This document shows positions 1-64,000 of a stretch of 64,000 nt of DNA, piece after piece. Location of the stretch: positions 16,436,187-16,500,186 of the forward strand of contig OZ020525.1 of NCBI GenBank assembly GCA_963971425.1, in the 5' to 3' direction. How positions within the stretch are numbered: the stretch's first letter is position 1; each line of letters opens with the position of its first letter. Made by a program: the position numbers and the translations under genes. This DNA is from Bryoerythrophyllum caledonicum. Its lineage: Eukaryota > Streptophyta > Bryopsida > Pottiales > Pottiaceae. Below the pieces are notes generated by a model. The model saw only the letters and a program-made list of their open reading frames with translations, did no database searches and had not been told where the DNA came from.

Positions 1-1
1 G

Positions 2-1702
2 CAACAGCAAGAGCTGGCACAGTGGTCTAGGTTCCCCCAGAGCAATCCAAATGGGAACATGGATCCAGCCTCCGGTACAACTTTTGATGGTCAAGGTAGC
101 CAACGTAGAGGGGGCGCCCCTCCAGTGCCTCACTCCCGAATTGCAAGAAATGGGAGTGGTACAGGGGCTTCGCACTTAACACGAACCTCGACATCTCATA
201 CGCCTGGCAGCTCCGCTACCTTTACCTCACCCGGGAGTTCCATGGATACTGGAGATGAGGATTCTGCATTAGGTCCTCACTGGGACCCTAATTTCAGGTA
301 TGATATCGGTCAAGGGATCACCAATTATTGCGCTATCATTTTGAGTAGTATTCGTCAGTGTCTCAGGTTCTGTAAATGATATAATCTGGGTTTATGTGAT
401 CGAATATATGGTATATTTTAGGACATTCAAATCGAATAGGCCCTTCAAGTTCCTGTGGACAAATGTCCTCTTGTAGTTTTTAGCGAATGGGAGTACTTTC
501 TATGGGTGCGTTTTAATTCTTATTTTTCTGGACACTGAAGGTAGACATGGATGGCGTTTCTTTTGAATAAATTTGGTAGTTTCATCCCTTGCCAGGACTT
601 AACCGAATAACATGGCTTGTTTGCAGCGAGGAACTCCTTCAAGAAGTTGCCCTTGATACTGGAGGAAGAGGCATCTCTGAGGGAGCTGCTTCTCGAAGGT
701 AGTCCCTAGATTCTGTTTCAGTTCTATCTTGAAACCAAGAAAGTGTTGCAAATTTAGATGAAGTCTACTGAGGTTTGACAAATGGATATCTGCTTTGCTG
801 GGTGCGTTCAATGCAGTCGAATGTTAAAGTCGGAGTTTGGTAGCTCTTGGACTACGATAGTCAAATATTGTATAACGTCTTAATTATCCTTCATAATTTA
901 CTGCTTTTTGTGTAATTTGTTTGCAGGACATCATTCGGCCAAGCGAGCACCACGTCAAGCATCGAAGGTAGTCCTGTATCTCCACACAGCTCGCAATCTG
1001 GGTACCAGCGTCCGATGCCTGGCCACTTTCAGAGTCAAACCTCTCCAAGTCGACTCGGTCCTCAAACTCCTCAGAATTCGCAGCAGCAGCGTCAGCAAGG
1101 TTATCACCACGTCTCACCAGAACAAACTCCTTTGCACCCTCAGTATGGAGGACGAAGGCATATATCTGGTGAGATGAACACTTCTGTTTCCGGAACTGCT
1201 CCATTTCAACAGCGTCATCAGGCATTTCAAATCCACCAGTTTCAGCCCCAGTTTAACCAATTTCCCGGGCTGGTGGTGGGGGCCGATGGGAACCTTTTAC
1301 CTTCTTCTCAAAGGGATAATAGGTTGTCACATCCAGGAGTGGCTCATAATACATCTAGATTGAATACTGGACAAACTGAACCAAATGCAAATTCCCCCAA
1401 TGCAGCAGGATTTGCAATGGCTGCAGGTATAGGGCATCCGATGCATGCTGTGCAGCATCAGCATTACTATGGTGGAGAAAATGCTCATCAATGGTCGATT
1501 CCGGGTGCTTTCCTTCCGCAGGGCCCATACTTTACGAACGACCTGTGCGGTAAGTAAGGGTGTTGCTTGCACAGTTCTACTTTATATCTAGTTTATGAAC
1601 TTTGAAGTCTCAACTTTCTAGTTGGCAGTGTTCAAAAGTGTATCATGACATTGGCATTATCTGTAATGTTCAGGACCACGGCCTCCATTAGCTCGACGAT
1701 AA
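2..1702 (+). CDS. 3' part of a Gln/Pro/Ser-rich protein gene, product not recognised
   Basis: Three exons fit one continuous frame: 2-297, 927-1549 and 1674-1702. The first is cut by the window edge. Donors are GTATGA (298) and GTAAGT (1550); acceptors are TTGCAG and GTTCAG. Phases agree at both junctions, giving 315 residues that end in PRPPLARR before a TAA at 1700-1702. The protein is low in complexity, rich in Q, P, S, H and G, with stretches such as NSQQQRQQGYHH and QFQPQFNQFPG. I see no catalytic motif, zinc ligand set or membrane segment. Such disordered C-terminal tails are common in plant nuclear regulators and RNA-associated proteins, so a nuclear role is possible, but that is only an inference. 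The missing 5' exons would be needed to name it. Confidence 0.6.
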
Positions 1703-1809
1703 TTGCCGGCTTCAAAGTGCTGCATCCGTTAGTCGCTTATCAAATATTGCTATGTGATCTGGTAATAGCCTTCATGCTTTTGTTGCTAAGCATGGTAAGC
1801 ATAATTAAG

Positions 1810-2138
1810 GGCTGAGGACCTTGCTCAAGCAGCCCTCAATCTAGGCCAGCATGATAACTCCATACGGCTTCATCGATTAGCTCGTTACACTTCTGGTGAA
1901 CGCCCTTTACAGGTAATCGCATGCTTATTTTGCTGCTGTCTATGTAGATCAAGGTTTCTAGGTTCACTGTTGCATGGGCAGTGTCATCCAAATGACAATT
2001 GTTCTTGTTTTCTGATTTCCTTGTGGATTTGTGCAGGTTACATGGACAGCTAATTTTGATGACCTCAGCAGGTCAAGGCTGGTAGCAGGTGCAGAATTGC
2101 ATCTTGAGCTTGATGCGCACATTCTTGCAGCTACATGA
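1810..2138 (+). other. possible extra coding exons downstream of the first gene
   Basis: Two blocks with good splice signals keep one open frame across an intron: 1810-1912 (donor GTAATC) and 2037-2138 (acceptor GTGCAG, ending in TGA). Together they read like ordinary protein (AEDLAQAALNLGQ near the start, ILAAT at the end). They do not connect in frame to the TAA-ending exon at 1702. They could be alternative 3' exons of the first gene, a decayed duplicate, or chance. A transcript would settle which. Confidence 0.3.
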
Positions 2139-4383
2139 ACATCTGGACGAAAGATTACTAATTCCAGGTCTTCTTTCTATTGGTGCAAATCCGTTCCTAG
2201 TCTGTCCAAGCTATCCCTTTTGAAGATTGCTCACGGAGATCGACATTTCATGACTACTGAAATAAGTAGATGTCACAATGGGTAGAAAGCTCGCTTTTTC
2301 AAGGTTCAGAATCAGAATTCTTAGGCCGATTTGTAATTTATTGGTCATTAATTAAGGCCCTATTTTTATGTTACCGAAATACAAATGTTTAGCCATGACT
2401 TTTACAGCTGACAATCTGGTGTGTTGACATCTTAGAGCCGGTGTTGCCATTAGTTAATCTACATTTCTTATCATTTTAGAAGGAAATTTATGCGGTAACT
2501 GAATAACGTAAATCTGTTGCAGGGATGGGTTTTTCAATGAAAGCTTTACTCTTAACCGCTAGAATTCCTAGACAATTTCACACAAAAATCACTTCAAAAC
2601 TGCTGATTCTAGTGTGGAGATGGTGGACGATGAAACAAAAACTTTAATTTTGAATTTGAACTTTAGAATCTTAGTTATGACTTATTAATAACATGCTCAA
2701 TAGAACGTCAAACTTTGACCTCATGGATTTAAAGATTATAGTGTTTGAAGTAAAGGTAAAGGTTCATTTTCTTTAGGATCAACAAATTTTGACTTCACTT
2801 GTTTAATATTTGCACTACACAATGTCTAAATTTCTTACCATTATATTGATCATGATATTAGTTCTTTGGACAACATTTTTTAGAGGTAGTAAAGGGAAGG
2901 AGTTTCAAAAATTGTTGTTACACTTTCTATTTTGTTATAAACTAAATATGTTATAGAATGAGAATTCAAACAGCCAATAAGAAGGCTTACACCTCATTTT
3001 GTAGTAGGAAAAATAAAAAGTAAAAATATTAACCTCTAAAGGCCCAATGTCCCCTTAGGGGACATTTTGAGTTTGGGTAAGGTCCCACAATCTCAAATTT
3101 TCTGAGATTTTTATATTGAATGGGCAACATTTTATTAGCTTCCCGTAAACATAATTTTTGTAGAAATTTGACTTATGGTTCAAAAGTTAATTTTTTTTTT
3201 TAGTATCATATACATATAGTGCAGCAGTTTAGAGTGACATTCAACATATTGTGTAGGAAAATTTTGATTAATCTTAAATTCAATAGAAATTCAAGTTTTT
3301 GTCCATTTTAAAAAAAAAGAAATTCTTCTTGGATTTAAAAAAAATGAATTTACATCTACCATACGGATTTTCGAATTTCAAATATATAAGAAGGATATGA
3401 TATGTGCAAAACTTGAAGGGTATTGTTCATTCTTAAAACATAGTTGCATTGCAGGATTTTTAAGTACATCTTCTATCCCTCTTCTACTTCTAAAATTTGC
3501 TGCACATGTGCCTAGCATGATCCTTTTTAAGATAAAATTAGAAAATCATAGACCGTAGAGCAAAAAGTTGCCATAGAAGGTGGTCGAAGTTTGTTGAAGG
3601 TATTTAGTATGACCAAAAGAAGAGTTTATGTCTCACATCAAAGGATGTTATCTTCAAATCCGTGCAATCAAACTGAACAAAAATTTCACCACACACATGT
3701 ACAATTCTAGTACAAGATCCTATGGTTAGATATATAAGAACTATGTTTATTTGCATTTTGTGTTGAATGCGTTGAAATTGGCAGTTTTCAATGAATTTGG
3801 GCGCAAAAATGTTGCTGGCCTTTAAGGGTTAAGATCTCTAATTTTTATGTTGAAAGAAGTTATATTCGTACCTTGCTTGACAATGTGTGAACATGTTTGA
3901 CTTGGATTTATCCCTAAAGACCAAAAATCCCAAGGTGGACTTTTAGTGATTTCGGGTAGCTTATACTCATGTCAATTTAGATCATGAATTTCTGAAATTT
4001 ATATTGGAAAAGTGGATAAATAGTAGCTTTGTGGAGGATTTTAAAAAAGAAAATGTACAAAACTAAAGTTTTTTGAAGTGGATAGCAATGGAGGAAAGTT
4101 CTTGGCAAACCTCATTGTTTTTACTAAAAAAGTCAAAATTAAGGATTTTACTTTACACAACAATTTTTTTTTTCTAATAGAAGGAAAAGTGATTCTATCT
4201 ACTATTCATACTATAGATCCAAAAAATGTTTTTCTATATATAAATAAAATAGCTTTCTTAATCGAATGGCTGCTTCCTATACCTATTGTCATTGCAAGTA
4301 ACGGATATTTAACTAATTTCGGACAAAAGGATCAATTGTGGACAAAATAAGAAAACTTATTTTGTGGACAAAAGGAAAATTCT
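2139..4383. other. AT-rich intergenic DNA, no gene seen
   Basis: No exon-like frame was found. A block around 3030-3110, with a palindrome of the type CCCCTTAGGGG followed by a run about hashed 'tctcaaat', recurs in diverged form near 13730-13810, so part of this stretch is an old dispersed repeat. A short hairpin lies at about 4341-4366 (arms ACAAAATAAG / CTTATTTTGT). Confidence 0.5.
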
Positions 4384-4620
4384 TAAAAACCCTATAGATT
4401 CTTAAAAACCCGAAACTCTAAAACTACAATGATACTACAAACTCCTAAGGATTCTAGCAAATCCTAAAGATTCTGGAAAACCCTAAAGATTCTAGAAAAT
4501 CCTAAAGACTCTGACTAACACTAAAGATTCTATAAACCTCTAAAGAATTGTTGAAACCCTAAAGATTTGTCAGGAACCTAAAGGTTTGAGAAACCCTATA
4601 AATTTGTCAAAGACACCACC
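4384..4620. repeat. degenerate tandem repeat, unit about 20 bp
   Basis: About eleven imperfect copies of a unit close to CCCTAAAGATTCTAGAAAA follow one another, with spacing drifting between 17 and 25 bases. CCCTAAA resembles the plant telomere repeat, but the unit is much longer than 7 bp and never reduces to a pure telomere array. Confidence 0.6.
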
Positions 4621-5578
4621 ATTGTGACAATCTCTAATAAACCTAAAGCTGTGTATGTTGGTTGCCTGCCGATGAGACCATTTTGATTTGTACTTCACAA
4701 CATGACAACAAGGTATATTGAAGGTGGAGACGTCGACTAACTGCCAACGCGACACAATAAATGCAGGGCATGGCTGCATGTTGTTGACAATGCGCCACTA
4801 CACACGTGAGGGAAGTCGTTGGCAGGTAGCTAACGGGTGGAGGGTCTCAGGCCTCGATGTCTTCATTAGGGTTCATGCAGACACCGCCGGCTTACAAACA
4901 TGCATTTGCGGTAGTGGCTGATTCTTTAGGGATTTGATGATGATTTAGAGCTCCTTTCTTCTTCTGAGATGGGGAACGATGCGAGTAGAGTATGGATTTG
5001 CAATTTGTAGTTTCAGGAATCCCATTTTTCTACATCTAGGGCCTGGTCCAACATTCCGTAGCGATCGTACTCTTTTTATCCTTATTTGATCTCATCGGCG
5101 TCCACCATTCAATATGGAAGTTAACATTAGTCTTCCCTGGGTTTGTATCGAACTTTGTTAGGACTCGATCCATCTAGAGACGAGAAGATAGTGCATATTA
5201 GAAGGACGGACAAGCACAAAATCACCAAGCCTAAATACCTCCATTACTTGTGGTATTTGGCATGCAATGACCTAACACAAGGTAGAACATAGATCCATAA
5301 AAATTATGCAATGTGTAGTGGAATAATATGCCATTATCTTGAGTCAAAGTATGTTGGCCTTATCCACGCAAGGAAAGAAAGAAAACATATTGCACTTTTT
5401 AAATGCATGTATCTTATATCCATGTTGTCAAAGTTTACAAAACAATTTTAGTGTCTACTTGTAGTATGTAACCTTTTAGCGACGACGGGCGGTTGTGTCC
5501 AGCCAAGAAAATGGTTGTATTGTAAATGGCCACAATTCAATTTGTCTTGCGAAATCCAAGTCGAGATAAGCGAATGTA

Positions 5579-8500
5579 CAGTAGGGGGACAAAAAGTTTG
5601 GCGTTTTTGCATTCCAGCAAAAGAAAAATCAAGTCTGCAATCTTTTAAAATGCACCAAAGGCACAAAAATTGTCCCCTACCTACCAAATTTGGAACTTGG
5701 GTTCTTTTATAAGCTGATTACATGTCTGCAAAGTTTTGTGGCCTAATAATTTACCAAAATGGTTTTATAGTCAATTTACCAAGTTTCTAGTACCCATTTC
5801 AATACCTTTAGTCATCAATATTAGCGTGAATTCCATACAATGAGGAGATTAAAGAAGTTAAACACCAAATAGTGAACTTCATTTATATTCTAATACTGGG
5901 TGTAAGTACATTAATTGGGCTACAAAGTGGGCAAAAATAATATACTCCATAGTATGTTTGTTTTGAAGCCCTTTGTTAAATTGTTCTTGAATGCCAACCA
6001 TCCATTTTTTAGGTGTGAAGAAATCATGCCCAACAAAATATTAGGTGAACAGAAAATCTCTTGAACAAAGTGCTCAATTTTGGGACTTTGTGTTGTCATA
6101 ACACATGTTGCTCTATAAGTGGCCGAACCCTTTCCCGAGATGAGAATACTGCATACTACAAAGACTGAAAATATACCAAAAATACTACGCAGTATATATG
6201 TTTTTTCAAGGCACCAAAAACTAGGTTTTGAAGAAAATGATGAAAAAAATAAATATTTTTGAAAACACTTTCTATATTAAGATAGATTTTTGTATGCTAA
6301 AGAAGGTTCAATAAGGATTTGGAGCAAAAATCAACATTTAACCCCCACTTTAAGCATTTTAAAAAATCAGCCCATTTTTTTTCTTTTACAAGCAAATTTA
6401 AGTCTCAGATAATAATTTTTCATTTGGAATGACCGAAAAGAACATGTTGTGAATCTAATCTGAAAGTTTTGTAGAACTGTGAACTTCTGATCTCTCATAA
6501 GAAGTATATTTGAAGCCATTTTTAAAACTGTGACAAGTATATAGTAATTACAAATATACTTCTTCTCATTGAACTGTAGACCGGTTCGGTGAAAATTTAC
6601 GATATGTGTGATGGCATGGAAGTCAGGACTCACATTTTGTAGACCAACATCTGAAATCAAAAGCAAATTGGGCATGTGACGCGAAAGAGCAGTTGTGACA
6701 TGGCAAAAAACGGTTTGTGACAGTTTATTCGTACCACCTTAGTCGACTATCACTCTACTCTATTTGACTTAACTGACATCATGAAGCATCAATCATTGCC
6801 TATATGACAATTTAGAAAACACTGAAAATGTTGTCAATTGCAAAAATAATGTTTGATATTTGAAAGTCTTTCAAAGGCACATAATTGTTTTCTAATCTTA
6901 TAAATAGGAGTGTATGTTCACCTATAAGTTAATTATGTAAACACAAATTTTGGTAGCCTAAAAATAGGTATATAGGATTTATTGCAAATTTACCAATGCG
7001 TATGCTTCCTCTAGCCTCAATCATAGATTGAAAACTAGCTGGCATTGAATGACATAAAGTAAGAAGTTGAGTACTTTTAACGAATGTCCACTCTCTTTGT
7101 AAAGTTTCCTTCAACTCATCTTAGGTCTTGGGACTTGATTGGCCATGTTGAACTGCATTTTTTAAAAGCTTCCTAAAATGATCTAGTGGATTGAGATCAT
7201 GACTATTTGCACGCCATTCAAGCTAAGGCATAATTTTCTCCATTCTTTAGGGGCTTTACTTTGATGCATTGGAGCTCCATCTTCCATAACTATAGCACAT
7301 GAGGCTTGGCCCATAAATTAAAGCAAATGGCCATCAATAGCTTTGCGACAATCCTTTGGCATAAATACAAGCTCAGGAGAGATGTCTTCCCACTCTTGAA
7401 AAGTATTGCAACAATCCTTTGTCTCCTCCAAACCCTCCCAAAATCATGAGAGATGTCCTCCCACTCTTAAAAGTGGGAACTACACAACTTGATGAATACC
7501 GCTCATATGCCGTTCTCCAAACATGAATTTGCCTTGAAACGTTGCCAATTTCAAAAATAGATTTATTTGTCCAACAAACACGCTCCCACTCTTTGGCACT
7601 CCATCACAATATTATCTTGCAAAATGTAGCCGTCGCGACATATAAAGAAGTGTCAAGAAAGGCTTCTTCACCGCAATTCTACTAAAAAGTTGTGGTCATG
7701 CAAAACAAGTCGAACAATCCTAGTACTCACATCCACAGGGCAAGCATTGGTAATATCTTGAAGTGATGATCGACAATGAGTTTTGGAGAATCAAAAAATT
7801 TGACGAACATCCCTCTTACTAAGTTTCTTGGGTCTTCCAATGCTTGAATTTGCCTAGTAAGTTTTGTGCTCTCTAAATTGCTTGATGATTCTTTGCACTG
7901 TCCTACTTGACTCTCCTACAATTCTTGCAATACTAGCACAACTCATTCCCCCCTCACTCATTCCAACTATGTAGGAACAAATTTCATATGGAATTGTTAT
8001 GATTGTTTTCAATCAAATTGATTGCAGGTAAGCAATGAATCTAGCTTATTGAAGCAATAGAACAAATCACCAAGCCAAATCTCAAATCAACTAAGTGGGT
8101 TCTCATCACTCAATAGGGGGACATAGTGCTCAACATCACTAGTCATCCACCAGTCACTCACTAACAGAAGCCAAACAAACCTTCTTCACCCACCAATTTT
8201 GATTTTGCAAATCTTCATAACCTTCATCAACTCTCTACTACACTCTTTTCTCACATTTGCAACTCAATTCATGTCTACTTTAACAAGTTGTGTGGTCTAA
8301 ATTGCAAAGGTAATGTTGCTTACATAACCAAATTACTGTTATTTTCAAACTTACACATCAAATATTTTTAGGACAAGTCGAAACCTTCAAATCAACAAGT
8401 GGATGATGCTTTTGTGTAATATCTATGTTAAACAAAGCATCCATGACGACCTTTTAAATTTTAGAAGCATGAGGTGTCTAATTCTCTTCAACATTTAGAA

Positions 8501-8729
8501 TGTACCTACTAATTCATGTTGATAAGGGTACTAGTTGGTAAATTAGCTATAAAACCATTTTGGTAAATTATTAGGCCACAGTACTTTGCAAACATGTAAT
8601 TAGCTTATAAAAGAACCTAAGTTCCAAATTTAGTAGGTAAGGGACAATTTTTGTGCCTTTGATGCTTTTTAAAAGACTGCAGACTTGAATTTTGAATGCA
8701 AAAACGCCAAACTTTTTGTCCCCCTACTA
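5579..8729 (-). mobile_element. decayed Tc1/mariner-like element with long terminal inverted repeats
   Basis: The outer ends form an inverted repeat of about 230-240 bp, roughly 88% identical by eye. It starts CAGTAGGGGGACAAAAAG at 5579 and is mirrored up to 8729. Each end is flanked by TA, the Tc1/mariner target duplication. Between the arms lies a transposase relic on the minus strand. At 3.15 kb the element is longer than a normal Tc1 (about 1.3-1.7 kb), so it probably holds later insertions or belongs to a long-TIR subgroup. Confidence 0.8.
6950..7990 (-). pseudogene. Tc1-like transposase pseudogene
   Basis: Minus-strand translation gives, in order, a helix-turn-helix region (ASIARIVGESSRTVQRII, then GRPKKLSKRD near 7830-7980), a middle region with WSSNASK near 7270, a degraded DLNPLDHF near 7200 that corresponds to the DLNPIEHLW catalytic block, and a tail SMPASFQSMIEARG near 7000-7050 matching the usual SMPRR..AVI.AKG end. 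Several stops and frame changes interrupt it, so it is dead. It is related in family, but not closely, to the intact transposase at 61809-62834. Confidence 0.75.
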
Positions 8730-9789
8730 TACACACAAGAGGATTGCAAGTTGATTTGAACAAGCTTGAGCCAAGGCATCGTTGCTACTCTCCAAAAATA
8801 GCTATGACCGTCCAAATTGAGCATGATAGGTCTAAAAGGGTTAAGTGGAAGATCTTGCAGTTGAAAATAGTAAAAAGTTGTTTCAATTAGTCTTGCAACG
8901 TCTCTCCTGAGAGGTGAAACATAGTCCTAGTCCTTTTTTGGTTAAAATGTTGTTTTACACTAAAGACAATAAAAAATTTGGACTACTTCAGAGGATATAA
9001 TAATATTATTTATTTGTATGGAAAATCTGAATGCCAATAGAAACTTCTAACAAAAATGTTGAAGTTGCCTTGAGTCCCCATGATTGCATTTAGAAAAGGA
9101 GGATTTTATTTTAAAGGTCTGGTGTGAAAATGAATTATTTTCACACAAACCAACTACTATGCCACATCTTCATAAGAAATTAAGAAATTTATGATTAAAA
9201 TTGAGACCAGAGGAACCTACAGGAAATGAAAAACGTCTCCAAGGGGAAATGGTTCTTTAGGAGTTAAGTGCCAGTGAGGTTAGAAGTGTTCATTGCCATA
9301 GTTCATTAGGGATTCACAAAGTAACACTCCTGAGGGTGTGATTTAGTAAGTCATCCAAGTGCAAGTTCCCTAAGGTAGGGTGGAAATATGTCAATTCTTG
9401 TACATGGTATAGATGTTGAAAGTGAGAGTGACGTCGAGCATTTCATGAATTGGAAAAATGAAGATAAATCCCACTTTGAATAATCACCGAACATTTTTAA
9501 TTGTCTATTGAGGCCAAATTATGGATGATCTAAACCCTTAAACGTCAGAAGGTGCCACTGTTGGCCACAATATTCTACATGTATGGTGTCATATTTCAAC
9601 ATGATAAGGTTCACATATTGAAATGACCTCTAAATGAAACATGTTAAAGAATCTTCAATCCAAAGGTGTAAATCTTGCTAAACTTTCATACATTTTACAT
9701 ATTCTACATAATAAAGTATGTGCCTATGTATACAGTTCCTAGTTGACATTTAAGGGTCAAATTGCCCAATCCAGCATTTTTCAAGAGCA
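8730..9789. other. intergenic DNA, no gene seen
   Basis: AT-rich sequence with no exon-like frame, no tRNA and no clear terminal inverted repeats. Confidence 0.5.
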
Positions 9790-9920
9790 AGGATGGGGAC
9801 AAAACCAACCCTTTATTTTTATTGTGGTGAAGCCCTTCAATTTTTTTAAAAATCTCCTATAGGTGATTAAATTACTATGGTGGGTTTTCAAAGGTAGATT
9901 GGGGCCACATTTAGAACTTT
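9790..9920. repeat. truncated copy of the MITE core
   Basis: The run GGGACAAAACCAACCC followed by a TTTATTTTTATTGTGG-like stretch matches, in reverse orientation, the internal core of the MITEs at 19823-20065 and 9926-10159. No terminal repeat is visible on this copy. Confidence 0.45.
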
Positions 9921-9925
9921 TAAAA

Positions 9926-10159
9926 CCATATAGACGGATGGTACATGAAGGGGTCGTGGACAAAGCCTGGCCCCTATTTTTATGTTGGAGGGGGGTCCTA
10001 TTCAAACCAAGGCAGGGCCTCCAAAGGTACATTAGGGCCACAGGCCCCAAATTTGGCAAAAAAAAAAATTCCAAAAAAGGTTTTTGGACCCCCAAAATTT
10101 AAAAAGCCAAAAAAATGAGGCTTGTCCTAGCTCGGCCTCCGTAACATCCGTCTACATGG
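9926..10159. mobile_element. MITE, core family A, TIR type 1
   Basis: Ends form an imperfect inverted repeat: CCATATAGACGGATGGTAC at 9926 against the reverse complement of a copy ending at 10159. The interior has the GGCCCCTATTTTT and CCCCAAATTTGGC blocks shared with the elements at 19507, 19823, 20083 and 37696. There is no coding capacity. The polypurine/polypyrimidine runs make the strand assignment arbitrary. Confidence 0.65.
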
Positions 10160-10261
10160 AATAAAGAGGTCCGCCACATTTGCCAAGTTTGGAATATTAT
10201 TTGCTAAAAAAACCTTTGAGTCCCAAAATAAGAGGGCTGGAAAAATGATGCCATGCCATTA

Positions 10262-10686
10262 GAGCATCTCCACGGTGACACAGAGAACGGGCAGAATCGC
10301 CCGATTTGGGGTTTTATGGTGATGCAGAGTCGCACAAGAGACTAGAAAACGGAGAACTAATTTACTATTTTTCTGCATTTCGGTGAAGCCCACATGGAAA
10401 GAGCTTAGGATGCGGAAAGTGCATCAATTTTTTGCTATTGGCAAGACCTAGTCCCTTGACAACACGTGGTGTCTTATCATTGGTGGCCGGCATGTGACGG
10501 CAGTTTCGTCAGAAAATGGAGCACATCGCGGTTGGTGGCCCCATTGTCACATTTACTAGCTGCAAATTTCCTGTTCATTTCCAAGTACGGTGCACTCCCG
10601 TCCCGCTACCCAGACCTCCATCCCTACATTTCAAGGTCATTCTCCGCCATGGCGAGGCTCTTTTCCCGCCAGAGATGGAGATGCTC
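10262..10686. mobile_element. Tourist-like (PIF/Harbinger) MITE
   Basis: Terminal inverted repeats GAGCATCTCCA / TGGAGATGCTC are flanked on both sides by TTA (10259-10261 and 10687-10689), the 3-bp duplication typical of PIF/Harbinger elements. GAGCATCTCCA-type ends are common in plant MITEs. The interior has no coding potential. Confidence 0.7.
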
Positions 10687-10689
10687 TTA

Positions 10690-11464
10690 ATCCTTTCACG
10701 CCGGGCTCGATATGGCTCAACCATCAATCTACAAATGTAGTAGATGTCACGTTTCAGAGTCTATCAAGCTCGTAGATGATGGTTGCTCCATAGCCAGCCC
10801 TGTGTTAACGGTGTTAAGGAATTAAGACAGAAGGGCCCACGCTCAAAAAAAAATTCGATGAGGCAATATATGGGCGTCACCAATTCTTAGATTCGGATAT
10901 GAGGAACTGGCAAGGCAAGTAGAAAAGGTACAAATCATCAAGAGTGATTTGCTACAATTGCACTTGTACAAAGATTCTAGAATACAATGCACAAACACAT
11001 CCCACAAAACATACCGAGCCAGCGAAGACCAAAACCTGAGTACACTCGCAAGAACCTAACCTGACAAGAAACGCTGCAATCGTCTTCTAGGGTCGACATG
11101 TGCACAAAGACAACACAACACACGGAAAATAATGAACACAGCATCGATCTTGCACTTGCATGTGAACTCACAACCGGAAACAAAGAACATCTGGTGCTGG
11201 TGACGTTTAAATTTGGGCAGTGCTCCAAAGTGCACCTGATTAAATAAAAGAAAATTCCAGTCTCCAGTACAGGCTGGTATAAATAGAGTGTCTGTTTGTT
11301 CCACCACTATGTCTATGCCCACAGGACAAAACTTTATAGTATGGAACTACTTCCCCTCTAGAGGGTAGTACACTACTCTCGAGGGTAGTACACCTGATCA
11401 AGTATAGGAAATATTAAGCTTGCTTATTGCAATGATTCTCACATCTAAGCTACCCATGGATCGA
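10690..11464. other. intergenic DNA with a short duplicated 20-mer
   Basis: No gene is recognised. At 11350-11395 a unit close to CTCTAGAGGGTAGTACAC occurs twice in tandem (TCTAGA in one, CTCGAG in the other), just downstream of the small gene on the minus strand; it may lie in that gene's 3' untranslated region. Confidence 0.45.
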
Positions 11465-11923
11465 TCAGCAGTTGGCGGGGACGCAATGCGTGAGGTACGA
11501 GACACCGGCGCGCGACCCGAGCCCGACGCACACCTTCTTGCCCTCCACCAGCAAGCACCGGAACGACGACGGCACGCGGTCGGGGATGCGGAGGATGACT
11601 TGGTCGGCATACTGCTCGTACTTCACCACGGCGCCCGCGGGGAGCGTGTACGGGTTCACGCCGGGGTCGCACACGCCCAGATCTGCGGCCTGTAAGTTGC
11701 CCACGATCCGCACCGTCCTGCCGCCTTTGTTGCAGAACGTCACCGTGCTCGGGTTGCCCTCCGGGCACACGATGCCCTGGCTGGCGTCTAGAGGGACGTT
11801 CCACAGCTTGCACTTCAGCCCCGCCACCGGGAACGTCTCCACGCAACGTGAGTTCGACCGAGCAGCCGCGGCCGCCACCATCGCCACCAGCAGCACCACA
11901 ACTAGCAGCCCACCCCGCGCCAT
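11465..11923 (-). CDS. small secreted cysteine-rich protein, family not recognised
   Basis: An uninterrupted intronless frame of 152 residues. The start is the first ATG (11921-11923), followed by a classic signal peptide: MARG, then a hydrophobic run LLVVVLLVAMVAAAAA, then a likely cleavage site near residue 22 (AAARS). The mature part of about 130 residues has nine cysteines spaced through the chain and ends in CVPANC, so disulphide bonds and an apoplastic or cell-wall location are likely. I do not recognise the fold; it is not an obvious lipid-transfer protein, defensin or thaumatin. Codon third positions are mostly G or C, in sharp contrast to the AT-rich surroundings. A TATAAA box lies about 100 bases upstream. 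An odd number of cysteines would leave one free or allow a dimer. Confidence 0.7.
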   Translation of the reverse strand: MARGGLLVVVLLVAMVAAAAARSNSRCVETFPVAGLKCKLWNVPLDASQGIVCPEGNPSTVTFCNKGGRTVRIVGNLQAADLGVCDPGVNPYTLPAGAVVKYEQYADQVILRIPDRVPSSFRCLLVEGKKVCVGLGSRAGVSYLTHCVPANC

Positions 11924-12023
11924 CACTGCAAATAGAATGCTCACTGCAAACGCTCTGAAGTCAACTTCCCTGATCTGTTGCTAGATTGGTGGACTTCGAC
12001 GTCTGAGATAAGAGGCAAGTTGG

Positions 12024-12029
12024 TTTATA
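12024..12029 (-). promoter_or_regulatory. TATA box of the secreted cysteine-rich gene
   Basis: The minus strand reads TATAAA here, about 100 bases upstream of the ATG at 11923, a normal distance for a plant core promoter with a short leader. Confidence 0.45.
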
Positions 12030-14259
12030 TCTGGAGTCTACCGTAATGAGCGTCGATCGGACCTGTAGCGTGACTTGGATCGAACGTGGATAGCGGCCCC
12101 ATTTACAAGGTGATTTGTCGATGGAGTAGTTTGTGTGATATGTTGGAATCGTTCGTTAAAGATTCTGTGTCTTAGGGTAATAAAAAATAGAGTCTTGTCA
12201 TAGCATTGATTATCAGTTGAATTTCTGTCGAGAACGTGAACCGCGAAACCTGGCATGAGGGACACCTCTACCATGCTGGGAATTGCAAAACAAGTTGACT
12301 CGTGGTAGACATACTGCCGGTGTATTAAATATGACTTTTGACATGCAGAAGGGTGAATTAGCGATTGTTAACTTACCAAGGTCAGTGAAGTCAACTCAGT
12401 TGCGTAATGAGAGGGTGAAGCGAATGTCAATTACCGTAGAGTTTTCATGAAAGTACCCAGTATGACCACCTTGGACTAGATCCTGCATCCTTAGTTTTAC
12501 CTTAGTTTTATTAGAGCATCTCCACTGGTTCTGCACACCGGTGGAGACTCGGTTGGAGGCCGGTGGAAGCAGCACCGCAGCTAGCCCCGCCGGTGCTCCA
12601 ACTTCCTCACATCCCCAATCTTGGTTCGAAGTAGGGCATGAGAATACAGCTAGAGAGAGTCAGTCGCTGCCAATTATCTAATCACTTAATGAGATTTTTC
12701 ATCCATGTAGAAGACTGGATGAATACACACAATGAAAAAGTAATTCTATCAATTGACTTATGTGTCAGTTGGAAGGATCAATGAACTATGAGTATTCAGA
12801 TTTTGTACTTGGTTTTGTTTGTCACTGTAGATGGGTGAATTTTTCATTAAGGATAGAAGGATAATTGGAGAAATGATATAAACATAAGATTTAATTTAAG
12901 TGAAACCTCTAAAACATCTAAAGGATATTGTGAGAAAATATAATTGTATTATAATATGTGAGTTTGGGGTCTTCAATGAATAATGCTTCTCAACCAATAT
13001 ATAAAATAGTATATCAACATTTGCATCTAACTAGAATTGAGAAATATGTTTCAATTAAAAATTGTTAAGTTTTGATGGAATAAAACAAGACTTCATATAA
13101 TGTTTTTAAATGCCTAAGTCTTACAATTGTAAAATTATGAACATGGCATTTATGAGATGCTTGCCTTTAAAGCTCTTCTAATATGAAAGTTCATTGTAAG
13201 AATCATTATTAAAATTGAGTTTCTTAACCCCTAAAGTTACAAGTCGGCAATTTCTCTCAAAAAATAGTACAAAATTGTCATTGTCAAAAAGGGGCAAAAG
13301 AATCAAAATTTTAAGCAGAATTTTCAATATTCAACTATAATATTAATCTAGACTTCTATGAACATGCAAATTTGTTTTGGTTGCAATCCACCATACAGAT
13401 ATGAAGATAATAACATTTAAAGTGAGATAAATTTTTTTTGCCCCCCTTGCTCGGCAAGGTCAATCCACTTCGACTTAGCATATCTTGGAATTTTTACACT
13501 AAAGAGTGTTCAAATCCACACCATTATGACCCATATGGTCGTAGCTATTTGTGTGCAAAATTTTAGGTCTAAACAAGTTGTGAAATATGTTGAAATAAAT
13601 GGTTTTGCATGGGGGTACAAAAATGTGCATGGCTTCAAAAATGAAGTGGAAATTTTTTGTTGCATATATATATATATTTATATGAGAATCCCAGCAGTTC
13701 AAACTTGCCATTCCTTTTTTCAATAACCCCTAAAGTGTTTCCCCCTAGGGGAAAGTTTTCCATTTTGAACAAGTTCCTACAATCTCAATTTTGATCATGA
13801 ATTTTGGAATTTTCTATGAAGATGCCGCACAATAGTAGCTTTGTGGGAATACCAATTTTTTTACAACAAAGTTTTAAAAAGAAAGCTATGCTTCTCTATG
13901 TGCAAAACTTGGGATTCCGGGCAACTCCAAAATTTTGCTAGAAGTATCTATTGAGATTATGATTTTTCATACATATAAAGATTATTCCTATCTTTGAAGA
14001 TGTCAAAAATCATTTCTTCTCTTTAGTGTAAAAACAGAATTTAACCCAAGTAAAAAAAATTCACACATTGTTGGGTGAGGAAAAAAAATCTTTTTCTTCC
14101 ACTTCAAACACAACAATCTTCATATCTGTGTGGTGGATTGCAGCCAAAAAATACGGCATGTTTATATAGAAGCCTATTTTAAGATATAACGGTTAAAAGT
14201 CCAAAATTCCACAATAAAATGTGATTATTGTACCTCTTAGTGACACTGGCAGTTCTGAA
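12030..14259. other. AT-rich intergenic DNA with MITE end fragment
   Basis: No gene is seen. At 12512 a TTAGAGCATCTCCAC end, like that of the MITE at 10262, occurs without a matching partner, so it is a truncated copy. A short (TA)n tract sits at 13663-13682. The block near 13725-13810 is related to the dispersed repeat near 3030. Confidence 0.5.
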
Positions 14260-14923
14260 CTACACCGTTCACTGAATATAGTGTGGAGGTATAGGTAATG
14301 TGGATGAAAATTGAGGTGGACCACATCAATTCTAGTTTTGGATGAAAATTGATGTGGACCACATCAATTTTGGTTATTAATATAGTATTAATATGTTATT
14401 GTTATATATGTTATTATTGTATATAATATTAATATTAGAATATATGTTATTATGTTATTATTATGTTATTATGTTATTATTATGTTATTATGTTATATTA
14501 TTATGTTAATATTATATTCTGTTATATTATATTATAATATTATGTTTATATTCTTATGTTATAAAATAATATTCTTATGTTATAAAATAATATTATTATG
14601 TTATAAAATAATATTATTATGTTATTATATTATTATGTTATATTATATGATTATGTTATTATATTATTATGATATTATGTTATTATTTTATTATGTTATT
14701 ATTATGTTATTATATTATAATTTTGGTTTTAGGGTACATCTTGTAAAAACTTATCCACATCAATTCCCGTGTCTTTTATTTTGAAACAAGCCACACTATT
14801 TCTAATGGACATGATTTGATGTGGATGGAAAATTGAAGTGGACCACTTTAGTTTGCGTTTAATGAAATTAGTGTAGGAAATTTCAAATAGTCTAGTCTAC
14901 ACTATATTCAGGGAACGGTGTAG
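14260..14923. mobile_element. TIR element (MITE) with an expanded AT-rich interior
   Basis: The ends are inverted copies: CTACACCGTTCACTGAATAT at 14260 and its mirror ending in GAACGGTGTAG at 14923. Nested direct copies of GTGGACCACATCAATT lie just inside the left arm. About half of the interior is the ATTATGTTATT microsatellite listed separately. No transposase is present. Confidence 0.65.
14380..14722. repeat. AT-rich microsatellite, TTATTATG-type
   Basis: About 340 bp of almost pure A/T with G only in ATG steps, built from TATTATGTTAT units in irregular order. It gives a long spurious open frame rich in Leu, Tyr and Ile, which I do not regard as a gene. Confidence 0.8.
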
Positions 14924-15788
14924 TTTTTGAGCAAATTAAGGCATGGTCCTTGAGGGATTAATGTAATGGAAAATGGGTAAACTAGTAAATTCCTTAATTT
15001 TACACAATTTGTTGAATTATCCAAGCAAATTATGATAGGGCAGTCCTTGAAAATGGGGATTGTTATGGTAGGGCAATCCTTGAAAATCCGGCGGGCCCAC
15101 TTCAGTTGGAGGTACCAAAAAAGGATTTCTAGACTTTTCATAGAGGGTATCTTCTTAGGTCTTCCTTCCACCCATGATTTGGGCTGCCCCATCCATCCTC
15201 CACCATTCGTGCCTCCACTACTGACCCTCTTTGACACTTATATTTCATTGGTTCACAATGCTACCCAAGCCGCCCACATCCCCATTTTTTACTTTGAAGG
15301 CTAATAAAATAAAATAAAAAATCTCCACGAAATTCTTACGAGGGAAAATCCTTAATTTTTTTACGATTTTTTTTTTAACAATCGAATTTTAGGAACGAGC
15401 CCGAAATCAAAAACATTCCCCCCAGAAGGAATGGTCCTTTTGGGGTTAAGGAGATAATTTAAAAGAATTCAGATAGCCTATGGAAAACAATCACAGATGC
15501 ACATGCATTACAACGAGTAAAGGGGAAAAGTATTCATCACTTTGACTAGGGTACACCAATTGGAACCGAATCATTGTGCATAATCTGTACATGTTACCTC
15601 TATGATTCAATTTGTTACAACTATTAGACAGTTTGGACTCCGAAGACATCAAGCCAAGCCATGGTAAGCACTCACAAGTAACTCTTCTGATCTCTTGGCT
15701 GGTGAGCACCAAAAACTCATGCCCATGGAGAGTGCCCAACGAAAAATATCGCAGCAAACTCTGCCAGAGCTCAGAGAGGCCCCTACCT

Positions 15789-16223
15789 TTATTGCACCAT
15801 CTTGACCCCCTGAGTCACAACAGACACATATTCAGATTGAGGGATGGCTTTACAACAGACAATAAACAATTGATACATACTTTCAATCAAACAACAGACA
15901 CACTCAACTTGGTTGTAGGAAACGTACCTCAGATTCATCATCTCGTGGGAAGAACTCCTGAACGAGGGCATAAACTGTCATCCAGAGAGCCATGACAGTT
16001 TGCTCCTGGTACTCTGAAACTCCAAATAAAAATTATATAGTCGGCAACTGCTGCGGAGCCTGCTATCAAGGTATCCTAATCTGTCAATGTTGATCAAACA
16101 ACAAAAATGAAGGAAAAGTAGGCTAGAGACAGGCGCTTCTCGGTTGGGCACTAAAAAAATTATGTCAGCTGAAACATAACCAACCTCCTGTTGTGGTTTT
16201 TTTTTTTTTGGAACTCTTGCCAT
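15789..16223 (-). CDS. possible 47-residue membrane protein, three small exons
   Basis: On the minus strand an ATG at 16223 opens an exon of 13 codons (16223-16185, donor GAG/GTTGGT). A second exon of 28 codons follows (16011-15928, acceptor CAGAG, donor GAG/GTACGT), then a third of 6 codons plus TAA (15809-15789). All three join in phase 0. The product begins MARVPKKKKPQQE, has a hydrophobic stretch VMALWMTVYALV and an acidic patch PRDDESE. It lies 64 bases beyond the CRCK stop codon, so these could instead be spliced 3' untranslated exons of that gene. I do not recognise a family, and the poly-Lys run comes from an A-tract. Confidence 0.35.
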
Positions 16224-16286
16224 GTCCTCTGACCCCTTTTTTATTGACTCCTCTCTATCAGAACCCCTTTCTGTGGTTGAGCTGGC

Positions 16287-18537
16287 TCAGCTAAGATGAT
16301 TCCGGGCGCTATTATCCTCGGACCGCCGGCTGGTTCGGGCCTTGACACTTTCAGAGTCGCCTGTGTACCGGCTGCCTCGGGGGCTGGGCGATGGGCGCCC
16401 GTGGCGGTTGTAGCCGCCGTCGAACGAGTCGCCGTGCTGTACATTCTCTGTCCCCTGTTGCCGGTCCAACTTAAACTGGTAATCCTTCCTGATGTTCCAC
16501 AAGCTCTCCTTCGCCTCGCTCATGTTGGGACGGTCCACCTTTGTGGGCGCTGAGCATGAAAACGCCAGCTCAAATATGCGGTCTAAAATCGTCATGTCGG
16601 CCGCCGATAACTGGATCTTCGGGTCAATGATGTTCTTCAGCCTTCCCTCCACAAATTGCTTAAAGGCCTGGATATCAAACAAGTAACCACATCAGAGGCA
16701 ACAAAACTAAGAAAACAGGTCAAATGAGTCAACCCCGCTCCCACTATTTGCTGTTTACAGGGAAGAGGAAGTCAAAACCTTTACTTCTGAGTCTAAATAA
16801 TGGGCTAGACCAGTTTCTAATGCAACTAAAGAAACTAGTATCCTTTCAGATTGATGTAGGGGATTGGTAACAAGCTGAGTAATACCACATATACTCGACA
16901 GGTCCATTCAACTTTATACAGGTCACAAAGACGGAACTGCAAGAGCAGGAAATGAGAAATCACCCATCTGACAGTCACTCGCTCATCACTGGGACGTCTC
17001 AGCTCTATAGGGCGTCTCCCTGTGAAAAGTTCTACCAGCAATATTCCAAAAGAATAGACATCACTCTTCACATTGAGTTGATACGTGGTCAAATACTCGG
17101 GGTCCAGATACCCTGCGGTTCCTTTCACTTGCGTGGAAACGTGAGTAGCACAACCATCTCCAGATGGACCAGCTCGGGAAAAACCAAAATCGGCAACCTT
17201 GGCGCGGAAGGTTTCAGTGATCAAAATGTTGGAAGATTTGACATCTCTATGGATAATGGGTCTGTCTGCATCGATCAACATGATGGGAGAACATGTCAGC
17301 ATCAACTTAACAATATGTTTGTGTACAAGGAACTAGTCGTAAGTGCCCAAGACAAGGATCAATTACCCGTGTAATAGTGAAGATATGTAAGGGCTTGTGC
17401 AACATCAATAGCAATGTTCAAACGGTTGCTCATGTCCAAAATAACCCCATAAAGATTACCTGCATAAACACACCCATCATCTCATGTTACTAGCACTTCA
17501 ATCGAAGGACAAGATTGAGATATATCTGAAGCTATTGTTCCCTCCAAAAGATAAAGAGTCCGAATCTCAGACATCAACTAGTACCTTCGATGTAAGGCCC
17601 TGTCAATTCCTATCTGACATGAAAAACTTATATACAAAGATCAGTGATCAGGTTCACTGATGTGGAAGTCTTACCATCAAGATGCTGCCTCAAATTCCCA
17701 TTTGTCACATACTCGGTCACAAGAATCCGCTCGTTCCTCTCCTCCAAGAAGCCCATCAGCCTCACCAAATTCAAGTGCTCCACTTGAGATAACATGTCGA
17801 CTTCAGTCTGAAATTCCTTGGAGACTCTTGTCTCAAATGCATCCTGCACCACAAAGTGGATGTCAGCTACTGAACAACCCTCGCTTACAATACCATTATA
17901 CTCGGTACAACAAGCCAAAATCCATAAACTCGACTTACCTTCTTGGCTCGTTTAATGGCTACAGTTGTACCATCACGGAGCTTCCCTTGATACACCGTTC
18001 CAAACCCTCCTTGTCCAATCTTATGACTTTCAGAGAAATTACCAGTAATTTTGTTTAATTCAGCCATTGTAAACTTAACGGCTCCGCCAGGTTTCCCCAA
18101 CTGTTGGACAGAAGAGAATGGAGTATTGTAACCGCTCCCTGTAGCAGGCCTTTCTTGAGAAGAAGAATTCACGCCTGCAAAAGCAAAGAATTAGTAACCA
18201 AGACATTTTGTTGTAGGTGTCAACCCTACCTACCGACCCTAAAATCCTGACCTTCAAATCTTGGTAGCGAAATCATATGCTGTCATGCAGCCGTAAGAAG
18301 CTGGCATGCAAACAATGGATCAGTCGACATCCGACTTAACCATTAAGCTCAGGTTAGGTCTAGAAAAACCATGGGTTTAGGCTCCTAAATAACATCAGAA
18401 GAAGAAACGATCCGGTTGTATTCGAGTACAAAGTAACTCCCAAAAGGACAACAATTACCTGAATCATTCACCACTTTGTTGTTGCCAAACTTATTGTCCT
18501 CTTGGTGCCTCCTCCGAAAGCACGGCAAGCAATCCAT
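16287..18537 (-). CDS. CRCK: calmodulin-binding receptor-like cytoplasmic kinase (CRCK, RLCK subfamily IV)
   Basis: Six exons join cleanly: 18537-18459, 18174-17939, 17843-17675, 17459-17367, 17265-16964 and 16667-16287, giving 419 residues. The start MDCLPCF could be palmitoylated at Cys3/Cys6. The kinase domain runs from about residue 61 to 350. It shows the glycine loop [10 protein letters not shown] (79-88), ATP-anchoring Lys101 in VAIKR, helix-C Glu119, HRD 198-200 followed by VKSSN, DFG 218-220, and the activation-loop block [33 protein letters not shown] and [14 protein letters not shown] are hallmark CRCK/RLCK-IV blocks; known members bind calmodulin and act in stress and immune signalling at the plasma membrane. 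The tail after about 350 is basic, Ser/Arg-rich and disordered. The frame stays open upstream of Met1 with a hydrophobic stretch, so a longer N-terminus is not excluded. All catalytic residues are present. Confidence 0.9.
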
Positions 18538-19506
18538 CGCAAAAGATCCCCAAAAAGTCCAACCACGCCAGTAGATCCCGACGACGACAAACAGCCAAAC
18601 TACCCACTCCACAATTCCACTACCCCCACAACCCCACCGTCTACCGCATCCCCCCAACAAACTAGTCAAGAAAAATCCCTCCTCTCTCAGAACCCCACAC
18701 GCACACACAAACTCTCTTCCCCAACAACCCCTCCAACTCTCCAAATCCTCCAAACCTAAGTCGGTAGCCCCCAAGCAAGAACCCCAGAAACACCCCGGCC
18801 AAACCTCCCACCTTTGGCGCGCTTGGGAGGTACTTGAAAGGCGCAAGGGTGCAAGCTTTGGGAAGATGGGTGATGGCAGATTGAAGTATCCCCCACCCTC
18901 GGAAAGAACAGAAAAATAATCAAAAAGAATAAAATTCAAATGGGGGTCGAAACTTCCCACCTGAGAGAGCCGGCTCAAAGGTGAGGGGAAGAGGAGAGAG
19001 GAAACAGACAACAATTCGAGAGAGCACGGCTGCTGCTCTTGCAGCTGCTGCTGCTGCTGCTACTACTGCTGGCTACCGAGTCGGGTGCACGCTCTGCGGA
19101 GAGAGAGCAGGACACGGTCAAGAGGCATGATCCTAGGTGCACCACACCCCAAGCTAACAACAAAACCGACAATATCTACAACTCTTCTAAATCGCACAAG
19201 TCAAAGTCTACCTCCGCCGTAGATTCAACAGTGCCCACCTTAGTGCCCACCTTGCACTCCCCTCGCATCCAAACACCAAAACCCAGCTTCATCATTCATC
19301 GCCGCGACCAACATTCGAGGTTTCAATATCTATAAACCGCGTAGATGATAGACCTGTACCCTCAGCGTGACAGATGTGTATGCATACCATCTGGTCAACA
19401 CCGATTATAGGCTGTCTACGGATTTTCTAGATTCAAGAATGTTGGTAGATGAACTCTGGTGCAGAGTGAAGTTTGGATGTGCATACCAAGCGAGGGGAGG
19501 GGCCCA
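18538..19506. other. 5' flank of the CRCK gene with CTG microsatellite
   Basis: Pyrimidine-rich on the minus strand's complement and likely leader and promoter of the kinase. A short (CTG)n-like run lies at 19039-19070 (CTGCTGCTGCTGCTG). I see no other gene. Confidence 0.4.
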
Positions 19507-19772
19507 GGACGAATTGACCCCCTCGTTGGTACTTACCCGAGGGGCCACGAGGTGGTGGGGCCAAACCTGGCCCTATTTTGTTTTTGGATGGGGCCCTATT
19601 TATAACAAGGGAGGGTCTCCTAGGGTAAACAGTGTCCATACACCCCAAATTTGTCCCAAAAATTTCCAAAAAAAGCCTTTGGATCCCCCAAGATAAGAGG
19701 GCTAGAAAACTGACCCCATGCAAATAAGACGGGGCCCACCTCAAGTAGTACCAACGAGGGGGTCAATTTGCC
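19507..19772. mobile_element. MITE, core family A, TIR type 2
   Basis: Inverted ends GGACGAATTGACCCCCTCG and its mirror ending at 19772. The interior carries the shared core blocks CCTGGCCCTATTTTG, GGGGCCCTATTTAT and CCCCATGCAAATAAGAC. It has close relatives at 20083-20323 and 37696-37962. Confidence 0.7.
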
Positions 19773-19822
19773 ATGGGCGAAGGAGGGGGCCAGGGCAAAT
19801 TGACGGATCTCTTTATTGACCC

Positions 19823-20065
19823 TGGTCAAGCGTTGCACCAAACCTCAGCCTTGGGTGGGTCCATTTTTTTGGCCTTGCCCGATTTAGGGTTCTAGAGGAT
19901 TTTTTTGGTTTTTTTTATATAAAATTGGGGACTGCGGCCCCAAATTACCCTTGGTGGCCCCCACTTGGATCAAGTAGAGCCCCCCGCCAACATAAAAATA
20001 GGGGCCGGTTTTGTCCCTACCCTCCCCCACCCTTCCAAGCCTGAGGCTTGGTGCAACGCTCAACC
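19823..20065. mobile_element. MITE, core family A, TIR type 3
   Basis: Inverted ends: TGGTCAAGCGTTGCACCAAA at 19823 and a mirror ending TGCAACGCTCAACC near 20065. The core is the same GGGGCCGGTTTTG / GCCCCAAATT sequence as its neighbours, but the terminal repeats differ. It sits between two type 2 copies only tens of bases apart. Confidence 0.6.
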
Positions 20066-20082
20066 GGGGTATATAGGCAAAT

Positions 20083-20323
20083 CCCGAATTGACCCCCTCG
20101 CTGGGACTTACCCGAGGTGGGCTCCGTCTTAATTGCATGGGGTCATTTTCTGGTCCTCTTATTTTTGGGGGGTCCAGAGGCTTCTTTTTAGATTTTTTGA
20201 CAAATTTGGGTTGACCTCTAGGGATCCTCCCTTTCTGTAAATAGGATCCCTTCCAAAAACAAAATAGGGGCCAAGTTTGGCCCCACCCCCTCGGGTAAGT
20301 CCCAGCGAGGGGGTCAATTCGCC
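20083..20323. mobile_element. MITE, core family A, TIR type 2, opposite orientation
   Basis: Inverted ends CGAATTGACCCCCTCGCTGG near 20083 and the mirror ending CAATTCGCC at 20323. The core runs in the opposite direction to the copy at 19507. Confidence 0.65.
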
Positions 20324-21361
20324 CTAGCTGAGGGGTGTGTAACCTAACGTCCATTTTTGGGTCGTTTGGGCACATTAACATATCTAGCAAGCAACTTCAG
20401 AGGAAAATTTTGTTGAGCATCAATTGCGACCAGCATCACCAAGATCGATGCAAGCATTGGTTTGTTACAGTGATTTTGGTGAAGTATGGTCGCGATGATT
20501 TATATGAAGTAAATGTTGTTTTCCATGATCTATTACACTTGTAGATTCTCCCAGACCTGGTGAGCTCATGGGGCTTGAGCAGTGCCAAAATTATCTACGC
20601 TTGAGGTAGATTTTTCCCTTGGAGGATAACGGTAGGAAGTGTTGGTTTTCTGGTCGTGCAGTTGAGAGGGCGAATGTGTGAGTTCGGATGTGCCATTTCT
20701 TAGCTGGCGTGAGGGCCAGCTTTGAGAACTTTTGGGAGGCGCAGCCATGCTCGCCTGGCACTTTGTGGCCGAAATTGCAAGGTTGGCGTTGGGTTCGCAG
20801 GGCTGGCGGCTGCGTTTCGGGGGAGAAGCTACGTCGGTCGTTCGCCATCATGCCCGATTCTCGTCATTTTGCACACATGTTTGTGTGTGAAATCAGTTTC
20901 TCCTTGTGGCTTCTTGTGGGTGTTGATTGGAGGCCAACTATAGACCAGTGACTGACCAAGCTAGAATTCACCTAATGCCTAGATGTCGTTCCTCTAAATG
21001 TGCTCGTATCGTAGACTTCTATACCGTCCAGTTGCTGAACTGAAGGGGACCTGAGGGCAAGTATCGTACTCTTTCCAGAGTATTTGAGTCAGAAAATTAT
21101 GTGTGGGTTTGGTGATGAGTGCGTATCACCCAGATTCATCATTTCAACAAAAAAATTAGGGGGGTTTTGACGCTCTGACCAAGGACCAAATTCTTTCAAG
21201 GACTAAGCGCAAGTAAAAAATTTACCTTAATTAAAGTAAGTAAGTAAAATAAATCTGATAATATTTAGGTAAAAAGAAGTTATTGTTTCAATGTGACACT
21301 TGCAAACTTGTCAGCTTTTGAACATGTGGTGTCAAAACACAAAACAAGACTTAGGGGATGG
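20324..21361. other. intergenic DNA, no gene seen
   Basis: Several overlapping open frames exist near 20590-20950 but none resembles a known protein or shows splice-supported continuation. Confidence 0.4.
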
Positions 21362-21368
21362 AAGCTTT

Positions 21369-21985
21369 CCCCGGTCACTACAGTCAATCCGGGTTCGCGG
21401 TGTCAGGGCCCGGTTTTAGCCCTGACACCGCAAAGAGCGGCCCTTCTCCCCAAGCGCCTTTTCGCCTTTCTTCCCACGATAACGTCCACTCTCGCCCACA
21501 TTTTTTTCGCGCTGCCCCGTATCCCTTATCGGCATTCTCGCCAATAGCCCCTTCTCCCCCCGCCTTCTTCGGATCACCGAAAGCCCCTTCTCCCCCCGCC
21601 ACGTGTACTCCAGGGGAGGGATCCGCCCTTCTCAGCGGCTGTGAACTGCCACCCACATCGTTTGTTACGGCGCCGTCTTTGGCACAATCATTGTGCCGTG
21701 TAGAATCCTGCCGGAAGGGGAGTGATTGTCTGCGCCTAAATTGAGTTCCTCGATTGAGAACTCCCCATGTAGGACAAGTCGAATGGAGATTCTAGCGAGA
21801 CGGCGCCTCCAACCGTTGCCGATAACGGGGCAGCAGGGAGGAATTCGAGGCGTCAAGGGAGGAAGAAAGAAGCTGGCGTGCATGAGAAGGGGGTGGAGGA
21901 CCTTGATGCCGCGTTTAGGATTGGCCCGCATGCAGACTACCTGAAGAAACACGGTCACAAGGTTCTTCGGATGCGCGATTCGGAG
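21369..21985 (+). repeat. left TIR of the MULE
   Basis: About 617 bp, mirrored at 30607-31223. It contains a decayed copy of the transposase gene's first exon, pointing inward: the frame that reads MEFLDLN in the right arm has lost its ATG here. A (CAT)n-type trinucleotide run lies just inside at about 22060-22090. Confidence 0.8.
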
Positions 21986-22485
21986 GAACGTAATCCAAGC
22001 TTATCGCCTACATTCCCTCAGATTGTAGGTCCAGGCTACTCGGTTTAGGCGGCGTAGGCAATAATCATCATCACCATCACCATCACCATCAACGTGAAAC
22101 CCTAAACCAGGCATGGCAAAGTTTTGTGTGGCGGCACCATTTCCAGCACTTTCGAACTGTGTTTTTTTCCTATCTAGCAACATATCCAGGAAGTCCAAGC
22201 TCTGCGTCAGCGATCGCTGCTTCAAAACCTTGAAATCGCCGAAGGAACTTTTCGGTAAGTTCCCTGCATTTCTTGTTTTTCATTTGATTCCATTTCACTA
22301 AATTCTCTGTCATTCTTTCTTTCCATTTCTTTTTGGTGATGCATACGGTCCTTCTTGCATTCCATTTCAAACGTGGGGCGTTGGAAAGTAAGTTGTGGGA
22401 AGATGTAGGATATTTTGCAAAGCGTCCAGGTTTAGGGTTTCAGGGTGTTAGGGTTCCCGATAATCGTTTCTTGCGATAAGGTTTC

Positions 22486-25400
22486 ATGTTCGGCAATGTC
22501 CTTCCTTGTAGAACCGTAAAAATGCTGAAGCGGTCGGGGTGTTTTTGTAAGGCACTATTTGATGAGATCCCGGTGGAGAACAGGAAAGGGATTCCGCCCA
22601 CCTACAACAAGGAAATGAGGAGGATCGAGCAGCTATTCGTCATTGAGAACGACCACATTTGGCGCGATAGCTGGGAGGTGATGGAGGCGAGGGCACTTAT
22701 CCTCGAGCTGCACGGACCGAACTCGCCCATCGTACCCAGTGGACAAACCGACCCCAAGCAGATACTGTGCATACATTGCAGCACAATGTACTAGAAGCAC
22801 AGGTTCAACCTCCACCGCAACCATGTATTGTGCGAAGAGAAGGGGAAGGCGGGCGTGAAGATGCCGTCGTATCCCAATTTGGGCGTCAGGGATGTGGCAA
22901 ACTTTGTAGCACGACTTCGGGATTGCGGGTCGGTGGAAGATGCAATTCAGGTATTCGACACCATAGAGCCGATAGCCACGAAGAGGAGGCCTCGGAAGGC
23001 TGCCGATAATGAGGAGGAACCGATCACTCGACACCCAATTAAGCGCGGCAAGAGGGTGGCACATGCGGCACAAGAGGGCCCTCCGCTTCTGCGTACGGCG
23101 ACACCTTCTCGGAAAAGACCTCCGCCCCCGAAAGCTATGTGGCGATACTTCTTCCTCGGCAGAGTCAGGAGGAGATCACAGCACATATCATGAGGCCGAT
23201 AACGTAGGGACTCTGGCTGTTTACGCCGATGAGGGCGGTCTTCGGTCCGGGGATGATGCCTCTAGGAATTCCGGTGCCGAGAACCCGAAGGTCCGGAAGG
23301 CCACACTCCCGCCAGTGCGAAAGAGCGATTCCTCCATCGTCCTCCGGAAGGCGGAGCTTGCGAAGCAAGCTGTACAGAAGAAGAAGGTGGCACAAGCTGA
23401 AGAGGGCACGAAGAAGGCAAGATTTGAAGAGTCCACGAAGAAGACAAAAGCATTCGGGCCCCCAGCAACGGCGAGAAGGCTTACGGGAATGTCTGTGGAA
23501 GAGACCGCTAGGGCGAGAAGGCATCGATCCCCACCGGTGCAACAGCCGTTGAGAGAGACGAGTTATGCTGAGAGACCCTCCGACTCTAACAAAGGCACGC
23601 CGATAACCTCGCGGGAATCCTCTCCGTCCAGAGCCCAGAAGGAATTTCGATAGCCGCTGACATTGACCAACATACTTCGGCCAGGCTCTAATGAAGGTGC
23701 GAATCCTGATAAGCGCCTCATTCTGGCGGCGAAAGGTAGCAGGGAGCAAGATTTGGAGTTGGAGAGGGCCGAGATGATACGGCAGGTGCAGGAGGATGCT
23801 GAGCGCCTTTTCCCGCTTTGGATGGTGCTATCCTTTGAAAGGAAGGTACCGATAACGCCGCTGTTTCTACTCCTCAAGCATGGTCTGCTCGACAGTATCA
23901 CGATGACAAGTTTAAATTCTGAAGATGAGTTGTTGAAGTGCGTCTTGTCCTTGGTGGAGTCTGGAGGCCACTAGCGCAGGTTCTACCAGGCTCTCGGTGC
24001 CTGCATTTTCGAAGGGGTCGGCTTCGCCGATAACGATGTTTCGCTTCCACAGCTGACAATCCTTTGCAATCTGGCAAAGAATCCCGATCACAGTACAACG
24101 AAAAAGGTCTGGATAGAGGTAGTGAGAGGAACGTGGGCATATATGACGCACAAGAAGGAGTGCGTCGAGTTAGAAGCTAGGTTGGCAGCCGAAATAGAGA
24201 ATACAAAGCGGTATAGGGAGAAGTTAATCGAGGTCGAGACTAGTAAATTTGATGCCGAAAGGGCGGTGGAGAGAGAGGCTATTCGATGGGACTTCAACAA
24301 CCTCTTCGGGTATTGCGCGATGAACGAATTTCTTTGACCATTGCTGCACCCACTGCCATGGACACACAACATTGGCGAGGCTCGAGAGGTCGTGCACCGT
24401 CTAGCGCGGATCAGAATCGAGAGTGTTCCATCCCCGCCTCCAGCTATGCTGTTGAAGTGTTACTTCGTTTGCAACAGGCTCTCTCGGGTGTAAGTTTTTC
24501 CTTCTCGCCACAGACTTGTCCCTTATTGTGTATTCTCGTCCCTTACCGTCCCTTATCGGCTGACTTGACTCCGTTGTTTTTCAGGGGCCGGAATATATGC
24601 AACCCTAGCATAATCCCCGGGCGTGCCAGCATTGCAATGTACGTGGACGCTCCAGAGACAAATTGGAATGGGCCGTCTCAAATGTATGAAGTCCTGAGTC
24701 CCTTCCTCTTTGGAAGGGACGCATCCGAACTGCACCTCCCGATATCGCATGCGTTCTCGCGGCTCCGCGACAACAAGCATGGCGGGCGAGATTTTGTGTT
24801 ACGCTTCATTGCAATGGTCCATGCTCGCATTGTCGTGGACACGGCAAGGAGTCATCCAGAGGATTTCGTTCGATAGTGGTGTGCTGCCGATAAGGGTACC
24901 TACGAACACTGGGATACCCTGGACGAGAATTGCTTGGCGAGGGAGGATATGGATTTCGTGTATGCCGGCTTCGTTCCACGTAAGATTTATCCGATAACCC
25001 CGTCATTCATCTTACTGTTTTCTTCCTCATTCTTGGTATCTCCGTTATTTCCCATGTGACTAAACGATAAGCCTTTTGCAGGCACTGTAGATCCTACCAG
25101 GGCACGCGAAAGGGGACTTGCAGAGGCAGATTGCAAGAACGCTGTGTCGCGTTTGGTGAAAAGAGAGTGGGATCGGCGAGAAGGGCATCCAATGACTTCA
25201 CATGACAAAATTCGGCGGGAGACATCTACCCGAACAAAGGACCTCGAGGGTGCTGCCACCCTTTTTCACATGGACGAAGGAACCTCAAATGAATTCCGCG
25301 TCCAGAATCGGTACCCGAGGAGTAACGACGGCGAAGGATTCTCCGATAAGGGTCTGGACGAAGTTACGGAGGAAGCACAAGAGGGGACTAGCGATGAAAT

Positions 25401-27455
25401 ACGTCAGGGAGTTGTTCCCGATAGCCTCCAGAAAGAGCCGGCTACTACATCGGTGAAGTCACCGGGTCGTCCCGCTGATAACACATCTCAGATGGAGTTT
25501 TCGTGGACACAAGTAATGAATGACCCTTCCCTTGGCATTGCGGAGTCTTTACAGTCTCCGGTGGGACTATCTCAGTTCGAGACCCCTAGTCATCATGTTG
25601 TGTTTGGGGGTACGGGGGAGACAGAACCCGGCATTAAACCCCACCGTCTATCGTTCCCTCTATCGAGTCAAGGTATTGAAAACCTGGACTCTACTGACAG
25701 TCCCCCGGTTGTTCTCGCGAAGCCTTGCATGGCACCCTTGGAAACTCAGGAAATCCCCGAGAATCCTCCCTCTTCGGAGTCCGATTACGCTTCTCCGCCA
25801 CGGCCGGATAACCCTCCTAGCCCGCCACTGCCCGATAACTCTGCTAGCCCGCCAGAGCCCCATAACCATGCGAGTCTGCCAGAAGCCGTTAAGCCTGCTC
25901 CTCCGCTTGATAGCCTGCTCTGATTTCTGATCCCGATAACCTTGCTCCTCCGCCGAAGCCCGACAACCCTGGTCATCCGCCAGAGCTCGATAACCGTGCT
26001 CCTCCACCAGATTCCGTTAAGCCTGCTCCTCCGCCAAAGTCCGATAGCCCTGCTCCAAAGGAGATGGACCCCGAGGAGATCAGACTGGCATTGCGCTTTA
26101 TCAAGGAAGCACAGGAATCTGGGATGACCAGTATTTGGGTGTATCCTGGACTCGAAGAGCATGTTCAGAACGGAAGGGAAGGACGGAAGGCGACGTATAC
26201 GTGCATGTTGGAGGGGAATCGCTCGGTATGTACGTCACATTGTGTGTCCTGGGAGAAAGAGCCCTCGCTCTGCTACGAAGCCGAGGAGCATGATGCATCC
26301 ACGCTAGAGAAGAACCTCGGTATTATTGTGGAGGTCCTAAAACTCAGGTGAGTGTCGTCGTCTATATTATCGTGTTCTCTTTTACCTGTTGTTTATCGGC
26401 ACCTGTTGTCTAACGTCCGCTTTCTTCTAAATTGCAGGCCTCGTTTTATTCACCCGAATGACCTGATTGGAGGTATGAGGTTTTTTGGTCCAGACCTTCG
26501 ACAAGCCGTGGATGTCTCGCTTGCACTACAGGACTGGCATTGCGTGCTAAAGGACAAGCGGGAAATGGAAGGCACATTTCTAGATTTCCTCCTTAGGCAT
26601 GTCGTCTACAGGGCGAAAGAGCATGTTTGAATCCAGTATCATCACATGCACAACTGGTTATCGGCGATCTTGTAGTGCTATCTGGCGGATGAAGGGAAGG
26701 ACTGGGATGACATCGTGAGCTTTCTCAGCCACTCGTTCCGTAGCACCACCAAGACGCCGAATACCCTTATCGTCCCTTACCACGATAAGGGTCACTGGAG
26801 CGTATTCGTCGTGGAGCAAAGGCGAACGTATCACCTGGACCCAACGAAAGGCATGCACAAGGGTCGGGAAGTGAACAACTTCATCTTCCTTGTACACATG
26901 GGATGGGCAAACGCGAAGGGCGTGAGGATCGGATCGAGAAGTTGGACTGAATGGCAGAGTCGATCGCCGATAAGGTTGCCACTGCCTAATCAAAAAGAAA
27001 GCTGGGAGTGTGGTTTCATGGCAGGCTTGGCCTTCTGGCAGTACCTTATCGCACGTGGTGGGCGCGAAGAGGCGGAGGAGAAGACCGTGACAATGGGGAC
27101 AAAATATTTGGACTGCGACGGGAAGAAGGCGTACCGATGGTTCATGCAAGCGCTCTACACGGAGATTGTCGCACCGCTTCCGTTCGACGATGCCCTTAAT
27201 CTATGTGGTCAGGATACGGTGGAGTTCGGAAGCGGAAGTCCGGACGTGGTTTTTGTGGAACCCGGTACAGAGACGGCGAAGAAGAAGGAAGTCCCAATTC
27301 TCGGTATTTCGGAGACAGTGGGGGATCGTGAACTTCAGGGCTTCAACGTGCTCACAAACCCACCAGTTCATCTCAGAAGGCGGAAGAAGTCAACCGCACC
27401 GAAAAGCCCAAAAAAACCGAGAAAACCGAAGGGCACCACCAAGACGAAGAAGTAG
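22486..27455 (+). pseudogene. MULE accessory gene with a Ulp1-like (C48) cysteine protease domain, decayed
   Basis: Coding blocks with exon-like borders follow one another: 22486-23190 (with a CIHC...HRNHVLC zinc-finger-like pattern), 23010-23650 (Lys/Arg-rich), 23660-23970, 24122-24340 (coiled-coil-like), 24290-24876, 25144-25923 (Pro-rich repeats), 26064-26350 and 26439-27455. The last block has the Ulp1/C48 catalytic set: His in GHWSVFVVEQ, Asp in TYHLDPTKG, Gln in PNQKESW and Cys in WECGFMAG, then a Lys/Pro-rich tail ending KGTTKTKK. Ulp1-like proteases remove SUMO-type tags and are known passengers of plant MULEs, CACTA and other DNA elements. In-frame stops occur, for example a TAG between CIHCSTMY and KHRFN, and TGA/TAG around 26628-26675, so it is probably dead. 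Frame changes between blocks may be introns. Confidence 0.6.
25778..26060 (+). repeat. proline-rich coding minisatellite
   Basis: About nine imperfect copies of a unit of roughly 30 bp, encoding variants of PPxPDNPASPP, run through the accessory gene. Many units contain CCCGATAAC, so the element-wide CGATAA motif is embedded here. The reading frame is broken inside the array by a TGA near 25921. Confidence 0.65.
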
Positions 27456-27832
27456 GCGATAAGGGGGGGTGTTGTATACATGCGATAGACTCTAGGAATT
27501 TGTACAGATTAATAGGATGCCGATGTTGTACATTTCATTCATTGTAAATGACAAATTTTTCGATAGCGTACATAAACGGAATTTGAGACCCCCTTGTAGA
27601 GGCCTGTAAGCGGAACTTAAAATCCAGTCTTTGTCAATTATATTGAATGTTGAGTTTTAACTTCATAACTAAAGAAATATAACTTCATTGAAAATTTCAG
27701 TTACTGCATGGAACTTAATCTAAGAGCATCTTATCGGCAGTATTCCACCGATAAGATTACTAATGGTTATCGGCGCAGATTAGCAGCTAAAATCCTCTGC
27801 CCTTTATACTCAACCACATTGGAGCCGATAAC

Positions 27833-30800
27833 CTAAGTCGTTTCTTGAGTTGGTCTTTCGCTAGCTGGAACGGACCTCACCCGAAAACCTCTGGAATCCA
27901 GGAAGTGATGCAACCTTCGGAGCCTCATTCCAAGATCGTCTTCATTTGTGGGGAGCGGTGTAGCTATCTCCTGGAGTGGATGAAGCATTTTGGCTTCGAT
28001 TTCAGCCTCCAACCTTGAGAGGGTGGCGTCGGTGTTGCGCAAAGCTACATCCAAGTGCCTTGCCAGCAACTGTTGCCGATAAGCCTTGTCGAGTAGCTTC
28101 AGGACAAGTTGATGCATACGATCAAAGTCGCATACCCATGTCTCCCCTAATTCTCGAAGGTTGGAAGCCACTGGGATTACATCTCCGGTTTCGGTATCGG
28201 AGGGGACACCATTATCGGGGAAGCCCTCGGTATTCGGGTGTCGACCATTGTCTTAATGGAGGAGATTCGTCATTCCACCTTGGATTGTGCCACGAAGGGA
28301 GCCCAGATATCTAGCAATTTTTCCCTCCGCCAGGTCCGGTCTTGTCATTTTCAGGACCTTAACCTGGTGCTTACAGATGTTACCTTTTTGGAAATGAACA
28401 CATTGGCAGACGGCCCATTCGGTGCAGGGATTGTATACCGCATACGTAAGGTGTCTCCTATTCGAGGATTTAACGTATGCAGGACCTCCCGACCACTCGG
28501 GTTAGGTTACCACATTATCGGGAATTGTATTTGTTTGGTTGATTGCATTGACCATGATTTGCCGCTGCCTCTTGTTCTTTATAAAACCGTTCAGCTTACA
28601 CCAATGACTCTAATCATACTTCTCGATGACATTTCTTGTGAGCTCATAAATAAGCCAGTCCATCCTTCGGCCGATAAGCTTCCTTTTGGATTGCCGGAGC
28701 ACTGCTTTCATGTTAGAATGGTATGATTCAATTGTTGCAGTGGTGTCCTGGCCAGCATGGGGGATTTTCCGGTCTCCCACAACCCACATTTTGATTTTCG
28801 GGAGCCATTCCTTGTCGAAGTACTTCCAGTATGCATCAGCGTCTGGCAAAAGAGCCTTAGCTTCGCCGTAGACGTGCTGCACCCACTCTACCAAATTCCA
28901 CACCTTATCGCAGGGAGCTCTCGTGGAAGGGTCTTGGAAGTCACTTGGTGTCTCTGATATGTACATAAGTGAGCCCACAATTCGCAAGGCTCCGGCCCTC
29001 GTCTCCATGTCTTTCAACTTAACACATGCATTCTTCTGCCACGCTCGACGAACATGCCAGAGACATAGAAATAGATGCGAGTGCGGCCAAACCTCCCTGC
29101 AATAACCCGACAAGCCGATAAGTACAACTCGCTGAAGCCCGTCACCCGATAACGTAAGAATGCTAAATCGCTTACCGAAGAGAGTTGATCTCATTATCGG
29201 CGTCGTCAAGTACAAAGGCAGTGGGTCTCCAGTCCGGCCTTATCTCCACCAACTTCTGCTTCAGAGCGCGCATCCAAGGCACAAGATCTGTTTGTTTGGA
29301 TTTCGTAGTGATCACGAAAGCCACTGGAACCCCGTTTCTCCACTCGTCGAATACCATCATTGTGAAGAGCGGATATTGGACACGCAAACAAGAAATTAAG
29401 CGGTATGGGAGTGAGTGCTTCTAATGTCTAGAAGGACCTTACGCGAACCACGGTATAGGTATGTGTACCTTTTTGTTGTTCGTTGTGAATGTCCCGTCTG
29501 TAGCAATAATGTTTTCGTGACTGTATTTCAGCATCATGTGCGTCTGAAATGGGGTTTGAATCCCAATGACGAAGGATACGTTTTCGGCATTCAATACTCC
29601 GTCAACCTTGCTGCTCGGGTCTTGATAGTAAAAAACCGTACCTCGGTTTTCTCATACCCACATTCTCACACTCTCAGCGTCGTTGTCGTGTTTCTTGTAT
29701 AGTTCCTGCGCACGGACTCCGCACATGTTGCGGATGTCCTCCATGCTAAGGAAACAATCTCGAGAAGGCGTAAGAGTGCCCTCATCGCGTGCCTTCAGTA
29801 CCAGCTTCTGGTGCTTCTATATTATAGCTGCCATCGGAACTTGCTCCTCAAATTGCCTGAGAACCCAAAGCCTTACTTCCTCCGACATGTACTTCCGAAA
29901 GCGGAGCTTTCCCCTCTGCACATTGTCCTTATCGTGGACGATAAGGCCCTGTGTGTCAACATGTTCCGAGCAAAAGTACCCTATCTCGGCGATATATAGG
30001 AGGAAATAGTACCTCTTTACGTAGAATCGACATTGCCAACCCACTTTCATAGACCCCCCTTCCTTCGCATCCGTGGCACGAGGGCCTTTCTGGCTAGCGC
30101 CTGAAGTAAGTTGTTTCCTTTTTTGATTGAATTTTGATGGCGTTGGTATCATTTCGGGCGTGATAACTTGGATCTTGTCCCTGTTGTCTTCGGGACCGTA
30201 TTGACAACGCCATCTGCTTATCGGGAATGACCATTAGAGAAACGTGCAGTACTGAAGAAATATTATGGCACAGCCGATAAGCAGATAAACCGTGCATATC
30301 GTGATATCAGAGGTCGAGATTCACTTACCGCTGGTACTTGATGTGGCAGTTCCACCGATAGTGCATCTTCTCGCCGACGTTAGTGGGGTCGTTCTTGTCG
30401 CGGACGAATGTAGTCTCGACGTCCTTTCGGCCAGACTACTCACCCTCCACGAAATCCAAGACCCTATCTCAGGGAATGTAGGCGATAAGCTTGGACTGCT
30501 TCCTCTTAGATGATTGTGGATCCTCTACAAACCTCGTATCATTCTTAGCCTCCATGTTCCACCTAAGACATTTCCATGTCAAAATTCCTGGAGGAGGGTT
30601 CTGTAATGAATTGCGCATCCGAAGAACCTTGTGACCGTGTTTCTTCAGGTAGTCTGCATGCGGGCCTTCCCGAAACGCGGCATCAAGGTCCTCCACCCCC
30701 TTCTCACGCACGCCACCCGATTTCTTTCTCCCTTGACGCCTCCATTTCCTCCCTGCTGCCCCGTTATCGGCAACGGTTGGTGGCACTGTCGCGCAAGAAT

Positions 30801-30849
30801 TCCCATTCGGCCTGTCCCGGATGGGGAGATTGAGATCGAGGAACTCCAT
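27833..30849 (-). pseudogene. MULE transposase gene (mudrA-like) with SWIM zinc finger, decayed
   Basis: On the minus strand the gene starts at ATG 30849 (MEFLDLNLPIRDRP) inside the right TIR. Next come an N-terminal DNA-binding type region (GWQCRFYVKRYYFLL, CSEHVD near 29950-30060) and the DDE core: first Asp in ATDGTFTTN near 29500, YPLFTMMVFDEWRNG near 29340-29390, second Asp in FVLDDADNEI near 29200, the CLWHV block near 29070 and the Glu in TTATIESYHSNMK near 28730. A SWIM zinc finger CQCVHFQKGNICKH follows near 28370-28430, then a Leu-rich tail ending at 27833. This order is standard for Mutator-superfamily transposases. Internal stops (for example two near 30430-30480 and others near 29640 and 28250) suggest a dead copy, though some may lie in introns. 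Confidence 0.75.
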
Positions 30850-31223
30850 TCACGCAGATACAAGCACTCCCCTTCCGGGAGGGTGCTACACGGTACAATA
30901 GATTCTGCGAAAGACGGCGCCGATCGCAATTGATGTGGATGACACTTCGCGCCGGCAGCCGCCGAGAAGGGCGGGTCATTCTGGAGTACACGTGGCGGGG
31001 GAGAAGGGGCTTTCGGTGATCCGAAGAAGGCGGGGGGAGAAGGGGCTATCGGCGAGAATGCCGATAAGGGATACGGGCATCGTGAAAAAAATGTGGGCGA
31101 GAGTGGACGTTATCGTGGGAATAAAGGCGAAAAGGCGCTTGGGGAGAAGGGCCGCTCTTCGCGGTGTCAGGGCTAAAACCGGGCCCTGACATCGCGAACC
31201 CGGATTGACTGTAGTGACCGGGG
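30607..31223 (-). repeat. right TIR of the MULE
   Basis: The mirror of 21369-21985. The likely start codon of the transposase gene (ATG at 30849) and its first 80 or so codons lie inside this arm, so the promoter and N-terminus of the transposase are part of the TIR. Confidence 0.8.
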
Positions 31224-31230
31224 AAGCTTT

Positions 31231-32949
31231 CACACTAAATTTGTTTTTTTTTTAGCATGGTCTACAAAATAACCAGTTCAGTATTGTGGCGTGGAATCAA
31301 GTCTAGAAGTACCGACGCCAGGGTTTTTTCTGCTTCAGAAATTTGGAGGAAACAAAGACTAGTGTAATAGACATCGAGGGAGGAATTATGGTTGGCGCAA
31401 ACCAAGTAGCTGGTGCCAAAAAAAAACCCGTGATTGGCGGCTTTGTTCCTCCTCTAAGCATATAGAGATGGAGGCGATCTTATTGTCAATTTGATTGCAA
31501 AACAATCTTTTTACCAATTGAGGTAATTCATTCTCTTGATCAAGCCCTATCTCAAGATGTTGGTTCTTTATGGCAATCTGCGAGCCGAGCTTACTCAACA
31601 GGGATATCTTCTTCATTCTCAACTTTGTTCCTTAGGATCTTCATGGTAGGCGAAGGCTTTTGCTGAAGACATAATTGACATGATGATTATAGACTTCAAT
31701 TTTGGAGAAACTTTCTCTTAATGACAAAGATTTCAAAGAGCCCTAGGCTTCCATTGAGACACAAGACATTTTCTCCCAGATAATCTCTATTGAGATATAA
31801 AACTCTTTGAGGCAGTCAACTTGGCTAGTAGTACTTCAAATAATGCTTTAGTAGTTGTTATGTTGCTTCTATTTAGTTAGAGGCCTCAAGAATAGCATGG
31901 AAGCGCTCTTGCCTCGTTTGTTGGTCCCTTGGAAGTTTTTTGGGTGGAGCCTTGTCTCTCGTTACTTTCAAACATTTCTCCCTTGTCTTCGAGCGTGGAT
32001 TATTCTGATATTGTTTTTCCATTCAATCTTTTCCGAAAAGGCTTTCCAAGTCTCATAGCTACAAGAAATCCCTAGGTCAAAAGCTTGAGCCTCTCTCGCC
32101 CTATTTCATTTTGTTCAATCACAATTTTAGCAAAGAGTGTTATGAATTGGTATTCAGAAATGACAGTAGATTTGGAAATTTGCAAAAAGTTATAGGATGA
32201 GTGTACCGTGCACTACTTAGTTCTCGCTCAAGTTGTGTCCGACCTTGGCAAATATTAAAGCACCCTCACCCGTCCACAATTCCAATGGACGACGTGGGGT
32301 CTTCACTAGGCCGATGACCCACCAAGTTGCAGACGAGGCCATCGGCTACTCTGGATGGGCCAACAAACCGGCTTCCACCAACTCTACTCCTGGAAGCGCA
32401 ATGGGCCGGGGTTGGCCGCCTAAGGATCTATGCGTGGCGGAGTTTTTTTTTAATAAAATTACCTTCATGCTGCATTCTCCGGAGATGTTGTAATGACATG
32501 CGCTTTTTTTGAGTTACAAAGGTCGTCCACCAGGTGGTCGTAGAGATTGCAGTCAATTCCCGCCTTCTTCCCACCCACCCCGGCTTCTTGTGCGTCACTG
32601 GGCCAGGCCAACAAGTGGGAACTTGGGAACATGGCAAATGGGAACATATGATGATGTGAAGGTTGTGCAGATGTGGAGTGGTGGTTTTTGGAAATGAAGG
32701 CATAATCGAGGGATGAGCTTTGGAACCATGTAAGAATCGATTTTGGAGTTAGCGGCAATGGGGAGCAGGGGACAAATGCGTCCCTTTAGCGGCATTTTAA
32801 CCTTAGAAAGGTAACAGGTGGCTCTAAATCTATACATTGTATGTAGTATGCCAATGTGTAGACAGATCCGTTGAAAAGCTAACGAGCATACGAAAAGACG
32901 ACAACGACTAGTTGTGGAAATAGTTCATGCAGCAAAAGAAACCATTTGT
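31231..32949. other. intergenic DNA, no gene recognised
   Basis: Old repeat-like sequence. A minus-strand open stretch near 31386-31622 is rich in Leu, Gln and Glu but shows no known domain. Part of 32230-32420 is GC-richer without a recognisable frame. Confidence 0.4.
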
Positions 32950-33020
32950 GCGTCTGCCGGGAGTCGAACCCGGGTCCATTGCTTGGAAGGCAATTATCCT
33001 AACCGTTGGACTACAGACGC
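32950..33020 (-). tRNA. trnG-UCC (nuclear): tRNA-Gly (anticodon UCC)
   Basis: The minus strand folds as a 71-nt cloverleaf. The acceptor stem pairs GCGTCTG with CAGACGC. An ATTGC/GCAAT anticodon stem carries the loop CTTCCAA (anticodon TCC). The T-arm is CCGGG-TTCGACT-CCCGG. It has the pol III internal boxes (B box GGTTCGACTCC) and a TTTCTTTT-type terminator within 20 bases downstream. There is no intron. CCA is not encoded, as expected for a nuclear gene. Confidence 0.95.
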
Positions 33021-34281
33021 GACAGGCGCTACTGGTACTCCGGCCTTAGATGCCGGGGATATGTCTCGGCAACCGCCAGCTTTGATCCCAAAGCTTTGAT
33101 TCGACCCTCCACAGTAACACAACATAAAATTCTCCGCAAAGGCAGGTTCAATAGCAACACGCTTCTCAGCGAATGCACAGCAAGCGCAGGCACAAACCAA
33201 GCGCGCAGACACACACCCGTCTGCACTGCATTCACGCTGGGAAATTCCAAAGGGAATGCAAACACCTACTTCGCGCCGCAATCATTCCACCAGCAAAGTG
33301 GTTAAATGGAATGGACACTGCATCACACACAAACGATACCATAACCTCTGGTAACCAACCAAAACCCACACTGCAATAATTAGGAAACGCTGGGATTTGG
33401 CAAAGAGAAAGTTCGACTACTCTCCACAACCAAGAAGTCTTAAATCACTCATCTCGTTATGGTTTCGGAAGTAGAATAGTGCATGAAATCTCCTAGTCTA
33501 GTTTGTATATTTCTCAAAATTCTCACCAGATTGAAGGAAGCTTGTAAGTGAAGGCGGATGTGTTTCTTTACACTTGTTCAGTTTGTGATACATGTTAGAA
33601 CAAACTTAGAACCGGTCACCTCCGAGACAGTTTTTGGCAACTTTGATTTCTTCAGAATTGATGGAGTAATAAGTGCGTTTCTTTTGTACATTTGTGTGAG
33701 TTCTGTGTAGTATTCAACATAGTATTCCTCTTTTGACCCTTCTACATCAATTGTAAGAATGAGTGTCCTTGTATGAAGATGACCTCTTTCACACCGAGCC
33801 AGAATTTTATATTCCAGATATCACAGACCTGAAGGTGAAGACATCATAATTCATCAAGTCGACATCAATTATCAAGGTGGAGAAAACCACACAATGCATC
33901 TAGGTGACACAAATTATCAAGGTAATAAAGTATACCACAATACGCATCAAGGTGACATAATCCACAAAGAAAACACAAAATATCAAGGTGAAGAAAATCA
34001 CCTGATGTTTTGAAGGAATGTCCAAGGTGTAGATCCACATACGTGAAATTTAGGTATTTTAACAACAAAAAGCTTAACCGGCCGCGGTATCTATGTGGAA
34101 GCTGCAAGGATTTTTTCATTCACGGAGGCAAATCCTGCCTCCAGTATTTTCACGCGAGTCTGCTGGAGCTCGGCTGTTAGTTCGATGCTTGTGGATGGCA
34201 TGACTGCTATAGTGCCTTATCAGCAAACAAATAGCAAAGGACAGGAAAAGAAAGGCGACGGAACCTCCACAACATGCTAAC
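33021..34281. other. intergenic DNA with a degenerate short tandem repeat
   Basis: No gene is seen. Around 33838-34010 a unit close to ATCAAGGTGA(C/A) with AATC-type linkers recurs five to six times at 18-40 base intervals (for example ATTATCAAGGTGGAG, TTATCAAGGTAATAAAG, GCATCAAGGTGACATAATCC). Confidence 0.45.
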
Positions 34282-34407
34282 ATGAAGAAACTATGTCGTA
34301 AGTGTGGTTCCAAGAATAATTCCTTCAAGTATATCAATAATGGCCAACAAGATCAACCCAGATACAAGTGCCTGGATTGTAAGGGAATGTTTCACTTAAA
34401 CCCATAG
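34282..34407 (+). CDS. short frame with a Dof-like or IS1-type zinc ribbon
   Basis: A 41-residue frame, MKKLCRKCGSKNN... to HLNP. It has the ligand pattern C-x2-C-x21-C-x2-C (CRKC ... CLDC), the exact spacing of the plant Dof DNA-binding finger, and QPRYKC resembles the QPRYFC of Dof proteins. The block after the last Cys (KGMFHLNP) does not match the Dof RRYWTKGG. Bacterial IS1-type and other transposase zinc ribbons share a similar look. The frame is open upstream for about 70 bases with a basic stretch DRKRKAT. It is too short to be a whole transcription factor, so it is a fragment, an exon, or part of a mobile element. Confidence 0.35.
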   Translation: MKKLCRKCGSKNNSFKYINNGQQDQPRYKCLDCKGMFHLNP

Positions 34408-35249
34408 AGGGGAACAAGCCAAGAGACAAGGCATCAACGTGCACATCCCTTGAAGACAAAACCCTCCGACGTTGCGACACTACCACCTCAGCCACGCGCC
34501 GGCGATCCACTAATGATCCCAACAAACTCAAAGATGCATGTCTCTCCCTACAGCTTTTAGGGAAACCAACAGACTCGGCTTCAAAGCTCCTACCGCTGAC
34601 ATCAGTCGCAAGAGCCTGCGCTGAAGACCCGTAACCAGCCCCCTAAAACTACCTCCAATGGTGCAAATCCTCTTGCTCAATTGCATGCTCCTGGGAACGG
34701 TCATGAGTTCGAGGGGAAGAACTGCCATCCCCCAAGGGGGTCCACGGAAGAGGCCTTGACAATTGAGTTGGAGGCCGCGAGCTGTTGGCTCCCAGAGTAA
34801 AAAATGCGACGAAGGAAGCACAGAAAAGAGACGCCAATGTCTAGTTATCTGGTTCACCTCTAGGTCCTGTCCAAAAGACAACTTGGTCTCTCAAATCTTC
34901 CACTGACTGTAGGGAGCCGGGAAGATCCAAGAGCTCCTCCTCCGAACTCTCTGATTTGACTCCAAGCTCCATATCAACAATTACCCCTTCAATGATTTCC
35001 TCAACAAACCGTTCCGCCTCCGCATGGCCCATTGGGTCCTCCCCGGGCTGAGCGTGGACACCAACTACTTCCCCACCCGAGTTACCCGCAGGCTACTGTA
35101 AATGCTCGGTTGGGAGAGATCGGCTCTAAAAGCCCTATATCAGAAGGCCAAATTCCTCATATATCTGAATCCCCAATGGGACACTATATTCTAGCTCAAA
35201 GCACCTTTGAAAGTACAAAAGACACTTTCCTAGCTCCAAGCTGAAATAA

Positions 35250-36985
35250 AGTCATCCTCATTCCGTTGTTGCTTGGTCAACTTGAACTTCTAGCCGGAGT
35301 ATCTAGTGAGCTCCTTCCAAGCGCCCATACCGCCGTGGACCGTTGGATGCCAAACTTTGAAGAAAGCCACACCCACGTAGAATTCACCTTCCTACAGCTC
35401 AAACGCACATTTTTTGCACCATATGTGCCAAATCGCACAATTCCGGAGGACGTCCCACGGTGTCTTCTTTGTGGAAGGGACAACTGGACTTCTTGGTGCA
35501 TCAAGGAACCTTGAAATCGCCTATCACCAAGACCCGAGCTGTGGAGCTAATCCCGCCAATTGACGCAACTTCCTAACCTTTGCTCACACCCCATCAACGG
35601 CTAAGCATAGAAAGAAGGCATGTTCGGGAGTCTCCTGAGCCTCTAGGGAACACATGGCACGAATTTCATAGTTGTTTGGCATATTCTTCGCCAAATGCCA
35701 CGCCTCAAGCGGAAGCCCACCTTAGGCAGTAAGCCATACCATTGTTGACACCTTTCGGGGGATCCAATCATTCCTAATATCCTTGTAGAAAGCTAAGATT
35801 TGTGCCGTTGTATGTCCACGCTCTTGCATATGTATCGTAAACTTTGGTGTTTGGCCCTAGAAGGTGTTTAAAATCTTATAACCTCTCTTTGTGGTGTATG
35901 AAAAAAAGTTTCTACGCTTATGACTTCCAATAGGATTCCACTCCCATTCTGTCAAGTTCAAGTTCAGCTCCAGGTCCTTCACCTTCCCATTGTCAAATGA
36001 AAACAACTGCCAATTTCCTAGAGGAGGCTCCACCGGGTTGAAGGCGTTAAACCCGTCATCCGGGCTTTTTGACAGCGTCCTGGCCCTCGAGAGCGGCCAT
36101 GCAAAAAGGGAACTAGATTCCCGCCGGAGACAAGCTTTAGTTTGTCAGAGTGTGGGTGTTGTTGATAGATTTGAGCCGATATCCGCCCATCCTCCACCGC
36201 GGAGATGTAGAAAAAGTCTTGTGGAGCCCCAAAAAAAACCACCTTAGTTGTCCACCATTGCTTCTCCTTAAGCGCTTCCGGCTGGTCTAGCCTCCACGGG
36301 ATAGATTAAATAACTTCTGAACTCAAGACATGGATGTTGTGGGATCCCGTTAACCTACGCAATTCCTAATCGTTTAGCCAACATGATTCTTTTGGCTTCC
36401 AGAGATGTTTGAATCTATCCACCTCTTTAAACGACTAGCGTTTAAAAATCCCTAGCTTGGACTCTCCCCATGAAGCCCTTGGTGCATTCTTGATATGGAG
36501 ATTGAAAAATAGCGACTGCCAAAGAACTTCATCATTGAGAACTGGCCGCTGCTTGGACACCCCGGGTCTCACCTACAACCACAACGACCTAATGTCTCTC
36601 AAGAGATGAGAGCCCTGATCAGCGGCGACGTTTGCCATGAGCAACCACTTGGACGAGCTCGCCCACACACCATCTGCTTTAAGTTGCAACTGGCGTACAC
36701 GATATTAAACTCACGCACATGTGTGCGAATGAGCCTGCGTTGGGCCACGCTAAACAAAAAATAAATTTGGATAAATTTTTTAAAGTATAAATTGGTTCCC
36801 AATGCCAAAGAGTTCCCATGTAGACAAGGATCCCAGCCGCCATGGACAACGGTTTGTCGGATCAAATTGCCAACTTCCCCCCACCTGTTGAAGAATCTTA
36901 TTGTGTTTCTCCCGCTGCGACGTATTGAAACCGACCGGAAAGCCGAGAGTAATCGTTGTCGAGCCCGGCTCTAACCACCGCAAAC
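35250..36985 (-). pseudogene. LINE (non-LTR retrotransposon) relic, 3' part of ORF2
   Basis: Minus-strand translation across changing frames shows typical plant LINE ORF2 blocks after the reverse transcriptase core. These include LGFPVGFNTSQREKHNKIL near 36890-36950 and a zinc-finger-RVT-like stretch (MVWLTA.GGLPLEAWHLAKN, then CSLEAQETPEHAFFLC) near 35600-35720. A terminal LRNCAIWHIWCKKCAF block lies near 35410-35450. Many stops and frame changes make it non-functional, and only the 3' portion of a full LINE is present. I could not find a poly(A) tail or target duplication. Confidence 0.6.
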
Positions 36986-37695
36986 CTCTGTCCTAACCAA
37001 ACGTCCAAGTGCCCGCAGCACCGGAGCCACCAATCAACGCTTCGAAATCGCTCCATGTACACTATCCTCTGTTACCAGCATCAGTGCCTGCAAAGACCCA
37101 TCCCCACAACAACAGCAGGAGCTCCAAATCTTTCCACGCAAGCCACAGTGGAAGAAGATACCCACACCAATGAGGCCTGGCGCGAGCCAAAGGAGGGGTA
37201 TCGGGAGAATCGCAAGGCCTAATCTCCACAATCCATGAAAATGATCGGCCGCCATTTGTGAACGACCGTTGCTCCATTTTCTCTCCCAAACGCCGCACGG
37301 GAAGTACTAGGCTACTACTGTAGTAGACTGCACGCCAAAATCTACTTGTGAAAAGTCTGCGCAGTGCGTCTCTCCCATCTCAAAGCAGCAAAGTTTGGCC
37401 GTCACCAGGTGGTCGAACTGGGCCCACGATGGCGCGAGCTCCACCTACCTCAGTGCCGCACGCTGCTCGTACCGACAGTCCTCTAACTTATCCCCATTCC
37501 TAGGCGACCCGGTCCGTGTAATCAAGTGACGAGCTCCATAATGCATGTGGGGCTCTCACGCTTCACTCGCCCAATCACATACGATTAGGTCTGTGCTGTG
37601 TTCTGGTTTACTCTACTCCACGACCAAGCCGCACTGCAGCAAGAACCGGAACATGCAGGAACCTACCAGAACACCAAGCGGACACGCAGGCCCAG
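36986..37695. other. GC-moderate intergenic DNA, no gene recognised
   Basis: Several overlapping frames, none with recognisable domains. The first few hundred bases may be further 5' LINE sequence too decayed to assign. Confidence 0.35.
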
Positions 37696-37962
37696 GGCGA
37701 ATTGACCCCCTCGTTGGGACTTACTCGAGGGGGCCACGAGGTGGTGAGGCCAAACCTGGCCCCTATTTTTTTTTGGATGGGGCCCTATTTATAGCAAGGG
37801 ATGGTATCTTCGGGTAAACAATTGCCGTAGGCCCCAAATTTGTCAAAAAAAATTCCAAAAAAAACCCCTAGACCCCCCGAAATAAGAGGGCCAGAAAAAT
37901 GACCCCATGCAATTAAGACAGGGCCCACCTCGGGTAAGTCCCAACGAGGAGGTCAATTCGCC
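37696..37962. mobile_element. MITE, core family A, TIR type 2
   Basis: Inverted ends GGCGAATTGACCCCCTCGTT near 37697 and the mirror ending CAATTCGCC at 37962. The interior matches the copy at 19507 over nearly its whole length, so it is a fairly recent relative. Confidence 0.7.
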
Positions 37963-39036
37963 TTGGGCGACACTGCGACCCTTGAGATAGTAGCCCCATG
38001 AGAGAGCATGCACCAGAAAGAAGCAACACCTGTAGTGCTGTTCAAATAAAGGCTCCCTGGCGCTCTCGTTCGCCATGCCCTATGACGCCGGAAGCACAGA
38101 ACCAGTAGGTTAGAGACCTATATCAGATAGTGCAAAGCAGTAGGAAGAACGCAGATCGAACACGAAGAGCCTCCGCCCTCACTGTTCCACATTCGGCCAG
38201 TCACAACCCCTCAAAGAATTAAGCCACAGCAGCTGAGCTCGTAGGACAAAACAAAGATATCAAAATATCATGTCGGTTTTTGGAACTCGTAGTTTACGAG
38301 GCTCTAGCATGTTATCGCAAGTGAGGTTTTTTGCCTAGAATGTTTGTGAAGATAGTGATCATGTCCTAAAACATCTACATACGCTCAAGATGAAGAGTTT
38401 TCATTTATGTGGCACAATCTAAGCTTGGGCAAAAAGAAGGTAAATGCACTGTATCAGAACTTTTAGTGCAGAGGAAGGTTGTTTTGTATCCGACTGTCGA
38501 TCTTCCCTTCCTAGTATGGAACTTCATGAGTCGTGTCGTCCTTGAAGTAGTTTACCATGGCTCTAAACGGCTTACAACAATAGTTATTAGATTATGTGTA
38601 ACACTTTCTTCTAATAGATGATCTTCCTCAGAAACCAAGTTCACTTTGAGAAAACTACTTCTCTCAGACAAGGATTCACCACTCTACAATCCATTGAGTC
38701 AAGCATCACAAAACTTACTGAACAGGAAACGGATGAATCAACGAAACTAAACATATTGGATATGACCTCCAGCGAACATTTGTCGCGTTTCGTCCATTTC
38801 CTAGCTGACCTTTTTCCAGCCTGGCGCTAAAAATTGATGATAAACGATCCAAGATTGCAATGCATTATCCTGAACTCAAGTATCTACTTGAAGTGAATTG
38901 AAAAGGCCGTGGGTTTACCATCCAGGCACCATCTCTGATAAATTACCTGGGCTCTAATATCCCATCGTCATGATCGTCCACTCGGCGAAGTTTAGTATAC
39001 ACATTACCCTACTTACAGTACAATGACCTTGTTTGA
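37963..39036. other. 3' flank of the CYP97C1 gene, no other gene seen
   Basis: No supported exon or RNA gene. The last few hundred bases before 39037 probably hold the 3' untranslated region of the hydroxylase gene. Confidence 0.4.
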
Positions 39037-42000
39037 TCAGGAAAGGACCAGCTCCGGAACCTTCTTCTGTTGCCTATCCGCAACTGTCATGAATAGCCCC
39101 TGCCATACCCATTTCAGCAGAGTGAAGAAAGTCAGAAAGATTAACAGGATATTTCTTCAACCAGCAGCATCTTGCAAAAACTTAAGTTTCGTGAGCATTT
39201 TGACTTATTATTTTACCGTGGGTTTTGTTCTCCTTTTCGTCTCTGTATCATGAGTTTTGCAACTTGACCGTATCTTCGTTAGTCATTATTAGGTGTGTAA
39301 GAGTTCACTGATTTGAAAATTTCGCTAATTCATAATTTTGTAGTTTTCCTCAGTGCAAAACTTTATCATTGAGTTTGTCTTGAGTTCAGAGTCCACCGAA
39401 CTCTTACACATCTGATCTGGAGAGACTACCAATTCCTAATTACTATTTAGAGAGGTAACACTCATGAGAGGAGAGCTTGGAGTACATGGTAACTCTAATG
39501 TGTGTAGATTTTGAGGCATTATTATCTGACTATATTGAAATGCTAACATGTACATCTGAAGTGCAAAACTTACCGTAGTGGTATGGATAGTAGCGCCAGT
39601 TGTCATTCCAATTGTCTGATTAGGGACCAACTGGAAGTCGAACCTCTGCAGGAGCACCGCCAAAGCAACCGTAGCTTCTAGCATAGCAAACTGATCGCCT
39701 ACACATTTGCGAGGACCTCCGCTGAATGGAATGTATCTACAAACACCACGAGACACCTTGTTAAGCACAGACGGGCTTCTTGCAATCACGGGAGAACATC
39801 TCTCTTCGAATCATCCGAAATGCAATCAAATGTTTTTTAAACCGCTTACTTGAAGTCGGTGTTGCTTTCGTTCGGCACTGGTCCATCCAAGCCAAACCGC
39901 TCCGGGAGAAACTCCTCTGCCCGGTCCCACACTTGGGGAGAGTGGTGGATATTGTACACGGATATCATTACGTCTTGCCCTGCTTCAATTTTGTAACCAC
40001 CAGGCAACTCATCTGCCACTCTAGACCTCCTCAGCAAAACCTGCAGAAAGAACCATCCAATTCTCAATTCTGGAGCTGAGGATATAGAAAGGAAGAACCA
40101 CCAACTTATTTTTCAACAAGAAAGAAGATATTTGAGAATGTGGAATGGATTCAGGTGTCACTAAAGCTTCCACTAGTTTGAGTGAAGTAGACCACATGCC
40201 GGAGGATGTGGGTAAATCCGCATCGACTCGTTGATACAGCGCGTCAGGTACTTCAATTCCTTTATGTCAGCAAATTGTGGTTTTCTTCCTCCCAAAACTC
40301 TATCAAGCTCCTCCTGAACCTTGGCCAATGCCGATGGGTTCTGTAAAAACACACATGTCCTGTGAGTCAACAACACACATGCACTTCTTGCAGGCTCTGA
40401 AGCCAGGCCATCTGAGTAGCAAGCACATAGAGAAACACAATTGACCATGAAGTTATTGATCATGAGTCTCCATGCATTACAAAAACCTAGGGACTTGAAT
40501 TGAAGGAGCCACCCTGTTCACCTTGCTCAGAAGATAAACCGTCCATGTCAACACAGACCCTGTCGTCTCGTGCCCAGCTACAAGCATGGATAGTAAATCA
40601 TCTCGAAGCTGCACACTAGACACCTGCGTCCACATCACAACCCCACCCACGTCAACCTCTCATGCCTGCCTTGATATGCTTAAACATGTGCCTAATGTTG
40701 TTGGTGCAGTAATCACTACCTCTTCTCGACTCGCCAGCAGGAAGCGCAGAACGCTTGGATCAGACTCATTCACGTACTCCTCTCCCTGCAAAGTTTCCTT
40801 CTCGGCCTCTACCATCTCCTTGCACTGCGCTACCAGCCTCTCTACCGTCTCCCTGATAATCTCAACAGCCTTGGCAGCTTTCCGTTGCCTGGGAACAATC
40901 TTGCAGAGCAGCGGAATCTGCATTCACAACATACAATCAATCAGCCTTTTATCGACACAGAAGAGTAATTTGCAAAATCACCCCCCCTTCAACTACTGTT
41001 TCCTCACACTTGATAAAACGAAGGGCTTCGTGGTCTCTAACTCAAGTCAAAAGTGAAGAAAGAGTGTCCAAGAGATACCATGAATATTAGCCGCCTTTCT
41101 CTCGTTGAGCTGATTTTACAAAAGAGGGCATCTGATTCAAAAGTCAGGTGACTTTACAAATGACTCGTATTTGCAAGGACAAAAGGGAAAATGGGGAGAC
41201 TTGCCTGCCAGTAGGGCAAAATGTCGGTGGATCTGGACTCGGTTTCCTTCAAGGCAGTGTAGACAGCTTCGATGACCGGGCTGTCGGTTTTGAGGGCATC
41301 AAATTCGTAGTTGAAGACGGAGAGACCGATGATGTCCAACGTGAGCTGGGAAAATTGCGCTTCCATGTTCACAGCCGTCCCTGATTCCATCGCTTTCTCA
41401 AGCTTGGCCACCAGCTCGTCCGAGCATCTGCAGAAGACGCGGTCCACCATTGTCGACAAATACTTCTTGTGGAGCGAGGGCACCACCGCCCGTCGCCGAG
41501 CCTGCCCAGTTGAAAAATGTCCTCATACTCAATACGTAAGAAACTAAACAAGGTGTGGAGGCCGACTTCGATTTATGCTATATAATCCATTTAAAGAGTT
41601 TAGTAGATCTGAGAGTCCGGGTCTGCGCCGCTCCTTGACTGCATTAGCATTATAATTTGGAAGAATGGCATTCTGAGAGAGCTTTGAGATTACTATTTCT
41701 TCATTAAACTTAGCAAAGTGTGCAGATGCAGTGTCTTGTTTTCTAAGTTATAACCTAATTCAACCAACGTGAGGGAGCCTTGGAAGAGAGAGCAGATTTG
41801 ATGCCTCTGCCCTGGTAGATTGGGGAATTTGAGCAGGAGACATACCATCCACAGCTGGTCTTCAGCGATGGCGAATCCATCCCCGAAGAGAAACTCCGAG
41901 ACCTCCGCCACCAGTCCCTTAGAATACTTGGTCCCGTAGCCCTTCAAGACATGCTTCGCCACGGCGGGATCTCCGACGATCACGAAGTTCCGGGGCCCAG

Positions 42001-42370
42001 CCGCGAGCCTGTACACGGGCCCGGACTCCACCATCCACTTGAACAGCGGCAGGAAGAGCGCGCCCCCGAGCAGATCCTTCACGTCCTCCAGCTTCGCGTC
42101 CGCCACGGGGATCCCCGACGTGTCCGGGCCCTTGCCCAGCCGCACTACCGACGTCAGCCAGTCGGGGCTCACCCACGACTTCCCCGCACCCCCCTTGTCC
42201 ATGCGGCGCTCGCCATCGTCCGCGCTGCAGCAGCGCACCTGGAGCCGCCTCCCAGGGGCCGCGGTTCGGACGGCGAAGTTGCCAATGCTGCTAGTGAGCG
42301 AACCGACGCGCGTACGGGCGCTGGGGAGGATGGTAGCGGCAGCCCCCGAGTGCAGCGACGGGGACGCCAT
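39037..42370 (-). CDS. CYP97C1: carotenoid epsilon-ring hydroxylase, cytochrome P450 CYP97C1 (LUT1) type
   Basis: Eight exons join in frame: 42370-41846, 41501-41205, 40917-40720, 40623-40522, 40340-40200, 40040-39850, 39736-39574 and 39099-39037, giving 559 residues. The start is the first ATG, followed by a Ser/Ala/Arg-rich transit peptide, so it is plastid-targeted. P450 landmarks: I-helix AGHETT (356-361), ExxR E412-R415 in ESMRIYP, PERF 467-470 and the haem loop [10 protein letters not shown] with Cys496. Blocks [39 protein letters not shown] and [11 protein letters not shown]-like [10 protein letters not shown] match CYP97C rather than CYP97A or B. The enzyme hydroxylates the epsilon ring of alpha-carotene derivatives on the way to lutein. 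Introns 2 and 5 appear to use GC donors (CAG/GCAAGT and CCG/GCATGT). No defect was seen. Confidence 0.93.
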
Positions 42371-43945
42371 AGCCGCGGAAGTCCCTACAAGTGCTACTTC
42401 GGGGCTCCGGAAGCAGAGCCGAGGCGGGAGAGACGATGAGTTTGTTGGGCGAAGTGGTTGAGGATGGCCAAGTGCAGCGAAGTGATGTGGATAAGGTGGG
42501 GCCCTCCTTTTAGTAGGCCCACTTCGTTTATTTATTCTTTCCAATTCTTCATGTTAAGTAGAGATGGATTTATCTCTATGGAGGAATTGAGCATGAATAA
42601 TGTAATGTGGTTTTTCCTACATTGTAATGTCTTGTAAACATAATGTAATGTTCTTGTATTTATAAGCCATAGGTTAGCAATATGTTAGAAATATTGCTAA
42701 ATTATGTATTAGAAACACAAGCTCAAATACTTTGGTATGGTGATTTTGTTATTCTTCAAGGTAGGTTAGCGATATTCTAACATATACTTTTGGTATGGTC
42801 ATTTTGGGCTCATTTCATGTGAATTGTGAGTCCATCTTTGTATCAATTGGACGAGGCTTCTAGTGTGAATGGAGGTCTGTTTATTTAAGCTTTTCAAACT
42901 TTTGTGTCAAATAAAGATGGATTCATCTCTATGAAGGAGACTAGCGTGAACAATGTGTTTGATTTTTCTACCATATGGTAAATTTGATTCCTATTGAGCA
43001 TGAAGTATATTATCCTCAAACACATTATATCCTAAATTTTTGCAAAATATTTAGAAATTGACAATAATGAAGATGACTGCTATTTTAGTTTATTTAGTTG
43101 GGGCCTTAGATGGACAGTTCAAGTTTATGGCATTTAGTTTTGAATATGACAAAGGATGTTTTTAAAATAATAACAATAGGTGGATAGTTTTCTTGTATAT
43201 GAATTTATTAGTTTCCACATGAAAAATATATTTATCCACAATTCATTCACAAAAATAAAAATAATATTATTTAAAAAAAACTTATAAATTTTAATCAACC
43301 TTAATTAATAAACGCATTCATATTCAAAATATGAATGAATCAATTTATGTTTAGGGTACAACCCTAAACTAATCACAAAAAATTCAGACTTTTGAAGATT
43401 TCAAATATAACTTGAATACCACTATTAAGTTGCTTTTGTATAGATGATGAAAATATTGAATTCATGATTAGTACTTTTAGGTCAAATGATGAGAAGTTGT
43501 ATCATGAATCTATTGATCTATTTTGTGTTGTCCATCACAAATAAGTTCAACCATATAAACTAAAGGATACAACTATAATTTTCTACATATAACATGTAAT
43601 ATTCTACACAACAATTTCTAATGCCTTAGTTTCTAACATGATTTATTTGAATTTGATTATGGATCATATTTGATCATTATGATATCACATCCCAAATTGG
43701 ATTCTACCTTGTACATACAACCTCCAACGTTGCCAATGCAACGCCTCCAACCAAAATTGACCCTAACATAGCTATTCAATTTATTGAATTTGCACACTGC
43801 AATGACAAATTCTCGGCTCATATAAAAACAAACAAATCCAACAATTATCTGCCACTAATAGACAACACTACCATGGTTGAAAAGTTGACCCTATCATCAT
43901 TATTATTAACGGTTATTGCCAATTTGCCAAGGCTACAACATATAT
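42371..43945. other. 5' flank of CYP97C1 and AT-rich intergenic DNA
   Basis: Upstream of the start lies a GC-rich stretch of about 150 bases, then AT-rich DNA. A diverged duplication of a block with ATGGATTTATCTCTATGGAGG occurs at about 42560 and 42910. No gene is seen. Confidence 0.45.
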
Positions 43946-44222
43946 TATTGTCAATACACACACAGACTTACGACATCAGACTTTGTACACAAGCTATGGC
44001 CAAGAGCGGATGCTCAATATGACACTAAGGTGAAAACAAACAACAGCCGGGAAAACAACAATGTCATGATCGACCGCAGACATTAAGTACGTCTGGGAAG
44101 AAGACATAGTTCAAGGATGAATGTCATCCAACATCCAGCTAACTAAATATCATCTGACTAACTAAAGATCAGAGTAACTAACTAACTAAGTAATCTATCA
44201 ACGCAACGATGCAATACCAATA
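43946..44222 (-). repeat. copia LTR (3' LTR in element orientation)
   Basis: 277 bp with ends TATTG...CAATA, nearly identical to 59391-59667. A purine-rich tract (GAGTGGGAG on the minus strand, 44223-44231) lies directly inside it, as expected for a polypurine tract. Confidence 0.9.
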
Positions 44223-44710
44223 CTCCCACTCATCGTAAAGAGTTGAGAGATCATAACCCTAACCACAAAATCTCCCACTTGATATTCAATGCTTCACGAT
44301 GTTTAGAAGAGATCGCAGTCGAAGAAACCGCTCAGGAGTCACTGGCTTGGTAAAAATATCCGCAAGCTGATGATCCAAAGGAACATAAGAAACATCAATC
44401 ACACGAGCTGTCTACATCTCACGGATTTTGTGATAAATCACATCAATGTGTTTGGTCCGCTTATGAAACTCAGAGTTGAGTACTAAACGGATCGCTGATT
44501 GATTGTCACTTTTTAACGGAGTAGGGCCTTGAAAAGAAACTCCCAAGTCAAACAGCAACCGGCGAAGCCATACAATTTCCTTGCCAGCTAGACAAGCAGC
44601 CACATATTCTGACTCTATTGTGGAAGTAGAAGTACAGGGCTGCTTTCTACTAAACCAAAGAACTGGCGCGCTATTGAACAGAATCACGCATCCACTTCTG
44701 CTCTTCCGAT

Positions 44711-45306
44711 TGTCGTGCACAAACACATCGTGCAAAGATAACATCGTGCCAACAGGTGAGAGCGCACAATTAGAGGCAAACTCGGAGCAATGGTGACTAT
44801 ACTATCACCGTTGCCTCCGTAAACAACGAAAACAATAGTTCACAAAAGAAACTATCAACCTCCAACAACCTAGGCTAGGGAAAAAGAAATAAATACCTAG
44901 ACCATAACATTTAGTAATTGGTCTACAAGGACCCCTTTACTAACAAATAAGTGATAAACACTCACAAATCACAATAAGTCAAGTCCATGCCACTCTTCAA
45001 GAGTGAAAACATGATATGGATGAGGCTAACGATGTGCAACACGCACACACCTTCACCTCATCACGTGGGAGACTCAACTTGAGAAAGATGAGTCTCCCTC
45101 AACCACACGTGGAGGTCACCCGGGTTCCAAGTCCCGAGATGAGGTGTCGAAAGACACCACCGTTGCCCTAGCCGCCCACGGCACTAAACCTAACCCTAAT
45201 CTCCCGTTAGCACTAAGTCTTGGGCTCTCCGGTAACTCCACAACTCTCTAGATGGTTTCTACCCGAATACCATCTACACAAACACCTCCATGCGCCGATC
45301 CTGACA
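44711..45306. repeat. complete LTR of the nested element
   Basis: 596 bp with TG...CA ends. Its first 231 bp recur at 45309-45539 and its last 366 bp at 54782-55148, each differing at only one to three bases. Confidence 0.75.
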
Positions 45307-45308
45307 GC

Positions 45309-45539
45309 TGTCGTGCACAAACACATCGTGCAAAGATAACATCGTGCCAACAGGTGAGAGCGCACAATTAGAGGCAAACTCGGAGCAATGGTGACTATAC
45401 TATCACCGTTGCCTCCGTAAACAACGAAAACAATAGTTCACAAAAGAAACTATCAACCTCCAACAACCTAGGCTAGGGAAAAAGAAATAAATACCCAGAC
45501 CATAACATTTAGTAATTGGTCTACAAGGACCCCTTTACT
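45309..45539. repeat. first part of the second, split LTR
   Basis: A direct repeat of 44711-44941, one mismatch seen by eye (ATACCTAG against ATACCCAG). Confidence 0.75.
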
Positions 45540-45768
45540 CGCCCCCTTCGCCCGTGCTGAAGCCCCTTTCACACCGGCGAACCACACAATTAACGTAAAG
45601 TGTATGAACGACCGAGCATGAAAACCTCTCACGTCCAGAAAAATCAAGGTGACCTATAGAAAAGACACTAATAGACCGTGTAGACAAAGGATAGGCCGGG
45701 TGCAATGAGAGCCCCATCGTTAATCGCCTCTAACACTTTTAATGGCTAGACTTTGTCTACGTAGACTC

Positions 45769-47481
45769 TTAATGTGCTAAACAATTTGGACACGACCATT
45801 GACCCACTGGTACCTCTAGAAGAGGTGGGGTTAGACATTCTAGATGCCACCCCGTAGAACAAAGGTCACAAATGACCATTGTGGCTGTCTGTTTGGCACT
45901 ACCACACAATTGACATCGCAATCCAGCGGAGATGTGAGAAATACCAGAGTTTACCGTGCCATCAATGTGTGGTAAATGGCAAGGAGCGCAATTGCGCGTG
46001 TGATCCTTCCATATCTTACCATCACGACCCTCCAACAGTAACACTCCTGAGTGCTTCACCTCACGAACTCGCAAGATCACCCGTCCCGCTGTCACATCCA
46101 AGGTGGTGGGCGTTGCTTGCTGCAAATACACATAGTCTCCAGGAGTAAACCGTCGCACTTGCGGTCGGTAGCCTCCTCCCCGAATTGTAGCATAACGCAA
46201 CGTATCCCGATGTTGAGCAATGGAAAGATTCTCCAATGCCATAGGCATCACCCGTTTGAACAAATCCGCACGTTGCTCACAAACTTGAGCCCACATATCT
46301 GGATTGTCCATGTTAGCCAACACGGTGTCAGCATCTGCCTGAATGGCCTTCGGTAACACCGGTTGCCTTCCAAACAACAAAAAGTAAAGAGAAAAGGACG
46401 CCAAAGATGCTTGCTTACTAAACCGGTAGCCCATGGCTATCCACGGTAATTGCAAGTCCCAATCTTGATGATGTCCCTTCTTCAAACTATACTTCCGAAG
46501 CCCCCTCTTGACGGTTTGCACCATGCGCTCTGCCAAGCCATCCGCTTCAGGGTGATCCCTTGAAGTAGTGCGGTGATCTATCATCGCTTGCTCACACAAC
46601 GTTTGAAACTCACCCAAGAATTCCCTTCCTTGGTCTGTGAGAACTTCCGCTGGAGCTCCAAAGCGGCTCAATACACGATCAAGGAAAGAGTAAGCGGCCC
46701 CCTCACTAAACTTGTCAGGCAACGCTACCAACTCTATCCATTTCGAGAAGTGCTCGATCATCACCAACACATACTTATTGTGTCGAGGTGTCATTGGTAA
46801 TGGACCAGCAAAATCTAAGCTCCACCTATATCCCAAGCCCATAATTGGCAATGGTTGCAATTGTGGCATCGGAGCGTTAAAAGACGCTCGTACCCGATCA
46901 CAAACCATACACCGGGCTACCAAGACTTGAACTTGAGTTTGCATTCCTCGCCACCAATAGTGAAGCTGGAGCAAGCTATAAGTCCTCCGCACTCCAAAGT
47001 GCCCAAGGTCTTCATGCGTGTCCTTGATGAGCTTCACTCTCTCCAATGGAGTTGGCACAACCTTTCGCGTGCCATCCGCCCACACCCTCACAAGGTGAAT
47101 CCTCTCCCACACGAACCGTTTGGCTCGTTGTGAGACCCGATCTCTCTCCTTAGCGGACCACGCAAGCACCACTTCTCCATTCTTTAGAAAATGCATCACG
47201 TTCGTGTCTTCAAAGATGTCTTTGGCGCCCCCAGATTCTTCACCGACATCCTCATCTACCGTGGCCACAGTAGAAGCTCCGGTGTCATCTTCACGCATCG
47301 CCAATACACTTAGAAAGGCCGAACAATGCCAACCTGGCAACGGATCGGCCTCATCTTCCCCGTGCCACCTAGCGCCCATAGCATCCGCTTGGTTTGGAAT
47401 TGGATTGCGGCTAAGGCCGTCGGCATCCATATTCACCAATCCCGCTCTGTGCACCATCGGTTTCCAAGTATCCTTGGTCAC
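45769..47481 (-). CDS. integrase reading frame with C-terminal PHD finger
   Basis: A 570-residue frame. It begins with the tail of RNase H (VNMDADGLSRNP). It then has the integrase HHCC finger (HEDLGH ... CMVC), the DDE core (Asp in SLDFAGPL, Asp in LTDQGREF, Glu in DGLAERMVQ) and a C-terminal SH3-like region (FTPGDYVYLQQ). The last 51 residues (520-570, about 45772-45924) form a complete Cys4-His-Cys3 PHD finger: CQLC, CDLC, HLEC, CPNC, with WHLECLTPPL typical of the fold. PHD fingers read histone H3 tails. Many gypsy elements carry a chromodomain at this place; a PHD is an alternative chromatin reader. It is part of the fossil element. Confidence 0.85.
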   Translation of the reverse strand: MTKDTWKPMVHRAGLVNMDADGLSRNPIPNQADAMGARWHGEDEADPLPGWHCSAFLSVLAMREDDTGASTVATVDEDVGEESGGAKDIFEDTNVMHFLKNGEVVLAWSAKERDRVSQRAKRFVWERIHLVRVWADGTRKVVPTPLERVKLIKDTHEDLGHFGVRRTYSLLQLHYWWRGMQTQVQVLVARCMVCDRVRASFNAPMPQLQPLPIMGLGYRWSLDFAGPLPMTPRHNKYVLVMIEHFSKWIELVALPDKFSEGAAYSFLDRVLSRFGAPAEVLTDQGREFLGEFQTLCEQAMIDHRTTSRDHPEADGLAERMVQTVKRGLRKYSLKKGHHQDWDLQLPWIAMGYRFSKQASLASFSLYFLLFGRQPVLPKAIQADADTVLANMDNPDMWAQVCEQRADLFKRVMPMALENLSIAQHRDTLRYATIRGGGYRPQVRRFTPGDYVYLQQATPTTLDVTAGRVILRVREVKHSGVLLLEGRDGKIWKDHTRNCAPCHLPHIDGTVNSGISHISAGLRCQLCGSAKQTATMVICDLCSTGWHLECLTPPLLEVPVGQWSCPNCLAH

Positions 47482-47526
47482 CGCCTCCTTCGATTCCTTT
47501 GGAGCAGGATTCTCCTTCCTTGGTTG

Positions 47527-50500
47527 CTATTGGATGCCATGCGAAGGAGAATCCTCTCCTTCCACCTCCACCAAGCTTCCAAGTCCTTCCAATTGGCATA
47601 GTTTGCCAATTCTCTCCCTTTGGTGAGCTGTGTGTTCTCCCACGAACACAGCCTCCTCCAAATCCTTCGTTTGGTGGGCCAATTCCCTACTTCGGTTCCA
47701 ATCCTTCACTCCATGAAGAGGATCCTCAGTCTTGGGTGTCGCGAAAAGGTTCGCGGAGCTCCACATATTCCATGGGTGAGGTGCCAAGGCCTTCTCGCCC
47801 CCAACCACTTTGCCTGTCACCTTGACAGAGACAAATGGTTCTCCGGCCGCCCGCAACTCATAAGACCCCATGTAACCAGTAAAACTAGAAGCCAACCGCT
47901 TCTGTTCTGCCACTAGCAACGAAACGATCCACGTCAAGCAATTTAAGTCCATCGCTTGCCCAAGTAAAAATCGCCGTTGTTGCTCCGAGATCCCGGGTGC
48001 ATCGGTAGTGCCCGTGGAAAATCCCATGGCTCTCTCCCGTTCATCCGCATTAGGCTCCACCATCTCTTGAGACAAGGAATCCCACACAAGACCCGGGCCG
48101 TTATCCTTAAAGGCATACGACCGAGCAAAACTAACCAACGTGGGCAATGCCCTACGTGGTTCTCCTTTGCGGTTGACGACCGCCAAAGGTGCTTGGTCGT
48201 CATGATAAACGCGCCGCGGTGCCCTGTGAGGATCCAAAATATCACTCACGTAGACATCCGGCCGTTTAATTCGACCCACAGCGGACTGTAACAACTCTTG
48301 AGGTGCTAAATTCGTCCACCACAATCGCGGGCGATGTGCTCGCGATCCCACCGTAGCTGCATCCAACAATACGGGCATACCCAGAGTCTGGTGTATGCGG
48401 TGCATGCCCTCTAATGTCCTCGACCTCGAGCTACTCATCACTGGTACATTCTCCACAATGTAACCTGGTGGTCGCTTCTGAGAGGTTTGAAGCAAAGACA
48501 ATACCCGAATCATATCATGAAACCGCGAAGATCGAGTGTCTTTCAACCCGTTTTGATGTCCAGCCATTGACAATCCTTGACATGGCCATCCCGCGATGAC
48601 AAGGTCCACATGGCCAACACGTTGAATATCCTCTGCTGAAAGCAAAGCAATATCACCAAGAAGAGTAGAAAATGAAGTCTTGATGGCACTAGTGGCCAAC
48701 AAGTTTGGAAATTGGGTCCTCAATCGCCGTGAATGCCGCTTAGCCACGTGCCTTGCTGCCTCATCAACATCTACGTAGATGTAGCGTTTGACCTTCATCC
48801 CTGCTTGCAGCACTGCCGCCAAGCCACTTCCAATCCCTCCGAACAACTCCAACAACACAATACCATCCTCTGGTACCTTCCACTGAATGGTGGAAGTGTC
48901 TAGACGTGGGCCCAAGTCTTGGTCCACTCGAGAATCATCTTCCGGTTGTGGGAGTATCGAATGCTGCCAAGCATCTTCAATGACCTGTGCCGCATCCTTC
49001 TGAAGTTGAGTCGTGGTCCTCCACGGTGCTTCTATGCCAGGTTGATACGTCTCTGTATCTCCACCACTTGTGTCACCCACTTGGGCATCCATCTCGTGAA
49101 GTGTAGGAGTATCCATCGAGAAAGTATCACAACCCTTGTGAAACCATGATGGTCCCACATCCATACCTCCTGAGAAGGCAAACACGTCTGCAAGATTGCC
49201 AGTCAGAACTTGAATAAAACGAGCTGGCAGCTGAGCCTTCCGCCCATCTCCTGCTTGCCATCCTGGTCTATAACTTGCGGTTTCCTCCCACAAATCCAAG
49301 GTGAACCCCATGGGGTATAGCACCGCCGAGCCCACCAAGACATCGTATGACTTGGCCTCCGTTACTGTAGCTTTCACCTTCATAAAGCTTGCATCCTCGA
49401 CGTCATCTTCGTTGAGTCGTAAAATCAACTCTTCCTTTGTGATGCCTGTAGCATGCTCCGTACCCCCCATGGAAGTGCTAATTGTCCATGGACACTTCTC
49501 CAAAGTGTCCCCAGTCAAATCCAACCCCTCACGGGCAGATGCTCCCAGCATCAATGGTTGAGCTCCTGAATCCAAAAGCACTCGTCGAGGCACAAATACC
49601 CTCCCTTTGGGCCCAACAAGTTGGAAAATCCCCTGGGAGTTGTCAACCACCACTACACCAGGTGTAATGGATGACCTCTCAATTGCAGGTCTGGCGGCCA
49701 TGGTCTTGACACGCATGGCTGCTGAAAGCAGCCCCTCTACGTTGTCCTCTTGACTCTTATGCACCTCTCCTCCAACCACTTCCGTCTTCAACGCATTGAC
49801 GCCCGTGGAGTCACCCGACTCACATATGTGAGCCGCCATCTTGAAGACCGCTGCTGCATTGAAGCCCTCTTGTGACATCAATTTAGCAGAAAATAGTGAA
49901 GCCTCACAAACCACGTTCGCCGCTTCTCTCACCACCGTATTAGATGGCTCTACAATCCCAATGCTAGGGCGAGTAGTTGGCACCCCCCGACGAGTTGGAG
50001 GCACCATGGAAGATGTTGGCACCATCTCCTCCAACGTGAAAGACTCGGGCAATCGAGCTTGCCGGTTGTCCTTCCCATGTTGAGGATCCAATGTTGGACT
50101 TGCTCCACGTGGAACCTCCTTGGTCACCTGTGTTTGACTCCGCGTAAGGGCATAAGCCTCCCGTGAGCCATCCGTGATAGCAAGTGCCATGCCACTTAGC
50201 ATATAGTCCCCGAATTCGTCGTCTTCGGGCCTAAATCCGCCCCCAGCATGAAAACTAGGAGTGACTTGAGGCTTTTCACTCACTGAAGCAGCATTCGCGC
50301 TCATGGCCGCCATCTTGGCCTCCAACTCCGCGAATTTGGCCTTCCAACCTTTCTTGTCTCCTCCCGAAGACTTGGACTCCTTCTCCTTGTTGCCTGCCTT
50401 GGCTCCCTTGCCTCCAGAAGGCTTCAATTCGGGGTGAAGCTTCCAACACTTAGCCTCGGAATGCCCCTTGGCACCACAACCAGAGCAATAGCCACCAATT

Positions 50501-51525
50501 TGAGGGTTAGAGGACTTGCTTTCCTTGCAATCCTTCCTCAAATGCCCTGGTTTGCCACAACTAAAGCATAATGCTTCAGTGTCGGTGGCATAGGAGGGAA
50601 CCGAAGCCTTGGCCACCTTGACCTTTTCAGGAATCTTCTCTTCACGTTTGAGAAATCCCATGGCCGCTTTCTCCTCCAATAAATTGATCTCAATTCTCTC
50701 AGAAGTCTCGAATACAAATCTCAAAGTCGGTGGCTCACCCAATCGCAATGCCTCATTGCGAACTAAGGTCTTCAACTCCTTCTCTAGGATGCTATACCAG
50801 TGCTGCACCGCTTGCTGCTCCGTGACTCCGTGAGTAGCAGAAATCAGTCTCCGCAATCTCGCATGAGCTTCTCGCAAGGATTCATCTCCTCCTCGCGCAA
50901 AAGACCTCAATGCCTTCATCTTATCCGCCCGTTGACCTTGATAGTCTCGACGGATCTGTGTGAAGAATATGGCCGTAGGGTTAAACGGAGGTGGAATAGC
51001 CACCGTTTCCATCGGTTGGCTCAAGTCCTCGTTACTACTCGTGCCCTCCTCCTGCTTCCTCTTTCCCACACGTGATGGCACACTCGGCGCTCCGCCGAAT
51101 ACATCCGCGTAATTCGGTGCATAGAAATCCCTCCATGCCAATATCTCTGTGAGGTGAGCCGCCTCGAATTCTCCATAATCCGCTAACAGAGCTCCCTCTA
51201 GACATCCAAATAACGCCCTCCACACCATGTAAGGGTTGAAGTTGGGGTTGCGAGACTTCTGGAATTCACACCACATGGTGAACTCCCTCTTGAAGTCATC
51301 CGCTTCGATAGTGCCCGTGGCACCCGAAAACCGTCGCACCCTCCGTTCTCCTCCTCCTCCATATGGTGAAGCCATCTCCTCCCAATCAAAAATTGATTGC
51401 AAAGGTTTTCTTGGTGGGGAACTTGCACTACGTACCAAAGATTCCACCACAAACTCACGTTCTTCTACTATCGGTTGAACCGTACCCTCCTCTTCCTTCG
51501 ATTGAGTGGTAACTTCCTCCACCAC
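47527..51525 (-). CDS. gag-protease-DNA cytosine methyltransferase reading frame of the retroelement
   Basis: One open frame of 1332 residues. Residues 60-300 look like a Ty3/gypsy gag capsid region. Zinc knuckles CFSCGKPGHLRKDC (320-333) and CSGCGAKGHSEAKC (347-360) follow. A retropepsin-like protease shows LLDSGAQPLMLG near 650-661. Residues 889-1205 form a C5 DNA methyltransferase in the unpermuted order: motif I LLELFGGIGSG (891-901), motif IV GWPCQGLS with the catalytic Cys (989-996), motif VI ENV (1025-1027), motif VIII RAHRPRLWW (1062-1070) and a motif X-like LLGQAMDLNCLTW (1187-1199). No RFTS, BAH or chromodomain is seen, so it is not a host MET1 or CMT fragment, and the order excludes the permuted DRM type. 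In the family this would methylate DNA at C5 of cytosine. It is part of the fossil element. Confidence 0.85.
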   Translation of the reverse strand: MVEEVTTQSKEEEGTVQPIVEEREFVVESLVRSASSPPRKPLQSIFDWEEMASPYGGGGERRVRRFSGATGTIEADDFKREFTMWCEFQKSRNPNFNPYMVWRALFGCLEGALLADYGEFEAAHLTEILAWRDFYAPNYADVFGGAPSVPSRVGKRKQEEGTSSNEDLSQPMETVAIPPPFNPTAIFFTQIRRDYQGQRADKMKALRSFARGGDESLREAHARLRRLISATHGVTEQQAVQHWYSILEKELKTLVRNEALRLGEPPTLRFVFETSERIEINLLEEKAAMGFLKREEKIPEKVKVAKASVPSYATDTEALCFSCGKPGHLRKDCKESKSSNPQIGGYCSGCGAKGHSEAKCWKLHPELKPSGGKGAKAGNKEKESKSSGGDKKGWKAKFAELEAKMAAMSANAASVSEKPQVTPSFHAGGGFRPEDDEFGDYMLSGMALAITDGSREAYALTRSQTQVTKEVPRGASPTLDPQHGKDNRQARLPESFTLEEMVPTSSMVPPTRRGVPTTRPSIGIVEPSNTVVREAANVVCEASLFSAKLMSQEGFNAAAVFKMAAHICESGDSTGVNALKTEVVGGEVHKSQEDNVEGLLSAAMRVKTMAARPAIERSSITPGVVVVDNSQGIFQLVGPKGRVFVPRRVLLDSGAQPLMLGASAREGLDLTGDTLEKCPWTISTSMGGTEHATGITKEELILRLNEDDVEDASFMKVKATVTEAKSYDVLVGSAVLYPMGFTLDLWEETASYRPGWQAGDGRKAQLPARFIQVLTGNLADVFAFSGGMDVGPSWFHKGCDTFSMDTPTLHEMDAQVGDTSGGDTETYQPGIEAPWRTTTQLQKDAAQVIEDAWQHSILPQPEDDSRVDQDLGPRLDTSTIQWKVPEDGIVLLELFGGIGSGLAAVLQAGMKVKRYIYVDVDEAARHVAKRHSRRLRTQFPNLLATSAIKTSFSTLLGDIALLSAEDIQRVGHVDLVIAGWPCQGLSMAGHQNGLKDTRSSRFHDMIRVLSLLQTSQKRPPGYIVENVPVMSSSRSRTLEGMHRIHQTLGMPVLLDAATVGSRAHRPRLWWTNLAPQELLQSAVGRIKRPDVYVSDILDPHRAPRRVYHDDQAPLAVVNRKGEPRRALPTLVSFARSYAFKDNGPGLVWDSLSQEMVEPNADERERAMGFSTGTTDAPGISEQQRRFLLGQAMDLNCLTWIVSLLVAEQKRLASSFTGYMGSYELRAAGEPFVSVKVTGKVVGGEKALAPHPWNMWSSANLFATPKTEDPLHGVKDWNRSRELAHQTKDLEEAVFVGEHTAHQRERIGKLCQLEGLGSLVEVEGEDSPSHGIQ

Positions 51526-52261
51526 TCGTTCACGAACGCCTACCGCAAATGGGGTGTTTCTCCGAGTGAAACCGAGCCCCTTCCACGTCTCCAGATTGAG
51601 AATTGATTAGCTCAATCAAAGAAGCGCCATGCTTCATGGGTGCCCTTCTTCTCCGGAGCGTAGATGGTGGGTGGTACTTCCCAATCGAGTAGCTCCAAGG
51701 TGAGTGTGTCCCACACACTGCTGGCCCGCTCTCGCCACGTACCCACTGCCACGTAGTATGAAATACGAAGCCTTCACTCTCAAACTCGGTAAAGATGAGG
51801 GAAAACGTGGGCAATTGGTTCCCTCGGCGGAAATCCACCACCTCCACGGTGTATCTTGACCCAACGTTCTTTAGGACAACGGCCTTCTGTCCAACCACAA
51901 GATCCACGGCTTCAACTTGGCCTCGTGCACGACAAAGAGGAGCTCGAACACCCTCCTTGGCCCGAAGCGCTCGTACTTTGCGCACCCCACCAAGTGAAGT
52001 CCAATACTTCACGGACTCTTCGCTTAGCACCTTCGTGCCTGGCTTTTGCAAGTCTTGAGTCCCGGTTCGAGACTTGGCTATGGGAGATAACTCAAAATCC
52101 CTACCACTAGAGCTTGCCTGGGAAGATGAAGATTTAAATTGCAAATCTTGGAGGCAAGTAATCAATTGACTAAGGGTCTCGGTGCTAATCTCTACCGTGG
52201 ATGCACTAGACTCTTTTGATTCCTTCTTCTTTCCTCCACTATCCATGTCCCATATGCTCAA

Positions 52262-54781
52262 TGCAACCCACTCTTTTTACGTGGTTGTATTAAGTGGGCT
52301 CACAATGGATGTTAGGGGAATGCTAGATTAGGGGAATGCTAGAATTTCACTTCTTGTTCACTATCATATGCCACACTTAGCTCACGTGATGCAACACATC
52401 AACAGTGTGCACAACAATTTGATGAGAACAATCCAAAGTCTAGCCATACATGATCCCCATAATCCAAATTCCTAGACGAAGTACAAGAGGAAAGCGACAA
52501 TGTCACTCACCATCCCATACCTCTACTAGTCACTCCCCAAAGGTGGCAAAGTACAAGAAAAAGGTGACTATGGCACCCAATATCCCACAACTCTTCCAAT
52601 CACTCTCACAAGCAAATTGGCAAGGGTAAGAAGTGGGCAACAATGGTACCCACTATCCCACACCTTCACCTCTTACAAGAATGACGAAGAGCAAGAAGAA
52701 GGTGACTATGGCACCCGCTCTCCCGCACTTTCACCACTTACTAACAAGATGCAACATACAAATTTGTCACTCCCCCAAGCAATCGACTACCCCCTCCCAA
52801 CGTAGGTCCGGATACGTTACCTTGTTGAATCGTCTTGGGCCACCGAATAGCTACCACTAGCTGTTCTTAAAGGAAACCCTAAGTCTAATCAAGCCTTATA
52901 ATGCCACATAAAAGTAGCTGGCTTTTCTCTAAAACCACAAAGTTCTAGGATAATACCATAAAATTCTAAGTGATCAAAATCACTAGAAACGGGTAACTCT
53001 TGCACTAAAATGTGCACGAAGCTAATATGTGCTCAAGCATGTATCATTCCCACATGGAGACAATTGCACTATGCAATTCTATCAAACTTTTGGCAGCGCT
53101 TCCGCGTCACCAAGAGCACCAAAATTTCACACCACTACAAGTGAATTCAATAAAGATTTAAGAAACCACAAGTGCCAACCACTCACCCGGTTACGGTGTG
53201 GATGTGGTAAACCCAAACGAGCACCTCACGCGCTAGATGGTGTTCTCCAACCGCCGGCGCTCCACTGCAAGCACTGGCTGCGACATTTCGGCACTTTGCC
53301 ACTGCTCACCACGGTATATCTAAACCAGAATCTATGACAGATTCCCTGACCACACGGTCTGCCTGTCCGGTGTACTTCCACAAGGAAATGACGTCCTGGA
53401 CGTCGCTGCTCACTTCTGGAAGTACTTTAATTGTTGCACCTCCAACTGCTGGCCAACCGGACTACGTGTACGTTCCCATAGGTATTATGATGTCCCGGAG
53501 TGCAATTCTTCTTCACGACCTCGAGCAGCGTGGAGAAGATGCCGAAGATGTTCACACGGTTGCGAATGATCACAACATCCTTCGTCTTGGAGGCAGTCTC
53601 GATATGCACGTTGATGCTCTTCTTCTAATACAGTCTCCCGATTCTTGCAGCCTCTAGGCTGTGACTTCTTCGTTCACGTCTCTGGCTCCTCCCAAAAGTG
53701 TCTTCACGAAGATTCCCGATTCGGTAATCCTGAAGAAGGGAGGCTCCGTCCTAAGCTCCGTAAAGTGTGGTCGTTGAGTCGGGCTCACGAAGACCGTTCA
53801 CATCACGGCCGCCTTGACGGAATCACCGCCACCTCAACCGCAACAGAGCTTCTCACGTGCACCACGACCGACATCTCTCCTACGAGTTCGTCCTCGTGGA
53901 GTCACCTCACCCAGTTATTGCAGGTGTCGCAGTGCAACATGCTCGCATCCGCCTTGTGAGGGATCTCCTTTCCTTCAACCTCCCAGTCTCGCAGTCCGAG
54001 GTTCGTGGGTCGACCCGGCCCAGGCGGTGGAGCACAAACCCTACGCCAGGACTCCAACCTCTTCCTTTCGGCTTGCAGGGAGCGCTCTCTAAACAGGTGT
54101 GTGCTGCTCCACAGCGACGTGATTCGGAGTGCGCGCTCTAGCGAATACGCTGCAGCATTCGGCAGAGTAAAATCTGCACTTTCGACGCAGATGCTAAACC
54201 CTGAAAGTAAAGGGGTTCACGATCTTCTCATACCGCCAGATCTACAATACTCTCGCAGCCTCGTCTTTAACGTTTCCGCTCCGGGGTGTGTGTGCAGTGC
54301 ACTCCGCGTTGACTCCAGCATCTGCACTCGTCCAGATGCCGTCTGTAAATCGGCTAGTCTTGCGATGTCAAGTGCACCGTCGGAAGGAGCGATTACTGAT
54401 CACACCCGGCGGTACTCACAACCGCATTAACTCCCTCCGACGCGCACATCAAGTGCACCTATCAATGAGGGTGGGGAAGAGATGTCTTCAGACGCCGTGA
54501 CCCCGCGCCCTCCCAGCCAACCTCTGGAACTTGCCGCTCCTCTGGAAAGCAGCCTCCTCGTCTGCAAACGATGGTTCGATGAACTTCCTCGAGCACACGA
54601 CTTCCCAGTAGCAGCACACCACTGCTTCCTGAAAGAAACTGAAACTCCGCCACTAGTGCCTGTTCTCTGGTTCCAGAATCTAGAAAACTATATTGTGACT
54701 ACAAGAGTTTCGAACAACACCCATTCAGATGTACTATAATGCCGTGGTTACACCCATCTCCACAACATGATCTTTCTCAAG
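52262..54781 (-). other. leader of the methyltransferase element, origin unclear
   Basis: About 2.5 kb upstream of gag. It holds a duplicated TTAGGGGAATGCTAGA (52312-52345), a tandem repeat (52478-52750) and a GC-richer part (53330-54700) with no recognised domain. I could not pick out an LTR border or primer site with confidence. Confidence 0.4.
52478..52750. repeat. degenerate tandem repeat, unit about 70 bp
   Basis: Four imperfect copies, each with a part like AAGAAGGTGACTATGGCACC followed by a TATCCCACACC(T)TTC-type segment and a run ACT(T/C)AC. Confidence 0.6.
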
Positions 54782-55148
54782 TAACAAATAAGTGATAAAC
54801 ACTCACAAATCACAATAAGTCAAGTCCATGCCACTCTTCAAGAGTGAAAACATGATATGGATGAGGCTAACGATGTGCAACACGCACACACCTTCACCTC
54901 ATCACGTGGGAGACTCAACTTGAGAAAGATGAGTCTCCCTCAACCACACGTGGAGGTCACCCGGGTTCCAAGTCCCGAGATGAGGTGTCGAAAGACACCA
55001 CCGTTGCCCTAGCCGCCACGCGGCACTAAACCTAACCCTAATCTCCCGTTAGCACTAAGTCTTGGGCTCTCCGGTAACTCCACAACTCTCTAGATGGTTT
55101 CTACCCGAATACCATCTACACAAACACCTCCATGCGCCGATCCTCACA
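54782..55148. repeat. last part of the second, split LTR
   Basis: A direct repeat of 44941-45306 with about three differences, ending directly at the copia junction. Confidence 0.75.
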
Positions 55149-58100
55149 CGATCATCAAAGTCGCCGGCAAAATCAGCATCCGCAAAGGCTGTAAGTGGAT
55201 CAGATTTGGTTGCAGGCATGTAGCACAAAGCATACAAGGAAGTGCCACGAAGATACTTCATTATCCTTCGAACAGCAGTGCAGTGGATCTCTCGGAAGTT
55301 ACTCGAATACTGAGCAACAGTAGTAGTCGCTTGAGCAATATCAAGTCGTGAAAAAACCATGACATACAAAAGAGACCCCACCATATTCTGATAAGGAAAG
55401 TCTGGTGAATACTGGTCATCATCAGGCAACGAACGGTGAAGATGAATATTCGCATCCGCCGGAGTGGAAACCGGATTGATAGAGCTGAAGCCAAACTTAG
55501 CCAACATGGTTTCGATGTACCTTGACTGATCAATGTACAAAGTCCGAAGAAAGCGGTCTCTGGTGAAGTGTAGACCGATATTAATATCAACACGTCCCTC
55601 CGTCACGTCAAAATCAGTCTTGAGATACTCAATCATACTTTGAAGCTTTACAGTAGACTTGCACATGCCCAAGCCGTCATCAACAAAGATCGTTACAGCA
55701 AGGAGTGGTTTCGAATATGAGAAGAACACGCATGGATCAGCTGTGCTCTGATGAAGCTCATATTGACATAAAAATCCTGAGAACTTCTTGTTCCACTGCC
55801 TGCTTGCTTGTTTTAAACCATACAAGGATTTCTTCAGTTTGCAGACTTTCCCATTGCTGTCAGGAAGGAGATACCCGGTAGGAAGATCCATGTAAATCTC
55901 CTCTTCAAGATCACCGTGCAAGAAAGCCGTCTTAATGTCAAACTGTATCAACTGTAAATCATTTGCAGCAGCGAGAGACAGTATAGTCCGAATGCTATCA
56001 GCTGTAGCAGTTGGCGCAAAAGTCTCATCATAATCAAATCCAAAAACCTGAGAAAAGGCTTTTGCTACCAAGCGGGATTTAAAGCAGTCAATTGTGCCAT
56101 CCGACTTTACTTTGATTTTGAAGATCCACTTGTTTTTAACAGTCTTTCTGCCAACAGGGAGTTTGACCAAATCCCATGTGTCATTGCGAATGAGAGAAGA
56201 TATCTCATCGTCCATGGACAGTTTCCATTCCTGTGCATGTTCTGACTGTAACGCCTCATGAACTGTAAGTGGCTCTGTGGGTAAGAGATACTGATAGGTC
56301 ATAGAAGGCTTATCTGAAACTGAAGCTGCTAGAAAAGAAGTCGAATAAGGATGACCTGGGGAAAGTGTTTGATCATATATATCAGTTAGGCTCGTGGTCT
56401 TCAGCACTGGATTTAAAGAATCAGGAGAAGCTGAGATGGATTCTCCAGGAGTCGATGACGGCAAAGTATGGGAAACACTCCCATTGATCTGTGTATCGTT
56501 ACTACCACGAGCACTCCCACTGGAACTAATAGTGCCTAAAAAAGGTGCACTACCACTCGTTGAAGGCACAAGTTCTCTGATGTTCAAATCTCCTTCAGAA
56601 CTGGGTATGTGAGAAATTTGCCTCAATAAAGGTGATGTCTCGCCATCATTGGTATTGTCAGACAATCTCCCATTGAGGCTCGCACTCCCAGTGAGTCGAG
56701 TAGTACAAGGATCATAACTTTCTGACGAGGAGAGTAGAGTAGGTGTATTCCGTCCAAGACTCTAAGAATCAGTCGATATAGATGTAGAAATTCCCGGATC
56801 AACAGGAACAAAAGGACTAGGAAAAAGCTTATCAATCGAAATGACGTCAAGCTCAGAAATATGTTGACGAGAGATGGTACTGTCCTCATCAAATATGACA
56901 TCTCTACAGATGATAAGGCGTTGAGTGTCGAAATGCCACAGACGATAGCCCTTACTCGAGCTGCTGTATCCCAGAAACATGCATTCACGCGTCTTGCTGT
57001 CCAGCTTTTTTCTTAGAGTATTCGTAACATGGGCATATGCCATGCTTCCAAATATACGGAAATGCTACACATCTGGTATTACACCTATCCACTTCTGTAG
57101 AGGTGTAGAGTTGTGAATGACTCTTGAAGAAACACGGTTGAGAGTGTAAACTGCTGTATTCACAGCATCTGCCCAAAATCGAAGAGGAACATTTTTCTGA
57201 TAAAGCATACTCCGAGTGCACTCAATAATTGTTCGATTGTCCCGTTCAGCAACTGAGTTCTGTTCCGGTGTGTAGGGCACAGTCAGATCGTGATGAACTC
57301 CTTTCTTGAGCAAATAAGCTTGCATCTTCTTGTTGACATACTCTTTTCCATTGTCTGTTCTAAGACGCTTGATAGAGTTGCCAGTGATATTTTTGGAATA
57401 CCTGAACAATCCCTTGAAGTGATCTAGTACTTCGGCTTTGGTTTTGAGGAAAAACACAAAACGAAAGCAGCTATGATCATCTTTAAATGTCAAAAAATAC
57501 CGATGTCCTCCAGTTGACTCAACCTCAAACGGTCCTGAAAGATCACTATGAAAAAACGTCCCTGGAGTCTTCACATGCTTCCCTTCATTATTCACAGGGA
57601 AAGGACTTCGATGTTGTTTCCCGTGAGCACATCCTGAGCAAATGCCCATATCAACCTTGGCAGAAATATCCAAACCGTGAACAACATCACTACGTCCCAT
57701 GAGTTTAAGGGTTTGAACATTTACGTGCCCAAGTCGAGCATGCCATCTCTGAAAAAGCAAGGTAGCTTTCGATGGTGTAGAACATGTTGTCACGATGACA
57801 TGAGCTTCACTCATTGGAGCTTGTGTCTTGATGTCAAGCCTCCACAGATTGTTGTCTCGGTATCTAGTCATGAAGAGGCGACCATGGCCATAATCGGTTC
57901 TCATCTTACATTGGTCACGAACATGAATTATGGCCACTCTGTTTTTCGTAAGCTGTGATACAGAGATGAGATTCCTGGCTAGGTTTGGAACATATAACAC
58001 ATTCTTCAATTGAAAAGTTGAAGGCTCATTGTTCACGATGGATGTGACTATAATATCACCAATTCCACGAACCCACAATCGATTGTTGTCCGCAATAGTA

Positions 58101-59380
58101 ACCCCCCAACAAAATTCGGGAATAGCCTCAAACGATGAGAACCATGGCCGTTTGTCGGTCATGTGTTCTGTGGCTCTTGAATCGGCAATCCATGAAACAG
58201 TCTCCCACTCATCATATTGATGATGAGAAACGGTAAATGCCTCACTGGAAACTGAATCCGTGTCTTCTGAAATAGAGTCAGAATCTTGAATATGACTTGA
58301 AGAAACATGAGCATGGCTTTGCTTCTTAAATCCTGGCTTACGAGACTTCTTGAAATGAGAGCTCGCCCTTGGAGATTCACCAGAAGAGGAGCAGGAGGAA
58401 TTTGGACATTCTCCCGAAAAGTGTCCACGCTGACCGCACTTATTACATCTAGAGTGCTTCTTTAGGTTTGCTAACCTAGTCGCCTTAGATTTCTTCTGAT
58501 CTGTAGCGAGAGCTGAACGAGGTTGGGGTTTGGATTTTGAACGAGAAGTACTAGAAGGGTTGCTGTGAGAAAAGAAAGCACGCTCCACCTCCATGTCTGT
58601 TCTTCCACCTCTATCCTTTAGGGCGATCTCACGTTTGACCAATCCTTGAGGGTTTGTTTCTCGAATGGAACATTGTCCCAGGCTAACAAGAGAGAATCAT
58701 AACTAGGCGGTAAACTGCATTTGATTTTGCTCAAAACCTGCCTCTCAGAAATATCTTATCCCAGATCAATTAACTGCTTGGTTAGTTTCTGTACATTGCT
58801 GATAAACACCGCAATAGTATCATCTGGAGATAGCTTACACCGGTAGTATTTCTCTTGAAGAGAGATAATGCACTCCTCCGAATGTTGCTGATGGTAAGCG
58901 TTTAACTGGTTCCACATAGCAGCAGAGGTTTTGCAATTTATTACCTCTTGTTTGTGGTGACGATCCACCGCTGACAAAATTGCCACTGCAGCTGTCTTGT
59001 CGCGGCGATTCCATCTCGCTTGCTCCTCCGGAGTAGCTTGATCGCTACTCTTTGACACACCTGTGACGATGTCATACAGATCCCGTGCTTGAAAGATGAA
59101 GGACATGTGCATCTTCCACAGCTGAAAATTGGTGCCATCGTATCTTTCAACGCTGGCTGCCTCCCGTATCGCTTCCCCTTGATCAACCATCTTGACTCGT
59201 ACTTACTAAACTAATAAGAATCGTGTGACCATGAATAGAAAAGTCACTCTTTCACTCTTTTTATAAAAAAACGAAACCCTAATGCTCAACACAGAAACAA
59301 CCAACTACACGCATGTCTCTCAAACGTCCGTAGCATGAGGAAACCTAAAAAAAACGCGCATCTACCAAGCGTTGGTAACC

Positions 59381-59390
59381 GCCCATAACC
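59381..59390 (-). promoter_or_regulatory. copia primer-binding site, half-tRNA type
   Basis: Directly inside the 5' LTR the minus strand reads GGTTATGGGC. This is complementary to the anticodon region GCCCAUAACC of plant initiator tRNA-Met, not to a tRNA 3' end. Priming from a cleaved half of tRNA-iMet is the known mechanism of Drosophila copia and some relatives. The match is short, so this stays an inference. Confidence 0.5.
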
Positions 59391-59667
59391 TATTGTCAAT
59401 ACACACACAGACTTACGACATTAGACTTTGTACACAAGCTATGGCCAAGAGCGGATGCTCAATATGACACTAAGGTGAAAACAAACAAGAGCCGGGAAAA
59501 CAACAATGTCATGATCGACCGCAGACATTAAGTACGTCTGGGAAGAAGACATAGTTCAAGGATGAATGTCATCCAACATCCAGCTAACTAAATATCATCT
59601 GACTAACTAAAGATCAGAGTAACTAACTAACTAAGTAATCTATCAACGCAACAATGCAATACCAATA
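59391..59667 (-). repeat. copia LTR (5' LTR in element orientation)
   Basis: 277 bp, three mismatches to the partner LTR. The outer side carries the TATAT duplication shared with 43941-43945. Confidence 0.9.
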
Positions 59668-60046
59668 TATATACCACCAATGATGATAAAATGAGCGCTT
59701 GCTTATAGATTTAAAATTCCTATAATCACTGCTATTTGCCACATCTTTAAAAATATCAAAACCATAGCTGCACACCATGCTATGTCTACACTACTACACA
59801 CACGACGCCTCAAAAATAATCATCCAATTCCAAGAGTATATGACTCATCATAGTTACATACATATAGTTACTTGTTCACAGTGTCTACCCTTGCAAGGGG
59901 GCAATAGTTCTTTGTCACTCATCATTGGCATGTAGACATCAATATAGTGGCCGGAACAAACAGTCATTCTATTCAGGCCATCCCCTCCAGGAACCGGAGT
60001 TCTTACTAGTGCTATGATATCACCAGCTGAGTACAAGAATGAAGTT
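59668..60046. other. intergenic DNA, no gene seen
   Basis: AT-rich flank of the copia element without recognisable features. Confidence 0.4.
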
Positions 60047-60048
60047 AA

Positions 60049-60282
60049 CACCATATTCATTATATTGGGAGATTTCCAGGACTTTGAAAGGTATGAATGG
60101 TTTTCTCAATAGAAATTGTTTGTGCACATTCAGCTCGACTCGAGCTGAATATGTATCCATATTGTACACATAGGACAAATTTCATTGTGTAAATTCACTA
60201 AACATTTGCATGTTTAGGTCGACTTAAGCTTCATATAATATTTTGGGAGGCTCCCAATCTCCCAATATAATGAATATGGTGT
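60049..60282. mobile_element. short TIR element (MITE) flanked by TA
   Basis: Arms ACACCATATTCATTATATTG at 60049 and the exact mirror ending at 60282, flanked by TA on both sides, as in Stowaway/Tc1-type MITEs. The interior holds a 23-base near-perfect palindrome around ATTCAGCTCGA / TCGAGCTGAAT (about 60128-60150). Confidence 0.7.
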
Positions 60283-60374
60283 TAGTTCCTCTATCAATAA
60301 TTCTAGAGGTCAATAAAAATTCATCTCACTAATTCATGAGAGAAAAATTGGGGTAAGTTGTTTTTCAAATAGAA

Positions 60375-60620
60375 TAATAAAGCAATACTCAATAAATTGG
60401 AATTTCAGGAACTATGACTTCGTTATCAATTCCAGGTATTAATAACGTAATACTCAATCGAAATTCTAGGAAATAGTTCCTGAAATACTCATTTAAAATT
60501 CCAATTGAGTATTACGCTATTCCAGGAATATATTGAGTATTACATTATTATTCTAGGAAATACTATAATTCCAATTGAGTACTACGTTATCAATTCCTGG
60601 AATTTCATGAACCTATGAGT
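60375..60620. repeat. palindrome-rich repeat cluster
   Basis: Elements such as CGTTATCAATTCC, CCAATTGAGTATTAC and GGAATTTCA recur in direct and inverted order, so the strand can fold on itself at several places. It is probably a degraded MITE with internal duplications. Confidence 0.45.
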
Positions 60621-61495
60621 ACACATTCTACATCACGAACTCCTTGAAAAGAACGTGTTTAATACATTTGAAAGCAGAAGAGTCCAAAATCAGCTTGTTT
60701 TATGACTTGGAATGTTCCCATTCTATCAATTATGACGTGAAATGAATACGAACTTATCAATCAATGTTCTAAGTGTGGAGATCATTATCACAAACTTACG
60801 TTACATGGCTTAACCTCGAAAGGATTAAGGTATTCTCAATTCAGTCGTCAAGGTATTTTAGAGGAACCTCAATTCAGTCGTCACGAGTTGGTTGCGCTTC
60901 GCGGACTGCACCTCGACGTTGATGAGCCGCAGCTGATCCTGCTGCCATCAATGAACAACCACCGGCTGATCACGACGACATCAAACCTCCAGTTGCAGCG
61001 GCTCCTCTTATCGATGCCGCCAATGTTGTTCCGGAAGCAGGGCTTCTATGACTTTTACCATCGGTGAAGGCGCATCATCGACTCTAACAACCTCGCGTTC
61101 CGATCACCGGCAAGGTCAGTCTCTAAGATGTACGTCCTGCGATTTTCTTCCAGTGAGCTTGCTCCGCTTTGTTTTCATTCGGTGACTTATTTAGGCGTGG
61201 GACTATTTGGTTCACGGCTCTATATCATGCGTTGAGAGATGTAGGAGCATAGTGGCGGTCGTTTACGTTAATTGACCGTCCATGTTGTTAAGTGCTCATA
61301 TTGTCTCAGTATTTCTGTTTAGTGTTGATAAGTTTCAAAGCCACTAATGTTTGTGTGCATGTTAGTATGGTTTGTAATAGAGTAACTCCTGGGAGAGCAG
61401 TTCTGGAGTGTCCTAGCCTCATTAGATGAAGTCCATTCCCTCGGCAACCCATGTGACTAATTGTGGTTTCATTTTCTATTGGTGATATCTACCTA
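60621..61495. other. intergenic DNA with a GC-rich island, no gene recognised
   Basis: A stretch at about 60880-61140 is GC-rich with an open look but no identifiable domain or consistent splice frame. Confidence 0.35.
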
Positions 61496-61522
61496 CAGTG
61501 GTCAGCAGAAGTGTTCGGACAG
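61496..61522 (+). repeat. left TIR of the Tc1 element
   Basis: 27 bp, identical to the reverse complement of 63136-63162. Confidence 0.9.
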
Positions 61523-61808
61523 TAATTACAATCTCAATTTAATAGTAACACTTGTCGAGTTTGGTAGGTAGGTGCTGATTTTTTCAGCTAATTATAACTA
61601 AAGAGCCACTTGTAAACTAGAAAGAGTACCATCATTCACATTGAGCCACTTGCATGGGCTGCAGTTCATGATGTGTCAATCATGGGTGTCCAATTCATTA
61701 TGCACACAAGTTGTGCATCTGAAAAATCTTGAGAATCGACATGTATTTATGGAGACCTCTTGCATTTCAAGACACATTGTGATTGAATAAGATTGCTCTT
61801 GATTAGCT

Positions 61809-62834
61809 ATGGCTCCTAGAAGGACTCTTGCTGAACGTAAGTTAGTTCTTCAGATGCATGAGAGAGGGAATTCGTACTCCGAAATTTCAGCGGTTCTAGG
61901 CATCTCTCGAAGCACTTGCCATGCTATTGTGCGGAGGTTTACAATGAGAGGTCATTTGAGAGATGCTCCTTCACAAGGGAGACCTCGAATTCTTGATGAA
62001 CGTGGTGATCGTGAGGTTGTAAGGTTGTTGAATGCACCATCTAATGGTACAGCTACAGCAGTGGGTAGAGAAATGCGATCTCAAGGATTGGATTTGAGTG
62101 ATGATACAATTAGAAGATGTCTTCAGAGGCAAGGATTGAGAGCACGAGTGAAAACTAAGAAGCCATTCTTGTCAAAGAAACACAAAGCACGTCGATATGC
62201 ATGGGCAAAGAAGTGTAGGCATGCAAGTTGGATGGACTGGAGTTATGTGGTTTTTTCAGATGAGTCAAAATTCAATTTGTTTGGCTCAGATGGGAGGCAG
62301 TATTGTTGGAGGAAGAGAGGAGAGCATCTTTTAGATCAGCATGTGCAACCTACTATCAAATTTGGAGGTGGAAACATTATGGTTTGGGGATGTATGACTT
62401 GGGAGGGAATTGGCAACCTTTGTCTTATAGAAGGAAACATGGATAAGTTTGTGTATCGTGAAATTTTGGAGATGGAGCTCATGAATACTATACACATGTA
62501 TGATTTAGGAGAGGAGAATGTTATTTTTCAGCACGACAACGATCCCAAACATACTTCTAAGTATGTTACAGATTGGTTGTTAGCACAGAAGTTTCAACTA
62601 ATTTGGCATCCGGCTCAATCTCCTGACTTGAATCCTATAGAACACCTTTGGAATGAAGTAGATCGTCGTATGAGAATGTCAAAGAAGAAACCCACTAACA
62701 AGAAGGATTTGTGGGAGAAATTGCAAGAAATTTGGTATAGCATTGAGATTGATACCGTGAGGAAATTGATCATGTCTATGCCTGAGAGAGCTGCAGATGT
62801 TTATCAAGCAAAAGGTGGCTATACACGATGGTAG
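61809..62834 (+). CDS. Tc1-like DD34E transposase
   Basis: An intact 341-residue protein, the usual Tc1 length. The N-terminal half has two helix-turn-helix parts (SYSEISAVLGISRSTCHAIV near 18-37 and the region after GRPRIL). The catalytic triad is Asp in VVFSDESKF, Asp in IFQHDNDPKH and Glu in LNPIEHLW. Thirty-four residues separate the last two, so it is DD34E. It ends SMPERAADVYQAKGGYTRW, a standard Tc1 tail. It cuts and pastes the element at TA sites. The start is the first ATG, about 290 bases inside the left TIR. Most plant mariner-like elements are DD39D, so a DD34E Tc1 in a plant is unusual. Confidence 0.95.
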   Translation: MAPRRTLAERKLVLQMHERGNSYSEISAVLGISRSTCHAIVRRFTMRGHLRDAPSQGRPRILDERGDREVVRLLNAPSNGTATAVGREMRSQGLDLSDDTIRRCLQRQGLRARVKTKKPFLSKKHKARRYAWAKKCRHASWMDWSYVVFSDESKFNLFGSDGRQYCWRKRGEHLLDQHVQPTIKFGGGNIMVWGCMTWEGIGNLCLIEGNMDKFVYREILEMELMNTIHMYDLGEENVIFQHDNDPKHTSKYVTDWLLAQKFQLIWHPAQSPDLNPIEHLWNEVDRRMRMSKKKPTNKKDLWEKLQEIWYSIEIDTVRKLIMSMPERAADVYQAKGGYTRW

Positions 62835-63135
62835 TCATTATGATTGTACATTCAAGTTTTTAGGTAGTCCTCATGATTCTACATTCAAGTTTTTAGCTTG
62901 ATTTTGTAGCTCATGGCTTTGTTTCCAATGTAAATAGATAACCACTTCACTTTTTGCATAAAGAATTGGACACCCACATCATGTGTTTTATTTTTGATTG
63001 ATTTCTTGATTGACATTTTTTATTATGAATGTTATGTTACATGTTTTTTGTAACTATGTGATTGTATGTTTAAATTTTTACAACTTGAATGTGAGTTACG
63101 TAAGAAAACTAGCTCATATTGGAAGTGGAAGCGTC

Positions 63136-63162
63136 CTGTCCGAACACTTCTGCTGACCACTG
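63136..63162 (-). repeat. right TIR of the Tc1 element
   Basis: 27 bp, exact mirror of the left end, followed by TA. Confidence 0.9.
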
Positions 63163-63260
63163 TATGTAAAAGGCGTCAATTTGTCTCTCCGCCGCTCCCG
63201 GCCAGTGACCTTTGGATTTGCCATTTGAATCAAATGTGAACTTTGAAAGAATCCTCCATA

Positions 63261-63350
63261 TGTGCCCTTTGAAGGAATCCTTTATAGTGCCCTTTCGAGG
63301 AATCCCTTATAGTGCCCTTTGGAGGAATCCTTTATAGTGCCCTTTTATTC
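63261..63350. repeat. 25-bp minisatellite, about 3.5 copies
   Basis: The unit GTGCCCTTTGGAGGAATCC plus TTTATA is repeated head to tail with single-base differences, directly beyond the Tc1 element. Confidence 0.8.
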
Positions 63351-63438
63351 AAATTTGGCTTATTGAGTTTTAAAATTGTATTATATCAAAAATAGAAAAA
63401 TAAAACCATAATTTCCAACATATTGAAACTACACAAAA

Positions 63439-63769
63439 CGGATATTTAACAAAATCTGGACAAAATCACCATTTGTGAACCGATTAGACTTTGAATTCTT
63501 ATCCGCTACCAGCCAATGCTTCTCTTCGTATGAAAATTTCAAACGGTCATAACTTACTCAAATTTTGTCCAAATCAAGCTTATGAGGTGTTTTTTGACAT
63601 CTACATTTTCTGTAGATGCCAAAAAAAACATCTCATATGCTCCATTCAGATAGAAAATGAGTGAGTTAGGCACTTTAGAAGATTATTGATAAGATGCTTT
63701 GGCAGCTCTAGGCTGGTAGCCGACCACTATTTCTGGACTTTCATTTTACCATATTTTGTTAAATATCCG
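63439..63769. mobile_element. foldback (palindromic) element or MITE
   Basis: Outer arms CGGATATTTAACAAAAT (63439) and ATTTTGTTAAATATCCG (ending 63769) are inverted. Inner arms GCTACCAGCC and GGCTGGTAGC follow, and the centre is a tight hairpin, GACATCTACA / TGTAGATG, near 63590-63625. The left outer arm resembles a sequence at about 4304 (CGGATATTTAACTAATTTC), so a relative may lie there. Confidence 0.65.
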
Positions 63770-64000
63770 ATACAATATACTACCTTGGGTACATAAAATA
63801 AATGATAGTTATCTAAAGACAATAACACATATATGAAATAAATAATGGGTATTTAAAGTGAATAATAGGTATATATAGTACATAATGCATATATAATGGG
63901 TAAATTTGATTTTTGCATTTACATATGTTTATTTAACTTGGGATTGCCCTAGCTAATTGATGACAACGACAAATTTACTAGTAAAGAGATAATTACCGTA

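Follow-up and report, generated by a model that had tools for sequence, protein, structure and literature searches.

A Dnmt3-like DNA methyltransferase in the gag-protease frame of a Ty3/Gypsy-type retrotransposon family of the moss Bryoerythrophyllum caledonicum

Introduction

Why should a parasitic element carry a silencing enzyme? The question is raised by a locus in the moss Bryoerythrophyllum caledonicum, where an earlier note had read a DNA cytosine methyltransferase (DNMT) fused into the gag-protease frame of a retroelement. We analysed the 64,000-nucleotide stretch that holds it (the window; contig OZ020525.1, assembly GCA_963971425.1) and the 437-Mb genome. Coordinates are window positions, and features lie on the minus strand unless stated otherwise. 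The 2018 paper that the note had cited does exist, with the content claimed; it describes DNMT-bearing retrotransposons in dinoflagellates and in a single charophyte alga (de Mendoza et al. 2018, PMC5890265). There, the SymbioDIRS enzymes give de novo CG methylation in yeast, and the activity of the Klebsormidium element enzyme in yeast was undetectable, a result judged inconclusive by the authors (PMC5890265). Listed titles and abstract openings from the open-licence PMC literature gave no report of DNMT elements in mosses or liverworts.

Results and Discussion

ORF1 and its methyltransferase

ORF1 (47527..51525) is a single frame of 1332 codons from a GTG and encodes gag, protease and a C5 DNA methyltransferase, exactly as first described. 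Its first ATG is codon 51 (at 51375). Marchantia and Sphagnum gag proteins begin, by eye, at the matching position; the protein actually made is thus likely to have about 1282 residues. A CCHC zinc knuckle of gag occupies residues 320–335 (50521..50568; Pfam E = 8e-5), and a second knuckle, CxxCxxxGHxxxxC, is seen by eye downstream of it. The Pfam scores of gag (E = 0.021) and protease (E = 0.053) are under the cut-off. The aspartic protease-like stretch (residues 640–780, 49186..49608) is assigned from DSGAQ, the sub-cut-off Pfam match and alignment with relatives; an Asp-protease domain is precomputed for three of these (P0021, P0023 and P0053).

The Dnmt3-like domain covers residues 889–1205 (47911..48861) and is defined by Pfam, PDB match and motifs. 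Pfam DNA_methylase matches residues 952–1068 (E = 1e-13). The best PDB match is DNMT3A over residues 889–1075 (E = 4e-10), followed in this comparison by PDB matches by 4onj ('DNA methyltransferase', 7e-8), a plant DRM, and M.HhaI (3.5e-5). In the PDB alignment, ORF1 has PCQ where DNMT3A has PCN. The motifs ELFGGIG, WPCQ (with the catalytic Cys982), ENV, SRAHRPR and LLGQAMDLN, motifs I, IV, VI, VIII and X, follow in the standard order. An alignment of nine diverse relatives has an invariant catalytic Cys, motif VI Glu-Asn and GSxAHxxR, and the AlphaFold2 model of the domain has a mean pLDDT of 88.8. Judged from its sequence, the ORF1 methyltransferase is intact and of the Dnmt3-like C5 type.

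The window copy and its siblings

The whole element, delimited by repeats and flanks, is 10,438 bp long (44711..55148), with TG at 55148 and CA at 44711. It is inserted in a copia element (43939..59667; LTRs 43939–44222 and 59384–59667), whose frame is restored as ADADFAGDFDDRKSRSGCVILF when 44711–55148 is excised and the flanks are joined. Target-site duplications lie on the left (55149..55152) and right (44707..44710), each reading ATCG on the minus strand. Upstream of gag, ORF0 (51530..52261) is coding-like in siblings; its C-terminal region reads differently in the window copy because of a frameshift relative to them. ORF0 matches no Pfam family and nothing better than E = 0.06 in a PDB search, and no convincing counterpart was seen in group 3 (L026, L027) or L056.

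Related copies are numerous. Scoring of the moss genome gave 123 methyltransferase matches (20 of them, counting the window copy, lie in frames no shorter than 1300 codons), and 21 further copies are 94–97% identical to the window copy over at least 5.4 kb. Gag, protease and DNMT travel together in the siblings, and their order is repeated in many copies across many contigs. By Pfam, siblings such as L009 and L027 show the Ty3/Gypsy order of gag with CCHC, protease and RT–RNase H–integrase. The frame that was described does belong to the family, but siblings have two main ORFs, of which it is just the first. The window copy itself is incomplete, with RT and RNase H deleted. About 1,368 bp are gone, in frame; the joint (47453..47456) consists of 4 nt common to both sides, and sibling alignments run up to 47453 and resume from 47456. 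What remains of pol (45769..47526; Pfam, PDB) is the tail of RNase H, an H2C2 and rve integrase (rve E = 1e-13; best PDB match Ty3 Gag-Pol) and a PHD finger. An RT-less form multiplied as a non-autonomous subfamily is unsupported, as the joint is spanned by one of 40 scored matches (291 first-look candidates). The window copy is a recently inserted, RT-deleted member of a Ty3/Gypsy-type DNMT family in a land plant, a moss, with a captured Dnmt3-like gene.

A leaky-type stop between ORF1 and pol

In siblings, gag-protease-DNMT is followed by one in-frame stop and then by RT-RNaseH-integrase-PHD. The stop and its context, TAG CAA CCA (47521..47529), fit the UAG CAR YYA motif (PMC2754532). This context, with CAR read as CAA, is found in 19 of the 20 copies read at the ORF1/pol boundary and, beyond these, in L056. 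It spans groups with ORF1 products only about 34% identical. Copies of groups 1 and 2 except L025 also have CAA upstream of the stop, as in TMV, and in nine copies the open frames are unbroken on either side. By consensus, the moss elements have the same stop and next six nucleotides as the Tobamovirus leaky stop (PMC2754532). Unlike that stop, the moss one lies at a retrotransposon gag-pol junction.

This stop follows gag-protease-DNMT and precedes pol, which places the DNMT with Gag. The first product of complete siblings would be Gag-protease-DNMT, and the conserved motif suggests that a few ribosomes continue through the UAG into RT-RNaseH-integrase-PHD, so that minority readthrough adds the pol product. 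The DNMT would then be produced at the level of Gag and not of Pol, since only this minority adds pol, and would be incorporated in every particle. The closest known system, compared by description, is KnitGypsy-Dnmt3 of Klebsormidium nitens. As described in PMC5890265, it resembles the moss family in its Gypsy-type pol, Dnmt3-related DNMT, DIRS-like repeats and purifying selection on the DNMT; its DNMT is described in the Pol ORF, whereas that of the moss family is in the gag-protease ORF before the leaky-type stop.

Repeats and element ends

By repeat comparison, the window copy contains A1 (367 nt, 54782..55148), B1 (231 nt, 45309..45539), A2 (366 nt, 44941..45306) and B2 (230 nt, 44711..44940), which terminates the element. 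A1 and A2 differ by two mismatches and one gap. The order A-coding-B-A-B, with split direct repeats of DIRS type, is shared with siblings, and a tandem duplication of the copia host was rejected as its source since the same repeats are present in sibling copies elsewhere. At the B1/A2 joint (45303..45312) is the 10-nt palindrome GACAGCTGTC (CA-GC-TG). A purine-rich block before B1 (45540..45582), near-identical in groups 1 and 2, is a candidate polypurine tract. By eye, a hairpin is possible within this block.

TG..CA ends and 4-bp duplications are present in 8/8 copies with both ends read (the window copy, L009, L011, L021, L027, L016, L024 and L025). Two identical full LTRs at the element ends, an LTR-element trait, have no match here, where the order is A-coding-B-A-B or A-coding-B. 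No TGG-type tRNA primer site is seen by eye after A1 in four copies, which leaves the replication cycle unexplained. Pfam finds no Phage_integrase (tyrosine recombinase) match in ORF1 or ORF2. DIRS elements share the split repeats with the moss family, but the latter differs in its rve integrase and 4-bp duplications. SymbioDIRS-Dnmt3 and SymbioLINE-Dnmt of Symbiodinium are likewise DNMT-carrying retrotransposons with many copies, as described in PMC5890265; they belong to the DIRS (tyrosine recombinase) and LINE classes, whereas the moss family has a DDE integrase and target-site duplications.

The A-coding-B-A-B repeats point to a circular DNA stage that would be cut at the palindromic B/A joint, with the DDE integrase inserting the element and leaving the observed 4-bp duplications. 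The repeats might instead be a mere by-product of LTR recombination or tandem duplication, with no circular route, which we regard as possible but doubtful. Copies with A-coding-B only (L016, L024 and L025) and L023, which has three A-B units past B1, fit such an origin; the identical GACAGCTGTC joint and 4-bp duplications in three diverged groups argue against it, as does the DIRS-like repeat structure reported for KnitGypsy-Dnmt3 in PMC5890265.

Selection and the likely substrate of the enzyme

Between groups 1 and 2, dN/dS (NG86) is 0.040 for DNMT, 0.057 for gag, 0.022 for RT and 0.025 for IN, and 0.39 for the spacer after DNMT, all rough ratios because dS is near saturation. Comparisons with group 3 are left out, with several dS of -1 (NG86 saturated); a value of 3.4 for the DNMT of groups 2 and 3 is an artefact of this saturation. 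The ORF1 frame is not a chance one, given the 123 scored genome matches and dN/dS far under 1. CpG observed/expected is 0.74–0.79 in the elements, 0.71 in the copia pieces and 0.74 in the rest of the window, so the elements show no CpG depletion against either. The copies also carry no CG-specific mutation scar; C/T-variable sites number 98/715 for CG, 71/450 for CHG and 235/2540 for CHH.

Self-methylation, as proposed in the earlier note, is plausible. The DNMT would most likely methylate double-stranded cDNA in the particle before integration, so that a new copy would already be marked on arrival. An enzyme acting mainly in trans, on the host genome or older copies, as a self-limiting or host-taming device, is rather unlikely. 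Gag-level expression would be expected to yield much free enzyme, the PHD finger of the integrase hints at an element that can already read chromatin marks, and slowed retrotransposition as a possible benefit is discussed in PMC5890265. However, the fusion with gag and protease in one frame points to particles, and the copies are without a CG-specific signature. The best overall explanation, which we hold to be probable, is a Ty3/Gypsy-type moss family with a captured Dnmt3-like DNMT, made at the Gag level, methylating particle cDNA and passing through a circular stage. The Gag-side DNMT and leaky-type stop predict DNMT in particles and methylated cDNA, testable in bryophytes, and bear on the opening question.

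Relatives and age of the capture

DNMT relatives are found in Marchantia, Calypogeia, Sphagnum and green algae. Those of the first three are known from proteins with source labels of hypothetical or unnamed, and in some cases 'DNA methyltransferase'. The Marchantia protein P0004 (Mp_4g09160) has the gag-protease-DNMT order and is 55% identical over the DNMT; P0203 and P0234, also from this set, are 51–54% identical over the aligned part. Metagenome elements P0035, P0040 and P0052 and Haematococcus P0075 have the same domains as the moss siblings, PHD finger included, with the DNMT between RNase H and integrase. No K. nitens protein is among the 75 matches listed or the best 120 of 252 matches, from a database that includes K. 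nitens.

In DNMT and RT trees of 35 elements, built without cellular Dnmt3 and the Klebsormidium element, one branch separates the two DNMT positions each time (SH-aLRT 99). P0033, P0034, P0042 and P0053 fall on the moss clade side in the RT tree (92) and on the opposite side in the DNMT tree (90). The note had left a shared ancestral element and an independent capture side by side; within these element-only trees, a single old element lineage common to green plants is favoured. The tree evidence suggests a DNMT long kept in this lineage, with one move of position within it. Convergent capture by each plant or algal lineage is improbable, somewhat more so than action in trans. The two DNMT positions, the conflict between trees for the four DNMT-first rows and the trees' lack of cellular Dnmt3 speak for it, and independent captures in dinoflagellates and K. 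nitens are argued for in PMC5890265. Against it stand the single branch (99) in both trees and the approximately 47–56% DNMT identity among the moss, Marchantia and several metagenome elements.

This moss has DNMT retrotransposons in abundance, under selection and with recent activity, and their relatives extend to liverworts, Sphagnum and green algae. The capture therefore seems to be an old one among green plants, and no Klebsormidium rarity. Returning to the shared lineage, we tentatively extend it to a green-plant-wide Gypsy lineage in which Gag-level DNMT and leaky stop would give methylating particles, and a DIRS-like circle with the GACAGCTGTC joint would be opened there by the DDE integrase with a 4-bp duplication; we consider this wider reading unlikely as a whole. 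To our knowledge, Gag-level DNMT, a DIRS-like circle and DDE integration at the joint have not been described together. If true, pre-methylated DNA would be delivered via a replication route between those of LTR and DIRS elements.

A one-off chimera or assembly join in the window, with a methyltransferase unique to this locus, has a negligible chance of being correct: the RT deletion seen only in the window copy is all that speaks for such an origin, which is ruled out by relatives in other species and by sibling copies that keep the gag-protease-DNMT order across many contigs. The 123 scored matches include L001, the top PF00145 match in the genome, which is bacterial in type and outside the DNMT element family. 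The IMG/VR loci L042–L055 give short matches of 24–54%, and L057 and L058 are alike.

Methyltransferase frame and element family

The minus-strand frame at 47527-51525 (ORF1) has 1332 codons and runs from gag through protease to a C5 DNA methyltransferase (DNMT), as the earlier note had claimed. Pfam recognizes DNA_methylase (E = 1e-13) and a zinc knuckle (8e-5) in this frame; its gag and protease matches fall below the cut-offs. Among PDB sequences the best match is DNMT3A (E = 4e-10, residues 889-1075), followed by a plant DNA methyltransferase and M.HhaI. The DNMT carries the catalytic and SAM-binding motifs, and its key residues do not vary across nine diverse relatives. The AlphaFold2 model of the domain has a mean pLDDT of 88.8 and a pTM of 0.90.

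Related copies are present in the host genome, as the same note had proposed to check. From 123 DNMT matches, 20 further loci were taken, mostly for long frames. In 19 of these 20 siblings, matches to the window ORF1 product and to its integrase region occur in the order anticipated; L020 has no integrase match within the stretch examined. The ORF1 alignment is in pieces in L017, L018 and L028. Both frames are unbroken in nine copies, with an ORF1 of 1305-1371 codons stop to stop, a single same-frame stop and an ORF2 (the pol part) of 1041-1047 codons. In L009 and L027, ORF2 contains RT, RNase H, integrase and PHD finger domains. Identity to the window ORF1 product defines three groups, at about 95-98% (group 1), 74-78% (group 2) and 34% (group 3; L026, L027 and L028).

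The RT-RNase H region of a relative matches all 20 siblings (L020 partly), but not the window copy. In all 21 other long matches the match ends at 47453 and the 3' part picks up again at 47456. About 1,368 bp, corresponding to RT and RNase H, have been lost without a shift of frame, and of 40 scored matches just one runs across the joint. Lacking both domains, the window copy cannot reverse-transcribe on its own.

Genomic setting, borders and repeats

The contig that holds the window is 22 Mb long, in an assembly of 437 Mb. A neighboring carotene-hydroxylase-type P450 gene in seven exon pieces shows 91% identity to Ceratodon purpureus and 83% to Physcomitrium; other named proteins reach at most 81% and unnamed ones up to 89% (best 120 of 618 matches). 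These values identify the host as a true moss. The element has the layout A-coding-B-A-B, with repeats A1 at 54782-55148, B1 at 45309-45539, A2 at 44941-45306 and B2 at 44711-44940. It starts with TG at 55148 and ends with CA at 44711, both flanks share ATCG, and the reading frame of the surrounding copia element is restored when it is left out. Only 2 substitutions and 1 gap separate A1 from A2, and 1 substitution and 1 gap B1 from B2, compared with 6 of 284 positions between the copia LTRs, so the insertion is young and the copia element around it is older.

Duplications of 4 bp flank all eight copies with both ends read: the window copy (ATCG), L009 (AGGA), L021 (AGTG), L011 (CCTC), L027 (GTGC), L025 (AGCT), L016 (AACT) and L024 (CCGT). 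Five of these are A-coding-B-A-B and three are A-coding-B (L016, L024 and L025). L023 (C9:22317493-22327492) carries three tandem A-B units after B1 and then the 3' flank AGTT; its 5' end lies outside the stretch examined. The B1/A2 joint is GACA-GC-TGTC in all three groups. A purine-rich block ahead of B1 is nearly identical between groups 1 and 2, and the sequence that follows A1 showed no TGG-type primer site.

If the LTR is taken as B-A, complete elements would resemble two-LTR circles opened at one B/A joint, and A-coding-B copies one-LTR circles opened in the same way. We can only infer such an origin, because recombination between B1 and B2 would also yield the A-coding-B form. In L056, a contig from outside this genome (9,285 bases, of which 9,209 were examined), the opening 51 bases appear again at the end of the examined stretch, and just one B-A joint is present. 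This recurrence (at least 51 bp) is as expected of a circle; assembly of a repeated element would give the same.

Several other features were seen in the window. In the element leader, a unit of about 61-73 nt is repeated imperfectly in tandem, four times in all (52474-52742), and much of the first 1.5 kb of this leader in the window copy has no alignment to siblings. Upstream of gag, ORF0 (51530-52261) is a conserved frame of 216-218 aa in groups 1 and 2, with no known family; L009 and L011 differ in it by 51/40/119 at the three codon positions, and the window copy reads differently near the C-terminus. An open Tc1/mariner-like transposase of 341 aa (DDE_3, HTH_Tnp_Tc3_2) lies at 61809-62834, and a 259-aa ORF without a Pfam match at E up to 1 at 25144-25923.

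Stop between ORF1 and ORF2

The boundary reads TAG followed by CAA CCA (groups 1 and 2) or CAA TCA (group 3) in 19 of 20 copies (19 siblings and the window copy; L017 is without the region). The exception is L024, with CAG in place of TAG. The group-3-like element of L056 also has TAG CAA TCA. Within this set of moss copies and L056, the codons flanking the stop site vary between groups and the motif stays. It fits the tobamovirus readthrough motif UAG CAR YYA, for which passages of PMC2754532 give a TMV readthrough in plants of 32%. We infer that DNMT would be produced together with Gag, and that pol would follow through readthrough of this predicted leaky stop. L056 (CADCWO010000201.1) is filed under a Synechococcales (cyanobacterial) MAG and is probably a contaminant there, since it carries a plant-type DNMT retroelement.

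Selection on the domains

For dN/dS, the nine intact-ORF copies among the 20 siblings were used (four each from groups 1 and 2, and one from group 3); values involving group 3 were left out as saturated or unreliable. Between groups 1 and 2 (16 pairs), dN/dS is 0.040 for DNMT, 0.057 for gag, 0.101 for protease, 0.022 for RT, 0.021 for RNase H, 0.025 for integrase and 0.071 for PHD. The spacer after DNMT gives 0.39 and the linker 0.15. Within groups, DNMT shows 0.20 (group 1) and 0.10 (group 2). By these ratios, the constraint on DNMT is about that on gag.

Relatives and domain order

The 75 proteins listed in the first search include those of Marchantia polymorpha, Sphagnum fallax, Cymbomonas and Haematococcus, and most of the others come from metagenomes. 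A further search (best 120 of 252 matches) adds Calypogeia, Sphagnum troendelagicum and Marchantia paleacea, as well as metagenome proteins whose identity reaches 88% along part of the length. None of the matches listed bears the source name Dnmt3. Two domain orders occur, with DNMT before RT or between RNase H and integrase. Of 80 proteins weighed (75 matches and 5 of the moss genome), the DNMT stretch was usable in 77, and 35 had RT-RNase H as well. In both 35-row trees (quick method, SH-aLRT support only), one branch with support 99 parts the two orders, 12 rows from 23. The DNMT and RT trees agree on a moss-Marchantia clade and on an RNaseH-DNMT-IN clade, and conflict on proteins P0033, P0034, P0042 and P0053: the RT tree groups these four with the moss clade (92), and the DNMT tree puts them on the opposite side (90). 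Rooting on the two most divergent rows, a weakly justified choice, makes DNMT-first the older order, which would suggest that DNMT moved once.

This kind of element is already known. The 2018 work named in the earlier note does report a DNMT-bearing retrotransposon of Klebsormidium nitens, KnitGypsy-Dnmt3, which passages of PMC5890265 describe with a DIRS-like repeat structure and put down to capture in the K. nitens lineage; passages of a 2025 paper restate the streptophyte and dinoflagellate cases. The words Marchantia, PHD and readthrough are absent from the main text of PMC5890265, and methyltransferase and PHD go unmentioned in passages of a plant LTR survey. As far as searches of open-licence literature show, the moss family is an addition, and so are the position of DNMT on the Gag side ahead of a leaky-type stop, the duplications of 4 bp and the putative single relocation.

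Function of the DNMT

A cautious reading is that DNMT may be carried in particles and mark cDNA. Its fusion with gag, its conservation and the CG activity of SymbioDIRS DNMTs in yeast, given in passages of PMC5890265, support this. Against it, CpG ratios within the elements are unremarkable, and the C/T-variable sites of nine group-1 copies have no CG bias (CG 13.7%, CHG 15.8% and CHH 9.3% of sites). The higher CG and CHG rates relative to CHH are in keeping with ordinary plant methylation. The Klebsormidium DNMT also showed no activity in yeast, a result that its authors call inconclusive in the same passages of PMC5890265.

About 420 kb from the window, locus L001 (C14:16014858-16018817) contains a full-length bacterial-type C5 methyltransferase ORF of 364 aa. 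Its presence in a chromosome-scale moss contig would reflect contamination, misjoin or transfer. The ORF beside it resembles an IS-type transposase.
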